Part shown: one piece after another, positions 1-64,000 of the stretch | Numbering within the stretch: the first letter of the stretch is position 1 | How the letters are laid out: each line of letters opens with the position of its first letter | DNA from: Portulaca oleracea | Lineage: Eukaryota; Streptophyta; Magnoliopsida; Caryophyllales; Portulacaceae | Direction: 5' to 3' | DNA: 64,000 nucleotides | Assembly (NCBI GenBank): GCA_029582165.1 | Contig: CM055890.1 | Span: 771,143-835,142 of the forward strand | Notes under the pieces: model-generated | Databases searched by the model: none | Told to the model about the DNA's origin: nothing | The model's input: only the letters and a program-made list of their open reading frames with translations | Made by a program: the position numbers and the translations under genes

Positions 1-567
1 CAAAGTTTGTGGTTCATTCTCCTTGATATCACAACGCCAAAGAAGATGTTCAAACTCCTTTGTGTACTCCTCCACACTTTTGCTTCCTTGAACCAATCGT
101 TGTAGCTTGTAGTAGTTATCTTGGAGATAACTTAGGTAGAAACTTCTCTTGGAGCTTCTTCTTCATCTTATCCCACGTTCTAATCTTGTCCTTGCCCTAA
201 GCTTGCCTCTTCTTTTGCAAATTGGCCCACCATATGGACGCATGTTTTCGCAACTTAAGAGCCACATACTTCACTTTCTTCTCATCATCAACTTCCTTAA
301 GATCAAAAATGTTCAACAACAGATCCAATCTAAGAAGTTTTCAGGATCAAGATTACCATTAAATTCCGGAATCTCCACTTTGAAACCAAAATGTTCTTCC
401 CTTCTTGAACGTCCACTTCTTTGAGAATCGTCCTCATCTTCTCGAGATTTTCTCACAAAAGAATCATCACGCATCTCTCTATGTTGAAGATGCATGTATC
501 TCTTTAGTTGTTCGTTGAGATTGGCGATTGTCCTCTTCAAAGCTCCAACATCTTCTTGGGGTTCCAT
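1..567 (-). pseudogene. B1 Gag, N-terminal half (interrupted)
   Basis: Reading leftward from an ATG at 567, the protein begins MEPQEDVGALKR with a predicted helical, charged stretch, then IPEFNGNLDPENFLDW near 313-385 and, after a frame break near 313-325, the hallmark HASIWW (about 217-243). This is the capsid-like Retrotrans_gag family of plant Ty3/gypsy elements, which coats element RNA in cytoplasmic particles. The more likely original start is an ATG 11 codons upstream, now across the A1 insertion at 6845-6847. Several stops and frame shifts lie in 1-312, so no full Gag can be made from it. The other B units show the missing downstream part. Confidence 0.8.
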
Positions 568-591
568 TGGGGTAGGTGCGGTTGTGCTAGA

Positions 592-596
592 ATCGA
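592..596. repeat. Target site duplication ATCGA, left copy, of A1
   Basis: ATCGA stands directly before the TG of the A1 5' LTR and again at 6839-6843 directly after the CA of its 3' LTR. The uninterrupted site (AGAATCGACCATC) is present in other family B units, for example near 15983-15994. A 5-bp duplication is standard for LTR element integrases. Confidence 0.93.
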
Positions 597-1559
597 TGAT
601 GCATAATTGATGGCCTTATGCATCAAGGTCAACCATGGAGACATCTAATACTCACCTAGAAGGTAGAAGAGTTCAAGTCTCTCTTTTATCTCTCTACTTG
701 GAAGGGATCAACTCATGCGGACGTATACTTTTGCTCCTTAATTCAAGGACCGTGAAGCTATCATAGAAGTCATCCTAGAAGGGATTATTCTACATTCCAA
801 GAGCTTTCATATGGTTCAAGAATCTTTGAATTTGGATGAGAATCCAAGGAGTTATTCATATTTGTAATATAGTTTAGTATATTGTTTTCTTTATGATGTA
901 AGCATTAGGATGAATGATGTAAGCCCTTAAGGGGTCTTTTCTTGAAGCTAGGTGACGCCTAATGTGGTTGTAGCTAGAAATACCCCTCCTAGGTGCTTGT
1001 AATTCATTCAATTCATTCAAGTCATTCACATTGAATTTTTCAAACACATGATGCGTGCATTTGTTCTGCTAGGTGTTTTTTCGCTCTCTTTTGTGGGATT
1101 CAAATATCCCCTTCTTAGCTAAGGTTGGCATCCTTAGTGGTGAAAGGAAGGAATGGAGTATTCTTGAGGTGGTGAATCAGATCCTTCAAAGAATCTTCAA
1201 AAGCCATCAACTATCCATCTACCAATCGTCCATTATCATCCATTTTCGAGTGCTTCATCAAGAATTCAACAAGAATTCATCAAGCATTCATCAAGAAACG
1301 TGTGATCTTCATTCTACACGCCCAAGCACTTGTCATCATCAACGCTCATCATTTGACATTCGCCCATCCATTGTTCGCTCGCTCATCATTCATTTTGTTC
1401 ATTGTTTCCAATTGTTGGTAACTTTCTTTCATAGTCCTTTTCATCCATTTCTATGCCATTTTGGTTCTTTGGAACTTTGAGATAGAGGATTCTTATCTTC
1501 GCTTTAAAGATCCTTAGATTGTGTGTAATGAGATCATTCCTTGGTCCCATTATGCATCA
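597..1559 (+). repeat. A1 5' LTR (family A, 963 bp)
   Basis: It starts TGATGCATAA and ends ATTATGCATCA. The first 29 bases form an inverted repeat (TGATGCATAA, 9-base loop, TTATGCATCA). The promoter position reads TAGAAATA near 975-982 where the sister LTR (5882-6838) has TATAAATA, so this copy's TATA box is mutated. The last third is rich in CATCAAGAATTC-type repeats, which creates spurious Ser/His/Ile-rich reading frames. Confidence 0.92.
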
Positions 1560-1563
1560 AATT

Positions 1564-1573
1564 TGCATCGAGC
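1564..1573 (+). other. Degenerate primer-binding site of A1, first copy
   Basis: TGCATCGAGC follows the LTR end by four bases. It corresponds to TGGTATCAGAGC (complement of the initiator-Met tRNA 3' end) with small losses. The same kind of lesion occurs at 3576-3590 and in several B and C copies, so it may be a consensus error rather than a real mutation. Confidence 0.6.
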
Positions 1574-1855
1574 TAAGGAGTTTGAATCTCTTAGTTCTGA
1601 AACAATCTTTTACAATCTTTTCTCTCCAGCACGCTTCCCATCACAAAATTTCATTCATCTCTACATCACACGTCCTCGGATAGTTCTTCCAAGAACTCAT
1701 CAAGAACCCATCAAGAACTCATAAAGAAACCCCAAGCTCCACAAAGAACCCAAAACCAAACAAAAACCTACCCAATCTGTCCATACCACGTCCCATCCGT
1801 GCTAACCTTCCTTCCATGAGTTTCTTGTGATCTTTGTGAATCAAGATAGGTTCTA

Positions 1856-3168
1856 ATGGCAGTGCAAGTCTTCTACAAAGTCCTCTCCATCGTCCGGAAG
1901 ATGTTGAGAAGATGAAACAAAGAATCAAGTATCTCAACAAACAAGTAGCATACTACATGCGCTTCAAGAAAGGGAGAATCTTGAGGAAGTATCAAATCAT
2001 CAGAGAAGGAGAAGAGGACGTTGCAAGAAAGAGGCATGGACGTCCAAAGGAGGAAAGGTTCGCTTCAGTGGAGATCCCGAATTTGTTGGTGATCTTGATC
2101 CTAAGTTTATTTGGATTGGATACAAACCGTGAAAGGGTCTTTGATCTCAAAGATGTGGAAGATGATAAGAAGGTCAATGTTGTCTCTAAAGCTTCAAACA
2201 TAAACATTTGGTGGACAACTCTTGAAAGAAGCAAAGCAAGCAAAGGAAAGATAAGGCATGGGATAAGATGAAAAGAAAGCTCCAAGAAAGTTCCTACCAT
2301 CTAGCTACCACGTGACAACTACTACAAATTGCAAAGATTGGTCCAAGGAGGAAGAAGGAGGAGTACACAAAAGAATTTGAGCATCTACTTGGAGGTGCTG
2401 TGAAGGAGGATCGAGCCACAAACTTTGCACGTTATCTTTTTGTCTTAATGATGGGATTAGGCACGCTGTGGAATTACAACCATACAAAACTTTGATGAAT
2501 TGAGCTCCTTGTCCTTAAAGTTGAAAAACAAAGGAGAAATAAGGGAAAGAAGTCTCAAGCCAATACCAAACTCCACAAAAATGCCCACCCTACGTCCCAT
2601 CCAAACCTCCACCATCCACGAAACACATTCCCACAAAACTCCACAAAATCAGCCCCCATCCATCCCTAAACCTCACGACCAGTGACAAACCCATAGCATC
2701 AAGAAGGTGTTTTCGATGCCAAGGGTGGGACATTATGCTTCTGGAGTGTCCAAACAAGCGTGGTGTCTTTGGTGGAATACCAAAGTGCTTTATGTAGAGC
2801 TGAGTATGAGGAAGAAGAGGAAGGGTTGGTGCCAAAGAAGAGGAAGATGTAGAAGAGTATGTGGAAGGGCCAGATGAAGGAGAACTACTGTGGTAGAAAG
2901 GGCCTTGAATATCACAAATGTGCCAAAGGATCAACTACAAAGAGAAGCAATATTTCGCCTCGTTGTACCATCCAAGGGAGAGTATGCTCCTTGATCATAG
3001 ATGGAGGAAGTTGCACCAATGTCGCCTACAACAATGGTCAAGAAGTTGCAATGGAGATTAGCCCACATCCCACACCCTACACAATACAATGGCTAAGCCT
3101 CATGAGGCATCCGCAGATCAACGAGTTTCGTGAGTCTTTCAATTGGAAAGAATTATCAAGGAATCATT
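1856..3168 (+). pseudogene. A1 first Gag-protease copy, truncated at the inner LTR
   Basis: An ATG at 1856 opens a Gag matching the better copy at 58892. The coiled-coil-like KQRIKYLNKQVAYYM segment sits near 1915-1960, and a damaged Retrotrans_gag core follows (WW near 2210). The CCHC knuckle begins near 2708, an acidic linker covers 2800-2880, and the protease motif SLIIDGGSCTN lies at about 2988-3020. The copy stops just after the SLSIGKNYQ segment of the protease, where sequence switches to LTR. Many frame shifts are present. The protease motif residues themselves are intact, but the C-terminal part is missing. Confidence 0.8.
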
Positions 3169-3575
3169 CCTTCAAAGAATCTTCAAAAGCCATCAACTAT
3201 CCATCTACCAATCGCCCATTATCATCCATTTTCGAGTGCTTCATCAAGAATTCAACAAGAATTCATCAAGCATTCATCAAGAAACGTGCGATCTTCATTC
3301 TACACGTCCAAGCACTTGTTCGTTGTCACATCAACGCTCATCATTCGACATTCGTTCATCCATCGTTTGCTCGACATCTGGCCCATCCATCGCCTGCCTG
3401 CTCATCATTCATTTTGTTCATTGTTTCCAATTGTTTGGTAACTTTCTTCATAGTCCTTTCATCCATTTCTATGCCATTTTGGTTCTTCGAACTTTGAGAT
3501 AGAGGATTCTTATCTTCGCTTTAAAGATCCTTAGATTGTGTGTAATGAGATCATTCCTCGTCCCATTATGCATCA
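3169..3575 (+). repeat. Truncated family A LTR (3' 407 bp) inside A1
   Basis: From about 3169 (CCTTCAAAGAATCTTC) the sequence matches the last 400 bases of the outer A LTRs, ending in CATTATGCATCA at 3575 and followed by a normal leader. The first about 570 bases, with promoter, are absent. The join to the protease region shows a short GAATCA overlap, as in microhomology or template-switch junctions. Confidence 0.88.
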
Positions 3576-3868
3576 AATTTGCATCGAGCTAAGGAGTTGA
3601 ATCTCTTAGTTCTCAAACAATCTTACAATCTTTTCTCTCCTGCATACGCTTCCCATCACAAAATTTCATTCATCTCTACATCACACGTCCTTGATAGTTC
3701 TTCCAAGAACTCATCAAGAACCCATCAAGAACTCATAAAGAACCCCAAGCTCCACAAAGAACCCAAAACCAAACACAAACCTACCTAAACTCCCCATACC
3801 CACGTCCCATCCGTGCTAACCTTCCTTCCATGAGTTTCTTGTGATCTTTGTGAATCAAGATAGTTCTA

Positions 3869-5840
3869 ATGGCGTGCAAGCTCTCCTACAAAGTCCTCTC
3901 CATCGTCCCTGTAAGATGTTGAGAAGATGAAACAAAGAATCAAGTATCTCAACAAACAAGTAGCATACTACATGCGCCTTCAAGAAAGGGAGAATCTTGA
4001 GGAAGTATCAAGTAAATCATCAAGTGGAGAAGGAGAAGAGGACGTTGCAAGAAAGAGGCATGGACGTCCAAAGGAGGAAAGGTTCGGCTTCAAAGTGGAG
4101 ATCCCCGAATTTGTTGGTGATCTTGATCCGGAAGTTTATTTGGATTGGATACAAACCGTAGAAAGGGTCTTTGATCTCAAAGATGTGGAAGATGATAAGA
4201 AGGTCAAGTATGTTGCCCTAAAGCTTCGAAAACATGCAAGCATTTGGTGGACAAACTTGCAAAAGAAGCAGCAAGCAAAGGGGAAAGATAAGGTGCGTAC
4301 ATGGGATAAGATGAAAAGAAAGCTCCAAGAAAAGTTCCTACCATCTAGCTACCTACGTGACAACTACTACAAATTGCAAAGATTGGTCCAAGGAGGAAGA
4401 AGCGTGGAGGAGTACACAAAAGAATTTGAGCATCTACTTTGGAGGTGTGATCTAAAGGAGGACGAGCCACAAACTTCTGTACGTTATCTTTGGTCTTAAT
4501 GATGGGATTAGTGCACGCCAGGAATTACAACCATACAAAACTTTGGATGAATTGAGCTCCTTGTCCCTTAAAGTTGAAAAACAAAGGAGAAATAAGGGAA
4601 AGAAGTCTCAAGCCAATACCAAACTCCACAAAAATGCCCCACCCTACGCCCCATCCAAACCTCCACCATCCACGAAACACATTCCCACAAAAACTCCACA
4701 AAATCAGCCCCCATCCATCCCTAAACCTCACGATCTTGACCAAACCCATAGCATCAAGAAGGTGTTTTCGATGCCAAGGGTTGGGACATTATGCTTCTGA
4801 GTGTCCAAACAAGCGAGTGGTGTCTTGGTGGAATACCAAAGTGCTTTATATGTAGAGCCGAGTAAGGAAGAAGAGGAAGTCAGTTGGTGCCAAAGAAGAG
4901 GAAGATGTAGAAGAGTATGTGGAAGGGCCAGATGAAGGAGAACTACTTGTGGTAGAAAGGGCCTTGAATATCACAACGCCAAAGGATCAACTACAAAGAG
5001 AAGCAATATTTCGCTCCATTTCCGTACACTCATCCAAGGGAGAGTATGCCTCGATCATAGATGGAGGAAGTTGCACCAATGTCGCCTCTACAACAATGGT
5101 CAAGAAGTTGCAAATGGAGATTAGCCCACATCCCACACCCTACACAATACAACGGGCTAAGCTTGGGCGAGGCATCCGCAGATCAACGAGTTTCGTGAGT
5201 CTTTCAATTGGAAAGAATTATCAAGATTCATTATGGTGTGATATAGTTCCCATGGATACTTGTCATGTTTTGTTGGGAAGGCCATGGTTATATGATAGAC
5301 ATGTCATACATGATGGGAGGGCCAACACTTACACTCTCACCATCAACCAAAAGAGGATCACTTGGAACCTCTCGATCCACCATCTCAAGAAAAGGAGGAG
5401 AAACGCCATATTGTGTCAATCATGAAGGTGGAGAATCAAGGGCATGAAGAGTATAAGGAACCTATTCTTACACATTGGAGAAGAAAGAAACGGATCCAAG
5501 TATCCACCACCTTTGAATCTTCCTATGAAGCATATCTTCCATAAGCATCCAAGTACTATCTACTGACTTGGATCACTCAAGGCCAAGAATTCAAAGAAGG
5601 AAATAGCCCAAGTCATCAAGGTAAAGAAATAGCCTATTTCATTGTTTCATACTAAATGACAAGGGTAAAGTGGTAAGACTATGAGAAGCAACGTGAACAA
5701 TTTCACGCTCACGGTGGAGAAATACAAGTTCAAGTCTTATTACGGTGATCGAGGAAGAAAGTTTAAGAAGTTCATCAAAGGGATCTACGATGACTTCAAA
5801 GCTTTCAAGAAGAAAGTCTGTAAAGAAGGCAAGTAAGGGT
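3869..5840 (+). pseudogene. A1 second Gag-protease-C-terminal module copy
   Basis: The start ATG is at 3869. A clean stretch at 3927-4499 gives 190 residues with MKQRIKYLNKQVAYYM, then VEIPEFVGDLDPEVYLDW, HASIWWTNLQKK and KLQEKFLPSSYLRDNYYKL, all diagnostic of Retrotrans_gag. Frame shifts follow. The CCHC knuckle lies near 4764-4805, the acidic linker near 4850-4950, and the protease at 4919-5425 has IIDGGSCTNVAS and, about 70 residues on, MDTCHVLLGRPW. The C-terminal module (IKGIYDDFKAFKKKV-like) is at about 5740-5825. No polymerase domains occur before the polypurine tract. Close relative of the copy at 58892-60875. Confidence 0.82.
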
Positions 5841-5867
5841 TGGTTTTCCAAGTTTGAGGACAAACTT

Positions 5868-5881
5868 TTCAACCTGGTGTA
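5868..5881 (+). other. Polypurine-tract region before A1 3' LTR
   Basis: TTTTCAACCTGGTGTA abuts the LTR start. In other copies the same place reads CAACCGGGGGTGTA, so the purine run is shortened here. This is where plus-strand DNA synthesis would be primed. Confidence 0.6.
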
Positions 5882-6838
5882 TGATGCATAATTGATGGCC
5901 TTATGCATCAAGGTCAACCATGGAGACATCTAATACTCACCTGAAGGTAGAAGAGTTCAAGTCTCTCTTTATCTCTACTGAAGGGATCAACTCATGCGAC
6001 GTATACTTTGCTCCTTAATTCAAGGACCGTGAAGCTATCATAGAAGTCATCCTAGAAGGGATTATTCTACATTCCAAGAGCTTCATATGGTTCAAGAATC
6101 TTTGAATTGGATGAGAATCCAAGGAGTTATTCATATTTGTAATATAGTTTAGTATATTGTTTTCTTTATGATGTAAGCATTAGGATGAATGATAAGCCCT
6201 TAAGGGTCTTTTCTTGAAGCTAGTGACGCCTAAGGGTGGGTTGTAGCTATAAATACCTCCTAGGTGCTTGTAATTCATTCAATTCATTCAAGTCATTCAC
6301 ATTGAATTTTCAAACACACGATGTGTTCTCTAGCATTTGTGCTAGGTGTTTTTCGTCTCTTGTGGGATTCGAAATATCCCCTTCTTCTAGCTAAGGTTGG
6401 CATCCTTAGTGGTGAAAGGAAGGAATTGGAGTATTCTTGGAGGTGGTGAATCTGTATCCTTCAAAGAATCTTCAAAAGCCATCAACTATCCATCTACCAA
6501 TCGTCCATTATCATCCATTTTCGAGTGCTTCATCAAGAATTCAACAAGAATTCATCAAACATTCATCAAGAAACGTGTGATCTTCATTCTACACGTCCAA
6601 GCACTTGTTCGTCATCAACGTTCATCATTTGACATTCGTCCATCCATTGTTCGTTCGTTCATCATTCATTTTGTTCATTGTTTCCAATTGTTTGGTAACT
6701 TTCTTTCATAGTCCTTTTCATCAATTTCTATGCCATTTTTGGTTCTTTGGAACTTTGAGATAGAGAATTCTTATCTTCGCTTTTAAAGATCCTTAGATTG
6801 TGTGTAATGAGATCATTCCTTGGTCCCATTATGCATCA
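5882..6838 (+). repeat. A1 3' LTR (family A, 957 bp)
   Basis: It has the same ends as the 5' LTR, with intact TATAAATA near 6247-6254. It is followed by the ATCGA duplication and then the resumed family B leader. Confidence 0.93.
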
Positions 6839-6843
6839 ATCGA
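6839..6843. repeat. Target site duplication ATCGA, right copy, of A1
   Basis: Matches 592-596. On the minus strand it spans codons 2-3 (Val-Asp) of the family B Gag, whose ATG is at 6845-6847. Confidence 0.93.
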
Positions 6844-7107
6844 CCATCTTGATCAATCTTGGTGCAAAAAGATTGCAAGATTCATGGTTTAGGGGTTTTG
6901 GATGGGTAAAGGACGAGCGAGTATTGTGTTTGGGGCGGATTGTGTTTGGGCTATGGGTTCTTTGGGGAGTTTATGGTTCTTTATGAGTTCTTTATGAGTT
7001 CTTGGAAGAACTCATGGGTGGCGTGATGATGGGGGAATGGTGGGGATGGATTTGTGATGGAAAGATGGTGAAAGATGGATCAAGAACTAAGAGAATCAAT
7101 CTCCTAA
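6844..7107 (-). other. B1 gag start codon and 5' leader
   Basis: The minus-strand leader of B1 runs from the primer-binding site to the ATG at 6847-6845. It is purine/pyrimidine biased and contains runs of AAGAACTCAT-type repeats and a perfect palindrome at 6994-7015. No upstream coding sequence is evident. The same leader occurs in units B3 to B6. Confidence 0.75.
6994..7015. promoter_or_regulatory. Palindromic leader hairpin (10-bp stem)
   Basis: ATGAGTTCTT-GG-AAGAACTCAT is a perfect inverted repeat with a two-base loop, about 100 bases downstream of the primer-binding site in transcript orientation. Shorter versions occur in the leaders of families A, C and E. A role in RNA dimerisation or packaging is only an inference. 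Confidence 0.55.
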
Positions 7108-7119
7108 GCTCTGATACCA
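7108..7119 (-). other. Primer-binding site of B1 (initiator-Met tRNA)
   Basis: On the minus strand the sequence reads TGGTATCAGAGC four bases inside the LTR end at 7124. This is the complement of the 3' end of plant initiator-Met tRNA. Confidence 0.88.
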
Positions 7120-7123
7120 ATTT

Positions 7124-8110
7124 TGATGTATAATAATACCAAGGATGATCAAATTATACAAAGGCTAAGGATCTTTAAAAAACCAAGATAAGAATCTTGC
7201 TTCTCAAAGTTCTTAAAGGATCCAAAATGGAATGAAAAGGTATGTAGATAAACGAAAAGATGATGGAGTTTGTTTACCAAGAATGAAGATCAATTGATGT
7301 GTTGATGAATTATGGGTGAATGGCGAATCAAGGAGGGAACGATTGATGAATGATGATGAACGATGACTTCTTGAACGCTTGTTGACGAATATAGAGTGGA
7401 CGAATGGTTCTCGATAGGTTGAATGTTGATTGATGCTTGAAAGATCAATCAAAGATGGATTAACGCTGAATGAACGAATTGGATGAATGAATGATAGATT
7501 TGGCTCTGAAGATTCTGGAGGATACAGCCACACCACCTTCAAGAATGCTTCAATCTCTTCCTATCACCACTTAGGATGCCACCCTAAGCTAGAAGAAGAT
7601 GATAGACTCGAATCTCCCTCAAGAGAAACGAAATACTAGCAAAAGCTAGAGAGATAACAACACCTTGTGTTCAGATTTGGTTTATTGAATGAATGAATTA
7701 CAAGGCACCCTAAGGGGTCTATTTATACTACTCAAGCCCCCTTAGGCGCCTACAAATCAAGAAATGGCCCTTGAGGCTTACATCATCCTACACATTTATT
7801 ACATCATAAAACTCTAAAATACAACTCTAGAAAGAAAAGACTATAACTCTTTCAATACTTCTGTTTTCCAAGATTCAAAACCATTGGAAAGCTCTTTCAA
7901 TGCTCTTCAATATGTCTTTGATGACTTCCTCATTAGACGTATATATCTAGAGTTATAGAGTAAATTACCAAAACTCTTGTCAAATCATTCAAACGAAAGG
8001 GATACTTGAGTGAATGATGCTCTTTTCCATATAACCGAGTATTAAGCTCCTATGATGTATATTGAATGTCTTTGATGTCCTTGATGTATATGGCCATCAA
8101 ATATACATCA
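7124..8110 (-). repeat. Family B LTR B1 (987 bp)
   Basis: On the minus strand it begins TGATGTATAT and ends TTATACATCA. The first 29 bases form an inverted repeat TGATGTATAT / ATATACATCA around TTGATGGCC. A TATA box is at 7727-7720. It is shared between two neighbouring units. Confidence 0.92.
7720..7727 (-). promoter_or_regulatory. TATA box of family B LTR
   Basis: TATAAATA on the minus strand, followed by AGACCCCTTAGGG. It lies near the middle of the LTR, where the U3/R boundary is expected, and is conserved in the other B LTRs (for example near 13601-13612 and 20085-20095). Confidence 0.7.
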
Positions 8111-8128
8111 TACTCCCTTGAAAAAAGT
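8111..8128 (-). other. Polypurine-tract region of unit B2
   Basis: On the minus strand a purine-rich TTTTTTCAAGGGAGTA immediately precedes the LTR start at 8110. Plus-strand primer site by position. Confidence 0.6.
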
Positions 8129-8159
8129 TTGTCCTCAAACTTTGAACATCAAATCTTAC

Positions 8160-9831
8160 TTGCCTTCTTCACAAAAAAATTAGAAACTTTCTTCTTAAAG
8201 GCCTCAAATCATCATATACCCATTTTCTAAACTTCTTCATCTTTCTCCCAACTAATCCATGGACATTATAAGACTTGTATCCTCGAATTTTCACCATGAA
8301 CATAGAGATTCCATGTAGCTTCTTAATTTCCAATTCAAGCTTCACAACTTTATCTTCATCATTTAGCATGAAACAACCTACTTTGATGACTTTAGCTTCT
8401 TGGTTCCTTCGAAGCCTTGGCTTTTCAACCATGAGATCGATCGTATCTCTACGGTGCATGAAAGATTCGCCTCATAGGAAATCTCAAGATTGGGTGGTGG
8501 CTTGGATCCGAATTACTCTCCTCCAAGTTTGTAAGAATAAGACCCTTATGCTCTTCATGCTGATGATATTCCTTCTTCATAATCGACACAATGTGGCTTT
8601 CTTCCTCCTTAAGTCGAAGAGATGGTGCTAGAGGTATGACACTTCTATCAAACAACCATGGCCTTCCCAACAAAATATGACAAGTATCTATAGGAATAAT
8701 ATCACACCATAAGGAATCTTTATAATTCTTCCCAATTGAAAGACTTACCAAGACCCTTTGATCCACACGAATGTCTTGACCTTGGCTTAGCCATCATATA
8801 GTATAAGGTGTGGGATGAGGGATATCCTCCAATTGCAACTTCTTGACCATTGTCAGGAAGCGCATTGGTGCAACTTCCTCCATCTATGATCAATGAGCAT
8901 ACTTTCCTTTGATGGTACAACGAGCGAAGATAGCCTCTTGCTCTCGTCATTCGACACGAACTACATCCAAGTCCCTTCTTACCACAAGTAACTCGCCTTC
9001 ATCCGCCCTTCTACACATTCCTCTTCCACGCTTTCTTCCTCATTCACGCCAATGGTGCCAACTACTTCCTCCTCATTCTTTCTTTCATTATACTCGCCAA
9101 CAAACAAAGCACTTTGATATTCAACCAAAGATACTATCCTTTGTTAGACACCGAGGCATAATGTCCTAACCTCGCAACGAAACATCTTCGTGGGGCTAGA
9201 GTTTCGCTTCTTGACGGGGGTTTGGGATGGATGGGGTTGATTTTGTGGTGCTTTGTGTTCGGGGGTTTTGTAGGGAATGGACGCTGTTGTGGCGTGGGAA
9301 TGTAGGGGATGATTCTGGAGTTTGGTACTGCTCAAGGCTTCTTTCCTTATTCCTCCTTCGCCTTTCAACTTTAAGGGATAAAGAACTCAACTCATCCAAG
9401 GTTTTATATGGTCAGCAACTCAACAATGTATCCGATCCAATCATTAAGACAAAAAGATAACGTACTAAAGTTTGTGGTTCATTCTCCTCGATATCACAAC
9501 GCCAAAGAAGATGTTCAAACTCCTTTGTGTACTCCTCCACACTTTCGCTTCTTCAACCAATCGTCAGAGTCAGTAGTAGTTATCTTGGGGATAACTTGGT
9601 GGTAGAAACTTTTCTTGGAGCTTCTTCTTCATCTTATCCCACGTTCTAATCTTGTCCTTGCCCTTAGCTTGCCTCTTCTTTTGCAAATTGGCCCACCATA
9701 TGGACGCATGTTTTCTGAACTTAAGAGCCACATACTTCACTTTCTTCTGATCATCAACTTCTTTAAGATCAAAAATACGTTCAACAGTTTGCATCCAATC
9801 TAAGAAGTTTTCAGGATCAAGATTACCATTA
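8160..9831 (-). pseudogene. Unit B2 Gag-protease-C-terminal module, N-terminal half deleted
   Basis: Read leftward from 9831: Gag from NGNLDPENFLDWMQTVERI through HASIWWANLQKK and KLQEKFLPPSYP (9570-9840), a damaged knuckle near 9160-9190, a Pro/His-rich linker, the protease motif SLIIDGGSCTN (about 8910-8870, aspartate codon 8884-8882), MDTCHILLGRPWLFDR (8700-8640), and the C-terminal module with FMLNDEDKVVKLELEIKK and KSYNVHGLVGRKMKKF (8169-8390). Numerous frame shifts. The first part of gag, the leader, the primer-binding site and 60 bases of LTR are missing through the deletion at 9831/9832. Confidence 0.8.
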
Positions 9832-10752
9832 AAGTTCTTAAAGGATCCAAAATGTAATGAAAAGGTATGTAGATAAACGAAAAGATGATGGAGTTCGTTT
9901 ACCAAGAATGAAGATCAATTGATGTGTTGATGAATTATGGGTGAATGGCGAATTGAAGGAGGGAACGATTGATGAATGATGATGAACGATGACTTCTTGA
10001 ACGTTTGTTCGACGAATATGGAGTGGACTAATGGTTCTTGATAGGTTGAATGTGTATTGATGCTTGAAAGATCTATCAAAGATGGATGAACGCTTGAATG
10101 AACGAATTGGATGAATGAATGATAGATTTGGCTCTTGAAGATTCTTGGAGGATACAGCCACACCACCTTCAAGAATGCTTCAATCTCTTCCTATCACCAC
10201 TTAGGATGCCACCCTAAGCTAGAAGAAGATGATAGACTCGAATCTCCCTCAAGAGAAACGAAATACTAGCAAAAGCTAGAGAGAAAACAACACCTGTGTT
10301 TCAGATTTGGTTTATTGAATGAATGAATTACAAGGCACCCTAAGGGGTCTATTTATACTACTCAAGCCCCCCCTTAGGCGTGTACAAATCAAGAAAATGG
10401 CCCCTTGAGGGTTACATCATCCTACACATTTATTACATCATAAAACTCTAAAATACAACTCTAGAAAGAAAAGACTATAACTCCTTCAATACTTGTCCGT
10501 TTTCCAAGATTCAAAAACCATTGGAAAGCTCTTTCAATGCTCTTCAATATGTCTTTGGATGACTTCCTCATTAGACGTATATATCTACAGTTATAGAGTA
10601 AATTACCAAAATGCCCTTGTTGAAATCATTCAAACGAAAGGGATACTTGAGTGAATGATGCTCTTTTGCCATATAACCGAGTATTAAGCTCCTATGATGT
10701 ATATTGAATGTCTTTGATGTCCTTGATGTATATGGCCATCAAATATACATCA
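9832..10752 (-). repeat. Family B LTR B2, truncated at its U5 end
   Basis: It matches other B LTRs from AAGTTCTTAAAGGATCC onward to ATATACATCA at 10752. The outer about 62 bases (U5 end) and adjacent leader are absent; sequence runs straight into mid-gag (ATTACCATTAAA). A TTAAA/AAAGTT overlap at the join fits a microhomology deletion. Confidence 0.88.
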
Positions 10753-10799
10753 TACTCCCCATTGAAAAAGTTTGTCCTCAAACTTTGAACATCAACTCA

Positions 10800-12763
10800 C
10801 TTACTTGCCTTCTTCACAAAAAATTACAAACTTTCTTCTTAAAGGCCTTGAAATCATCATATACCCCTATTCTAAACTTCTTCATCTTTCTCCCAAGTAA
10901 TCCATGGACATTATAAGACTTGTATCCTCGAATTTTCACCATGAACATAGAGATTCCATGTAGCTTCTTAATTTCCAATTCAAGCTTCACAACTTTACCT
11001 TCATCATTTAGCATGAAACAACCTACTTTGATGACTTTAGCTTGGTTTTTTCAAGCCTCGCTTTTCAACCATGGATCAGAGCGGTATCTCTAGGTGCATG
11101 AAAGATTCGCCTCATAGGAAATCTCAAGATTGGGTGGTGGCTTGGATCCGAATTACTCTCCTCCAAGTTTGTAAGAATAAGACCCTTATGCTCTTCATGC
11201 TGATGATCTTCCTTCTTCATAATCGACAAATTGTGGCTTTCTTCCTCCTTAAGTCGAAGAGATGGTGGTGCTAGAGGTGTCAAAATAATCTTCTTTTGAT
11301 TGTGAGTGAGAGTATAAGTGTTGGCTCTCCCATCATGTATGACACTTCTATCAAACAACCATGGCCTTCCCAACAAAATATGACAAGTATCCATAGGAAT
11401 AATATCACACCATAAGGAATCTTTATAATTCTTCCCAATTGAAAGACTTACCAAGACCCTTTGATCCACACGAATGTCTTGACCTTGGCTTAGCCATCGT
11501 ATAGTATAAGGCGCTGGATGAGGGATATCCTCCACCGCAACTTCTGACCATTGTTGTGAAGCGCATTGGTGCAACTTCCTCCATCTATGATCAATGAGCA
11601 TACTTTCCTTTGATGGTACAACGAGAGCTAAAGATAGCCTCTCTTGCTTCTGGTCATTCGCACATGAACTACTTCCAAGTCCCTTCTACCACAAGTAACT
11701 CGCCTTCATCCGCCCTTCTACACATTCCTCTTCCACGCTTTCTTCCTCATTCACGCCAATGGTGCCAACTACTTCCTCCTCATTCTTTCTTTCATTATAC
11801 TCCCTCAACAAACAAAGCACTTTGATATTCAACCAAAGATACTATCCTTTGTTAGACACTGAGGCATAATGTCCTAACTCGCAACGAAACATCTTCGGGC
11901 TAGAGTTTCGCTTCGACGGGGTTTTGGGATGGATGGGGTTGATTTTGTGGTGCTTTGTGTTCGGGGTTTTGTAGGAATGTGGACGCTTGTTGTGGCGCGT
12001 GTGGGAATGTAGGAAGGGATGATTCTGTGGAGTTTGGCACTTGTTCAAGGCTTCTTTCCTTATTCCTCCTTCGCTTTCAACTTTAAGGGATAAAGAACTC
12101 AACTCATCCAAGGTTTTATATGGTCGCAACTCAACAATGTATCCGATCCAATCATTAAGACAAAAAGATAACGCATCAAAGTTTGTGGTTCATTCTCCTT
12201 GATATCACAACGCCAAAGAAGATGTTCAAACTCCTTCAGGTACTCCTCCACACTTTTGCTTCCTTCAACCAATCGTCAGAGCTTGTAGTAGTTATCTCGA
12301 GATAACTTCGTGGTAGAAACTTCTCGAGCTTCTTCTTCATCTTATCCCACGCTCTAATCTTGTCCTCGCCTAAGCTTCACTCTTCTTCGCAAATCGCCCA
12401 CCATATGGACGCATGTTTTCTCAACTTAAGAGCCACATACTTCACTTTCTTCTCATCATCAACTTCTTTAAGATCAAAATACGCTCAACACTGGCAGATC
12501 CAATCTAAGAAGTTTTCAGGATCAAGATTACCATTAAATTCTAATCTCCACTTTGAAACCAAAATGTTCTTCCCTTCAACGCCCACTACTTTGAGAATCC
12601 TCCTCATCTTCTCGAGATTTTCTCACAAAAGAATCATCACGCATCTCTATGTCAAGATGCATGTATCTCTTTAGTTGTTCGTTGAGATTCGCGATTGTCC
12701 TCTTCAAAGCTCCAACATCTTCGGGGTTCCATTGGGGTAGGTGCGATGTGCTAGAATCACCAT
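10800..12763 (-). pseudogene. Unit B3 Gag-protease-C-terminal module
   Basis: The start ATG is near 12763-12761 (MV.. before MEPQ). Gag is full length but heavily frame-shifted; HASIWW lies near 12400-12415. The knuckle keeps MFRC and GHYAS (near 11880-11900), but the final Cys is lost. The protease stretch 11065-11601 is open for 178 residues with a mutated first motif (LIDHRWRKLHQ instead of LIIDGGS), then SLSIGKNYKDSLWCDIIPMDTCHILLGRPW in two overlapping blocks. The C-terminal module at 10814-11014 contains FMVKIRGYKSYNVHGLLGRK and YDDFKAFKKKV. No polymerase domain follows. Confidence 0.8.
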
Positions 12764-12998
12764 CTGATCAATCTTTGCAAAAAGATTGCAAGAGTTTAGG
12801 GTTTGACGGGTAAAGGATGAGCGAAGTTTTGTGTTCAGCGGATTGTGTTTGGGCCATGGGTTCTTTGTGGAGTTTATGTTCTTTATGAGTTCTTATGAGT
12901 TCTGAAGAACTCATGGTGGCGTGATGATGGGAATGGTGGGATGGATTTGTGATGGAAAGATGGTGAAAGATGGATCAAGAACTAAGAGAATCAATCTC

Positions 12999-13012
12999 CT
13001 AAGCTCGATATC
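12999..13012 (-). other. Degraded primer-binding site of unit B3
   Basis: On the minus strand the expected TGGTATCAGAGC reads TGATATCGAGC. The loss of A in CAGAGC is the same lesion as in families A and C, suspicious for a consensus error. Confidence 0.55.
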
Positions 13013-13016
13013 ACTT

Positions 13017-13998
13017 TGATGTATAATGAGACCAAGGATGATCAAATTATACAAAGGCTAAGGATCTTTAAAACCAAGATAAGAATCTTGCTTCAAAGTT
13101 CTTAAAGGATCCAAATGGAATGAAAGGTATGAAGATAAACGAAAAGATTATGGAGTTCGCTTTACCAAGAATGAAGATCAATTGATGTTGATGAATTATG
13201 GGTGAATGGCGAATCAAGGAGGGAACGATTGATGAATGATGATGAACGATGACTTCTTGAACGCTTGTTGGACGAATATGGAGTGGACGAATGGTTCTTG
13301 ATAGGTTGAATGTGTATTGATGCTTGAAAGATCAATCAAAGATGGATGAACGCCAATGAACGAATCGACGAATGAACGATAGATTCGCTCAAGATTCTCG
13401 AGGATACAGCCACACCACCTTCAAGAATGCTTCAATCTCTTCCTATCACCACTTAGGATGCCACCCTAAGCTAGAAGAAGATGATAGACTCGAATCTCCC
13501 TCAAGAGAAACGAAATACTAGCAAAAGTTAGAGAGATAACAACACCTTGTGCTCAGATTTCGTTTATTGAACGAATGAATTACAAGGCACCCTAAGGGGT
13601 CTATTTATACTACTCAAGCCCCCTTAGGCGTGTACAAATCAAGAAAATGGCCCTTGAGGCTTACATCATCCTACACATTTATTACATCATAAAACTCTAA
13701 AATACAACTCTAGAAAGAAAAGACTATAACTCCTTCAATACTTGTCTGCTTTCCAAGATTCAAAACCATCGGAAAGCTCTTTCAATGCTCTTCAATATGT
13801 CTTTGGATTACTCTCATTAGACGATATATCTACAGCTATAGAGTAAATTACCAAAATGCCCTTGTTGAAATCATTCAAACGAAAGGGATACTTGAGTGAA
13901 TGATGCTCTTTGCCATATAACCGAGTATTAAGCTCCTATGATGTATATCAATGTCTTCTTTGATGTCCTTGATGTATATGGCCATCAAATATACATCA
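13017..13998 (-). repeat. Family B LTR B3 (982 bp)
   Basis: Complete, with the same termini as the 7124-8110 LTR. A spurious minus-strand reading frame (13875-14258) crosses its U3 end into the C-terminal module of the next unit. Confidence 0.92.
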
Positions 13999-14040
13999 TA
14001 CTCCCCATTGAAAAAGTTTGTCCTCAAACTTTGAACATCA

Positions 14041-15993
14041 ACTCTCTTACTTGCCTTCTTCACAAAAATTACAAACTTTCTTCTTAAAGGCCTCAAATCA
14101 TCATATACCCCTATTCTAAACTTCTTCATCTTTCTCCCAAGTAATCCATGGACATTATAAGACTTGTATCCTCGAATTTTCACCATGAACATAGAGATTC
14201 CATGTAGCTTCTTAATTTCCAATTCAAGCTTCACAACTTTACCTTCATCATTTAGCATGAAACAACCTACTTTGATGACTTTAGCTTCGTTCCTTCAAGC
14301 CTCGCTTTTCAACCACGGATCAGAGCGGTATCTCTAGGTGCATACGAAAGATTCGCCATAGGAAATCTCAAGATTGTGGTGGCTTGATCCGAATTACTCT
14401 CTCCAAGTTTGTAAGAATAAGACCCTTACGCTTCTACGCTGATGATCTTCCTTCTTCATAATCGACAATCGGGCTTTCTTCCTCCTTAAGTCAAGAGATG
14501 GTGCCAGAGGTGTCAAAATAATCTTCTTTGATTGTGAGTGAGAGTATAAGTGTTGGCTCTCCCATCACGTATGACACTTCTATCAAACAACCATGGCCTT
14601 CCCAACAAAATATGACAAGTATCCATAGGAATAATATCACACCATAAGGAATCTTTATAATTCTTCCCAATCGAAAGACTTACTAAGACCCTTTGATCCA
14701 CACGAATGTCTTGACCTCGCTTAGCCATCGATAGTATAAGGTGGGATGAGGATATCCTCCAATCGCAACTTCGACCATTGTCATGAAGCGCATCGCGCAA
14801 CTTCCTCCATCTATGATCAATGAGCATACTTTCCTTCGATGGTACAACGAGCGAAAGATAGCCTCTCTTGCTCTTCGTCATTCTAAGACATGAACTACTT
14901 CCAAGTCCCTTCTACTACAAGTAACTCGCCTTCATCCCATTTCTTCTACACATTCCTCTTCCACGCTTTCTTCCTCATTCACGCCAATGGTGCCAACTAC
15001 TTCCTCCTCATTCTTTCTTTCATTATACTCCTCAACAAACAAAGCACTTTGATATTCAACCAAAGATACTATCCTTTGTTAGACACCGAGGCATAATGTC
15101 CTAACTCGCAACGAAACATCTTCGGGCTAGAGTTTCGCTTCGACGCGGGGTTTTGGGATGGATGGGGTTGATTTGTGGTGCTTTTGTTCGGGGGTTTTGT
15201 AGGAATGTGGACGCTTGTTGTGGCGCGTGGGAATGTAGGTGGGATGATTCTTGTGGAGTTTGGTACTTGTTCAAGGCTTCTTTTCCTTATTCCTCCTTTG
15301 CCTTTCAACTTTAAGGGATAAAGAACTCAACTCATCCAAGGTTTTATATGGTCAGTAACTCAACAATGTATCTAATCCAATCATTAAGACCAAAAAGATA
15401 ACGCATCAAAGTTTGTGGTTCATTCTCCTTGATATCACAACGCCAAAGAAGATGTTCAAACTCCTTTGTGTACTCCTCCACACTTTTGCTTCCTCGAACC
15501 AATCGTCAGCTTGTAGTAGTTATCTCTGAGATAACTTCGTGGTAGAAACTTCTCTCGAGCTTCTTCTTCATCTTATCCCACGCTCTAATCTTGTCCTTGC
15601 CCTAAGCTTGCCTCTTCTTTTGCAAATCGCCCACCATACGGACGCATGTTTTCTCAACTTAAGAGCCACATACTTCACTTTCTTCTCATCATCAACTTCT
15701 TTAAGATCAAAATACGCTCAACAGCCAGATCCAATCTAAGAAGTTTTCAGATCAAGATTACCATTAAATTCTAATCTCCACTTTGAAACCAAAATGTTCT
15801 TCCCTTCGAACGCCCACTACTTTGAGAATCCTCCTCATCTTCTCGAGATTTTCTCACAAAAGAATCATCACGCATCTCTATGTCAAGATGCATGTATCTC
15901 TTTAGTCGTTCGTTGAGATTGGCGATTGTCCTCTTCAAAGCTCCAACATCTTCGGGGTTCCATCAGTAGGTGCGATGTGCTAGAATCGACCAT
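14041..15993 (-). pseudogene. Unit B4 Gag-protease-C-terminal module
   Basis: The start ATG is at 15993-15991, followed by a frame-shifted Gag. The damaged knuckle MFRC..GHYAS lies near 15110. A His/Pro-rich linker follows, then the protease region 14513-14881 with VDQRVLVSLSIGKNYKD and MDTCHILLGRPWLFDR. The IIDGG motif is shifted out of frame, although the bases for it are largely present (14800-14830). The C-terminal module is at 14050-14258. Overall close to B3, B5 and B6, as expected for tandem duplicates. Confidence 0.8.
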
Positions 15994-16243
15994 CTTGATC
16001 AATCTCGTGCAAAAAGATTGCAAGAGTTTAGGGTTTTGGATGGTAAAGGACGAGCGAGTTTTGTGTTTGGGGCGGATTGTGTTTGGGCTATGGGTTCTTC
16101 AGGAGTTTATGGTTCTTTATGAGTTCTCGAAGAACTCATGGGTGGCGGATGATGGGGAATGGTGGGGATGGATTTGTGATGGAAAGATGGTGAAAGATGG
16201 ATCAAGAACTAAGAGAATCAATCTCCTAAGCTCGATATAATTT

Positions 16244-17235
16244 TGATGTATAATGAGACCAAGGATGATCAAATTATACAAAGGCTAAGGATCTTTAAAA
16301 CCAAGATAAGAATCTTGCTTCTCAAAGTTCTTAAAGGATCCAAAATGGAATGAAAGGTATGTAGATAAACTAAAAGATTATGGAGTTCGCTACCAAGAAT
16401 GAAGATCAATTGATGTGTTGATGAATTACGGGTGAATGGCGAATCAAGGAGGGAACGATTGATGAATGATGATGAACGATGACTTCTTGAACGCTTGTTG
16501 ACGAATATGGAGTGGACGAATGGTTCTGATAGGTTGAATGTGTATTGATGCTTGAAAGATCAATCAAAGATGGATGAACGCTGAACGAACGTAATCGATT
16601 TAATGAACGATAGATTCGCTCTGAAGATTCTTGGAGGATACAGCCACACCACCTTCAAGAATGCTTCAATCTCTTCCTATCACCACTTAGGATGCCACCC
16701 TAAGCTAGAAGAAGATGATAGACTCGAATCTCCTCAAGAGAAACGAAATACTAGCAAAAGCTAGAGAGATAACAACACCTTGTGCTCAGATTTCGTTTCA
16801 TTGAATGAATGAATTACAAGGCACCCTAAGGGGTCTATTTATACTACTCAAGCCCCCCCTTAGGCGTGTACAAATCAAGAAAATGGCCCCTTGAGGCTTA
16901 CATCATCCTACACATTTATTACATCATAAAACTCTAAAATACAACTCTAGAAAGAAAAGACTATAACTCCTTCAATACTGGTCTGCTTTCCAAGATTCAA
17001 AACCATCGAAAGCTCTTTCAATGCTCTTCAATATGTCTTTGGATTACTTCCTCATTAGACGTATATATCTACAGTTATAGAGTAAATTACCAAAATGCCC
17101 TTGTCAAATCATTCAAACGAAGGGATACTTGATGAATGATGCTCTTTGCCATATAACCGAGTATTAAGCTCCTATGATGTATATTGAATGTCTTCTTTGA
17201 TGTCCTTGATGTATATGGCCATCAAATATACATCA
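16244..17235 (-). repeat. Family B LTR B4 (992 bp)
   Basis: Complete shared LTR. The adjacent primer-binding site on the minus strand is degraded to TTATATCGAGC at about 16229-16240. Confidence 0.92.
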
Positions 17236-17279
17236 TACTCCCTGCTGAAAAAAGTTTGTCCTCAAACTTTGAACATCAA

Positions 17280-19235
17280 CTCTTACTTGCCTTCTTCACA
17301 AAAATTACAAACTTTCTTCTTAAAGGCCTCAAATCATCATATACCCCTATTCTAAACTTCTTCATCTTTCTCCCAAGTAATCCATGGACATTATAAGACT
17401 TGTATCCTCGAATTTTCACCATGAACATAGAGATTCCATGTAGCTTCTTAATTTCCAATTCAAGCTTCACAACTTTACCTTCATCATTTAGCATTAAACA
17501 ACCTACTTGATGACTTTAGCTTCGTTCCTTCAAGCCTTGGCTTTTCAACCATGGATCAGAGCGGTATCTCTAGGGTGCACATGAAAGATTCGCCATAGGA
17601 AATCTCAAGATTGGGTGGCTTGATCCGAATTACTCTCCTCCAAGTTTGTAAGAATAAGACCTTTACGCTTCTACGCCGATGATCTTCCTTCTTCATAATC
17701 GACACAATGTGGCTTTCTTCCTCCTTAAGTCAAGAGATGGTGCTAGAGGTGTCAAAATAATCTTCTTTGATTGTGAGTGAGAGTATAAGTGTTGGCTCTC
17801 CCATCACGATTTATGACACTTCTATCAAACAACCATGGCCTTCCCAACAAAATACGACAAGTATCCATAGGAATAATATCACACCATAAGGAATCTTTAT
17901 AATTCTTCCCAATTGAAAGACTTACTAAGACCCTTTGATCCACACGAATGTCTTGACTCGCTTAGCCATCGATAGTATAAGGTGGGATGAGGGATATCCT
18001 CCAATCGCAACTTCGACCATTGTCAGGAAGCGCATCGTGCAACTTCCTCCATCTACGATCAATGAGCATACTTTCCTTCGATGGTACAACGAGCTAAAGA
18101 TAGCCTCTCTTTGCTCTTCGTCATTCGCACATGAACTACTTCCAAGTCCCTTCTACCACAAGTAACTCGCCTTCATCCCACTTTCTACACATTCCTCTTC
18201 CACGCTTTCTTCCTCATTCACGCCAATGGTGCCAACTACTTCCTCCTCATTCTTTCTTTCATTATACTCCGCTCAACAAACAAAGCACTTTGATATTCAA
18301 CCAAAGATACTATCCTTTGTTAGACACTGAGGCATAATGTCCTAACTCGCAACGAAACATCTTCGTGGGGCTAGAGTTTCGCTTCGGACGGGGTTTTGGG
18401 ATGGATGGGGTTGATTTTGTGGTGCTTTTGTGTTCGGGGGTTTGTAGGAATGTGGACGCTTGTTGTGGCGTGTGGAATGTAGGTGGGATGATTCTGTGGA
18501 GTTTGGTACTTGTTCAAGGCTTCTTTTCCCTTATTCCTCCTTTGCCTTTCAACTTTAAGGGATAAAGAACTCAACTCATCCAAGGTTTTATATGGTCAGT
18601 AACTCAACAATGTATCTAATCCAATCATTAAGACCAAAAAGATAACGTATCAAAGTTTGTGGTTCATTCTCCTTGATATCACAACGCCAAAGAAGATGTT
18701 CAAACTCCTTTGTGTACTCCTCCACACTTTTGCTTCCTCAACCAATCGTCAGAGTGTAGTAGTTATCTGAGATAACTTGGTGGTAGAAACTTCTCGAGCT
18801 TCTTCTTCATCTTATCCCACGCTCTAATCTTGTCCTCGCCCTAAGCTTGCCTCTTCTTTTGCAAATCGCCCACCATACGGACGCATGTTTTCGCAACTTA
18901 AGAGCCACATACTTCACTTTCTTCTCATCATCAACTTCTTTAAGATCAAAATACGCTCAACAATTGCATCCAATCTAAGAAGTTTTCAGGATCAAGATTA
19001 CCATTAAATTCTAATCTCCACTTTGAAACCAAAATGTTCTTCCCTTCAACGCCCACTACTTTGAGAATCCTCCTCATCTTCTCGAGATTTTCTCACAAAA
19101 GAATCATCACGCATCTCTATGTTGAAGATGCATGTATCTCTTTAGTTGTTCGCTGAGATTGGCGATTGTCCTCTTCAAAGCTCCAACATCTTCTGGATTC
19201 CATTGGGGTAGGTGCGATGTGCTAGAATCGACCAT
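17280..19235 (-). pseudogene. Unit B5 Gag-protease-C-terminal module
   Basis: ATG at 19235-19233. Gag core with several indels (19140-18760). The Pro/Thr/His linker is at 18371-18583, which is open for 70 residues as a Ser/Leu-rich segment, KVERQRRNKGKE, then Pro-rich. The protease segment at 17752-17943 has SLSIGKNYKDSLWCDII and TCRILLGRPWLFDR. The C-terminal module at 17276-17494 includes KSYNVHGLLGRKMKKFRIGVYDD. No full frame survives. Confidence 0.8.
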
Positions 19236-19485
19236 CTTGATCAATCTTTGCAAAAAGATTGCAAGAGTTTAGGGTTTTGGATGGGTAAAGGACGAGCGAG
19301 TTTTGTGTTTGGGGCGGATTGTGTTTGGGCTATGGGTTCTTGTGGAGTTTATGAGTTCTTATGAGTTCTCGAAGAACTCATGGGCATGGATGATTGGGAA
19401 TGGTGGGATGGATTTGTGATGGAAAGATGGTGAAAGATGGATCAAGAACTAAGAGAATCAATCTCCTAAGCTCTGATACCAATTT

Positions 19486-20487
19486 TGATGTATAATGAGA
19501 CCAAGGATGATCAAATTATACAAAGGCTAAGGATCTTTAAAAAACCAAGATAAGAATCTTGCTTCTCAAAGTTCTTAAAGGATCCAAAATGGAATGAAAA
19601 GGTATGAAGATAAACGAAAAGATTATGGAGTTCGTTTACCAAGAATGAAGATCAATTGATGTGTTGATGAATTATGGGTGAATGGCGAATTGAAGGAGGG
19701 AACGATTGATGAATGATGATGAACGATGACTTCTTGAACGTTTGTTGGACGAATACGGATGGACGAATGGTTCTCGATAGGTTCAATGTTGATCGATGCT
19801 TGAAAGATCAATCAAAGATGGATGAACGCTGAATGAACGAATTGGATGAATGAATGATAGATTTGGCTCCTGAAGATTCTTGGAGGATACAGCCACACCA
19901 CCTTCAAGAATGCTTCAATCTCTTCCTATCACCACTTAGGATGCCACCCTAAGCTAGAAGAAGATGATAGACTCGAATCTCCCTCAAGAGAAACGAAATA
20001 CTAGCAAAAGCTAGAGAGATAACAACACCTTGTGTTTGTATTTGGTTTATTGAATGAATGAATTACAAGGCACCCTAAGGGGTCTATTTATACTACTCAA
20101 GCCCCCCCTTAGGCGTGTACAAATCAAGAAAATGGCCCCTTGAGGCTTACATCATCCTACACATTTATTACATCATAAAACTCTAAAATACAACTCTAGA
20201 AAGAAAAGACTATAACTCCTTCAATACTTGTCCGTTTTCCAAGATTCAAAAACCATTGGAAAGCTCTTTCAATGCTCTTCAATATGTCTTTGGATTACTT
20301 CCTCATTAGACGTATATATCTACAGTTATAGAGTAAATTACCAAAATGCCCTTGTTGAAATCATTCAAACGAAAGGGATACTTGAGTGAATGATGCTCTT
20401 TTGCCATATAACCGAGTATTAAGCTCCTATGATGTATATTGAATGTCTTTGATGTCCTTGATGTATATGGCCATCAAATATACATCA
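19486..20487 (-). repeat. Family B LTR B5 (1002 bp)
   Basis: Complete shared LTR. The primer-binding site of unit B5 (TGGTATCAGAGC on the minus strand, about 19470-19481) is intact here, unlike those of B3 and B4. Confidence 0.92.
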
Positions 20488-20524
20488 TACTCCCATTGAA
20501 AAAGTTTGTCCTCAAACTTTGAAC

Positions 20525-22483
20525 ATCAACTCTCTTACTTGCCTTCTTCACAAAAAATTACAAACTTTCTTCTTAAAGGCCTTGAAATCATCATATACCC
20601 CTATTCTAAACTTCTTCATCTTTCTCCCAAGTAACCCATGGACATTATAAGACTTGTATCCTCGAATTTTCACCATGAACATAGAGATTCCATGTAGCTT
20701 CTTAATTTCCAATTCAAGCTTCACAACTTTACCTTCATCATTTAGCATGAAACAACCTACTTTGATGACTTTAGCTTCGTTCCTTCAAGCCTCGCTTTTC
20801 AACCATGGGATCAGTGTATCTCTAGGTGCACATGAAAGATTCGCCATAGAAATCTCAAGATTGGTGGCTTGATCCGAATTACTCTCTCCAAGTTTGTAAG
20901 AATAAGACCCTTTACGCTCTTCATGCCGATGATCTTCCTTCTTCATAATCGATAATGTGGCTTTCTTCCTCCTTAAGTCGAAGAGATGGTGCTAGAGGTG
21001 TCAAAATAATCTTCTTTGATCGCGAGTGAGAGTATAAGTGTTGGCTCTCCCATCATGTATTTACACTTCTATCAAACAACCATGGCCTTCCCAACAAAAT
21101 ATGACAAGTATCCATAGGAATAATATCACACCATAAGGAATCTTTATAATTCTTCCCAATCAAAGACTTACCAAGACCCTTTCGATCCACACGAATGTCT
21201 TGACCTTGGCTTAGCCATCGATAGTATAAGGTGGGATGAGGATATCCTCCAATTGCAACTTCGACCATTGTTGTGGAAGCGCATTGGTGCAACTTCCTCC
21301 ATCTATGATCAATGAGCATACTTTCCTTTGATGGTACAACGAGCGAAAGATAGCCTCTTTGCTCTTGGTCATTCGCACACGAACTACTTCCAAGTCCCTT
21401 CTACCACAAGTAACTCGCCTTCATCCCACCCTTCTACACATTCCTCTTCCACGCTTTCTTCCTCATTCACGCCAATGGTGCCAACTACTTCCTCCTCATT
21501 CTTTCTTTCATTATACTCCGCCAACAAACAAAGCACTTTGATATTCAACCAAAGATACTATCCTTTGTTAGACACTGAGGCATAATGTCCTAACCCTTGG
21601 CAACGAAACATCTTCGTGGGGCTAGAGTTTTGGCTTCTTGACGGGGTTTTGGGATGGATGGGGGTTGATTTTGTGGTGCTTTGTCAGGGGGTTTGTAGGA
21701 ATGCGGACGCTTGTTGTGGCGCATGGAATGTAAAGGGATGATTCTGTGGAGTTTGGCACTTGTTCAAGGCTTCTTTCCCTTATTCCTCCTTTGCCTTTCA
21801 ACTTTAAGGGATAAAGAACTCAACTCATCCAAGGTTTTATATGGTCAGTAACTCAACAATGTATCTAATCCAATCATTAAGACAAAAGATAACGTACCAA
21901 AGTTTCAGGTTCATTCTCCTTGATATCACAACGCCAAAGAAGATGTTCAAACTCCTTTGTACTCCTCCACACTTTTGCTTCCTTAAACCAATCGTCAGAG
22001 CTTGTAGTAGTTATCTGGAGATAACTTTGGGTAGAAACATCTCTGAGCTTCTTCTTCATCTTATCCCACGCTCTAATCTTGTCCTGCCCTAAGCTTGCTT
22101 CTTTCGCAAATTGGCCCACCATACGGACGATGTTTTCTCAACTTAAGAGCCACATACTTCACTTTCTTCTCATCATCAACTTCTTTAAGATCAAAAATAC
22201 GCTCAACATGGGCCAGATCCAATCTAAGAAGTTTTCAGATCAAGATTACCATTAAATTTCGAATCTCCACTTTGAAACCAAAATGTTCTTCCCTTCGAAC
22301 GCCCACTACTTTGAGAATCCTCCTCATCTTCTCGAGATTTTCTCACAAAGAATCATCACGCATCTCTCTATGTCAAGATGCATGTATCTCTTTAGTTGTT
22401 CGATTGAGATCGCGATTGTCCTTCAAAGCTCCAACTTCTTCGGGTTCCATTGGGGTAGGTGCGGATGTGCTAGAATCGACTAT
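20525..22483 (-). pseudogene. Unit B6 Gag-protease-C-terminal module
   Basis: The usual start ATG is ATA at 22483-22481; the next in-frame Met (MEP..) is at 22450. Gag (22450-21800) is frame-shifted, with an open piece KEFEHLLWRCDIKENEPETLVRYL at 21877-22000 in two blocks. Protease: VCSLIIDGGSCTNALP at about 21270-21330, open at 21211-21393, then SLIGKNYKDSLWCDII and MDTCHILLGRPW (21053-21190). C-terminal module at 20548-20748, open for 66 residues and ending in YDDFKAFKKKVCNFL. This is the last B unit before the N run. Confidence 0.8.
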
Positions 22484-22730
22484 CTTGATCAATCTTGGTG
22501 CAAAAGATCGTAAGAGTTTAGGGTTTTGATGGGTAAAGGATGAGCGAGTTTTGTGTTTAGGCGGATCAGGTTTGGCTGATGTGGGTTCTTTAGTGAGTTT
22601 ATGGTTCTTTATGAGTTCTTATGAGTTCGGGAAGAACTCATGGGTGGCGTGATGATGGGGAATGGTGGGGATGGATTTGTGATGGAAAGATGGTGAAAGA
22701 TGGATCAAGAACTAAGAGAATCAATCTCCA
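22484..22730 (-). other. Leader of unit B6, cut at the assembly gap
   Basis: The leader matches that of the other B units and stops at CAATCTCC, only a few bases before the primer-binding site. The LTR that should follow is absent on the other side of the N run. Confidence 0.75.
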
Positions 22731-22743
22731 NNNNNNNNNNNNN
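22731..22743. other. Assembly gap (13 N)
   Basis: A run of N separates minus-strand family B sequence from plus-strand family C sequence. The length is probably arbitrary. The true distance and orientation across it are unknown. Confidence 0.98.
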
Positions 22744-23275
22744 TCAATATATCAAATACAAAGTAAACACATGGTGTTGTTTTCTCTCTAGCTTTTGTGC
22801 TAGTTTTCGTTTCTCTTGAGGAGTTTGAAGTTATCCCCTTCTTCTATTCAAGGGTGGCATCCTTGAAGGTGAAAGGAAGGAATCAAGGTCTCTTGAAGGT
22901 GGTGTGGCTATATCCTTCCAAGAGTCTTCAAAAGCCATCATCTATCCATCGTTCATTCATCCATTTATCATCCATTTCGTGTTATTCATCAAGAATTCAA
23001 CAAGAATTCGTCAAGCATTCAACAAGAAGCATTTGTCCTTCATCAAACACGTCCAAGCTTCATTCGTTCGTCGTCATTCATCATTCGTTTGTCCATTTGT
23101 TCATTATTTCCATCCAATTGGTAATCATCTTTCATAGTTCTTTCCATCCTTTTTTCATCCATTTCTATTCCATTTTTGGTTCTTTGGAACTTTGAGAAAG
23201 GAGATTCCTATCTTCGTTTTTAAAGATCCTTAGATATTGTGTAGTGAGATCAACCCTTGGTCCCATTATGCATCA
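22744..23275 (+). repeat. Family C LTR C0, 3' part only
   Basis: It begins within the LTR (TCAATATATCAAATAC, just downstream of where the TATA box would be) and ends CATTATGCATCA. The 5' 400 bases are lost in the gap. Confidence 0.9.
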
Positions 23276-23279
23276 AATT

Positions 23280-23291
23280 TGGTATCAGAGC
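23280..23291 (+). other. Primer-binding site of unit C1
   Basis: TGGTATCAGAGC, intact, four bases after the LTR end. Intact copies also occur at 28831-28842, 41927-41938, 46604-46615, 50552-50563, 53947-53958 and 58578-58589. Confidence 0.9.
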
Positions 23292-23415
23292 TAAGGAGTT
23301 TGAATCTCTTAGTTCTTGAAACAATCTTTTTACAATCTTTTCTCTCCCACACGTTCCCCATCACACGTCCATCACAAAATTTCATTCCCCATCATCTCTC
23401 CATCACACGCCACCC

Positions 23416-23432
23416 ATAAGTTCTTCCAAGAA
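23416..23432. promoter_or_regulatory. Leader palindrome and AAGAACTCATC repeats, family C
   Basis: AAGTTCTTCCAAGAACT contains an AGTTCTT/AAGAACT inverted repeat, followed to about 23480 by four copies of an 11-12 base AAGAACTCATC-like unit. The same block recurs in each C unit and in the A and E leaders. Function unknown. Confidence 0.5.
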
Positions 23433-23600
23433 CTCATCAAGAACCCATCAAGAACTCATCAAGAACTCATAAAGAATCATAAACTCCACAAAGAACCCGT
23501 GAGCCCAAACACAAATCCAACCAATTCCCCCTCACGTCCCATCTATGCTAACCATCCTACCATGAGTTTCTTGTGATCTTTTGAATCAAGATAGGTTCTA

Positions 23601-24147
23601 ATGGATTGCAAAAGGTCCAAAGAAGAATTCCCAACGTGAGCTACAATGCTCAAGCAACAAATTGATGATCTTGCCAAGCAAATGGAAGATTGTGGATTCT
23701 TCCAAAGGGGACAAGAAGCACAAGATCACGTGGTTCACTCTTCTAAGGTTGAATATGAAGCACCTTATGCACGGAGTAAACATTCCAACAAAAGAATGGG
23801 AAGAAAGTTCAAGAAGATTTCTTGCCATCCGACATAAAGGTGACTCCATCAACAATCTTGAAGGAGTTAAGCAAGGGAGCATGGATGTACTTGATTATAC
23901 AATAGAGTTCAAGTGGCAATTATGGAAGAATGGCCTTAAGGAGGACGATCCACGCATTTTGGTATACTACTCTCTTGGTCTTAATGATTACATTCGTCGT
24001 GTTGTTGCAAATCAACTTCTCACAAACTTGGAAGAGTTAAGTTCTTTAGCTCTCGATGTTGAAAGACAAAGGAGATGTTGTCATTGCCAAAGTTTAGGCC
24101 ACATTGATTTGGAGTGCCCTAACAAGAAGAAAGATGTCTTTGGTTGA
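23601..24147 (+). pseudogene. Unit C1 Gag, short form
   Basis: ATG at 23601 (MDCKR...), then LKQQIDDLAKQMEDCG, a Lys-rich basic stretch, MDVLDYTIEFKWQLWKNGLKED and LNDYIRRVVANQL, ending in a perfect CX2CX4HX4C knuckle (24076-24117, CCHCQSLGHIDLEC) and a stop shortly after. Compared with family A, the region with the conserved WW and LDW motifs is absent, so this Gag keeps only the distal capsid half and the nucleocapsid. One or two single-base shifts near 23690 and 23830 break the frame; copy C4 is open through the same region. Confidence 0.78.
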
Positions 24148-24868
24148 GTACCAAACACATGATAACAAACCATTTGAGGAGGAAAAGGAAGAAGAAATTG
24201 GGATTGACGCATATGAGGAGGAGAATAAAGAGGAAGAAAAGGTAGAAGAGGAGCATATGGAAAAGTGGCTTGTGACAAAAGAAGCAAGTGTGGCGTATGA
24301 ACATCCACAAAAAGAGTGCAAGAACTCTCATTATACCAACAAAGGAGAAGTATGTTCGTTGAACCAAGAAAAGGAAAGTTGTGCCTCCTATGGAAATATT
24401 GTTGTCCTTACGCAAGGGTTAAGCCATGACAAGTTCATTCATTTCAATCCAAGAAGTTTAGTAAGTCTTTGCTTTTACAAAATTTGCAAAGATTCATTAT
24501 ATTGCAAAATTACTTCTATGGATTCTTGTCATACTCTGTTGGAAGGACCAAAGTTGCTTGATAGGAATATCATGCCTCTTGATGCATCTCTACTTCCATC
24601 TTATACCACACGGCCTAAGAAGGAAGAAAGCCATCTTGTGTCGATCATGAAAAAGGAGTATCGAGGGAATAAAGAGTATAAGGATCCTATTCTTATACAT
24701 TTTGAGAAGAATGAAACGGATCCAAGTATCCATCACATTTTGAATCTTCCTATGAAGCATATCTTCCATGAGCATCCAAGAGCTATCTACTTAGATCACT
24801 TGGTTGAAAGGCCGAGAATTCGAAAGGATGAAATAGACAAGTCATCAAGGTACATTGTTTCATGCTAA
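24134..24868 (+). CDS. Unit C1 acidic linker and degenerate protease-like protein
   Basis: The open frame overlaps the end of gag in a different frame; MSLVEYQTHDNKP at 24134 is the likely first shared residue. It contains a Glu-rich linker (about residues 10-45), VCSLNQEKESCASYGN at the position of the retropepsin active site (family A: SLIIDGGSCTN, so the catalytic Asp is gone), SLCFYKICKDSLYCKITSMD and SCHTLLEGPKLLDRNIM matching the distal protease, then a stretch ending DHLVERPRIRKDE. A frame shift near 24835 separates it from the C-terminal module at 24849-25070. Probably no proteolytic activity; may only be a relic. Confidence 0.7.
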   Translation: MSLVEYQTHDNKPFEEEKEEEIGIDAYEEENKEEEKVEEEHMEKWLVTKEASVAYEHPQKECKNSHYTNKGEVCSLNQEKESCASYGNIVVLTQGLSHDKFIHFNPRSLVSLCFYKICKDSLYCKITSMDSCHTLLEGPKLLDRNIMPLDASLLPSYTTRPKKEESHLVSIMKKEYRGNKEYKDPILIHFEKNETDPSIHHILNLPMKHIFHEHPRAIYLDHLVERPRIRKDEIDKSSRYIVSC

Positions 24869-25116
24869 ATGACAAGGGTAAAGTGGTAAGAATAGACTTG
24901 GGAGTGAGAAGCAACGTGAACAACCCACGCTCACGGTGAAGAAATGCAAGTCCAAGTCTTATGGTGTTCGAGAAATCATCGGAAGAAAGTTTAAGAAGTT
25001 AATCAAAGGAATCTACGATGACTTCAAAGCTTTCAAGAAGAAAGTCTTTGTGAAGAAGGCAAGTGAGAGTTGATTTTTCCAAAGTTTGAGGGCAAACTTT
25101 TTCAACCGCGGGTGTA

Positions 25117-26056
25117 TGATTCATACTTGATGGTCTTATGCATCAAGGTCAACCATGGAGACATCTAATACTCACCTAGAAGGAAGAAGAGCTCAAGTCT
25201 CTCATATATCTCTACTTGGAAGGGATCAACTCATATGGTCGTATACTTTTGCTCCTTAATTCAAGGACCGTGAAGCTATCATAGAAGTCATCCTAGAAGG
25301 GATTATTCTACATTCCAAGAGCTTTCATATGGTTCAAGAATCTTTAAGTTTGGATGAGAATCCAAGGAGTTATCATCATTTGAAATCTAGTTTAGTTCAT
25401 TGTTTTCTTTATGATGTAATCATTAGAATAGATGATGTAAGCCTCAAGGGCCTATTTCTTGATTTGTGCACGTTTAGGAGGGCTAGGATTACTATAAATA
25501 CCCCCTTAGGCCTCTTGTAATCTCATTCATTCAATATATCAAATACAAAGTAAACACATGGTGTTGTTTTCTCTCTAGCTTTTGTGCTAGTTTTCGCTTT
25601 CTCGAGGGAGTTTGAAGTTATCCCCTTCTTCTATTCAAGGGTGGCATCCTTGAAGGTGAAAGGAAGGAATCAAGGTCTCTTGAAGGTGGTGTGGCTATAT
25701 CCTTCCAAGAGTCTTCAAAAGCCATCATCTATCCATCGTTCATTCATCCATTTATCATCCATTTCGTGTTATTCATCAAGAATTCAACAAGAATTCGTCA
25801 AGCATTCAACAAGAAGCATTTGTCCTTCATCAAACACGCCCAAGCTTCATTCGCTCGTCATTCATCATTCGTTTGTCCATTTGTTCATTATTTCCATCCA
25901 ATTGTAATCATCTTTCATAGTTCTTTCCATCCTTTTTCATCCATTTCTATTCCATTTTTGTTCTTTGGAACTTTGAGAAAGGAGATTCCTATCTTCGCTT
26001 TTAAAGATCCTTAGATATTGTGTAGTGAGATCAACCCTTGGTCCCATTATGCATCA
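25117..26056 (+). repeat. Family C LTR C1 (940 bp)
   Basis: Ends in CATTATGCATCA. Its start is altered to TGATTCATACTTG instead of TGATGCATAATTG, which breaks the terminal inverted repeat. TATA box at 25493-25500. Shared by units C1 and C2. Confidence 0.92.
25493..25500 (+). promoter_or_regulatory. TATA box of family C LTR
   Basis: TATAAATA followed by a C run and TTAGGC, then TTGTAATCTCATTC. It is conserved in C1 to C8 and absent from the H1 LTR. The likely transcription start is a few tens of bases downstream. Confidence 0.75.
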
Positions 26057-26371
26057 AATTTGTATCGAGCTAAGGAGTTTGAATCTCTTAGTTCTTGAAA
26101 CAATCTTTTACAATCTTTCCTCTCCCACACGTTCCCATCACACGTCCATCACAAAATTTCATTCCCATCATCTCTCCATCACACGCCACCCATAAGTTCT
26201 TCCAAGAACTCATCAAGAACCCATCAAGAACTCATCTAGAACTCATAAAGAATCATAAACTCCACAAAGGACCCGTGAGCCCAAACACAAATCCAACCAC
26301 CCCTCACGTCCCATCTATGCTAACCATCCTACCATGAGTTTCTTGTGATCTTTGAATCAAGATAGGTTCTA

Positions 26372-26910
26372 ATGGATTGCAAAAGGTCCAGCAAGAATTC
26401 CCAACGTGAGCTACAATGCTTGAAGCAACAAATTGATGATCTTGCCAAGCAAATGGAAGATTGTGGATTCTTCCAAAGGGGACAAGAAGCACAAGATCAC
26501 GTGTGGTTCACTCTTCTAAGGTTGAATATGAAGCACCTTACACGGAGTAAACATTCCAACAAAAAGAATGGGAAGAAAGTTCAAGAAGATTTCTTGCCAT
26601 CCGACATAAAGGTGACTCCATCAACAATCTTGAAGGAGTTAAGCAAGGGAGCATGGATGTACTTGATTATACAATAGAGTTCAAGTGGCAATTATGGAAG
26701 AATGGCCTTAAGGAGGACGATCCACGCATTTTGGTATACTACTCTCTTGGTCTTAATGATTACATTCGTCGGTTGTTGCAAATCAACTTCTCACAAACTT
26801 GGAAGAGTTAAGTTCTTTAGCTCGATGTTGAAAGACAAAGGAGATGTTGTCATTGCCAAAGTTTAGGCCACATTGATTTGGAGTGCCCTAACAAGAAGAA
26901 AGATGTCTTT
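26372..26910 (+). pseudogene. Unit C2 Gag, short form
   Basis: ATG at 26372 with MDCKRSSKNSQRELQC, the best-preserved start among the array units. It runs LKQQIDDLAKQMEDCG, then shifts frame at a GG/GGG difference near 26464 and again downstream. The knuckle CCHCQSLGHIDLEC is near 26840-26880. Same organisation as C1. Confidence 0.78.
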
Positions 26911-27840
26911 GGTTGAGTACCAAACACATGATAACAAACCATTTGAGGAGGAAAAGGAAGAAGAAATTGGGATTGACGCATATGAGGAGGAGAATAAAGA
27001 GGAAGAAAAGGTAGAAGAGGAGCATATGGAAAAGTGGCTTGTGACAAAGAAGCAAGTGTGGCGTATGAACATCCACAAAAAGAGTGCAAGAACTCTCATT
27101 ATACCAACAAAGGAGAAGTATGTTCGTTGAACCAAGAAAAGGAAAGTTGTGCCTCCTATGGAAATATTGTTGTCCTTACGCAAGGGTTAAGCCATGACAA
27201 GTTCATTCATTTCAATCCAAGAAGTTTAGTAAGTCTTTGCTTTATAAAATTTGCAAATATTCATTATATTGCAAAATTACTTCTATGGATTCTCACATAC
27301 TCTGTTGGAAGGACCAAAGTTGCTTGATAGGAATATCATGCCTCTTGATGCATCTCTACTTCCATCTTATACCACACGGCCTAAGAAGGAAGAAAGCCAT
27401 CTTGTGTCGATCATGAAAAAGGAGTATCGAGGGAATAAAGAGTATAAGGATCCTATTCTTATACATTTTGAGAAGAATGAAACGGATCCAAGTATCCATC
27501 ACATTTTGAATCTTCCTATGAAGCATATCTTCCATGAGCATCCAAGAGCTATCTACTTAGATCACTTGGTTGAAAGGCCGAGAATTGAAAGGATGAAATA
27601 GCCCAAGTCATCAAGGTACATTGTTTCATGCTAAATGACAAGGGTAAAGTGGTAAGAATAGACTTGGGGAGTGAGAAGCAACGTGAACAACCCACGTTCA
27701 CGGTGAAGAAATGCAAGTCCAAGTCTTATGGTGTTCGAGAAATCATCGGAAGAAAGTTTAAGAAGTTAATCAAAGGAATCTACGATGACTTCAAAGCTTT
27801 CAAGAAGAAAGTCTTTGTGAAGAAGGCAAGTAAGAGTTGA
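26903..27840 (+). pseudogene. Unit C2 linker, protease-like region and C-terminal module
   Basis: Same order as in C1, but broken into at least three frames (shifts near 27048, 27245-27290 and 27590). The final module at 27628-27840 is open for 70 residues: FMLNDKGKVV-like start, KKCKSKSYGVREIIGRKFKK, then GIYDDFKAFKKKVFVKKAS and stop. A polypurine tract, CCGGGGGTGTA, precedes the LTR. Confidence 0.75.
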
Positions 27841-27881
27841 TTTTCCAAGTTTGAGGACAAACTTTTTCAACCGGGGGTGTA

Positions 27882-28826
27882 TGATGCATAATTGATGGCC
27901 TTATGCATCAAGGTCAACCATGGAGACATCTAATACTCACCTAGAAGGAAGAAGAGCTCAAGTCTCTCTTATAGATCTCTACTTGGAAGGGATCAACTCA
28001 TATGGTCGTATACTTTCGCTCCTTAATTCAAGGACCGTGAAGCTATCATAGAAGTCATCCTAGAAGGATTATTCTACATTCCAAGAGCTTTCATGGTTCA
28101 AGAATCTTTAAGTTTGGATGAGAATCCAAGGAGTTATCATCATTTGAAATCTAGTTTAGTTCATTGTTTTCTTTATGATGTAATCATTAGAATAGATGAT
28201 GTAAGCCTCAAGGGCCTATTTCTTGATTTGTGCACGTTTAGGAGGGCTAGGATTACTATAAATACCCCCCTTAGGCCTCTTGTAATCTCATTCATTCAAT
28301 AAATCAAATACAAAGTAAACACATGGTGATGTTTTCTCTATAGCTTTTTTGCTAGTTTTCGTTTCTCTTTAGGTAGTTTCGAAGTTATCCCCTTCTTCTA
28401 ATCAAGGGTGGCATACTTGAAGGTGAAAGGAAGGAATCAAGGTCTCTTGAAGGTGGTGTGGCTATATCCTTCCAAGAGTCTTCAAAAGCCATCATCTATC
28501 CATCGTTCATTCATCCATTTATCATCCATTTCGTGTTATTCATCAAGAATTCAACAAGAATTCGTCAAGCATTCAACAAGAAGCATTTGTCCTTCATCAA
28601 ACACGCCCAAGCTTCATTCGCTCGTCATTCATCATTCGTTTGTCCATTTGTTCATTATTTCCATCCAATTGGTAATCATCTTTCATAGTTCTTTCCATCC
28701 TTTTTTCATCCATTTCTATTACATTTATGGTTCTTTGGAACTTTGAGAAAGGAGATTCCTATCTTCGTTTTTAAAGATCCTTAGATATTGTGTAGTGAGA
28801 TCAACCCTTGGTCCCATTATGCATCA
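27882..28826 (+). repeat. Family C LTR C2 (945 bp)
   Basis: Complete with intact terminal hairpin (loop TTGATGGCC). A few differences from its neighbours cluster at 28315-28415. Shared by C2 and C3. Confidence 0.92.
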
Positions 28827-29151
28827 AATTTGGTATCAGAGCTAAGGAGTTTGAATCTCTTAGTTCTTGAAACAATCTTTTTACAATCTTTCCCTCTCCC
28901 ACACGTTCCACATCAAACGCCCATCACAAACTTTCATTCCCATCATCTCTCCATCACACGCCACCCATAAGTTCTTCCAAGAACTCATCAAGAACCCATC
29001 AAGAACTCATCAAGAACTCATAAAGAATCATAAACTCCACAAAGAACCCGTGAGCCCAAACACAAATCCAACCAATTCCCCCTCACGTCCCATCTATGCT
29101 AACCATCCTACCATGAGTTTCTTGTGATCTTTTGAATCAAGATAGGTTCTA

Positions 29152-29700
29152 ATGGATTGCAAAAGGTCCAAAGAAGAATTCCCAACGTGAGCTACAATGC
29201 TTGAAGCAACAAATTGATGATCTTGCCAAGCAAATGGAAGATTGTGGATTCTTCCAAAGGGGACAAGAAGCACAAGATCACGTGTGGTTCACTCTTCTAA
29301 GGTTGAATATGAAGCACCTTATGCACGGAGTAAACATTCCAACAAAAAGAATGGGAAGAAAGTTCAAGAAGATTTCTTGCCATCCGACATAAAGGTGACT
29401 CCATCAACAATCTTGAAGGAGTTAAGCAAGGGAGCATGGATGTACTTGATTATACAATAGAGTTCAAGTGGCAATTATGGAAGAATGGCCTTAAGGAGGA
29501 CGATCCACGCATTTTGGTATACTACTCTCTTGGTCTTAATGATTACATTCGTGGTTGTTGCAAATCAACTTCTCACAAACTGGGAAGAGTTCAGTTCTTT
29601 AGCTCGCGAGGTTGAAAGACAAAGGAGATGTTGTCCGTGCCAAAGTTTAGGCCACATTGATTTGGAGTGCCCTAACAAGAAGAAAGATGTCTTTGGTTGA
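29152..29700 (+). pseudogene. Unit C3 Gag, short form
   Basis: ATG at 29152. LKQQIDDLAKQ, basic stretch and WQLWKNG segment as in C1. The knuckle reads CCPCQSLGHIDLEC (29629-29670), with His changed to Pro at a non-liganding position, so all four zinc ligands remain. Frame shifts near 29255 and 29555. Confidence 0.77.
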
Positions 29701-30388
29701 GTACCAAACACATGATAACAAACCATTTGAGGAGGAAAAGGAAGAAGAAATTGGGATTGACGCATATGAGGAGGAGAATAAAGAGGAAGAAAAGGTAGAA
29801 GAGGAGCATATGGAAAAGTGGCTTGTGACAAAAGAAGCAAGTGTGGCGTATGAACATCCACAAAAAGAGTGCAAGAACTCTCATTATACCAACAAAGGAG
29901 AAGTATGTTCGTTGAACCAAGAAAAGGAAAGTTGTGCCTCCTATGGAAATATTGTTGTCCTTACGCAAGGGTTAAGCCATGACAAGTTCATTCATTTCAA
30001 TCCAAGAAGTTTAGTAAGTCTTTGCTTTTACAAAATTTGCAAAGATTCATTATATTGCAAAATTACTTCTATGGATTCTTGTCATACTCTGTTGGAAGGA
30101 CCAAAGTTGCTTGATAGGAATATCATGCCTCTTGATGCATCTCTACTTCCATCTTATACCACACGGCCTAAGAAGGAAGAAAGCCATCTTGTGTCGATCA
30201 TGAAAAAGGAGTATCGAGGGAATAAAGAGTATAAGGATCCTATTCTTATACATTTTGAGAAGAATGAAACGGATCCAAGTATCCATCACATTTTGAATCT
30301 TCCTATGAAGCATATCTTCCATGAGCATCCAAGAGCTATCTACTTAGATCACTTGGTTGAAAGGCCGAGAATTCGAAGGATGAAATAG
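29687..30388 (+). CDS. Unit C3 acidic linker and degenerate protease-like protein
   Basis: An open stretch of about 230 residues from MSLVEYQ to a stop after RPRIRRMK. Glu-rich linker, LNQEKESCASYGN in place of the active-site motif, MDSCHTLLEGPKLLDR, then the PMKHIFHEHPRAIYLDHLVERP block found in all C copies. A one-base shift before the stop separates the C-terminal module (30415-30626). No catalytic Asp. Confidence 0.7.
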   Translation: MSLVEYQTHDNKPFEEEKEEEIGIDAYEEENKEEEKVEEEHMEKWLVTKEASVAYEHPQKECKNSHYTNKGEVCSLNQEKESCASYGNIVVLTQGLSHDKFIHFNPRSLVSLCFYKICKDSLYCKITSMDSCHTLLEGPKLLDRNIMPLDASLLPSYTTRPKKEESHLVSIMKKEYRGNKEYKDPILIHFEKNETDPSIHHILNLPMKHIFHEHPRAIYLDHLVERPRIRRMK

Positions 30389-30666
30389 CCCAAGTCATCA
30401 AGGTACATTGTTTCATGCTAAATGACAAGGGTAAAGTGGTAAGAATAGACTTGGGGAGGAGAAGCAACGTGAACAACCCACGTTCACGGTGAAGAAATGC
30501 AAGTCCAAGTCTTATGGTGTTCGAGAAATCATCGGAAGAAAGTTTAAGAAGTTAATCAAAGGAATCTACGATGACTTCAAAGCTTTCAAGAAGAAAGTCT
30601 TTGTGAAGAAGGCAAGTGAGAGTTGATTTTTCCAAAGTTTGAGGGCAAACTTTTCAATCGGGTGTA

Positions 30667-31609
30667 TGATGCATAATTGATGGCCTTATGCATCAAGGTC
30701 AACCATGGAGACATCTAATACTCACCTAGAAGGAAGAAGAGCTCAAGTCTCTCATATATCTCTACTGGAAGGGATCAACTCATATGGTCGTATACTTTTG
30801 CTCCTTAATTCAAGGACCGTGAAGCTATCATAGAAGTCATCCTAGAAGGATTATTCTACATTCCAAGAGCTTTCATATGGTTCAAGAATCTTTAAGTTTG
30901 GATGAGAATCCAAGGAGTTATCATCATTTGAAATCTAGTTTAGTTCATTGTTTTCTTTATGATGTAATCATTAGAATAGATGATGTAAGCCTCAAGGGGC
31001 CTATTTCTTGATTTGTGCACGTTTAGGAGGGCTAGGATTACTATAAATACCCCCTTAGGCCTCTTGTAATCTCATTCATTCAATATATCAAATACAAAGT
31101 AAACACATGGTGTTGTTTTCTCTAGCTTTTGTGCTAGTTTTCGTTTCTCTTGAGGGAGTTTCAAGTTATCCCTTCTTCTATTCAAGGGTGGCATCCTTGA
31201 AGGTGAAAGGAAGGAATTGAAGGTCTCTTGAAGGTGGTGTGGCTATATCCTTCCAAGAGTCTTCAAAAGCCATCATCTATCCATCGTTCATTCATCCATT
31301 TATCATCCATTTCGTGTTATTCATCAAGAATTCCACAAGAATTAAATCAAGCATTCAACAAGAAGCATTTGTCCTTCATCAAACACGCCCAAGCTTCATT
31401 CGTTCGTCGTCATTCATCATTCGTTTGTCCATTTGTTCATTATTTCCATCCAATTGGTAATCATCTTTCATAGTTCTTTCCATCCTTTTTCATCCATTTC
31501 TATTCCATTTTGGTTCTTTGGAACTTTGAGAAAGGAGATTCCTATCTTCGCTTTTAAAGATCCTTAGATATTGTGTAGTGAGATCAACCCTTGGTCCCAT
31601 TATGCATCA
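30667..31609 (+). repeat. Family C LTR C3 (943 bp)
   Basis: Complete, with intact terminal hairpin and TATA box near 31042. Shared by C3 and C4. The following primer-binding site is degraded (TGTATCGAGC). Confidence 0.92.
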
Positions 31610-31930
31610 AATTTGTATCGAGCTAAGGAGTTTGAATCTCTTAGTTCTTGAAACAATCTTTTACAATCTTTCCTCTCCCACACGTTCCCATCACACGTCC
31701 ATCACAAAATTTCATTCCCCATCATCTCTCCATCACACGCCACCCATAAGTTCTTCCAAGAACTCATCAAGAACCCATCAAGAACTCATCAAGAACTCAT
31801 AAAGAATCATAAACTCCACAAAGAACCCGTGAGCCCAAACACAAATCCAACCAATTCCCCCTCACGTCCCATCTATGCTAACCATCCTACCATGAGTTTC
31901 TTGTGATCTTTTGAATCAAGATAGGTTCTA

Positions 31931-32480
31931 ATGGATTGCAACAGGTCCAAAGAAGAATTCCCAACGTGAGCTACAATGCTTGAAGCAACAAATTGATGAT
32001 CTTGCCAAGCAAATGGAAGATTGTGGGATTCTTCCAAAGGGGACAAGAAGCACAAGATCACGTGTGGTTCACTCTTCTAAGGTTGAATATGAAGCACCTT
32101 ATGCACGGAGTAAACATTCCAACAAGAAGAATGGGAAGAAAGTTCAAGAAGATTTCTTGCCATCCGATTACAAAGGTGACTCCATCAACAATCTTGAAGG
32201 AGTTAAGCAAGGGAGCATGGATGTACTTGATTATACAATAGAGTTCAAGTGGCAATTATGGAAGAATGGCCTTAAGGAGGACGATCCACGCATTTTGGTA
32301 TACTACTCTCTTGGTCTTAATGATTACATTCGTGTTGTTGCAAATCAACTTCTCACAAACTTGGAAGAGTTAAGTTCTTTAGCTCTCGATGTTGAAAGAC
32401 AAAGGAGATGTTGTCATTGCCAAAGTTTAGGCCACATTGATTTGGAGTGCCCTAACAAGAAGAAAGATGTCTTTGGTTGA
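31931..32480 (+). CDS. Unit C4 Gag, short form, best open copy in the array
   Basis: ATG at 31931; the frame is open without stops from about 31980 to 32480 (166 residues). It shows LKQQIDDLAKQMEDCGILPK, a Lys/Ser-rich basic stretch, QEDFLPSDYKGDSINN, MDVLDYTIEFKWQLWKNG, a Leu-rich segment and the knuckle CCHCQSLGHIDLEC (32409-32450). It stops soon after because of the 2-bp lesion shared by the array. An early shift between the ATG and residue 12 remains. It lacks the WW capsid core of family A. Confidence 0.75.
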
Positions 32481-33168
32481 GTACCAAACACATGATAACA
32501 AACCATTTGAGGAGGAAAAGGAAGAAGAAATTGGGATTGACGCATATGAGGAGGAGAATAAAGAGGAAGAAAAGGTAGAAGAGGAGCATATGGAAAAGTG
32601 GCTTGTGACAAAAGAAGCAAGTGTGGCGTATGAACATCCACAAAAAGAGTGCAAGAACTCTCATTATACCAACAAAGGAGAAGTATGTTCGTTGAACCAA
32701 GAAAAGGAAAGTTGTGCCTCCTATGGAAATATTGTTGTCCTTACGCAAGGGTTAAGCCATGACAAGTTCATTCATTTCAATCCAAGAAGTTTAGTAAGTC
32801 TTTGCTTTTACAAAATTTGCAAAGATTCATTATATTGCAAAATTACTTCTATGGATTCTTGTCATACTCTGTTGGAAGGACCAAAGTTGCTTGATAGGAA
32901 TATCATGCCTCTTGATGCATCTCTACTTCCATCTTATACCACACGGCCTAAGAAGGAAGAAAGCCATCTTGTGTCGATCATGAAAAAGGAGTATCGAGGG
33001 AATAAAGAGTATAAGGATCCTATTCTTATACATTTTGAGAAGAATGAAACGGATCCAAGTATCCATCACATTTTGAATCTTCCTATGAAGCATATCTTCC
33101 ATGAGCATCCAAGAGCTATCTACTTAGATCACTTGGTTGAAAGGCCGAGAATTGAAAGGATGAAATAG
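32467..33168 (+). CDS. Unit C4 acidic linker and degenerate protease-like protein
   Basis: Open from MSLVEYQ to a stop after RPRIERMK (33168). Linker about 35 residues with more than half Glu. Active-site motif replaced by NQEKES; distal MDSCHTLLEGPKLLDR kept. The C-terminal module follows in another frame at 33195-33407 (70 residues). Nearly identical to C3, consistent with recent duplication. Confidence 0.7.
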   Translation: MSLVEYQTHDNKPFEEEKEEEIGIDAYEEENKEEEKVEEEHMEKWLVTKEASVAYEHPQKECKNSHYTNKGEVCSLNQEKESCASYGNIVVLTQGLSHDKFIHFNPRSLVSLCFYKICKDSLYCKITSMDSCHTLLEGPKLLDRNIMPLDASLLPSYTTRPKKEESHLVSIMKKEYRGNKEYKDPILIHFEKNETDPSIHHILNLPMKHIFHEHPRAIYLDHLVERPRIERMK

Positions 33169-33436
33169 CCCAAGTCATCAAGGTACATTGTTTCATGCTA
33201 AATGACAAGGGTAAAGTGGTAAGAATAGACTTGGGGAGTGAGAAGCAACGTGAACAACCCACGTTCACGGTGAAGAAATGCAAGTCCAAGTCTTATGGTG
33301 TTCGAGAAATCATCGGAAGAAAGTTTAAGAAGTTAATCAAAGGAATCTACGATGACTTCAAAGCTTTCAAGAAGAAAGTCTTTGTGAAGAAGGCAAGTGA
33401 GAGTTGATTTTTCCAAAGTTTGAGGGCAAACTTTTT

Positions 33437-33450
33437 CAACCGGGGGTGTA
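33437..33450 (+). other. Polypurine tract of unit C4
   Basis: CAACCGGGGGTGTA directly before the LTR TG. The same string precedes LTRs at 27882, 43753, 49588 and the inverted LTR at 60918. Confidence 0.7.
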
Positions 33451-34399
33451 TGATGCATAATTGATGGTCTTATGCATCAAGGTCAACCATGGAGACATCT
33501 AATACTCACCTAGAAGGAAGAAGAGCTCAAGTCTCTCATATATCTCTCTACTGGAAGGATCAACTCATATGGTCGTATACTTTTGCTCCTTAATTCAAGG
33601 ACCGTGAAGCTATCATAGAAGTCATCCTAGAAGGGATTATTCTACATTCCAAGAGCTTTCATATGGTTCAAGAATCTTTAAGTTTGGATGAGAATCCAAG
33701 GAGTTATCATCATTTGAAATCTAGTTTAGTTCATTGTTTTCTTTATGATGTAATCATTAGAATAGATGATGTAAGCCTCAAGGGGCCTATTTCTTGATTT
33801 GTGCACGTTTAGGAGGGCTAGGATTACTATAAATACCCCCTTAGGCCTCTTGTAATCTCATTCATTCAATATATCAAATACAAAGTAAACACATGGTGTT
33901 GTTTTCTCTCTAGCTTTTGTGCTAGTTTTCGCTTTCTCTTGAGGAGTTTGAAGTTATCCCCTTCTTCTATTCAAGGGTGGCATCCTTGAAGGTGAAAGGA
34001 AGGAATTGAAGGTCTCTTGAAGGTGGTGTGGCTATATCCTTCCAAGAGTCTTCAAAAGCCATCATCTATCCATCGTTCATTCATCCATTTATCATCCATT
34101 TCGTGTTATTCATCAAGAATTCCACAAGAATTCGTCAAGCATTCAACAAGAAGCATTTGTCCTTCATCAAACACGTCCAAGCTTCATTCGTTCGTCGTCA
34201 TTCATCATTCGTTTGTCCATTTGTTCATTATTTCCATCCAATTGGTAATCATCTTTCATAGTTCTTTCCATCCTTTTTTCATCCATTTCTATTCCATTTT
34301 TGGTTCTTTGGAACTTTGAGAAAGGAGATTCCTATCTTCGTTTTTAAAGATCCTTATATATTGTGTAGTGAGATCAACCCTTGGTCCCATTATGCATCA
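33451..34399 (+). repeat. Family C LTR C4 (949 bp)
   Basis: Complete; shared by C4 and C5. The following primer-binding site is degraded (TGCATCGAGC). Confidence 0.92.
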
Positions 34400-34716
34400 A
34401 ATTTGCATCGAGCTAAGGAGTTTGAATCTCTTAGTTCTTGAAACAATCTTTTACAATCTTTCCTCTCCCACACGTTCCCCATCACACGTCCATCACAAAA
34501 TTTCATTCCCATCATCTCTCCATCACACGCCACCCATAAGTTCTTCCAAGAAATCATCAAGAACCCATCAAGAACTAATCAAGAACTAATAAAGAATCAT
34601 AAACTCCACAAAGAACCCGTGAGCCCAAACACAAATCCAACCAATTCCTCACGTCCCATCTATGCTAACCATCCTACCATGAGTTTCTTGTGATCTTTGA
34701 ATCAAGATAGGTTCTA

Positions 34717-35263
34717 ATGGATTGCAAAAGGTCCAAAAGAATTCCCAACGTGAGCTACAATGCTTTAAGCAATATTTTTATTATCTTTCCAAACAAATTG
34801 AAGATTGTGTGATTCTTCCAAAGGGGACAAGAAGCACAAGATCACGTGGTTCACTCTTCTAAGGTTGAATATGAAGCACCTTATGCACGAGTAAACATTC
34901 CAACAAAAAGAATGGGAAGAAAGTTCAAGAAGATTTCTTGCCATCCGACATAAAGGTGACTCCATCAACAATCTTGAAGGAGTTAAGCAAGGGAGCATGG
35001 ATGTACTTGATTATACAATAGAGTTCAAGTGGCAATTATGGAAGAATGGCCTTAAGGAGGACGATCCACGCATTTTGGTATACTACTCTCTTGGTCTTAA
35101 TGATTACATTCGTCGTGTTGTTGCAAATCAACTTCTCACAAACTTGGAAGAGTTAAGTTCTTTAGCTCTCGATGTTGAAAGACAAAGGAGATGTTGTCAT
35201 TGCCAAAGTTTAGGCCACATTGATTTGGAGTGCCCTAACAAGAAGAAAGATGTCTTTGGTTGA
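34717..35263 (+). pseudogene. Unit C5 Gag, short form, with a substitution cluster
   Basis: ATG at 34717. Bases 34763-34805 differ from all other copies by many changes to A or T in the QQIDDLAKQME region. Downstream, 34997-35263 is open and gives MDVLDYTIEFKWQLWKNG, LNDYIRRVVANQL and the intact knuckle CCHCQSLGHIDLEC. Confidence 0.76.
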
Positions 35264-36184
35264 GTACCAAACACATGATAACAAACCATTTGAGGAGGAA
35301 AAGGAAGAAGAAATTGGGATTGACGCATATGAGGAGGAGAATAAAGAGGAAGAAAAGGTAGAAGAGGAGCATATGGAAAAGTGGCTTGTGACAAAAGAAG
35401 CAAGTGTGGCGTATGAACATCCACAAAAAGAGTGCAAGAACTCTCATTATACCAACAAAGGAGAAGTATGTTCGTTGAACCAAGAAAAGGAAAGTTGTGC
35501 CTCCTATGGAAATATTGTTGTCCTTACGCAAGGGTTAAGCCACAAGTTCATTCATTTCAATCCAAGAAGTTTAGTAAGTCTTTGCTTTTACAAAATTTGC
35601 AAAGATTCATTATATTGCAAAATTACTTCTATGGATTCTTGTCATACTCTGTTGGAAGGACCAAAGTTGCTTGATAGGAATATCATGCCTCTTGATGCAT
35701 CTCTACTTCCATCTTATACCACACTAAGAAGGAAGAAAGCCATCTTGTGTCGATCATGAAAAAGGAGTATCGAGGGAATAAAGAGTATAAGGATCCTATT
35801 CTTATACATTTTGAGAAGAATGAAACGGATCCAAGTATCCATCACATTTTGAATCTTCCTATGAAGCATATCTTCCATGAGCATCCAAGAGCTATCTACT
35901 TAGATCACTTGGTTGAAAGGCCGAGAATTCGAAAGGATGAAATAGCCCAAGTCATCAAGGTACATTGTTTCATGCTAAATGACAAGGGTAAAGTGGTAAG
36001 AATAGACTTGGGGAGTGAGAAGCAACGTGAACAACCCACGTTCACGGTGAAGAAATGCAAGTCCAAGTCTTATGGTGTTCGAGAAATCATCGGAAGAAAG
36101 TTTAAGAAGTTAATCAAAGGAATCTACGATGACTTCAAAGCTTTCAAGAAGAAAGTCTTTGTGAAGAAGGCAAGTGAGAGTTGA
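35250..36184 (+). pseudogene. Unit C5 linker, protease-like region and C-terminal module
   Basis: Open from 35250 to 35759, with an in-frame 3-bp loss (GLSHKF for GLSHDKF). A 4-bp loss at CCACACTAAGAAGG (about 35722) then shifts the frame. The remainder, 35747-36184, is open for 145 residues and is one of the best copies of the region from MKHIFHEHPRAIYLDHLVERP through FMLNDKGKVVRIDLGSEKQ to YDDFKAFKKKVFVKKASES. Confidence 0.76.
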
Positions 36185-36227
36185 TTTTTCCAAAGTTTGA
36201 GGGCAAACTTTTTCAACCGTGGGTGTA

Positions 36228-37257
36228 TGATGCATAATTGATGGTCTTATGCATCAAGGTCAACCATGGAGACATCTAATACTCACCTAGAAGGAAGAAG
36301 AGCTCAAGTCTCTCATATATCTCTCTACTTGGAAGGGATCAACTCATATGGTCGTATACTTTTGCTCCTTAATTCAAGGACTGAAGCTATCATAGAAGTC
36401 ATCCTAGAGGATTATTCTACATTCCAAGAGCTTTCATATGGTTCAAGAATCTTTAAGTTTGGATGAGAATCCAAGGAGTTATCATCATTTGAAATCTAGT
36501 TTAGTTCATTGTTTTCTTTATGATGTAATCATTAGAATAGATGATGTAAGCCTCAAGGGGCCTATTTCTTGATTTGTGCACGTTTAGGGAGGGCTAGGAT
36601 TACTATAAATACCCCCCTTAGGCCTCTTGTAATCTCATTCATTCAATATATCAAATACAAAGTAAACACATGGTGTTGTTTTCTCTCTAGCTTTTGTGCT
36701 AGTTTTCGTTTCTCTTGAGGGAGTTTCGAAGTTATCCCCTTCTTCTATTCAAGGGTGGCATCCTTGAAGGTGAAAGGAAGGAATTGAAGGTCTCTTGAGG
36801 GAGTTTCGAAGTTATCCCCTTCTTCTATTCAAGGGTGGCATCCTTGAAGGTGAAAGGAAGGAATTGAAGGTCTCTTGAAGGTGGTGTGGCTATATCCTTC
36901 CAAGAGTCTTCAAAAGCCATCATCTATCCATCGTTCATTCATCCATTTATCATCCATTTCGTGTTATTCATCAAGAATTCCACAAGAATTCGTCAAGCAT
37001 TCAACAAGAAGCATTTGTCCTTCATCAAACACGTCCAAGCTTCATTCGTTCGTCGTCATTCATCATTCGTTTGTCCATTTGTTCATTATTTCCATCCAAT
37101 TGGTAATCATCTTTCATAGTTCTTTCCATCCTTTTTTCATCCATTTCTATTCCATTTTTGGTTCTTTGGAACTTTGAGAAAGGAGATTCCTATCTTCGTT
37201 TTTAAAGATCCTTAGATATTGTGTATTTAGATCAACCCTTGGTCCCATTATTCATCA
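36228..37257 (+). repeat. Family C LTR C5 (1030 bp) with an 80-bp duplication
   Basis: Longer than its neighbours because 36711-36790 is repeated at 36791-36870. Its end reads TTATTCATCA rather than TTATGCATCA. Shared by C5 and C6. Confidence 0.92.
36711..36870 (+). repeat. Direct tandem duplication, 2 x 80 bp, in LTR C5
   Basis: The two 80-base units start TCTCTTGAGGGAGTTTCG and end GGAATTGAAGG; a third TCTCTTGA follows at 36871. Slippage or unequal exchange between the TCTCTTGA repeats explains it. Confidence 0.9.
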
Positions 37258-37573
37258 AATTTGTATCGAGCTAAGGAGTTTGAATCTCTTAGTTCTCAAA
37301 CAATCTTTTACAATCTTTCCTCTCCCACACGTTCCCATCACACGTCCATCACAAAATTTCATTCCCATCATCTCTCCATCACACGCCACCCATAAGTTCT
37401 TCCAAGAACTCATCAAGAACCCATCAGAACTCATCAAGAACTCATAAAGAATCATAAACTCCACAAAGAACCCGTGAGCCCAAACACAAATCCAACCAAT
37501 TCCCTCACGTCCCATCTATGCTAACCATCCTACCATGAGTTTCTTGTGATCTTTTGAATCAAGATAGGTTCTA

Positions 37574-38120
37574 ATGGATTGCAAAAGGTCCAAAGAAGAA
37601 TTCCCAACGTGAGCTACAATGCTTGAAGCAACAAATTGATGATCTTGCCAAGCAAATGGAAGATTGTGATTCTTCCAAAGGGGACAAGAAGCACAAGATC
37701 ACGTGTGGTTCACTCTTCTAAGGTTGAATATGAAGCACCTTATGCACGGAGTAAACATTCCAACAAAAAGAATGGGAAGAAAGTTCAAGAAGATTTCTTG
37801 CCATCCGACATAAAGGTGACTCCATCAACAATCTTGAAGGAGTTAAGCGAGGAGCATGGATGTACTTGATTATACAATAGAGTTCAAGTGGCAATTATGG
37901 AAGAATGGCCTTAAGGAGGACGATCCACGCATTTTGGTATACTACTCTCTTGGTCTTAATGATTACATTCGTCGTGTTGTTGCAAATCAACTTCTCACAA
38001 ACTTGGAAGATTTAAGTTCTTTAGCTCGATGTTGAAAGACAAAGGAGATGTTGTCATTGCAAAGTTTAGGCCACATTGATTTGGAGTGCCTAACAAGAAG
38101 AAAGATGTCTTTGGTTGAGT
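37574..38120 (+). pseudogene. Unit C6 Gag, short form
   Basis: ATG at 37574; same modules as C1, with several single-base losses, including one inside the knuckle (TGTCATTGCAAAG, lacking a C) that breaks the frame at the zinc ligands. Confidence 0.74.
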
Positions 38121-39037
38121 ACCAAACACATGATAACAAACCATTTGAGGAGGAAAAGGAAGAAGAAATTGGGATTGACGCATGAGGAGGAGAATAAAGA
38201 GGAAGAAAAGGTAGACGAGGAGCATATGGAAAAGTGGCTTGTGACAAAAGAAGCAAGTGTGGCGTATGAACATCCACAAAAAGAGTGCAAGAACTCTCAT
38301 TATACCAACAAAGGAGAAGTATGTTCGTTGAACCAAGAAAAGGAACGTCAGTGCCTCCTATGGAAATATTGTTGTCCTTACGCAAGGGTTAAGCCATGAC
38401 AAGTTCATTCATTTCAATCCAAGAAGTTTAGTAAGTCTTTGCTTTTACAAAATTTGCAAAGATTCATTATATTGCAAAATTACTTCTATGGATTCTTGTC
38501 ATACTGTTGGAAGGACCAAAGTTGCTTGATAGGAATATCATGCCTCTTGATGCATCTCTACTTCCATCTTATACCACACGGCCTAAGAAGGAAGAAAGCC
38601 ATCTTGTGTCGATCATGAAAAGGAGTATCGAGGGAATAAAGAGTATAAGGATCCTATTCTTATACATTTTGAGAAGAATGAAACGGATCCAAGTATCCAT
38701 CACATTTTGAATCTTCCTATGAAGCATATCTTCCATGAGCATCCAAGAGCTATCTACTTAGATCACTTGGTTGAAAGGCCGAGAATTCGAAGGATGAAAT
38801 AGCCCAAGTCATCAAGGTACATTGTTTCATGCTAAATGACAAGGGTAAAGTGGTAAGAATAGACTTGGGAGTGAGAAGCAACGTGAACAACCCACGTTCA
38901 CGGTGAAGAAATGCAAGTCCAAGTCTTATGGTGTTAGAAATCATCGGAAGAAAGTTTAAGAAGTTAATCAAAGGAATCTCGATGACTTCAAAGCTTTCAA
39001 GAAGAAAGTCTTTGTGAAGAAGGCAAGTGAGAGTTGA
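38110..39037 (+). pseudogene. Unit C6 linker, protease-like region and C-terminal module
   Basis: Same order as the other units but with many breaks: near 38182 (CGCATGAGG), 38346, 38502, 38620 and 38790, and a missing base in GGAATCTCGATGAC within the C-terminal module. Active-site aspartate absent as in all C copies. Confidence 0.74.
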
Positions 39038-39077
39038 TTTTTCCAAAGTTTAAGGGCAAACTTTTTTCAATGGTGTA

Positions 39078-40031
39078 TGATGCATAATTGATGGTCTTAT
39101 GCATCAAGGTCAACCATGGAGACATCTAATACTCACCTAGAAGGAAGAAGAGCTCAAGTCTCTCATATATCTCTCTACTTGGAAGGGATCAACTCATATG
39201 GTCGTATACTTTTGCTCCTTAATTCAAGGACCGTGAAGCTATCATAGAAGTCATCCTAGAAGGGATTATTCTACATTCCAAGAGCTTTCATATGGTTCAA
39301 GAATCTTTAAGTTTGGATGAGAATCCAAGGAGTTATCATCATTTGAAATCTAGTTTAGTTCATTGTTTTCTTTATGATGTAATCATTAGAATAGATGATG
39401 TAAGCCTCAAGGGGCCTATTTCTTGATTTGTGCACGTTTAGGGAGGGCTAGGATTACTATAAATACCCCCCTTAGGCCTCTTGTAATCTCATTCATTCAA
39501 TATATCAAATACAAAGTAAACACATGGTGTTGTTTTCTCTCTAGCTTTTGTGCTAGTTTTCGTTTCTCTTGAGGGAGTTTCGAAGTTATCCCCTTCTTCT
39601 ATTCAAGGGTGGCATCCTTGAAGGTGAAAGGAAGGAATTGAAGGTCTCTTGAAGGTGGTGTGGCTATATCCTTCCAAGAGTCTTCAAAAGCCATCATCTA
39701 TCCATCGTTCATTCATCCATTTATCATCCATTTCGTGTTATTCATCAAGAATTTAACAAGAATTCGTCAAGCATTCAACAAGAAGCATTTGTCCTTCATC
39801 AAACACGTCCAAGCTTCATTCGTTCGTCGTCATTCATCATTCGTTTGTCCATTTGTTCATTATTTCCATCCAATTGGTAATCATCTTTCATAGTTCTTTC
39901 CATCCTTTTTTCATCCATTTCTATTCCATTTTTGGTTCTTTGGAACTTTGAGAAAGGAGATTCCTATCTTCGTTTTTAAAGATCCTTAGATATTGTGTAG
40001 TGAGATCAACCCTTGGTCCCATTATGCATCA
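39078..40031 (+). repeat. Family C LTR C6 (954 bp), right end of the C array
   Basis: Complete. It ends CATTATGCATCA at 40031 and is directly followed by GTATTAGATGTCTCC, the interior of a minus-strand LTR (positions 45-55 of that LTR), not by a primer-binding site. The array therefore sits inside the LTR of H1. Confidence 0.9.
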
Positions 40032-40086
40032 GTATTAGATGTCTCCATGGTTGACCTTGATGCATAAGGCCATCAATTATGCATCA
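40032..40086 (-). repeat. H1 3' LTR fragment (55 bp)
   Basis: On the minus strand it begins TGATGCATAATTGATGGCC with the terminal hairpin and stops at CTAATAC where LTR C6 begins. The rest should lie on the far side of the C array, beyond the gap. Confidence 0.85.
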
Positions 40087-40129
40087 TACACCCCCGGTTG
40101 AAAAAGTTTGTCCTCAAACTTTGGAAAAA

Positions 40130-40975
40130 TCAACTCTCACTTGCCTTCTTCACAAAGACTTTCTTCTTGAAAGCTTTGAAGTCATCGTAGATTCCTTTGA
40201 TGAACTTCTTAAACTTTCTTCCGATGATTTCTCGAACACCATAAGACTTGGACTTGCATTTCTTCACCGTGAACGTGGGTTGTTCACGTTGCTTCACTCC
40301 CAAGTCTATTCTTACCACTTTACCCTTGTCATTTAGCATGAAACAATGTACCTTGATGACTGGGCTATTTCATCCTTTCGAATTCTCGGCCTTTCAACCA
40401 AGTGATCTAAGTAGATAGCTCTTGGATGCTCATGGAAGATATGCTTCATAGGAAGATTCAAAATGTGATGGATACTTGGATCCGTTTCATTCTTCTCAAA
40501 ATGTATAAGAATAGGATCCTTATACTCTTTATTCCCTCGATACTCCTTTTTCATGATCGACACAAGATGGCTTTCTTCCTTTTAGGCCGTGTGGTATAAG
40601 ATGGAAGTAGAGATGCATCAAGAGGCATGATATTCCTATCAAGCAACTTTGGTCCTTCCAACAGAGTATGACAAGAATCCATAGAAGTAATTTTGCAATA
40701 TAATGAATCTTTGCAAATTTTGTAAAAGCAAAGACTTACTAAACTTCTTGGATTGAAATGAATGAACTTGTCATGGCTTAACCCTTGCGTAAGGACAACA
40801 ATATTTCCATAGGAGGCACAACTTTCCTTTTCTTGGTTCAACGAACATACTTCTCCTTTGTTGGTATAATGAGAGATCTTGCACTCTCTTTGTGGATGTT
40901 CATACGCCACACTTGCTTCTTTTGTCACAAGCCATTTTTCCATATGCTCCTCTTCTACCTTTTCTTCCTCTTTAT
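40130..40975 (-). pseudogene. H1 protease-like region and C-terminal module
   Basis: Leftward from 40975: the end of the acidic linker (EEEHMEKW), VCSLNQEKESCASYGN, SLCFYKICKD, MDSCHTLLEGPKLLDR (open 40943-40551), a shift, open 40563-40333 with KDPILIHFEKNETDPS and MKHIFHEHPRAIYLDHLVERP, then the C-terminal module at 40339-40130 ending YDDFKAFKKKVFVKKASES. Active-site Asp absent. Split from its gag by the element at 40976-44690. Confidence 0.78.
40971..40975. repeat. Target site duplication TTTAT, left copy, of element C7-C8
   Basis: TTTAT before the LTR TG at 40976 and again at 44691-44695 after the CA at 44690. Uninterrupted C copies read CTCTTTATTCTCC on the minus strand at this place. 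Confidence 0.92.
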
Positions 40976-41922
40976 TGATGCATAATTGATGGTCTTATGC
41001 ATCAAGGTCAACCATGGAGACATCTAATACTCACCTAGAAGGAAGAAGAGCTCAAGTCTCTCATATATCTCTCTACTTGGAAGGGATCAACTCATATGGT
41101 CGTATACTTTTGCTCCTTAATTCAAGGACCATGAAGCTATCATAGAAGTCATCCTAGAGAGGATTATTCTACATTCCAAGAGCTTTCATATGGTTCAAGA
41201 ATCTTTAAGTTTGGATGAGAATCCAAGGAGTTATCATCATTTGAAATCTAGTTTAGTTCATTGTTTTCTTTATGATGTAATCATTAGAATAGATGATGTA
41301 AGCCTCAAGGGGCCTATTTCTTGATTTGTGCACGTTTAGGAGGGCTAGGATTACTATAAATACCCCCTTAGGCCTCTTGTAATCTCATTCATTCAATATA
41401 TCAAATACAAAGTAAACACATGGTGTTGTTTTCTCTAGCTTTTGTGCTAGTTTTCGTTTCTCTTGAGGAGTTTCAAGTTATCCCCTTCTTCTATTCAAGG
41501 GTGGCATCCTTGAAGGTGAAAGGAAGGAATTGAAGGTCTCTTGAAGGTGGTGTGGCTATATCCTTCCAAGAGTCTTCAAAAGCCATCATCTATCCATCGT
41601 TCATTCATCCATTTATCATCCATTTCGTGTTATTCATCAAGAATTCAACAAGAATTCATCAAGCATTCAACAAGAAGCATTTGTCCTTCATCAAACACGT
41701 CCAAGCTTCATTCGTTCGTCGTCATTCATCATTCGTTTGTCCATTTGTTCATTATTTCCATCCAATTGGTAATCATCTTTCATAGTTCTTTCCATCCTTT
41801 TTCATCCATTTCTATTCCATTTTTGGTTCTTTGGAACTTTGAGAAAGGAGATTCCTATCTTCGTTTTTAAAGATCCTTAGATATTGTGTAGTGAGATCAA
41901 CCCTTGGTCCCATTATGCATCA
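40976..41922 (+). repeat. Family C LTR C7 (947 bp)
   Basis: 5' LTR of the nested element; intact terminal hairpin, TATAAATA near 41356-41363, followed by an intact primer-binding site at 41927-41938. Confidence 0.93.
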
Positions 41923-42237
41923 AATTTGGTATCAGAGCTTAGGAGTTTGAATCTCTTAGTTCTTGAAACAATCTTTTTACAATCTTTCCTTCTCCCACAC
42001 GTTCCCCATCACACGTCCATCACAAAATTTCATTCCCCATCATCTCTCCATCACACGCCACCCATAAGTTCTTCCAAGTACTCATCAAGAACCCATCAAG
42101 AACTCATAAAGAATCATAAACTCCACAAAGAACCCGTGAGCCCAAACACAAATCCAACCAATTCCCCCTCAAGTCCCATCTATGCTAACCATCCTACCAT
42201 GAGTTTCTTGTGATCTTTTGAATCAAGATAGGTTCTA

Positions 42238-42790
42238 ATGGATTGCAAAAGGTCCAGCAAGAATTCCCAACGTGAGCTACAATGCTTGAAGCAACAAATT
42301 GATGATCTTGCCAAGCAAATGGAAGATTGTGGATTCTTCCAAAGGGACAAGAAGCACAAGATCACGTGTGGTTCACTCTTCTAAGGTTGAATATGAAGCA
42401 CCTTATGCACGGAGTAAACATTCCAACAAAAGAATGGGAAGAAAGTTCAAGAAGATTTCTTGCCATCCGACATAAAGGTGACTCCATCAACAATCTTGAA
42501 GGAGTTAAGCAAGGGAGCATGGATGTACTTGATTATACAATAGAGTTCAAGTGGCAATTATGGAAGAATGGCCTTAAGGAGGACGATCCACGCATTTTGG
42601 TATACTACTCTCTTGGTCTTAATGATTACATTCGTCGTGTTGTTGCAAATCAACTTCTTACAAACTTGGAAGAGTTAAGTTCTTTAGCTCGATGTTGAAT
42701 GACAAAGGAGATGTTGTAATTTCAAAATTTTATTTCACATTGTTTTGGAGTGCCCTAACTAGAAGAATGTTGTGTCTTTGGTTGAGTAAA
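42238..42790 (+). pseudogene. C7 Gag, short form, with destroyed zinc knuckle
   Basis: ATG at 42238 (MDCKRSSKNSQ...). The distal part is open at 42327-42698 with MDVLDYTIEFKWQLWKNG. From 42715 to 42790 about a dozen changes to A or T replace the knuckle: after CC the Cys, Gly and His codons are altered, and only ECPN remains. The downstream GTTGTGTCTTTGG keeps the gag-to-protease frame that the array units have lost. Confidence 0.76.
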
Positions 42791-42902
42791 ATACACATGA
42801 TAACAAACCATTTGAGGAGGAAAAGGAAGAAGAAATTGGGATTGACGCATATGAGGAGGAGAATAAAGAGGAAGAAAAGGTAGAAGAGGAGCATATGGAA
42901 AA

Positions 42903-43709
42903 GTGGCTTGTGACAAAAGAAGCGTGGCGTATGAACATCCACAAAAAGAGTGCAAGAACTCTCATTATACCAACAAAGGAGAAGTATGTTCGTTGAACCA
43001 AGAAAAGGAAAGTTGTGCCTCCTATGGAAATATTGTTGTCCTTACGCAAGGGTTAAGCCATGACAAGTTCATTCATTTCAATCCAAGAAGTTTAGTAAGT
43101 CTTTGCTTTTACAAAATTTGCAAAGATTCATTATATTGCAAAATTACTTCTATGGATTCTTGTCATACTCTGTTGGAAGGACCAAAGTTGCTTGATAGGA
43201 ATATCATGCCTCTTGATGCATCTCTACTTCCATCTTATACCACACGGCCTAAGAAGGAAGAAAGCCATCTTGTGTTGATCATGAAAAAGGAGTATCGAGG
43301 GAATAAAGAGTATAAGGATCCTATTCTTATACATTTTGAGAAGAATGAAATGGATCCAAGTATCCATCACATTTTGAATCTTCCTATGAAGCATATCTTC
43401 CATGAGCATCCAAGAGCTATCTACTTAGATCACTTGGTTGAAAGGCCGAGAATTCGAAAGGATGAAATAGCCCAAGTCATCAAGGTACATTGTTTCATGC
43501 TAAATGACAAGGGTAAAGTGGTAAGAATAGACTTGGGGAGTGAGAAGCAACGTGAACAACCCACGTTCACGGTGAAGAAATGCAAGTCCAAGTCTTATGG
43601 TGTTCGAGAAATCATCGGAAGAAAGTTTAAGAAGTTAATCAAAGGAATCTACGATGACTTCAAAGCTTTCAAGAAGAAAGTCTTTGTGAAGAAGGCAAGT
43701 GAGAGTTGA
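42903..43709 (+). CDS. C7 protease-like and C-terminal module, longest open copy
   Basis: 268 codons without interruption. Residues about 15-35: SLNQEKESCASYGN at the retropepsin site (no Asp). Residues about 55-100: SLCFYKICKDSLYC, MDSCHTLLEGPKLLDR. Residues 140-190: MKHIFHEHPRAIYLDHLVERP. Residues 195-268: FMLNDKGKVVRIDLGSEKQ, KKCKSKSYGVREIIGRKFKK, IYDDFKAFKKKVFVKKASES. The last 75 residues match no polymerase or integrase motif I know; they are Lys-rich and conserved in all five families. The shared intact reading frame makes this the reference copy. Confidence 0.75.
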   Translation: MACDKRSVAYEHPQKECKNSHYTNKGEVCSLNQEKESCASYGNIVVLTQGLSHDKFIHFNPRSLVSLCFYKICKDSLYCKITSMDSCHTLLEGPKLLDRNIMPLDASLLPSYTTRPKKEESHLVLIMKKEYRGNKEYKDPILIHFEKNEMDPSIHHILNLPMKHIFHEHPRAIYLDHLVERPRIRKDEIAQVIKVHCFMLNDKGKVVRIDLGSEKQREQPTFTVKKCKSKSYGVREIIGRKFKKLIKGIYDDFKAFKKKVFVKKASES

Positions 43710-43752
43710 TTTTTCCAAAGTTTGAGGGCAAACTTTTTCAACCGGGGGTGTA

Positions 43753-44690
43753 TGATGCATAATTGATGGTCTTATGCATCAAGGTCAACCATGGAGACAT
43801 CTAATACTCACCTAGAAGGAAGAGCTCAAGTCTCTCATATATCTCTACTGAAGGGATCAACTCATATGGTCGTATACTTTTGCTCCTTAATTCAAGGACC
43901 ATGAAGCTATCATAGAAGTCATCCTAGAGGATTATTCTACATTCCAAGAGCTTTCATATGGTTCAAGAATCTTTAAGTTTGGATGAGAATCCAAGGAGTT
44001 ATCATCATTTGAAATCTAGTTTAGTTCATTGTTTTCTTTATGATGTAATCATTAGAATAGATGATGTAAGCCTCAAGGGGCCTATTTCTTGATTTGTGCA
44101 CGTTTAGGAGGGCTAGGATTACTATAAATACCCCTTAGGCCTCTTGTAATCTCCTTCATTCAATATATCAAATACAAAGTAAACACATGGTGTTGTTTTC
44201 TCTCTAGCTTTGTGCTAGTTTTCGCTTTCTCTTGAGGGAGTTTCGTTATCCCCTTCTTCTATTCAAGGGTGGCATCCTTGAAGGTGAAAGGAAGGAATTG
44301 AAGGTCTCTTGAAGGTGGTGTGGCTATATCCTTCCAAGAGTCTTCAAAAGCCATCATCTATCCATCGTTCATTCATCCATTTATCATCCATTTCGTGTTA
44401 TTCATCAAGAATTCAACAAGAATTCATCAAGCATTCAACAAGAAGCATTTGTCCTTCATCAAACACGTCCAAGCTTCATTCGTTCGTCGTCATTCATCAT
44501 TCGTTTGTCCATTTGTTCATTATTTCCATCCAATTGGTAATCATCTTTCATAGTTCTTTCCATCCTTTTTCATCCATTTCTATTCCATTTTTGGTTCTTT
44601 GGAACTTTGAGAAAGGAGATTCCTATCTTCGTTTTTAAAGATCCTTAGATATTGTGTAGTGAGATCAACCCTTGGTCCCATTATGCATCA
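43753..44690 (+). repeat. Family C LTR C8 (938 bp)
   Basis: 3' LTR of the nested element, followed by the TTTAT duplication and then by the resumed minus-strand H1 linker. Confidence 0.93.
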
Positions 44691-44695
44691 TTTAT
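44691..44695. repeat. Target site duplication TTTAT, right copy
   Basis: Pairs with 40971-40975. Confidence 0.92.
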
Positions 44696-45320
44696 TTTCC
44701 TCATATGCGTCAATCCCAATTTCTTCTTCCTTTTCCTCCTCAAATGGTTTGTTATCATGTGTTTGGTACTCAACCAAAGACACATCTTTCTTCTTGTTAG
44801 GGCACTCCAAATCAATGTGGCCTAAACTTTGGCAATGACAACATCTCCTTTGTCTTTCAACATCGAGAGCTAAAGAACTTAACTCTTCCAAGTTTGTAAG
44901 AAGTTGATTTGCAACAACACGACGAATGTAATCATTAAGACCAAGAAAGTAGTATACCAAAATGTGTGGATCGTCCTCCTTAAGACCATTCTTCCATAGT
45001 TGCCACTTGAACTCTATTGTATATTCAAGTACATCCATGCTCCCTTGCTTAATTCCTTCAAGATTGTTGATGGAGTCACCTTTGTAATCGGATGGCGAGA
45101 AATCTTCTTGAACTTTCTTCCCATTCTTTTCGTTGGAATGTTTACTCCGTGCATAAGGTGCTTCACATTCAACCTTAGAAGAGTGAACCACACGTGATTT
45201 TGTGCTTCTTGACCCCTTTGGAAGAATCCCACATTCTTCCATTTGCTTGGCAAGATCATCGATTTGTTGCTTCAAACATCAGAGCTCATGTTGGGAATTC
45301 TGCTGACCTTTGCAATCCAT
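44696..45320 (-). pseudogene. H1 Gag, short form, fused in frame to the linker
   Basis: Start ATG at 45320-45318; open from 45275 to 44688 (195 codons). LKQQIDDLAKQMEECGILPK, QEDFSPSDYKGDSINN, MDVLEYTIEFKWQLWKNG, LNDYIRRVVANQL, knuckle CCHCQSLGHIDLEC, then KKKDVSLVEYQ without a stop into the acidic linker, where the nested element cuts it. This proves that the in-frame gag-protease fusion is the ancestral state for family C. Confidence 0.82.
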
Positions 45321-45589
45321 TAGAACCAATCTTGATTCAAAAGATCACAAGAAACTCATGGTAGGATGGTTAGCATAGAAGGCTACGTGAGGGGGAAATT
45401 GGTTGGATTTGTGTTTGGGCTCACGGGTTCTTTGTGGAGTTTAGGGTTCTTTATGAGTTCTTGATGGGTTCTTGATGAATTCTTGGAAGAACTAATGGAT
45501 GGCGTGTGATGGAGAGATGGTAGGAACGTTTTTGTGATGGAAAGTTTTGTAGAAAGATGGTTCAAGAACTAAGAGAATCAAACTCCTAA

Positions 45590-45601
45590 GCTCTGATACC
45601 A
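45590..45601 (-). other. Primer-binding site of H1
   Basis: TGGTATCAGAGC on the minus strand, four bases from the LTR end at 45606. Confidence 0.88.
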
Positions 45602-45605
45602 AATT

Positions 45606-46102
45606 TGATGCATAATGAGACCAAGGGATGATCTCATTACACAATATCTAAGGATCTTTAAAAACGAAGATAGGAATCTCCTTTCTCAAAGTTCCAAAGA
45701 ACCAAAAATGGAATAGAAATGGATGAAAAAGGATGGAAAGAACTATGAAAGATGATTACATCATCTATTCTAATGATTACATCATCTATTCTAATGATTA
45801 CATCATAAAGAAAACAATGAACTAAACTAGATTTCAAATGATGATAACTCCTTGGATTCTCATCCAAACTTAAAGATTCTTGAACCATATGAAAGCTCTT
45901 GGAATGTAGAATAATCCTCTCTAGGATGACTTCTATGATAGCTTCATGGTCCTTGAATTAAGGAGCAAAAGTATACGACCATATGAGTTGATCCCTTCCA
46001 AGTAGAGAGATATATGAGAGACTTGAGCTCTTCTTCCTTCTAGGTGAGTATTAGATGTCTCCATGGTTGACCTTGATGCATAAGGCCATCAATTATGCAT
46101 CA
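45606..46102 (-). repeat. H1 5' LTR (497 bp, internally deleted)
   Basis: Both ends are intact, but about 450 bases are missing between the U5 part and the distal U3. The deletion removes the TATA box, so this LTR should be promoterless. At the deletion point a 21-base unit GATTACATCATCTATTCTAAT is present twice in tandem plus a partial third copy (45753-45810). Confidence 0.88.
45753..45810. repeat. 21-bp tandem repeat at the H1 LTR deletion point
   Basis: Two complete GATTACATCATCTATTCTAAT units and the start of a third, where other LTRs have a single unit. Confidence 0.85.
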
Positions 46103-46599
46103 GTTATCCCCTTCTTCTATTCAAGGGTGGCATCCTTGATGGTGAAAGGAAGGAATTGAAGAGTTCTTTGAGGTGGTGTGGCTGTATCCTCATCGATCCT
46201 TCAAAAGCCAAATCTATCCAACTATCCATTCCCTTCGTTCATTCAACTACATTCATCCAACCTCACGTCATTCATCAAGAATTGTTCATCCATCCAACGA
46301 TTCTTCATCCGTTCATCAAGAATACAACAAGAATTCATCAAGCACCCAACAAGAAGCATTCGTTCTTCTTCAACACGTCCAAGCTTCAACAAACGTGCAT
46401 CCATTCAAACGCTTCATTCGTTCATTATCATTCATCATTCGTTCATTTCTTTCTTTGGTAAACGATTTCACTATCTTTCGTTTATCATTCATCCTTTTTC
46501 CATTCATTCTTTTGGACTAAGAGTTGGGATTCTTATCTCGTTCTTAAAGATCCTGGATTCTTGTGTAATGTGATCATCCCTTGGTTTCATTATACATCA
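46103..46599 (+). repeat. Family D LTR D0, 3' part
   Basis: It starts GTTATCCCC directly after H1 and matches the second half of the complete D LTR at 49588-50547, ending TTATACATCA. H1 therefore inserted in this LTR; the 5' half should lie left of the C array beyond the gap. GTTAT (46103-46107) is the expected right copy of the H1 target duplication. Confidence 0.85.
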
Positions 46600-46603
46600 A
46601 AAT

Positions 46604-46615
46604 TGGTATCAGAGC
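46604..46615 (+). other. Primer-binding site of unit D1
   Basis: Intact TGGTATCAGAGC after the D0 LTR. Confidence 0.88.
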
Positions 46616-46853
46616 TTAGGAGTTTGAATCTCTTAGTTCTTGAAACAATCTTTTTACAATCTTTCCTCTCACACGCTCCCCATCACGCCTACCATCACAG
46701 TCCATCACAAAAATTCATCCTCCATCCCACGCCCCACTAAACTCCACACAACCCGTGAGCCCAAACACAAATCCAACCAATTCCTCACGTCCCTTATATG
46801 CTAATCATCCTACCATGAGTTTCTTGCGATCTTTTGAATCAAGATAGGTTCTA

Positions 46854-47590
46854 ATGGATTGCAAAAGGTCTAGCAAGAATTCCCAACGTGAGCTACAATG
46901 CTTGAAGCAACAAATTGATGATCTTGCCAAGCAAATGGAAGAATGTGGAATTCTTCCAAAGGGATCAAGAAGCACAAAATCACGTGTGGTTCACTCTTCT
47001 AAGGTTGAATATGAAGCACCTTATGCACGGAGTAAACATTCCAACAAGAAGAATGGGAAGAAAGTTCAAAAGATTTCTTACCATCCGACATAAAGGTGAC
47101 TCCATCAACAATCTTGAAGGAGTTAAGCAAGGAGCATGGATGTACTTGATTATACAATAGAGTTCAAGTGGCAATTATGGAAGAATGGCCTTAAGGAGGA
47201 CGATCCACGATTTTGGTATACTACCTTCTTGGTCTTAATGAATATATTCAGCGTGTTGTTATAGATCAAACTCACTTTAGTTTGGAGGAGTTAAGTTCTT
47301 TAGCTCTTGATTTTGAAGAACAAGCAAAGAGTAAAGAGCTTAGGGATAAAACCCACACACGTCACAAACCTTCCAAATCAACCCCACAACATCACGCCAA
47401 AGGCATTCAAATCCAGTTCCCATATTCGTCCCAAACCTCGTTGTCCATCACTCCACAAAACAACCTCCACAAGATCAACCTCATCCATTCCCAAACCCCA
47501 CGTCCAAGAACTAGCCATAGCCCCAAGGAGTTGTTATCATTGCCAAAGTTTAGGTCACATTGGATTGGAGCGTCCTAACAAGAAAGAAGT
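46854..47590 (+). pseudogene. Unit D1 Gag with CCHR knuckle
   Basis: ATG at 46854: MDCKRSSKNSQRELQC, LKQQIDDLAKQMEECGILPK, a basic stretch (open 46854-47093), frame breaks, then LNEYIQRVVIDQTHFSLEEL (47213 on), a Pro/His/Asn-rich linker, and the knuckle CYHCQSLGHIGLER at 47532-47573, where the fourth zinc ligand is Arg (CGT) instead of Cys. The Gag has a longer linker than family C but lacks the WW core of family A. Confidence 0.78.
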
Positions 47591-47593
47591 GCC

Positions 47594-48073
47594 TTGGAAG
47601 GGTACCAAACACATGATAACAAACCATTTGAGGAGGAAAAGGAAGAGGAAGTTGGCGTTGACATGAAAGGAGAAGAATTTGAGGTTGACGCAAAAGAAGA
47701 AGAAATTGGGATTGACGCATATGAGGAGGAGAACAAAGAGGAAGAAAAGGTAGAAGAGGAGCATATGGAAAAGTGGCTTGTGACAAAAGAAGCAAGTGTG
47801 GCGTATGAACATACACAAAGAGAGTGCAAGATCTCTCATTATACCAACAAAGCAAAAGTATGTTCATTGAACCAAGAAAAGGAAAGTTGTGCCTCCTATG
47901 GATATATCGTTGTCCTTACGCAAAGGTTAAGCCATGACAATTTCAATCCAAGAAGTTTAGTAAGTCTTTGCTTTTACAAAATTTGCAAAGATTCATTATA
48001 TTGCAAAATTACTTCTATGGATTCCTGTCATACTTTGTTGGAAGGACCAAAGTTGCTTGATAGGAATATCATG
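47594..48073 (+). pseudogene. Unit D1 acidic linker and protease-like region, 5' part
   Basis: The Glu-rich linker is longer than in C (with an extra KGEEFEVDAKEEEIGIDAY block), then VCSLNQEKESCASYGY, SLCFYKICKD and MDSCHTLLEGPKLLDRNIM, where the solo A LTR interrupts at 48073. It continues at 49040. Active-site Asp absent. Confidence 0.78.
48069..48073. repeat. Target site duplication TCATG, left copy, of the solo LTR
   Basis: TCATG before the LTR and again at 49040-49044. The uninterrupted sequence in family C is AATATCATGCCTCTTG. Confidence 0.93.
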
Positions 48074-49039
48074 TGATGCATAATTGATGGCCTTATGCAT
48101 CAAGGTCAACCATGGAGACATCTAATACTCACCTAGAAGGTAGAAGAGTTCAAGTCTCTCTTTTATCTCTACTGAAGGATCAACTCATGCGGACGTATAC
48201 TTTTGCTCCTTAATTCAAGGACCGTGAAGCTATCATAGAAGTCATCCTAGAAGGGATTATTCTACATTCCAAGAGCTTTCATATGGTTCAAGAATCTTTG
48301 AATTTGGATGAGAATCCAAGGAGTTATTCATATTTGTAATATAGTTTAGTATATTGTTTTCTTTATGATGTAAGCATTAGGATGAATGATGTAAGCCCTT
48401 AAGGGTCTTTTCTTGAAGCTAGGTGACGCCTAAGGTGGGTTGTAGCTATAAATACCCTCCTAGGTGCTTGTAATTCATTCAATTCATTCAAGTCATTCAC
48501 ATTGAATTTTTCAAACACATGATGTGTTCTCTCTAGCATTTGTGCTAGGTGTTTTCGCTCTCTTTGTGGGATTCAAATATCCCCTTCTTCTAGCTAAGGT
48601 TGGCATCCTTAGTGGTGAAAGGAAGGAATTGAGTATTCTTGGAGGTGGTGAATCAGATCCTTCAAAGAATCTTCAAAAGCCATCAACTATCCATCTACCA
48701 ATCGTCCATTATCATCCATTTTCGAGTGCTTCATCAAGAATTCAACAAGAATTCATCAAGCATTCATCAAGAAACGTGTGATCTTCATTCTACACGTCCA
48801 AGCACTTATTCGTCATCAACGTTCATCATTTGACATTCGTCCATCCATTGTTCGTTCGTTCATCATTCATTTTGTTCATTGTTTCCAATTGTTTGGTAAC
48901 TTTCTTTCATAGTTCTTTTCATCCATTTCTATGCCATTTTTGGTTCTTTGGAACTTTGAGATAGAGGATTCTTATCTTCGCTTTTAAAGATCCTTAGATA
49001 TTGTGTAATGAGATCATCCCTTGGTCTCATTATGCATCA
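48074..49039 (+). repeat. Solo family A LTR (966 bp)
   Basis: Complete A LTR with hairpin start and CATTATGCATCA end, no internal region, flanked by TCATG on both sides. TATAAATA at 48447-48454. It formed by recombination between the two LTRs of a full A element. The same insertion site is occupied by a fuller A element in unit D2. Confidence 0.93.
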
Positions 49040-49545
49040 TCATGCCTCTTGATGCATCTCTACTTCCATCTTACACCACACGGCCTAAGAAGGAAGAAAG
49101 CCAACTTGTGTCGATCATGAAGAAGGAGTATCGAGGGAATAAAGAATATAAGGATCCTATTCTTATACATTTGGAGAAGAATGAAATGGGTCTAAGTATC
49201 CATCACATTTTGAATCTTCCCACGAAGCATATCTTCCATGAGCATCCAAAAGATATCTACTCAGATCACTTGGTTGAAAGGCCGAAAATTCGAAAGGATG
49301 AAATAGCCCAAGTCATCAAAGTGCATTGTTTCATGCTAAATGACAAGGGTAAAGTGGTAAGAATAGACTTGGGAAGTGAGAAGCAACGTGAACAACCCAC
49401 GTTCACGGTGAAGAAACGCAAGTCCAAGTCTTATTATGTTCGAGAATTGATCGGAAGAAAGTTTAAGAAGTTCATCAAAGGAATCTATGATGACTTCAAA
49501 GCTTTCAAGAAGAAAGTCTTTGTGAAGACGGCAAGTGAGAGTTGA
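49040..49545 (+). pseudogene. Unit D1 protease-like region, 3' part, and C-terminal module
   Basis: Open to a stop at 49545: IMPLDASLLPSYTTRPKKEE, KDPILIHLEKNE, FHEHPKDIYSDHLVERP, FMLNDKGKVVRIDLGSEKQ, KKRKSKSYYVRELIGRKFKK, FIKGIYDDFKAFKKKVFVKTASES. It was contiguous with 47594-48073 before the A insertion. An inverted second copy is at 62682-63187. Confidence 0.8.
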
Positions 49546-49587
49546 TTTTCCAAAGTTTGAGGGCAAACTTTTTCAACCGGGGGTGTA

Positions 49588-50547
49588 TGATGCATAATTG
49601 ATGGCCTTATGCATCAAGGAGACATTCCATACTCACCTAGAAGAAAGAAGAGCTCAAGTCTCACATATTCAACTCATGTGATCGAATACTTTTGCTCCTT
49701 AATTCAAGGACCATGAAGCTACTAAGAAAGACGTCCAAAGGTGGATTAATCTACATTCCAAGAGCTTTCATATGGTTCAAGAATCTTTAGATTTGGTTGA
49801 GAATCAAAGGAGTTATCAATATTTGTAATATAGTTTAGTTCATTGTTTTCTGTATGATGTAATCATTAGAGTAGATGATGTAAGCCCTAAGTGGCCCATT
49901 TCTTGTTTTGTACACGCCATAAGGAGGGCTCAGAATCGTAAATACCCCTTAGGGTGCCTTGTAATTCAATTCATATTAGAAATACAATCAAACACTTGTG
50001 TTTTCTCTAGCTTTTGTGCTAGTCTTTTCGCTTTCTCTTGAGGAGTTTCAAGTTATCCCCTTCTTCTATTCAAGGGTGGCATCCTTGATGGTGAAAGGAA
50101 GGAATTGAAGAGTTCTTTGAGGTGGTGTGCTGTATCCTCATCGATCCTTCAAAAGCCAAATCTATCCAACTATCCATTCCCTTCGTTCATTCAACTACAT
50201 TCATCCAACCTCACGTCATTCATCAAGAATTGTTCATCCATCCAACGATTCTTCATCCGTTCATCAAGAATACAACAAGAATTCATCAAGCACCCAACAA
50301 GAAGCATTCGTTCTTCTTCAACACGCCCAAGCTTCAACAAACGTGCATCCATTCAAACGCTTCATTCGTTCATTATCATTCATCATTCGTTCATTTCTTT
50401 CTTTGGTAAACGATTTCACTATCTTTCGTTTATCATTCATCCTTTTTCCATTCATTCTTTTGGACTAAGAGTTGGGATTCTTATCTCGTTCTTAAAGATC
50501 CTGGATTCTTGTGTAATGTGATCATCCCTTGGTTTCATTATACATCA
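49588..50547 (+). repeat. Family D LTR D1 (960 bp)
   Basis: Starts TGATGCATAATTG (hairpin intact) and ends TTATACATCA. At the promoter position it reads GTAAATACCCC rather than TATAAATA. Shared by units D1 and D2. Close to C in the body, but with its own U3. Confidence 0.9.
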
Positions 50548-50551
50548 AAAT

Positions 50552-50563
50552 TGGTATCAGAGC
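50552..50563 (+). other. Primer-binding site of unit D2
   Basis: Intact TGGTATCAGAGC. Confidence 0.88.
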
Positions 50564-50805
50564 TTAGGAGTTTGAATCTCTTAGTTCTTGAAACAATCTT
50601 TTTACAATCTTTCCTCTCCCACACATTCCCATCACGCCTACCATCACAGTCCATCACAAAAATTCATCCTCCATCCCACGTCCCCACTAAACTCCACACG
50701 TAACCCGTGAGCCCAAACACAAATCCAACCATTCCCCTCACGCCCTTATATGCTAATCATCCTACCATGAGTTTCTTGCGATCTTTTGAATCAAGATAGG
50801 TTCTA

Positions 50806-51540
50806 ATGGATTGCAAAAGGTCTAGCAAGAATTCTAACGTGAGCTACAATGCTTGAAGCAACAAATTGATGATCTTGCCAAGCAAATGGAAGAATGTGGA
50901 ATTCTTCCAAAGGGATCAAGAAGCACAAAATCACGTGGTTCACTCTTCTAAGGTTGAATATGAAGCACCTTATGCACGAGTAAACATTCCAACAAGAAGA
51001 ATGGGAAGAAAGTTCAAAAGATTTCTTACCATCCGACATAAAGGTGACTCCATCAACAATCTTGAAGGAGTTAAGCAAGGAGCATGGATGTACTTGATTA
51101 TACAATAGAGTTCAAGTGGCAATTATGGAAGAATGGCCTTAAGGAGGACGATCCACGATTTTGGTATACTACCTTCTTGGTCTTAATGAATATATTCAGC
51201 GTGTTGTTATAGATCAAACTCACTTTAGTTTGGAGGAGTTAAGTTCTTTAGCTCTTGATTTTGAAGAACAAGCAAAGAGTAAAGAGCTTAGGGATAAAAC
51301 CCACACACGTCACAAACCTTCCAAATCAACCCCACAACATCACGCCAAAGGCATTCAAATCCAGCCCAATATTCGTCCCATACTGTTGTCCATCACTCCA
51401 CAAAACAACCTCCACAAGATCAACCCTCATCCATTCCCAAACCCCACGTCCAAGAACCAGCGCCCATAGCCCCAAGGAGTTGTTATCATTGCCAAAGTTT
51501 AGGTCACATTGGATTGGAGCGTCCTAACAAGAAAGAAGTG
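50806..51540 (+). pseudogene. Unit D2 Gag with CCHR knuckle
   Basis: Near copy of D1 Gag. ATG at 50806. Same MVYYLLGLNEYIQRVV segment, same His/Pro-rich linker, and the same Cys-to-Arg change at the last zinc ligand (CGT at 51520-51522), so the change predates duplication of the D unit. Confidence 0.77.
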
Positions 51541-51544
51541 CCTT

Positions 51545-52018
51545 GGAAGGGTACCAAACACATGATAACAAACCATTTGAGGAGGAAAAGGAAGAGGAAG
51601 TTGGCGTTGACATGAAAGGAGAAGAATTTGAGGTCGCAAAAGAAGAAGAAATTGGGATTGACGATATGAGGAGGAGAACAAAGAGGAAGAAAAGGTAGAA
51701 GAGGAGCATATGGAAAAGTGGATTGTGACTTAAGAAGCAAGTGTGGCGTATGAACATACACAAAGAGAGTGCAAGATCTCTCATTATACCAACAAAGCAA
51801 AAGTATGTTCATTGAACCAAGAAAAGGAAAGTTGTGCCTCCTATGGATATATCGTTGTCCTTACGCAAAGGTTAAGCCATGACAATTTCAATCCAAGAAG
51901 TTTAGTAAGTCTTTGCTTTTACAAAATTTGCAAAGATTCATTATATTGCAAAATTACTTCTATGGATTCCTGTCATACTTTGTTGGAAGGACCAAAGTTG
52001 CTTGATAGGAATATCATG
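51545..52018 (+). pseudogene. Unit D2 acidic linker and protease-like region, 5' part
   Basis: Copy of 47594-48073 with extra damage: in-frame bases lost near 51634 and 51663, and a stop TAA at 51731-51733 (ACTTAAGAAG for ACAAAAGAAG). It is interrupted at the same ATCATG site by family A. Confidence 0.78.
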
Positions 52019-52883
52019 TGATGCATAATTGATGGCCTTATGCATCAAGGTCAACCATGGAGACATCTAATACTCACCTAGAAGGTAGAAGAGTTCAAGT
52101 CTCTATTATCTCTACTTGGAAGGGATCAACTCATGCGGACGTAAACTTTTGCTCCTTAAATCAAGGACCGTGAAGCTATCATAGAAGTCATCCTAGAAGG
52201 GATTATTCTACATTCCAAGAGCTTTCATATGGTTCAAGAATCTTTGAATTTGGATGAGAATCCAAGGAGTTATTCATATTTGTAATATAGTTTAGTATAT
52301 TGTTTTCTTTATGATGTAAGCATTAGGATGAATGATGTAAGCCCTTAAGGGTCTTTTCTTGAAGCTAGGTGACGCCTAAGGTGGGTTGTAGCTATAAATA
52401 CCCTCCTAGGTGCTTGTAATTCATTCAATTCATTCAAGTCATTCATTGAATTTTTCAAACACATGATGTGTTCTCTAGCATTTGTGCTAGGTGTTTTCGC
52501 TCTCTTTGTGGGATTGAAATATCCCTTCTTCTAGCTAAGGTTGGCATCCTTAGTGGTGAAAGGAAGGAATTGGAGTATTCTTGAGGTGGTGAATCAGATC
52601 CTTCAAAGAATCTTCAAAAGCCATCAACTATCCATCTACCAATCGTCCATTATCATCCATTTTCGAGTGCTTCATCAAGAATTCAACAAGAATTCATCAA
52701 GCATTCATCAAGAAACGTGTGATCTTCATTCTACACGTCCAAGCACTTATTCGTCATCAACGTTCATCATTTGACATTCGTCCATCCATTGTTCGTTCGT
52801 TCATCATTCATTTTGTTCATTGTTTCCAATTGTTTGGTAACTTTCTTTCATAGTTCTTTTCATCCATTTCTATGCCATTTTTG
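52019..52883 (+). repeat. A2 5' LTR, first part (865 bp)
   Basis: Hairpin start, TATAAATA at 52393-52400, cut at CCATTTTTG by element E. It resumes at 58472. Confidence 0.9.
52879..52883. repeat. Target site duplication TTTTG, left copy, of element E
   Basis: TTTTG before the E 5' LTR and again at 58472-58476 after its 3' LTR. Confidence 0.92.
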
Positions 52884-53942
52884 TGATGCATAATAGCCTA
52901 GCTATATACATCAAGGTTAGCTAAGAGGACTTTGATCTAGCTTCAAGTTACAAAAACATCAACGACATCATCAATTACAATGGTTTATTAAGCTCTATAC
53001 ATCAAGGAAGCAAGCATGAAGGACCTTGATGTTATTCTAGCTTACATGGAGTTACTCTCATATATGGAAGTCATCAATGAGCTCAAAATACTCTCGGCAA
53101 TAAGAGTCCTTATTGAATTCAGAATGGAGGACCTTATCAAGTACAGTTCGATATTTTGCTCTATAACTCTAGATCCATACATCTATTGAGGAAATCATCA
53201 AAAGACAGATTGGAGCTCTTTCAATAAGCTTTCCAATGGTTTTGAATCAATGAAAACGGACAAGTATTGAAGGAGTTATAGCAATTTCTTTCTAGAGTTG
53301 TATTTTAGAGTTTATGATGTCATAAATAGGATATATGATGTAATAGTTGATTCTTGGTTTCTTGAACCCTAGGTACACGTCCAAGGGGTCCCTAAAGTAG
53401 TATAAATAGACCCTAGGTGCCATTGTATTCATTCAATTCAAGTCATTCAATAAATCAAATACAAACACAAGGTGTTGTTTTCTCTCTAGTTTTGAGCTAG
53501 AGTTTTCGCTTTCTCTTGAGGAGAACGAGTATCCCCTTCTTCTATTCAAGGGTGGCATCCTTGAAGGTGAAAGGAAGGAATTGAAGAGTTCTTTGAGGTG
53601 GTGTGGCTGTATCCTCATCGATCCTTCAAAAGCCAATCTATCCAACTATCCATTCCATCTGGCCATTCACTACATTCATCCATCCAAACAACATTCATCA
53701 AGAATTCATCAAGAATTCATCAAGAATTCAACAAGAATTCATCAAGAACCCAAAGCATTCAAACCGTCCATCATTCGTTCATCATCATACCTTCATTTGG
53801 TAATCATCTTTCATAGTTCTTTCTATCCATTTCCATTCCATTTTCGCACCTTAAGAACTTTGAGAAGGGAGATTCTTATCTTCGTTTTTAAAGATCCTTA
53901 ATCCTTTTGTGTAATGTGATCTTTTGGTCCCATTATGCATCA
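52884..53942 (+). repeat. Family E 5' LTR (1059 bp)
   Basis: Starts TGATGCATAATAGC and ends CATTATGCATCA. The first 30 bases form an imperfect hairpin with GCTATATACATCA. TATAAATA at 53401-53408. Five copies of a 12-base ATTCATCAAGA-type repeat at about 53690-53755. Confidence 0.93.
53401..53408 (+). promoter_or_regulatory. TATA box of family E LTR
   Basis: TATAAATA followed by GACCC, as in family B. Confidence 0.72.
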
Positions 53943-53946
53943 AAAT

Positions 53947-53958
53947 TGGTATCAGAGC
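53947..53958 (+). other. Primer-binding site of element E
   Basis: Intact TGGTATCAGAGC four bases after the LTR. Confidence 0.9.
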
Positions 53959-54216
53959 TTAGGAGATTGATTCTCTTAGTTCTTGATCCACCTTTTTACC
54001 ATCTTTCCATCACAAACCCATCCCCACCATTCCCCATCATCACGCCACCAATAAGTTCTCCCAAGAACTCATAAAGAACTCATAAAGAACCATAAACTCC
54101 ACAAAGAACCCATAGCCCAAACACAATCCGCCCCAAATACAAATCTCTCGTCCTTTACCCATCCAAAGCCCCTAAACCATGAATCTTGCAATCTTTTTGC
54201 ACCAAGATTGATCAAG

Positions 54217-55358
54217 ATGGACGATTCTAGCAAGAATTCCCAACGTGAGCTACAATGCTTGAAGCAACAAATTGATGATCTTGCCAAGCAATGGAAGAAT
54301 GTGGAATTCTTCCAAAGGGATCAAGAAGCGCAAAATCACGTGTGGTTCACTCTTCTAATGATGAATATGAAGCTCCTACGAATGGAGCACACGTTTGAAT
54401 AAGAAGAAGGGATATCATGTCCAAGAAGAATTTTCGCCAATCAAAAGAGACCACATCATCAAACTTGCAAGAATGAAGCAAGGGAGCATGGACGTGGTTC
54501 CATACACGATACAATCTTAATGCAACTATGGAAGTATGCTCTTGAGGAGGATGACCCCAAGTCTTGGTATGTTACTTAAGTGGTCTTAATGATTACATTG
54601 GAGATATTGTTGTATGTCAATTTTATTTAAACTTGGAAGAGTTAAGTTCTTTGGCTTTTAATGTTGAGATGGAGGCAAAGATGAAAGAAACTTGGGGTGA
54701 GAACCATCTACAACTAAAACCAAACATACCAACCACAAAACCCCACGCCAAGAACATCCCAAAACAACCCCAAATCAATCCCAAACCTCACGTCGAAAGA
54801 CCTACAAAACAGCCCCTACAACATCCTATCCATAGCTCCACAAAACAAGCCTTAGACCTCTCTATACCTACTGCCCAAAACTCCTCAAATCAGCCCAAAA
54901 ACCATCCCACTCCTATTGTCCAAGAAAAGGAAATCATTGTTCCAAGTACATGTCTACATTGCCAAAGTTTTGATCATATTGAAAGTGCATGTCCTAAGGA
55001 GAAAGAAGTATCTTTGGTTGATTGTCAAACATCATTAAGCATGCAACCAGAAATTGAAAGTGTGGTATTTGATGTATTTGACGAGCATGAGGATGTTCAT
55101 AAACTTGGCATAAATGAGGTATGTAGCGTGCCTCATGAAGTACACGAGGAAGAAAAAGAAGAGGATATTGTACTAGAAACGATGTATGTAGAAGAATTAA
55201 GTGGAGAAGAGTTGCTTGTTGTAAGTAGAGTCTTGAAAGAGACTAGTGTATCAAATGATCTACAACAAAGAGAGCCTATTTCTTACTCTCAAATATACCA
55301 TTCAAAAAGAAGTATGTCCATTGAATCAAGAGAGAGAAGATTGTACTTCCCATTGTAG
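54217..55358 (+). pseudogene. Element E Gag with intact CCHC knuckle
   Basis: ATG at 54217: MDDSSKNSQRELQC, LKQQIDDLAKQ. After damage at about 54400-54560, the frame 54564-55358 is open for 264 residues: LNDYIGDIVVCQFYLNLEEL, a long Lys/Pro/Asn/His-rich linker (about residues 40-125), knuckle CLHCQSFDHIESAC at 54951-54992 with all four ligands, VSLVDCQTSLS, and an acidic region rich in Glu, Asp and Val. It ends where the protease-like region shifts frame. It lacks the WW core, like C and D. Confidence 0.8.
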
Positions 55359-55593
55359 TATTGACGAGGGCATTGATCTTGACATTGACGTTTCTACAAA
55401 GAGGATCAAAATGAAGGATTTGGAGAGCTATTCACTTCCTACTCTACACGTTTATGACGACAACATACACCTTGATCCAAGAAGTTTAGTAAGTCTTTGT
55501 TTTTACAAGATTTGCAAAGATTCATTATATTGTAATATTACTTCTATGGATTTTTGTTATACTTTGTTTGGAAAATCAAAGTTGTATGATTGA
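55359..55593 (+). pseudogene. Element E degenerate protease-like region
   Basis: The open frame from 55246 covers CPLNQEREDCTSHCS at the active-site position (no Asp-Ser/Gly-Gly motif), then a loosely conserved segment, DPRSLVSLCFYKICKDSLYC and SMDFCYTLFGKSKLYD, followed by a stop. The order and spacing match the distal half of the family A protease, so this is a decayed retropepsin. Confidence 0.72.
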
Positions 55594-55662
55594 GTATCAT
55601 GCTCCAAGAGACGTCCTTATTACCCTCTTGTAACTCATGGCCCACGGAGGATCAGCATTCTT

Positions 55663-56106
55663 ATGACACTTATGGAGAATAAGTATCATGAATTTGAAGA
55701 ACCAAGGAGTCTAATTCTTACACCAATGGAGGTTGGAAACCGTAAGCGTATAAAGGATCAAGATCCTATGCCATCACTTGTTCTCATTTGTGAATATTTG
55801 GATGAAAGACAAGCACCATCGACAAGTGACTTCTCTCACTTATCTCTTTGGGATCAAGCTCAATTCGTGCATAACTACATCAACGGTTTTGATTCTCATA
55901 GTATGCAACATATTTTGAAAGAGTATGTACCATTACAATGTAAAAAGATTGTATTTGTATACTTTGGTAACATTTTTGTATGTAGTAGAAGTAGAAAGGA
56001 GTATGTAAATCCTTTGGAGTTAGTCTTGATCATGACAAAGCACGAGGAGCCACAAGGAGAATTGGAGAAGTACTTGGAGAATTGTCCTTACCTCGTCCAA
56101 GAATGA
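55663..56106 (+). pseudogene. Element E reverse transcriptase remnant, catalytic motif YFGN
   Basis: 147 codons. Near residues 80-120 the line MQHILKEYV, KKIVFVYFGNIFVCSRSRKE, NPLELVL resembles the Ty3/gypsy reverse transcriptase palm (pattern M..vL......FvvvYfDDIliySks..eh..hL..Vl). The two catalytic aspartates of YFDD are Gly (codon 55966-55968) and Asn (55969-55971). Upstream fingers and palm motifs are not recognisable. Family assignment rests on this one motif and on its position between protease and RNase H remnants. No polymerase activity is possible. Confidence 0.7.
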
Positions 56107-56268
56107 GCTAACTCAACATATCTCATCAAATGGAGTAATTCAAGTGGACAAAAGGAAGAAAGGAAATATTCAAGAAGGATCCATACTTGCATCTATACTG
56201 AGGTACTATGTCTCTTAAAGGATGCTAAAGATCATCATATTCTTTTATTTCCTATTCTCGCATCATAT

Positions 56269-56859
56269 TTGTTCATTACAAATGGAGTTGAGAAAGGTGA
56301 AGTCCTATCTCAAGGAAGTTGTCCCATGGATTATTTTGGTGATATACTAATTGGAGAAAAGGAGAAGCTTCATGCTTATGGCTTTACATTCATACTTGTT
56401 GTTATCATGAGGATATTTGAGCAAAAGGATTGTTATCATAGAGGATTCATCCTTAAGCTTTGTAATTCTTACAAAGTATTGGAGTATGCTTCATATGATA
56501 AGGAGATCAAGCCATCGTTATACTTTGAGATGAAGTACTTGATTTGTTCATCAAAATCAAGTCACTTGGAGGAAGCAAGTCCTTTGACTAAAGGAAGTTT
56601 TCTAACGAGGAGATACATGTTTGATTCAAAATTACTCGAGCTTGGATATATCAAGGAGTTATATGAAGATGATGATGATTTTAAAGAAGTATTCAAGGTA
56701 TGTGAGAAGCATCATCAACAACCCTTTCATATTACTCATGGATTTCTTTTCAAAGGGAATCAATTGTGTATTCCAAGGAGTGGAATTCGTGACTTCTTAA
56801 TCATGGAAGTACATGGAAGTTCTTTTGATCATTTGGGTCTTCAATACATTACAAGATGA
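56269..56859 (+). pseudogene. Element E RNase H remnant and integrase zinc-binding domain, 5' part
   Basis: 196 codons. Residues 1-25 (ITNGVEKGEVLSQGSCPMDY) parallel the RNase H segment DASGVGIGAVLSQ.G.PIAY, with its Asp lost. Around residue 70, LEYASYDKEI parallels YPTYDKEL. Residues about 112-150 (TRRYMFDSKLLELGYIKELY) parallel the RNase H to integrase connector. Residues 160-196, FHITHGFLFKGNQLCIPRSG then IMEVHG....HLG, parallel the start of the Ty3 integrase, with both His ligands of the HHCC finger. A frame shift follows. Confidence 0.75.
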
Positions 56860-57286
56860 AGGAGTATTATTTACGCCAAGCATGATCGTTGACATTGAGC
56901 AAACGTTACAATGTTGTGATATTTGCAATCCTTCTATACTATATGGAGATGAAAGCTTGAATTCTAAGGTTGAAGTACCATGGATTCAAGGAAGTCTTAC
57001 TATTGTCTTCATCATGAGTTACGAGCTTATGAATCTATACTTTGAAGTTGAGAAGTTATATGAGGTTTCTACATTCTCTATGAAGAAACAAGATTTGAAG
57101 TTCCATAATGTCATTGGATTAGTTATGAGAAAATTTGGAAGAAAGTGGAAGTTCAAGTCAAGCATCAAAGGAATCTATGATGATTTCAAAGCGTTTAAGA
57201 AGAGAGTTTGTAGTCTCTTCAAGAAGCAAGTTGACGGAACAACACATATGGAAAGACATCTTACAAAGAAGGAAGAAGGGCTTTGA
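56813..57286 (+). pseudogene. Element E integrase finger end and C-terminal module
   Basis: The frame contains DEGVLFTPSMIVDIEQTLQ and CCDICNPS (about 56905-56931), the CxxC half of the integrase HHCC finger. The integrase catalytic core (DDE) is absent: the sequence goes within about 60 residues to the shared C-terminal module (STFSMKKQDLKFHNVIGLVM, FKSSIKGIYDDFKAFKKRVC). Thus the module lies at the 3' end of what was a pol gene. Confidence 0.72.
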
Positions 57287-57412
57287 AGAAGAAGTTTATA
57301 TATGATCACTTGAGTACGAATCAAAGAAGTTTTGTGATTAAAGTTATATGGTGTTTTTCTTTAAAGAAAGTCTTGTCTAAAGTTTGAGGCAAACTTTTTC
57401 AATCGGAGAGAA

Positions 57413-58471
57413 TGATGCATAATAGCCTAGCTATATACATCAAGGTTAGCTAAGAGGACTTTGATCTAGCTTCAAGTTACAAAAACATCAACGACATCAT
57501 CAATTACAATGGTTTATTAAGCTCTATACATCAAGGAAGCAAGCATGAAGGACCTTGATGTTATTCTAGCTACATGGAGTTACTCTCATATATGGAAGTC
57601 ATCAATGAGCTCAAAATACTCCGGCAATAAGAGTCCTTATTGAATTCGGCAATGGAGGACCTTATCAAGTACTTCGATATTTTGCTCTATAACTCTAGAT
57701 CCATACATCTATTGAGGAAATCATCAAAAGACAGATTGGAGCTCTTTCAATAAGCTTTCCAATGGTTTTTGAATCAATGAAAACGGACAAGTATTGAAGG
57801 AGTTATAGCAATTTCTTTCTAGAGTTGTATTTTAGAGTTTATGATGTCATAAATAGGATATATGATGTAATAGTTGATTCTTGGTTTCTTGAACTCTAGG
57901 TACACGTCCAAGGGGTCCCTAAAGTAGTATAAATAGACCCCCTAGGGTGCCATTGTATTCATTCAATTCAAGTCATTCAATAAATCAAATACAAACACAA
58001 GGTGTTGTTTTCTCTCTAGTTTTGAGCTAGAGTTTTCGCTTTCTCTTGAGGAGAACGAGTATCCCCTTCTTCTATTCAAGGGTGGCATCCTTGAAGGTGA
58101 AAGGAAGGAATTGAAGAGTTCTTTGAGGTGGTGTGGCTGTATCCTCATCGATCCTTCAAAAGCCAATCTATCCAACTATCCATTCCATCGGTCATTCACT
58201 ACATTCATCCATCCAAACAACATTCATCAAGAATTCATCAAGAATTCATCAAGAATTCAACAAGAATTCATCAAGAACCCAAAGCATTCAAACCGTCCAT
58301 CATTCGTTCATCATCATACCTTCATTTGGTAATCATCTTTCATAGTTCTTTCTATCCATTTCCATTCCATTTTCGCACCTTAAGAACTTTGAGAAGGGAG
58401 ATTCTTATCTTCGTTTTTAAAGATCCTTAATCCTTTTGTGTAATGTGATCTTTTGGTCCCATTATGCATCA
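57413..58471 (+). repeat. Family E 3' LTR (1059 bp)
   Basis: Same length as the 5' LTR, with only scattered small differences; several of them are short indels of the recurrent kind seen through the window. Confidence 0.93.
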
Positions 58472-58573
58472 TTTTGGTTCTTTGGAACTTTGAGATAGAG
58501 GATTCTTATCTTCGCTTTTAAAGATCCTTAGATATTGTGTAATGAGATCATCCCTTGGTCTCATTATGCATCA
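58472..58573 (+). repeat. A2 5' LTR, second part (102 bp)
   Basis: It begins with TTTTG (the E target duplication) and ends in CATTATGCATCA at 58573. With 52019-52883 it makes one A LTR. Confidence 0.92.
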
Positions 58574-58577
58574 AATT

Positions 58578-58589
58578 TGGTATCAGAGC
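58578..58589 (+). other. Primer-binding site of A2
   Basis: Intact TGGTATCAGAGC. Confidence 0.9.
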
Positions 58590-58891
58590 TAAGGAGTTTG
58601 AATCTCTTAGTTCTTGAAACAATCTTTTACAATCTTTTCTCTCCCAGACGTTTCCCATCATACGTTTCCCATCACAAAATTTCATTCATCTCTACATCAC
58701 ACGTCCCCCTTGATAGTTCTTCCAAGAACTCATCAAGAACCCATCAAGAACTCATAAAGAACCCCAAGCTCCACAAAGAACCCAAAAACCAAACACAAAC
58801 CTACCCAAATCCGTCCCATACCCACGTCCCATCCGTGCTAACCTTCCTTCCATGAGTTTCTTGTGATCTTTGTGAATCAAGATAGGTTCTA

Positions 58892-59554
58892 ATGGCGAGT
58901 GCAAGCTCTCCTACAAAGTCCTCTCCATCGTCCCCAGAAGATGTTGAGAAGATGAAACAAAGAATCAAGTATCTCAACAAACAAGTAGCATACTACATGA
59001 ACCTTCAAGAAAGGGAGAATCTTGAGGAAGTATCAAGTAAATCATCAAGTGGAGAAGGAGAAGAGGACGTTGCAAGAAAGAGGCATGGACGTCCAAAGGA
59101 GGAAAGGTTCGGCTTCAAAGTGGAGATCCCCGAATTTGTTGGTGATCTTGATCCGGAAGTTTATTTGGATTGGATACAAACCGTGGAAAGGGTCTTTGAT
59201 CTCAAAGATGTGGAAGATGATAAGAAGGTCAAGTATGTTGCCCTAAAGCTACGAAAGCATGCAAGCATTTGGTGGACAAACTTGCAAAAGAAGCGGCAAG
59301 CAAAGGGGAAAGATAAGGTGCGTACGTGGGATAAGATGAAAAGAAAGCTCCAAGAAAAGTTCCTACCATCTAGCTACCTACGTGACAACTACTACAAATT
59401 GCAAAGATTGGTCCAAGGAGGAAGAAGCGTGGAGGAGTACACAAAGGAATTTGAGCATCTACTTTGGAGGTGTGATCTAAAGGAGGACGAGCCACAAACT
59501 TTGGCACGTTATCTTTTGGTCTTATTGATGGTATTAGGCAGGTTGTGTAATTAA
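58892..59554 (+). CDS. A2 Gag, best family A copy (220 codons open)
   Basis: ATG at 58892, in the same leader context as the other A copies. Ser/Pro-rich N-terminus, helical MKQRIKYLNKQVAYYM (about residues 20-36), acidic-basic stretch, VEIPEFVGDLDPEVYLDWIQ (75-95), YVALKLRKHASIWW (115-130), KLQEKFLPSSYLRDNYYKLQ (150-170), SVEEYTKEFEHLLWRCD (178-196). This is a complete Retrotrans_gag capsid domain. At 59521-59605 a cluster of changes to A or T and short indels ends the frame before the linker and knuckle, which restart at 59767. Function: particle capsid. Confidence 0.83.
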   Translation: MASASSPTKSSPSSPEDVEKMKQRIKYLNKQVAYYMNLQERENLEEVSSKSSSGEGEEDVARKRHGRPKEERFGFKVEIPEFVGDLDPEVYLDWIQTVERVFDLKDVEDDKKVKYVALKLRKHASIWWTNLQKKRQAKGKDKVRTWDKMKRKLQEKFLPSSYLRDNYYKLQRLVQGGRSVEEYTKEFEHLLWRCDLKEDEPQTLARYLLVLLMVLGRLCN

Positions 59555-59766
59555 AACCATAAAAAACTTTGTTTGAATTGAGCTCATTGTCACTTAAATT
59601 TTAAAAAAAAAGGACAAATAAGGGGAAAGAAGTCTCAAGCCAATACCAAACTCCACAAAAAACGCCCCACCCTACGTCCCATCCAAACCCTCCACCATCC
59701 ACGAATCACATTCTCACAAAAACTCCACAAAATCAGCTCCCATCCATCCCTAAACCTCACGACCAA

Positions 59767-60561
59767 GTGACCAAACCCATAGCATCAAGAAAGTGTTTTC
59801 GATGCCAAGGGTTGGGACATTATGCTTCGGAGTGTCCAAACAAGCGAGTAGTGTCTTTGGTGGAATACCAAAGTGCTTTATATGTAGAGCCGGAGTATGA
59901 GGAAGAAGAGGAAGTTGGGGTTGGTGCCAAAGAAGAGGAAGATGTAGTAGAAGAATATGTGGAAGGGCCAGATGAAGGAGAACTACTTGTGGTAGAAAGG
60001 GCCTTGAATATCACAAATGTGCCAAAGGATCAACTACAAAGAGAAGCAATATTTCGCTCTCGTTGTACCATCCAAGGGAGAGTATGCTCCTTGATCATAG
60101 ATGGAGGAAGTTGCACCAATGCCGCCTCTACAACAATGGTCAAGAAATTGCAAATGGAGATTAGCCCACATCCCACACCCTACACAATACAATGGCTAAG
60201 CCTTGGGCGAGGCATCCGTGTAGATCAACGAGTTTTGGTGAGTCTTTCAATTGGAAAGAATTATCAAGATTCATTATGGTGTGATATAGTTCCCATGGAT
60301 ACTTGTCATGTTTTGTTGGGAAGGCCATGGTTATATGATAGACATGTCATACATGATGGGAGGGCCAACACTTACACTCTCACCATCAACCAAAAGAGGA
60401 TCACTTTGGAACCTCTTGATCCACCATCTCGGCAGAAGGAGGAGAAACGTCATATTGTGTCAATCATGAAGGTGGAGAATCAAGGGCATCAAGAGTATAA
60501 GGATCCTATTCTTACACATTTGGAGAAGAAAGAAACGGAACAAGTATCCACCACCTTTTGA
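59767..60561 (+). CDS. A2 nucleocapsid knuckle and retropepsin-like protease
   Basis: 264 codons open. Knuckle CFRCQGLGHYASEC at residues 10-23 (59794-59835). Linker 30-80 with EEEEEVGVGAKEEED. Protease: VCSLIIDGGSCTNAAS with the catalytic Asp at residue 112 (60100-60102), PHPTPYTIQWLSLGRG, VLVSLSIGKNYQDSLWCDIV, MDTCHVLLGRPWLYDR, then GRANTYTLTINQKR. The order and motifs are those of plant Ty3/gypsy protease, in which IIDGG is a usual active-site form. A frame shift near 60545 separates the C-terminal module. It was probably translated as one polyprotein with gag. Confidence 0.82.
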   Translation: MTKPIASRKCFRCQGLGHYASECPNKRVVSLVEYQSALYVEPEYEEEEEVGVGAKEEEDVVEEYVEGPDEGELLVVERALNITNVPKDQLQREAIFRSRCTIQGRVCSLIIDGGSCTNAASTTMVKKLQMEISPHPTPYTIQWLSLGRGIRVDQRVLVSLSIGKNYQDSLWCDIVPMDTCHVLLGRPWLYDRHVIHDGRANTYTLTINQKRITLEPLDPPSRQKEEKRHIVSIMKVENQGHQEYKDPILTHLEKKETEQVSTTF

Positions 60562-60875
60562 ATCTTCCTATGAAGCATATCTTCCATGAGCATCCAAGGG
60601 CTATCTACTTGGATCACTTGGTTGAAAGGCCAAGAATTCGAAAGAAGGAAATAGCCCAAGTCATCAAGGTACATTGTTTCATACTAAATGACAAGGGTAA
60701 AGTGGTAAGACTAAGTGAGAAGCAACGTGAACAGCCCACGTTCACGGTGGAGAAATACAAGTTCAAGTCTTATGGTGATCGAGGAAGAAAGTTTAAGAAG
60801 TTCATCAAAGGGATCTACGATGACTTCAAAGCTTTCAAGAAGAAGGTCGTTGTGAAGAAGGCAAGCGAGAGTTGA
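60558..60875 (+). CDS. A2 C-terminal module (unknown function)
   Basis: 105 codons: LPMKHIFHEHPRAIYLDHLV, RPRIRKKEIAQVIKVHCF, LNDKGKVVRLSEKQREQP, FTVEKYKFKSYGDRGRKFKK, FIKGIYDDFKAFKKKVVVKK and stop. Lys-rich, no recognised motif. It is the same module that ends elements B to E. It was joined in frame to the protease before a small indel. Confidence 0.7.
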   Translation: MNLPMKHIFHEHPRAIYLDHLVERPRIRKKEIAQVIKVHCFILNDKGKVVRLSEKQREQPTFTVEKYKFKSYGDRGRKFKKFIKGIYDDFKAFKKKVVVKKASES

Positions 60876-60903
60876 TCTTCCAAAGTTTGAGGACAAACTT
60901 TTT

Positions 60904-60917
60904 CAACCGGGGGTGTA
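60904..60917 (+). other. Polypurine tract of A2
   Basis: CAACCGGGGGTGTA, normally followed by TGATGCATAATTG. Here it is followed by TGATGCATAATGAGACC, the reversed LTR end. Confidence 0.75.
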
Positions 60918-61893
60918 TGATGCATAATGAGACCAAGGGATGATCTCATTACACAATATCTAAGGATCTTTAAAAGCGAAGATAAGAATCCTCTAGCTCA
61001 AAGTTCCAAAGAACCAAAAATGGCATAGAAATGGATGAAAAGAACTATGAAAGAAAGTTACCAAACAATTGGAAACAATGAACAAAATGAATGATGAACG
61101 AACGAACAATGGATGGACGAATGTCAAATGATGAACGTTGATGACGAATGAATGCTTGGACGTGAATGTTGAAGAACTCACGTTTCTTGATGAATGCTTG
61201 ATGAATTCTTGTTGAATTCTTGATGAAGCACTCGAAAATGGATGATAATGGACGATTAGTAGATGGATAGTTGATGGCTTTTGAAGATTCTTTGAAGGAT
61301 ACAGATTCACCACCTCCAAGAATACTCCAATTCCTTCCTTTCACCACTAAGGATGCCAACCTTAGCTAGAAGAAGGGGATATTTCGAATCCCACAAAGAG
61401 AGACGAAAACACCTAGCACAAATGCTAGAGAGAACACATCATGTGTTTGAAAAATTCAATGTGAATGACTTGAATGAATTGAATGAATTACAAGCACCTA
61501 GGAGGGGGTATTTATAGCTACAACCCACCCCTTAGGCGTCATCTAGCTTCAAGAAAAGACCCCTTAAGGGCTTACATCATTCATCCTAATGCTTACATCA
61601 TAAAGAAAACAATATACTAAACTATATTACAAATATGAATAACTCCTTGGATTCTCATCCAAATTCAAAGATTCTTGAACCATATGAAAGCTCTTGGAAT
61701 GTAGAATAATCCCTTCTAGGATGACTTCTATGATAGCTTCACGGTCCTTGAATTAAGGAGCAAAAGTATACGTCCGCATGAGTTGATCCCTTCCAAGTAG
61801 AGAGATAAATGAGAGACTTGAACTCTTCTACCTTCTAGGTGAGTATTAGATGTCTCCATGGTTGACCTTGATGCATAAGGCCATCAATTATGC
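60918..61893 (-). repeat. Inverted family A LTR at the A2 3' end
   Basis: The A LTR lies in minus orientation: its U5 end abuts the A2 polypurine tract at 60918, and its U3 start at 61893 lacks the first four bases (TGAT) because of fusion to a D LTR. The TATA box reads on the minus strand near 61505-61515. Confidence 0.88.
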
Positions 61894-62639
61894 TTCTTGT
61901 TGGGTGCTTGATGAATTCTTGTTGTATTCTTGATGAACGGATGAAGAATCGTTGGATGGATGAACAATTCTTGATGAATGACGTGAGGTTGGATGAATGT
62001 AGTTGAATGAACGAAGGGAATGGATAGTTGGATAGATTTGGCTTTTGAAGGATCGATGAGGATACAGCCACACCACCTCAAAGAACTCTTCAATTCCTTC
62101 CTTTCACCATCAAGGATGCCACCCTTGAATAGAAGAAGGGGATAACTTCGAAACTCCCTCAAGAGAAACGAAAAGACTAGCACAAAAGCTAGAGAGAAAA
62201 CACCAAGTGTTTGATTGTATTTCTAATATGAATTGAATTACAAGGCACCCTAAGGGGGGGGGGGTATTTACAGTTACAAGCCCTCCTTATGGCGTGTACA
62301 AAACAAGAAATGGGCCACTTAGGGCTTACATCATCTACTCTAATGATTACATCATACAGAAAACAATGAACTAAACTATATTACAAATATTGATAACTCC
62401 TTTGATTCTCAACAAAATCTAAAGATTCTTGAACCATATGAAAGCTCTTGGAATGTAGATTAATCCACCTTTGGACGTCTTTCTTAGTAGCTTCATGGTC
62501 CTTGAATTAAGGAGCAAAAGTATTCGATCACATGAGTTGATCCCTTCCAGGTAGAGAGATATGTGAGACTTGAGCTCTTCTTTCTTCTAGGTGAGTATGG
62601 AATGTCTCCTTGATGCATAAGGCCATCAATTATGCATCA
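61890..62639 (-). repeat. Inverted family D LTR, 5' 750 bp
   Basis: On the minus strand it starts TGATGCATAATTG at 62639 and runs to CAACAAGAAGCAT at about 61890, where it is fused to an A LTR; the 3' 200 bases are missing. It contains a G run (62254-62264) opposite the promoter-proximal C run. Confidence 0.87.
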
Positions 62640-62681
62640 TACACCCCCGGTTGAAAAAGTTTGCCCTCAAACTTTGGAAAA

Positions 62682-63187
62682 TCAACTCTCACTTGCCGTC
62701 TTCACAAAGACTTTCTTCTTGAAAGCTTTGAAGTCATCATAGATTCCTTTGATGAACTTCTTAAACTTTCTTCCGATCAATAATCTAACATAATAAGACT
62801 TGGACTTGCGTTTCTTCACCGTGAACGTGGGTTGTTCACTTTGCTTCTCACTTCCCAAGTCTATTCTTACCACTTTACCCTTGTCATTTAGCATGAAACA
62901 ATGCACTTTGATGACTTGGGCTATTTCATCCTTTCTAATGTTAGTAATTTCAACCAAGTGATCTGAGTAGATATCTTTTGGATGCTCATGGAAGATATGA
63001 GTAGTGGTAATATTCAAAATGTGATGGATACTTGGACCCATTTCATTCTTCTCCAAATGTATAAGAATAGGATCCTTATATTCTTTATTCCCTCGATACT
63101 CCTTCTTCATGATCGACACAAGTTGGCTTTCTTCCTTCTTAGGCCGTGTGGTGTAAGATGGAAGTAGAGATGCATCAAGAGGCATGA
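62682..63187 (-). pseudogene. Inverted copy of D protease-like 3' part and C-terminal module
   Basis: Open on the minus strand to 62682: IMPLDASLLPSYTTRPKKEE, KDPILIHLEKNE, FHEHPKDIYSDHLVE, FMLNDKGKVVRIDLGSEKQ, FIKGIYDDFKAFKKKVFVKTASES. Small substitution clusters at 62785-62795, 62934-62950 and 63000-63012 distinguish it from 49040-49545. CATGA at 63183-63187 is the complement of the TCATG target site. Confidence 0.8.
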
Positions 63188-64000
63188 TGATGCATAATGA
63201 GACCAAGGGATGATCTCATTACACAATATCTAAGGATCTTTAAAAGCGAAGATAAGAATCCTCTATCTCAAAGTTCCAAAGAACCAAAAATGGCATAGAA
63301 ATGGATGAAAAGAACTATGAAAGAAAGTTACCAAACAATTGGAAACAATGAACAAAATGAATGATGAACGAACGAACAATGGATGGACGAATGTCAAATG
63401 ATGAACGTTGATGACGAATAAGTGCTTGGACGTGTAGAATGAAGATCACACGTTTCTTGATGAATGCTTGATGAATTCTTGTTGAATTCTTGATGAAGCA
63501 CTCGAAAATGGATGATAATGGACGATTGGTAGATGGATAGTTGATGGCTTTTGAAGATTCTTTGAAGGATACAGATTCACCACCTCCAAGAATACTCCAA
63601 TTCCTTCCTTTCACCACTAAGGATGCCAACCTTAGCTAGAAGAAGGATATTTCAATCCCACAAAGAGAGAAAAACACCTAGCACAAATGCTAGAGAGAAC
63701 ACATCATGTGTTTGAAAAATTCAATGTGAATGACTTGAATGAATTGAATGAATTACAAGCACCTAGGAGGGGGTATTTATAGCTACAACCCACCCCTTAG
63801 GCGTCACCTAGCTTCAAGAAAAGACCCCTTAAGGGCTTACATCATTCATCCTAATGCTTACATCATAAAGAAAACAATATACTAAACTATATTACAAATA
63901 TGAATAACTCCTTGGATTCTCATCCAAATTCAAAGATTCTTGAACCATATGAAAGCTCTTGGAATGTAGAATAATCCCTTCTAGGATGACTTCTATGATA
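63188..64000 (-). repeat. Inverted family A LTR running off the window
   Basis: Minus-strand A LTR inserted at the same D position as at 48074. It is cut by the window end, so it could be a solo LTR or part of a full A element. Confidence 0.88.

What the first reader, a model, noticed from the sequence alone, without database searches (positions are those of the whole stretch)
597..625. Hairpin at the very start of the LTR, kept by compensatory changes between families
Families A, C and D begin TGATGCATAA + 9-base loop + TTATGCATCA. Family B begins TGATGTATAT + the same loop + ATATACATCA: both stem positions 6 and 10 changed together with their partners. Family E has an imperfect 13-pair version. 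The arm also copies the LTR terminus (TTATGCATCA), so each LTR has an inverted second copy of its integrase-recognised end about 20 bases inside. Possible roles: paired integrase binding, protection of cDNA ends, or a transcriptional operator.
Basis: partly seen in the sequence, partly recalled or inferred. Interest (0 to 1): 0.8.

Follow-up and report, generated by a model that had tools for sequence, protein, structure and literature searches.

The report
Terminal hairpin in plant retrotransposon LTRs
Several families of centromere-type plant retrotransposons carry, at the first base of each long terminal repeat, an inverted repeat able to fold into a hairpin whose two arms changed together between families; this points to selection for base pairing at a replication-critical boundary, although some families in the same genome lack it.

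Summary
The hairpin at 597-625 is real: 20 of the 24 LTR starts tabulated in the window have a perfect 10-bp stem flush with the LTR terminus. In the window's own 1.13-Gb genome the A-type hairpin occurs at 3660 sites (reversed-pattern control 0). Other families keep a stem with other letters: pair 6 is T:A, C:G or G:C; pair 8 T:A, G:C or C:G; pair 9 A:T, T:A or G:C; loops differ in sequence and length. Pairing at positions 6-9 in 16 chosen types beats 100,000 permutations of arms (52 of 64, mean 36.3, none as high; not corrected for phylogeny). The U5 end does not follow these changes and shows no stem of its own, so 'second integrase site' is not the general rule. Against strict need: the window's family E has two broken pairs yet 704 copies with that exact start; most listed H-type copies have one mismatch; several families with the same polypurine-tract context have no such stem. 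Most likely a structure at the PPT/U3 boundary acting during reverse transcription (mechanism inferred). New variant of a known kind.

The parts
597..625 (+). terminal hairpin of family A 5' LTR: arm 597-606, loop 607-615, inner arm 616-625
597..1559 (+). family A 5' LTR (963 bp), ends TTATGCATCA (1550-1559)
597..6838 (+). element with two A LTRs, duplication ATCGA at 592-596 and 6839-6843
5882..5910 (+). hairpin, family A 3' LTR
48074..48102 (+). hairpin, family A solo LTR 48074-49039, duplication TCATG
52019..52047 (+). hairpin, family A LTR interrupted by the E element
20459..20487 (-). family B hairpin TGATGTATAT-TTGATGGCC-ATATACATCA; also 8082-8110, 10724-10752, 13970-13998, 17207-17235 (all minus)
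20430..20439 (-). third copy of ATATACATCA in family B, LTR position 49-58; the 5' arm is predicted to pair with it instead
27882..27910 (+). family C hairpin; also at 30667, 33451, 36228, 39078, 40976, 43753 (+), 40058-40086 and 46074-46102 (-)
25117..25145 (+). family C hairpin with two one-sided changes (TGATTCATAC)
49588..49616 (+). family D hairpin (also 62611-62639 minus); the D LTR 49588-50547 ends TTATACATCA
52884..52913 (+). family E hairpin, C.A mismatch at pair 6, bulge at 10; also 57413-57442
52884..58471 (+). complete E insertion inside an A LTR, duplication TTTTG
27848..27863 (+). pre-PPT stem AGTTTG-AGGA-CAAACT, nearly the same in all families fetched
27873..27881 (+). polypurine tract GGGGGTGTA abutting the LTR start at 27882
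28822..28842 (+). LTR 3' end plus primer-binding site CATCAAATTTGGTATCAGAGC

Best explanation
In the families that have it, the first 19-31 nt of U3 form a stem-loop whose base is exactly the PPT/U3 junction. What is kept is complementarity and position, not letters: stems run from 6 to about 13 bp and the loop is free in letters and length. It lies on the U3 side only, directly behind a conserved pre-PPT stem and the polypurine tract. The most likely place of action is the genomic RNA or minus-strand cDNA during reverse transcription: a fold starting at U3 base 1 would part RNA from cDNA exactly where RNase H must leave the PPT primer end, giving an exact LTR terminus for integrase. Shown: conservation, covariation, U3-side location, use of the outer end in insertions. 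Inferred: that the fold forms in vivo, and the step it serves.
For: Paired changes at pairs 6, 8, 9 and 10 between families. Permutation test on 16 types. On a 16-row alignment 93.1% of cells pair, 11 cells are changed on both sides against a shuffle mean of 3.1, 0 of 500 shuffles reach the covariation score, and slid structures are far lower. Whole length 19, 27, 29, 30 or 31 nt and unrelated loops, which argues for a fold rather than fixed half-sites. The 7 U5 types tested have no such stem and do not track it. In RNA folding of 120-nt 3' LTR contexts mean pair probability is 0.41-0.99 in 10 of 13. It sits flush with the PPT/U3 junction behind AGTTTGAGGRCAAACT (exact in 12 of 14 loci L201-L214). 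A shrunken element with 284-bp LTRs, whose flanks read CCGCG on both sides, keeps it (read).
Against: Of 40 context sites fetched, 17 have less than 5 flush pairs: 7 have no stem to speak of (L217, L220, L225, L229, L234, L253, L254), 6 only TGAT-N4-ATCA, 3 a 5-bp stem starting at base 2, and 1 a long stem without its first pair. Family E has pairs 6 and 10 broken and 704 copies with that exact start, 60 of the first 100 listed lying in C2:35.24-35.81 Mb. Of 37 H-type rows among the 100 listed, 23 have a G.A mismatch at pair 8, 13 have pair 6 or 9 broken and 1 is fully paired; of 34 M-type rows 21 have the full 9-bp arm (counted by eye). In the B context the stem probability is 0.00 because the third copy takes over; it is 0.24 in one E copy and 0.40 in M. 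The number of pairs with double changes is no higher than in shuffles (169 of 500, 162 of 500). In 71-nt contexts the fold of A and E is no more stable than shuffles as RNA (z -0.19 and -0.39). No test corrects for shared descent; no structure probing exists here.
Confidence: 0.42

Rival explanations
1. Mutational symmetry without function: template switching inside the imperfect inverted repeat, mainly during reverse transcription, copies one arm onto the other and keeps the arms alike.
For: Would change several pairs at once, as between A and B, and needs no universal use; families without the stem, or with a broken one, do well.
Against: Among the first 100 of 4823 arms-free copies the 6 imperfect ones are all one-sided; no new paired change was listed. 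E keeps its mismatches over 704 copies. It does not explain why the repeat starts at base 1 of U3, and at U3 only.
Confidence: 0.23
2. Integrase site: two head-to-head copies of the recognised end, the inner one binding extra integrase subunits.
For: Inner arm equals the U5 terminus in A and C. TGATG/CATCA is the printed CRM terminal repeat (PMC3059260, passages). Subterminal inverted sites exist in DNA transposons such as P and Mu (recalled).
Against: Inner arm follows U3 and not U5 in B, D, E', G, M; spacing is not fixed; the U5 types tested have no inner copy; no window element ended at an inner copy.
Confidence: 0.13
3. Dyad binding site of a host transcription factor, an operator at the start of U3.
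For: U3 usually holds the regulatory sequence of an LTR (recalled); B has a third exact copy of the arm and E a copy with one mismatch.
Against: Half-sites change at positions 6, 8, 9, 10 and spacer length varies; an operator need not start at base 1.
Confidence: 0.12
4. Chance plus shared descent: one accidental inverted repeat inherited by the families.
For: The A/B/E split could be one event (midpoint-rooted tree); copy numbers are inflated by tandem arrays; the arm of M was chosen from two CATCA in that LTR.
Against: Different paired states in F, G, L227 and M; the first 30 columns are conserved while LTRs are 61-80% identical.
Confidence: 0.08

Closest known systems
CRM clade of plant chromoviruses (Neumann et al. 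2011, PMC3059260; passages read)
   Same: TGATG...CATCA LTR ends, 5-bp target duplication, tRNA-Met type primer-binding site, PPT before the 3' LTR, LTRs of about 1 kb
   Different: the passages seen describe a 5-bp terminal repeat and a conserved PPT in group A, and no stem inside U3; 'palindrom' has 0 hits in the main text, 'hairpin' was not searched there
SIRE and HIV PPT stem-loops as cited in Benachenhou et al. 2013 (PMC3601003; passages read)
   Same: inverted repeats at the 5' end of U3, next to the PPT
   Different: there, by that paper, U3 pairs with sequence upstream of the PPT and the PPT lies in the loop; here U3 pairs with itself, starting at base 1
U3/U5 att sites of plant Del elements (Cruz et al. 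2014, PMC4029996; passages read)
   Same: conserved first 10 bp of the LTR; U3 and U5 sites evolve separately
   Different: 'inverted', 'hairpin' and 'stem' have 0 hits in the main text; no inner copy in the passages seen

Membership tests
CRM clade | LTR ends TGATG/CATCA | tested here: met
   families A-E in the window
CRM clade | 5-bp target site duplication | tested here: met
   19 insertions found
CRM clade | primer-binding site for tRNA-Met | tested here: inconclusive
   CATCA-N3-TTGGTATCAGAGC 10 times in the window, chance 0; the match to tRNA-Met is recalled, not tested against a tRNA
CRM clade | reverse transcriptase places it in CRM | not tested
   no RT domain among 10 window ORFs scanned with Pfam at E 0.01
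CRM clade | Ty3-type gag | tested here: met
   PF03732 at 1.4e-15 and 5.2e-16; 83 homologues; general to many plant Ty3 elements
CRM clade | integrase C-terminus (CR motif, none, or type II chromodomain) | not tested
   no integrase domain among the 10 ORFs scanned
SIRE-type PPT stem-loop | U3 repeat pairs with sequence upstream of the PPT | tested here: not met
   the complementary partner lies inside U3
duplicated integrase site | inner copy matches the U5 end as well as the U3 end | tested here: not met
   met in A and C only; not in B, D, E, E', G, M

The most novel reading that the evidence does not exclude
A sequence-free hairpin that starts at the first base of U3, together with a nearly constant stem just upstream of the polypurine tract, brackets the plus-strand primer on both sides and fixes the exact LTR terminus; lineages change its letters as long as the arms mostly pair, and some have shortened or lost it.
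Probability: 0.25. Interest if true: 0.8.

Novelty: new variant of a known kind. Interest (0 to 1): 0.5.

Why it matters
How LTR retrotransposons set an exact plus-strand start and exact DNA ends is known in detail for few elements (recalled). A terminal stem that covaries between families, lies on the U3 side and abuts the PPT is a clear candidate cis-element that short-oligonucleotide assays can test, and families without it in the same genome are natural controls. It also offers a way to delimit LTRs of this lineage that does not depend on fixed letters.

Tried and rejected
Comparison DNA from public collections: viral contigs and genome contigs (25 hits, in records titled as bacteria or archaea; by my own estimate about 30 are expected by chance) gave no plant element that I recognised; of the loci none was examined further, L121 was compared with the window and had no match. 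So no other plant species was compared, and whether other plant clades have the hairpin stays open.

Literature: 8 full-text searches were answered. Among the titles and abstract starts listed I saw none that describes a stem inside U3 of CRM elements; the lists were capped. PMC6911290 (passages) is on target-site palindromes, not LTR ends. One search for the pre-PPT letters gave 26 papers, 20 listed, none on retrotransposons by title. Most subscription papers are not held.

Rejected: the inner arm as a U5 copy (see above); tandem arrays caused by the hairpin (an array also occurs in a family without it, L225, C1:15855339-15866516); fold stability alone as evidence.

Bias to know: require inner CATCA and so pick hairpin families; only the positions between are free. 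Lists are capped at 100 rows, lowest contigs first. Besides the H- and M-type rows, one search listed about 17 rows that are chance or other repeats and were left out of the family table. The 16 types were chosen by me and include subfamilies; H' is represented by one listed copy; reduced sets of seven are given for that reason. The 40 sites were chosen from the 100 listed to cover each context type, with repeats of some; not a random sample. L151-L170 were chosen for perfect hairpins. In one search, 41 of 51 LTR starts in fetched loci had 7 or more flush pairs against 11 of 1020 other TGATG sites, but those loci were selected by hairpin, so I do not lean on it. The PBS search in the own genome did not complete and was dropped; so was a count for family G.

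Full report
What is there. The window is a nest of Ty3-type elements with LTRs of about 940-1060 bp that start TGATG and end CATCA, several followed by TTGGTATCAGAGC, with gag of PF03732. These are marks of the CRM clade as printed in PMC3059260 (passages); RT phylogeny was not tested. The window is C23:771143-835142 of a 1.13-Gb assembly of 63 contigs.

The hairpin. At 597-625 the first 10 bases of the LTR are the exact complement of bases 20-29. Of the 24 LTR starts tabulated, 20 have a perfect 10-bp stem. One LTR each of families A-E is 61-80% identical in pairs, while 21 of the first 30 alignment columns are invariant in all five and 26 in A-D.

Genome-wide counts. The A-type hairpin with free loop has 3660 sites, control 0. 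The A/B-type loop with the inner five positions of each arm free has 4823 copies, control 0; of the first 100 listed, 75 are CATAA/TTATG, 19 TATAT/ATATA and 6 imperfect, all one-sided; no mixed state of pairs 6 and 10 is among them. The E-type loop has 3037 copies, control 0; of the first 100, 68 are fully paired, 24 are the window's E state with pairs 6 and 10 broken, 5 are TATAA intermediates, 2 have ATATC and 1 TACAT. The window's exact E start has 704 copies; of the first 100 listed, 60 lie in C2:35.24-35.81 Mb and 21 in C3:31.96-32.37 Mb.

More families. Searching behind the PPT for a loop without G at position 13 (107 hits, control 0) gave F TGATGCAT-N11-ATGCATCA and G TGATGTAC-N14-GTACATCA; 82 of the 100 listed have the inner five pairs intact. 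Searching for a base other than T at position 8 (1013 hits, control 5) gave more G, and H, I, J, K and M types. H is TGATGTAGATTTG..CAAATATACATCA: of 37 H-type rows listed, 23 have a G.A at pair 8, 13 have pair 8 G:C but another pair broken, and one (H', C4:22413500) is fully paired over ten. M is TGATGGAGG-T-CCTCCATCA: 21 of 34 M-type rows have the full arm. J and K have an internal loop. Fourteen of these sites were read: each LTR starts right behind the PPT, with AGTTTGAGGRCAAACT upstream, exact in 12 and one base off in 2. In L227 the stem is TGATGTATTT/AAATACATCA.

Tests. Over 16 chosen types, pairs 6-9 are Watson-Crick in 52 of 64 cells; permuting inner arms gives 36.3 on average and never 52 in 100,000. 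With ten types pairs 6-8 give 24 of 30 (85 of 100,000 as high); with seven, 18 or 19 of 21 (473 and 77 of 100,000). On a 14-row alignment (13 distinct) 92.3% of cells pair and the covariation score exceeds all 500 shuffles; on a 16-row alignment 93.1%, same result. In both, the number of pairs with double changes (169 and 162 of 500 shuffles as high) and of pair types (493 and 378) is not above shuffles; only four of ten pairs vary at all. None of this corrects for shared descent. The LTR tree (hairpin left out, midpoint root) puts B and E on one side and A, C, D on the other, so the A/B change may be one event with two compensated pairs; F, G, L227 and M add other states.

What it follows. 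U5 ends read TTATGCATCA (A, C, E, most E', F, L206, L207), TTATACATCA (B, D, L190, L191, L205, L208), TCATACATCA (G) and GCATACATCA (M, one copy). The inner arm follows the U3 terminus instead. Seven U5 types tested as starts of a stem show none beyond chance (P 0.185-0.44). Nineteen insertions (4 in the window, 15 in fetched loci) have an exact 5-bp duplication outside the outer end (the script looked for outer ends only); among window LTRs none ended at the inner copy.

Where it is missing. A context search with no condition on the LTR beyond TGATG found 9154 sites, control 3. Of 40 sites fetched (chosen, not random), 17 have 6 or more flush pairs, 6 have 5, and 17 fewer: 1 a long stem without its first pair, 3 a 5-bp stem from base 2, 6 TGAT-N4-ATCA, 7 none. 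Over 15 clusters, taking the first member of each, 5 are below P 0.05 and the combined P is 8e-6 (three clusters are A, Ew/E' and H types added or known beforehand). The feature is common, not universal.

Mechanism. Pairing is kept while letters, loop and spacing change; it lies on the U3 side and its base is the PPT/U3 junction. That fits a folded nucleic acid at the step that makes this junction better than a DNA site for a dimer or for integrase. In RNA folding of 13 contexts of 120 nt the stem has mean pair probability 0.41 or more in 10, 0.40 in M, 0.24 in one E copy and 0 in B, where the third copy of the arm takes its place; the pre-PPT stem ranges from 0.00 to 0.99. Template switching is the main rival. 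I put selection on pairing at about 0.7 and the PPT-boundary role at 0.42.

Noticed in passing
27848-27863, 60884-60899 and families fetched: AGTTTG-AGGR-CAAACT, a 6-bp stem with a 4-nt loop some 10-25 nt upstream of the LTR start, is nearly constant across families whose LTRs differ widely (69 of 105 contexts exact, where some contexts are not LTRs; 12 of 14 in L201-L214).
   Followed up: partly
60909-60946: A plus-oriented PPT is followed directly by an LTR in reverse orientation (the 3' end of the minus-strand A LTR 60918-61897): a precise LTR flip, perhaps by recombination between the 10-bp inverted ends.
   Followed up: no
22744-44690 and 6838-22729: Tandem arrays of LTR plus internal region with one shared LTR per unit (about 2.78 kb family C, 3.24 kb family B); evenly spaced runs elsewhere: 2.18 kb at C1:23.480 Mb, 2.23 kb at C1:15.855 Mb, 2.38 kb at C1:34.207 Mb.
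   Followed up: no
G000 C2:35.24-35.81 Mb, C3:31.96-32.37 Mb: Dense clusters of E-type LTR starts (60 and 21 of the first 100 listed), possibly centromere cores built of this family.
   Followed up: no
L180, L181 (G000 C1:23276469-23279238): An element with LTRs of only 284 bp, flanked by CCGCG on both sides, that keeps the terminal hairpin, PPT and primer-binding site.
   Followed up: partly
40031-40086: A C LTR end abuts an inverted 55-bp piece of an LTR start; no LTR start behind the same 5-bp flank was found in the window list.
   Followed up: no
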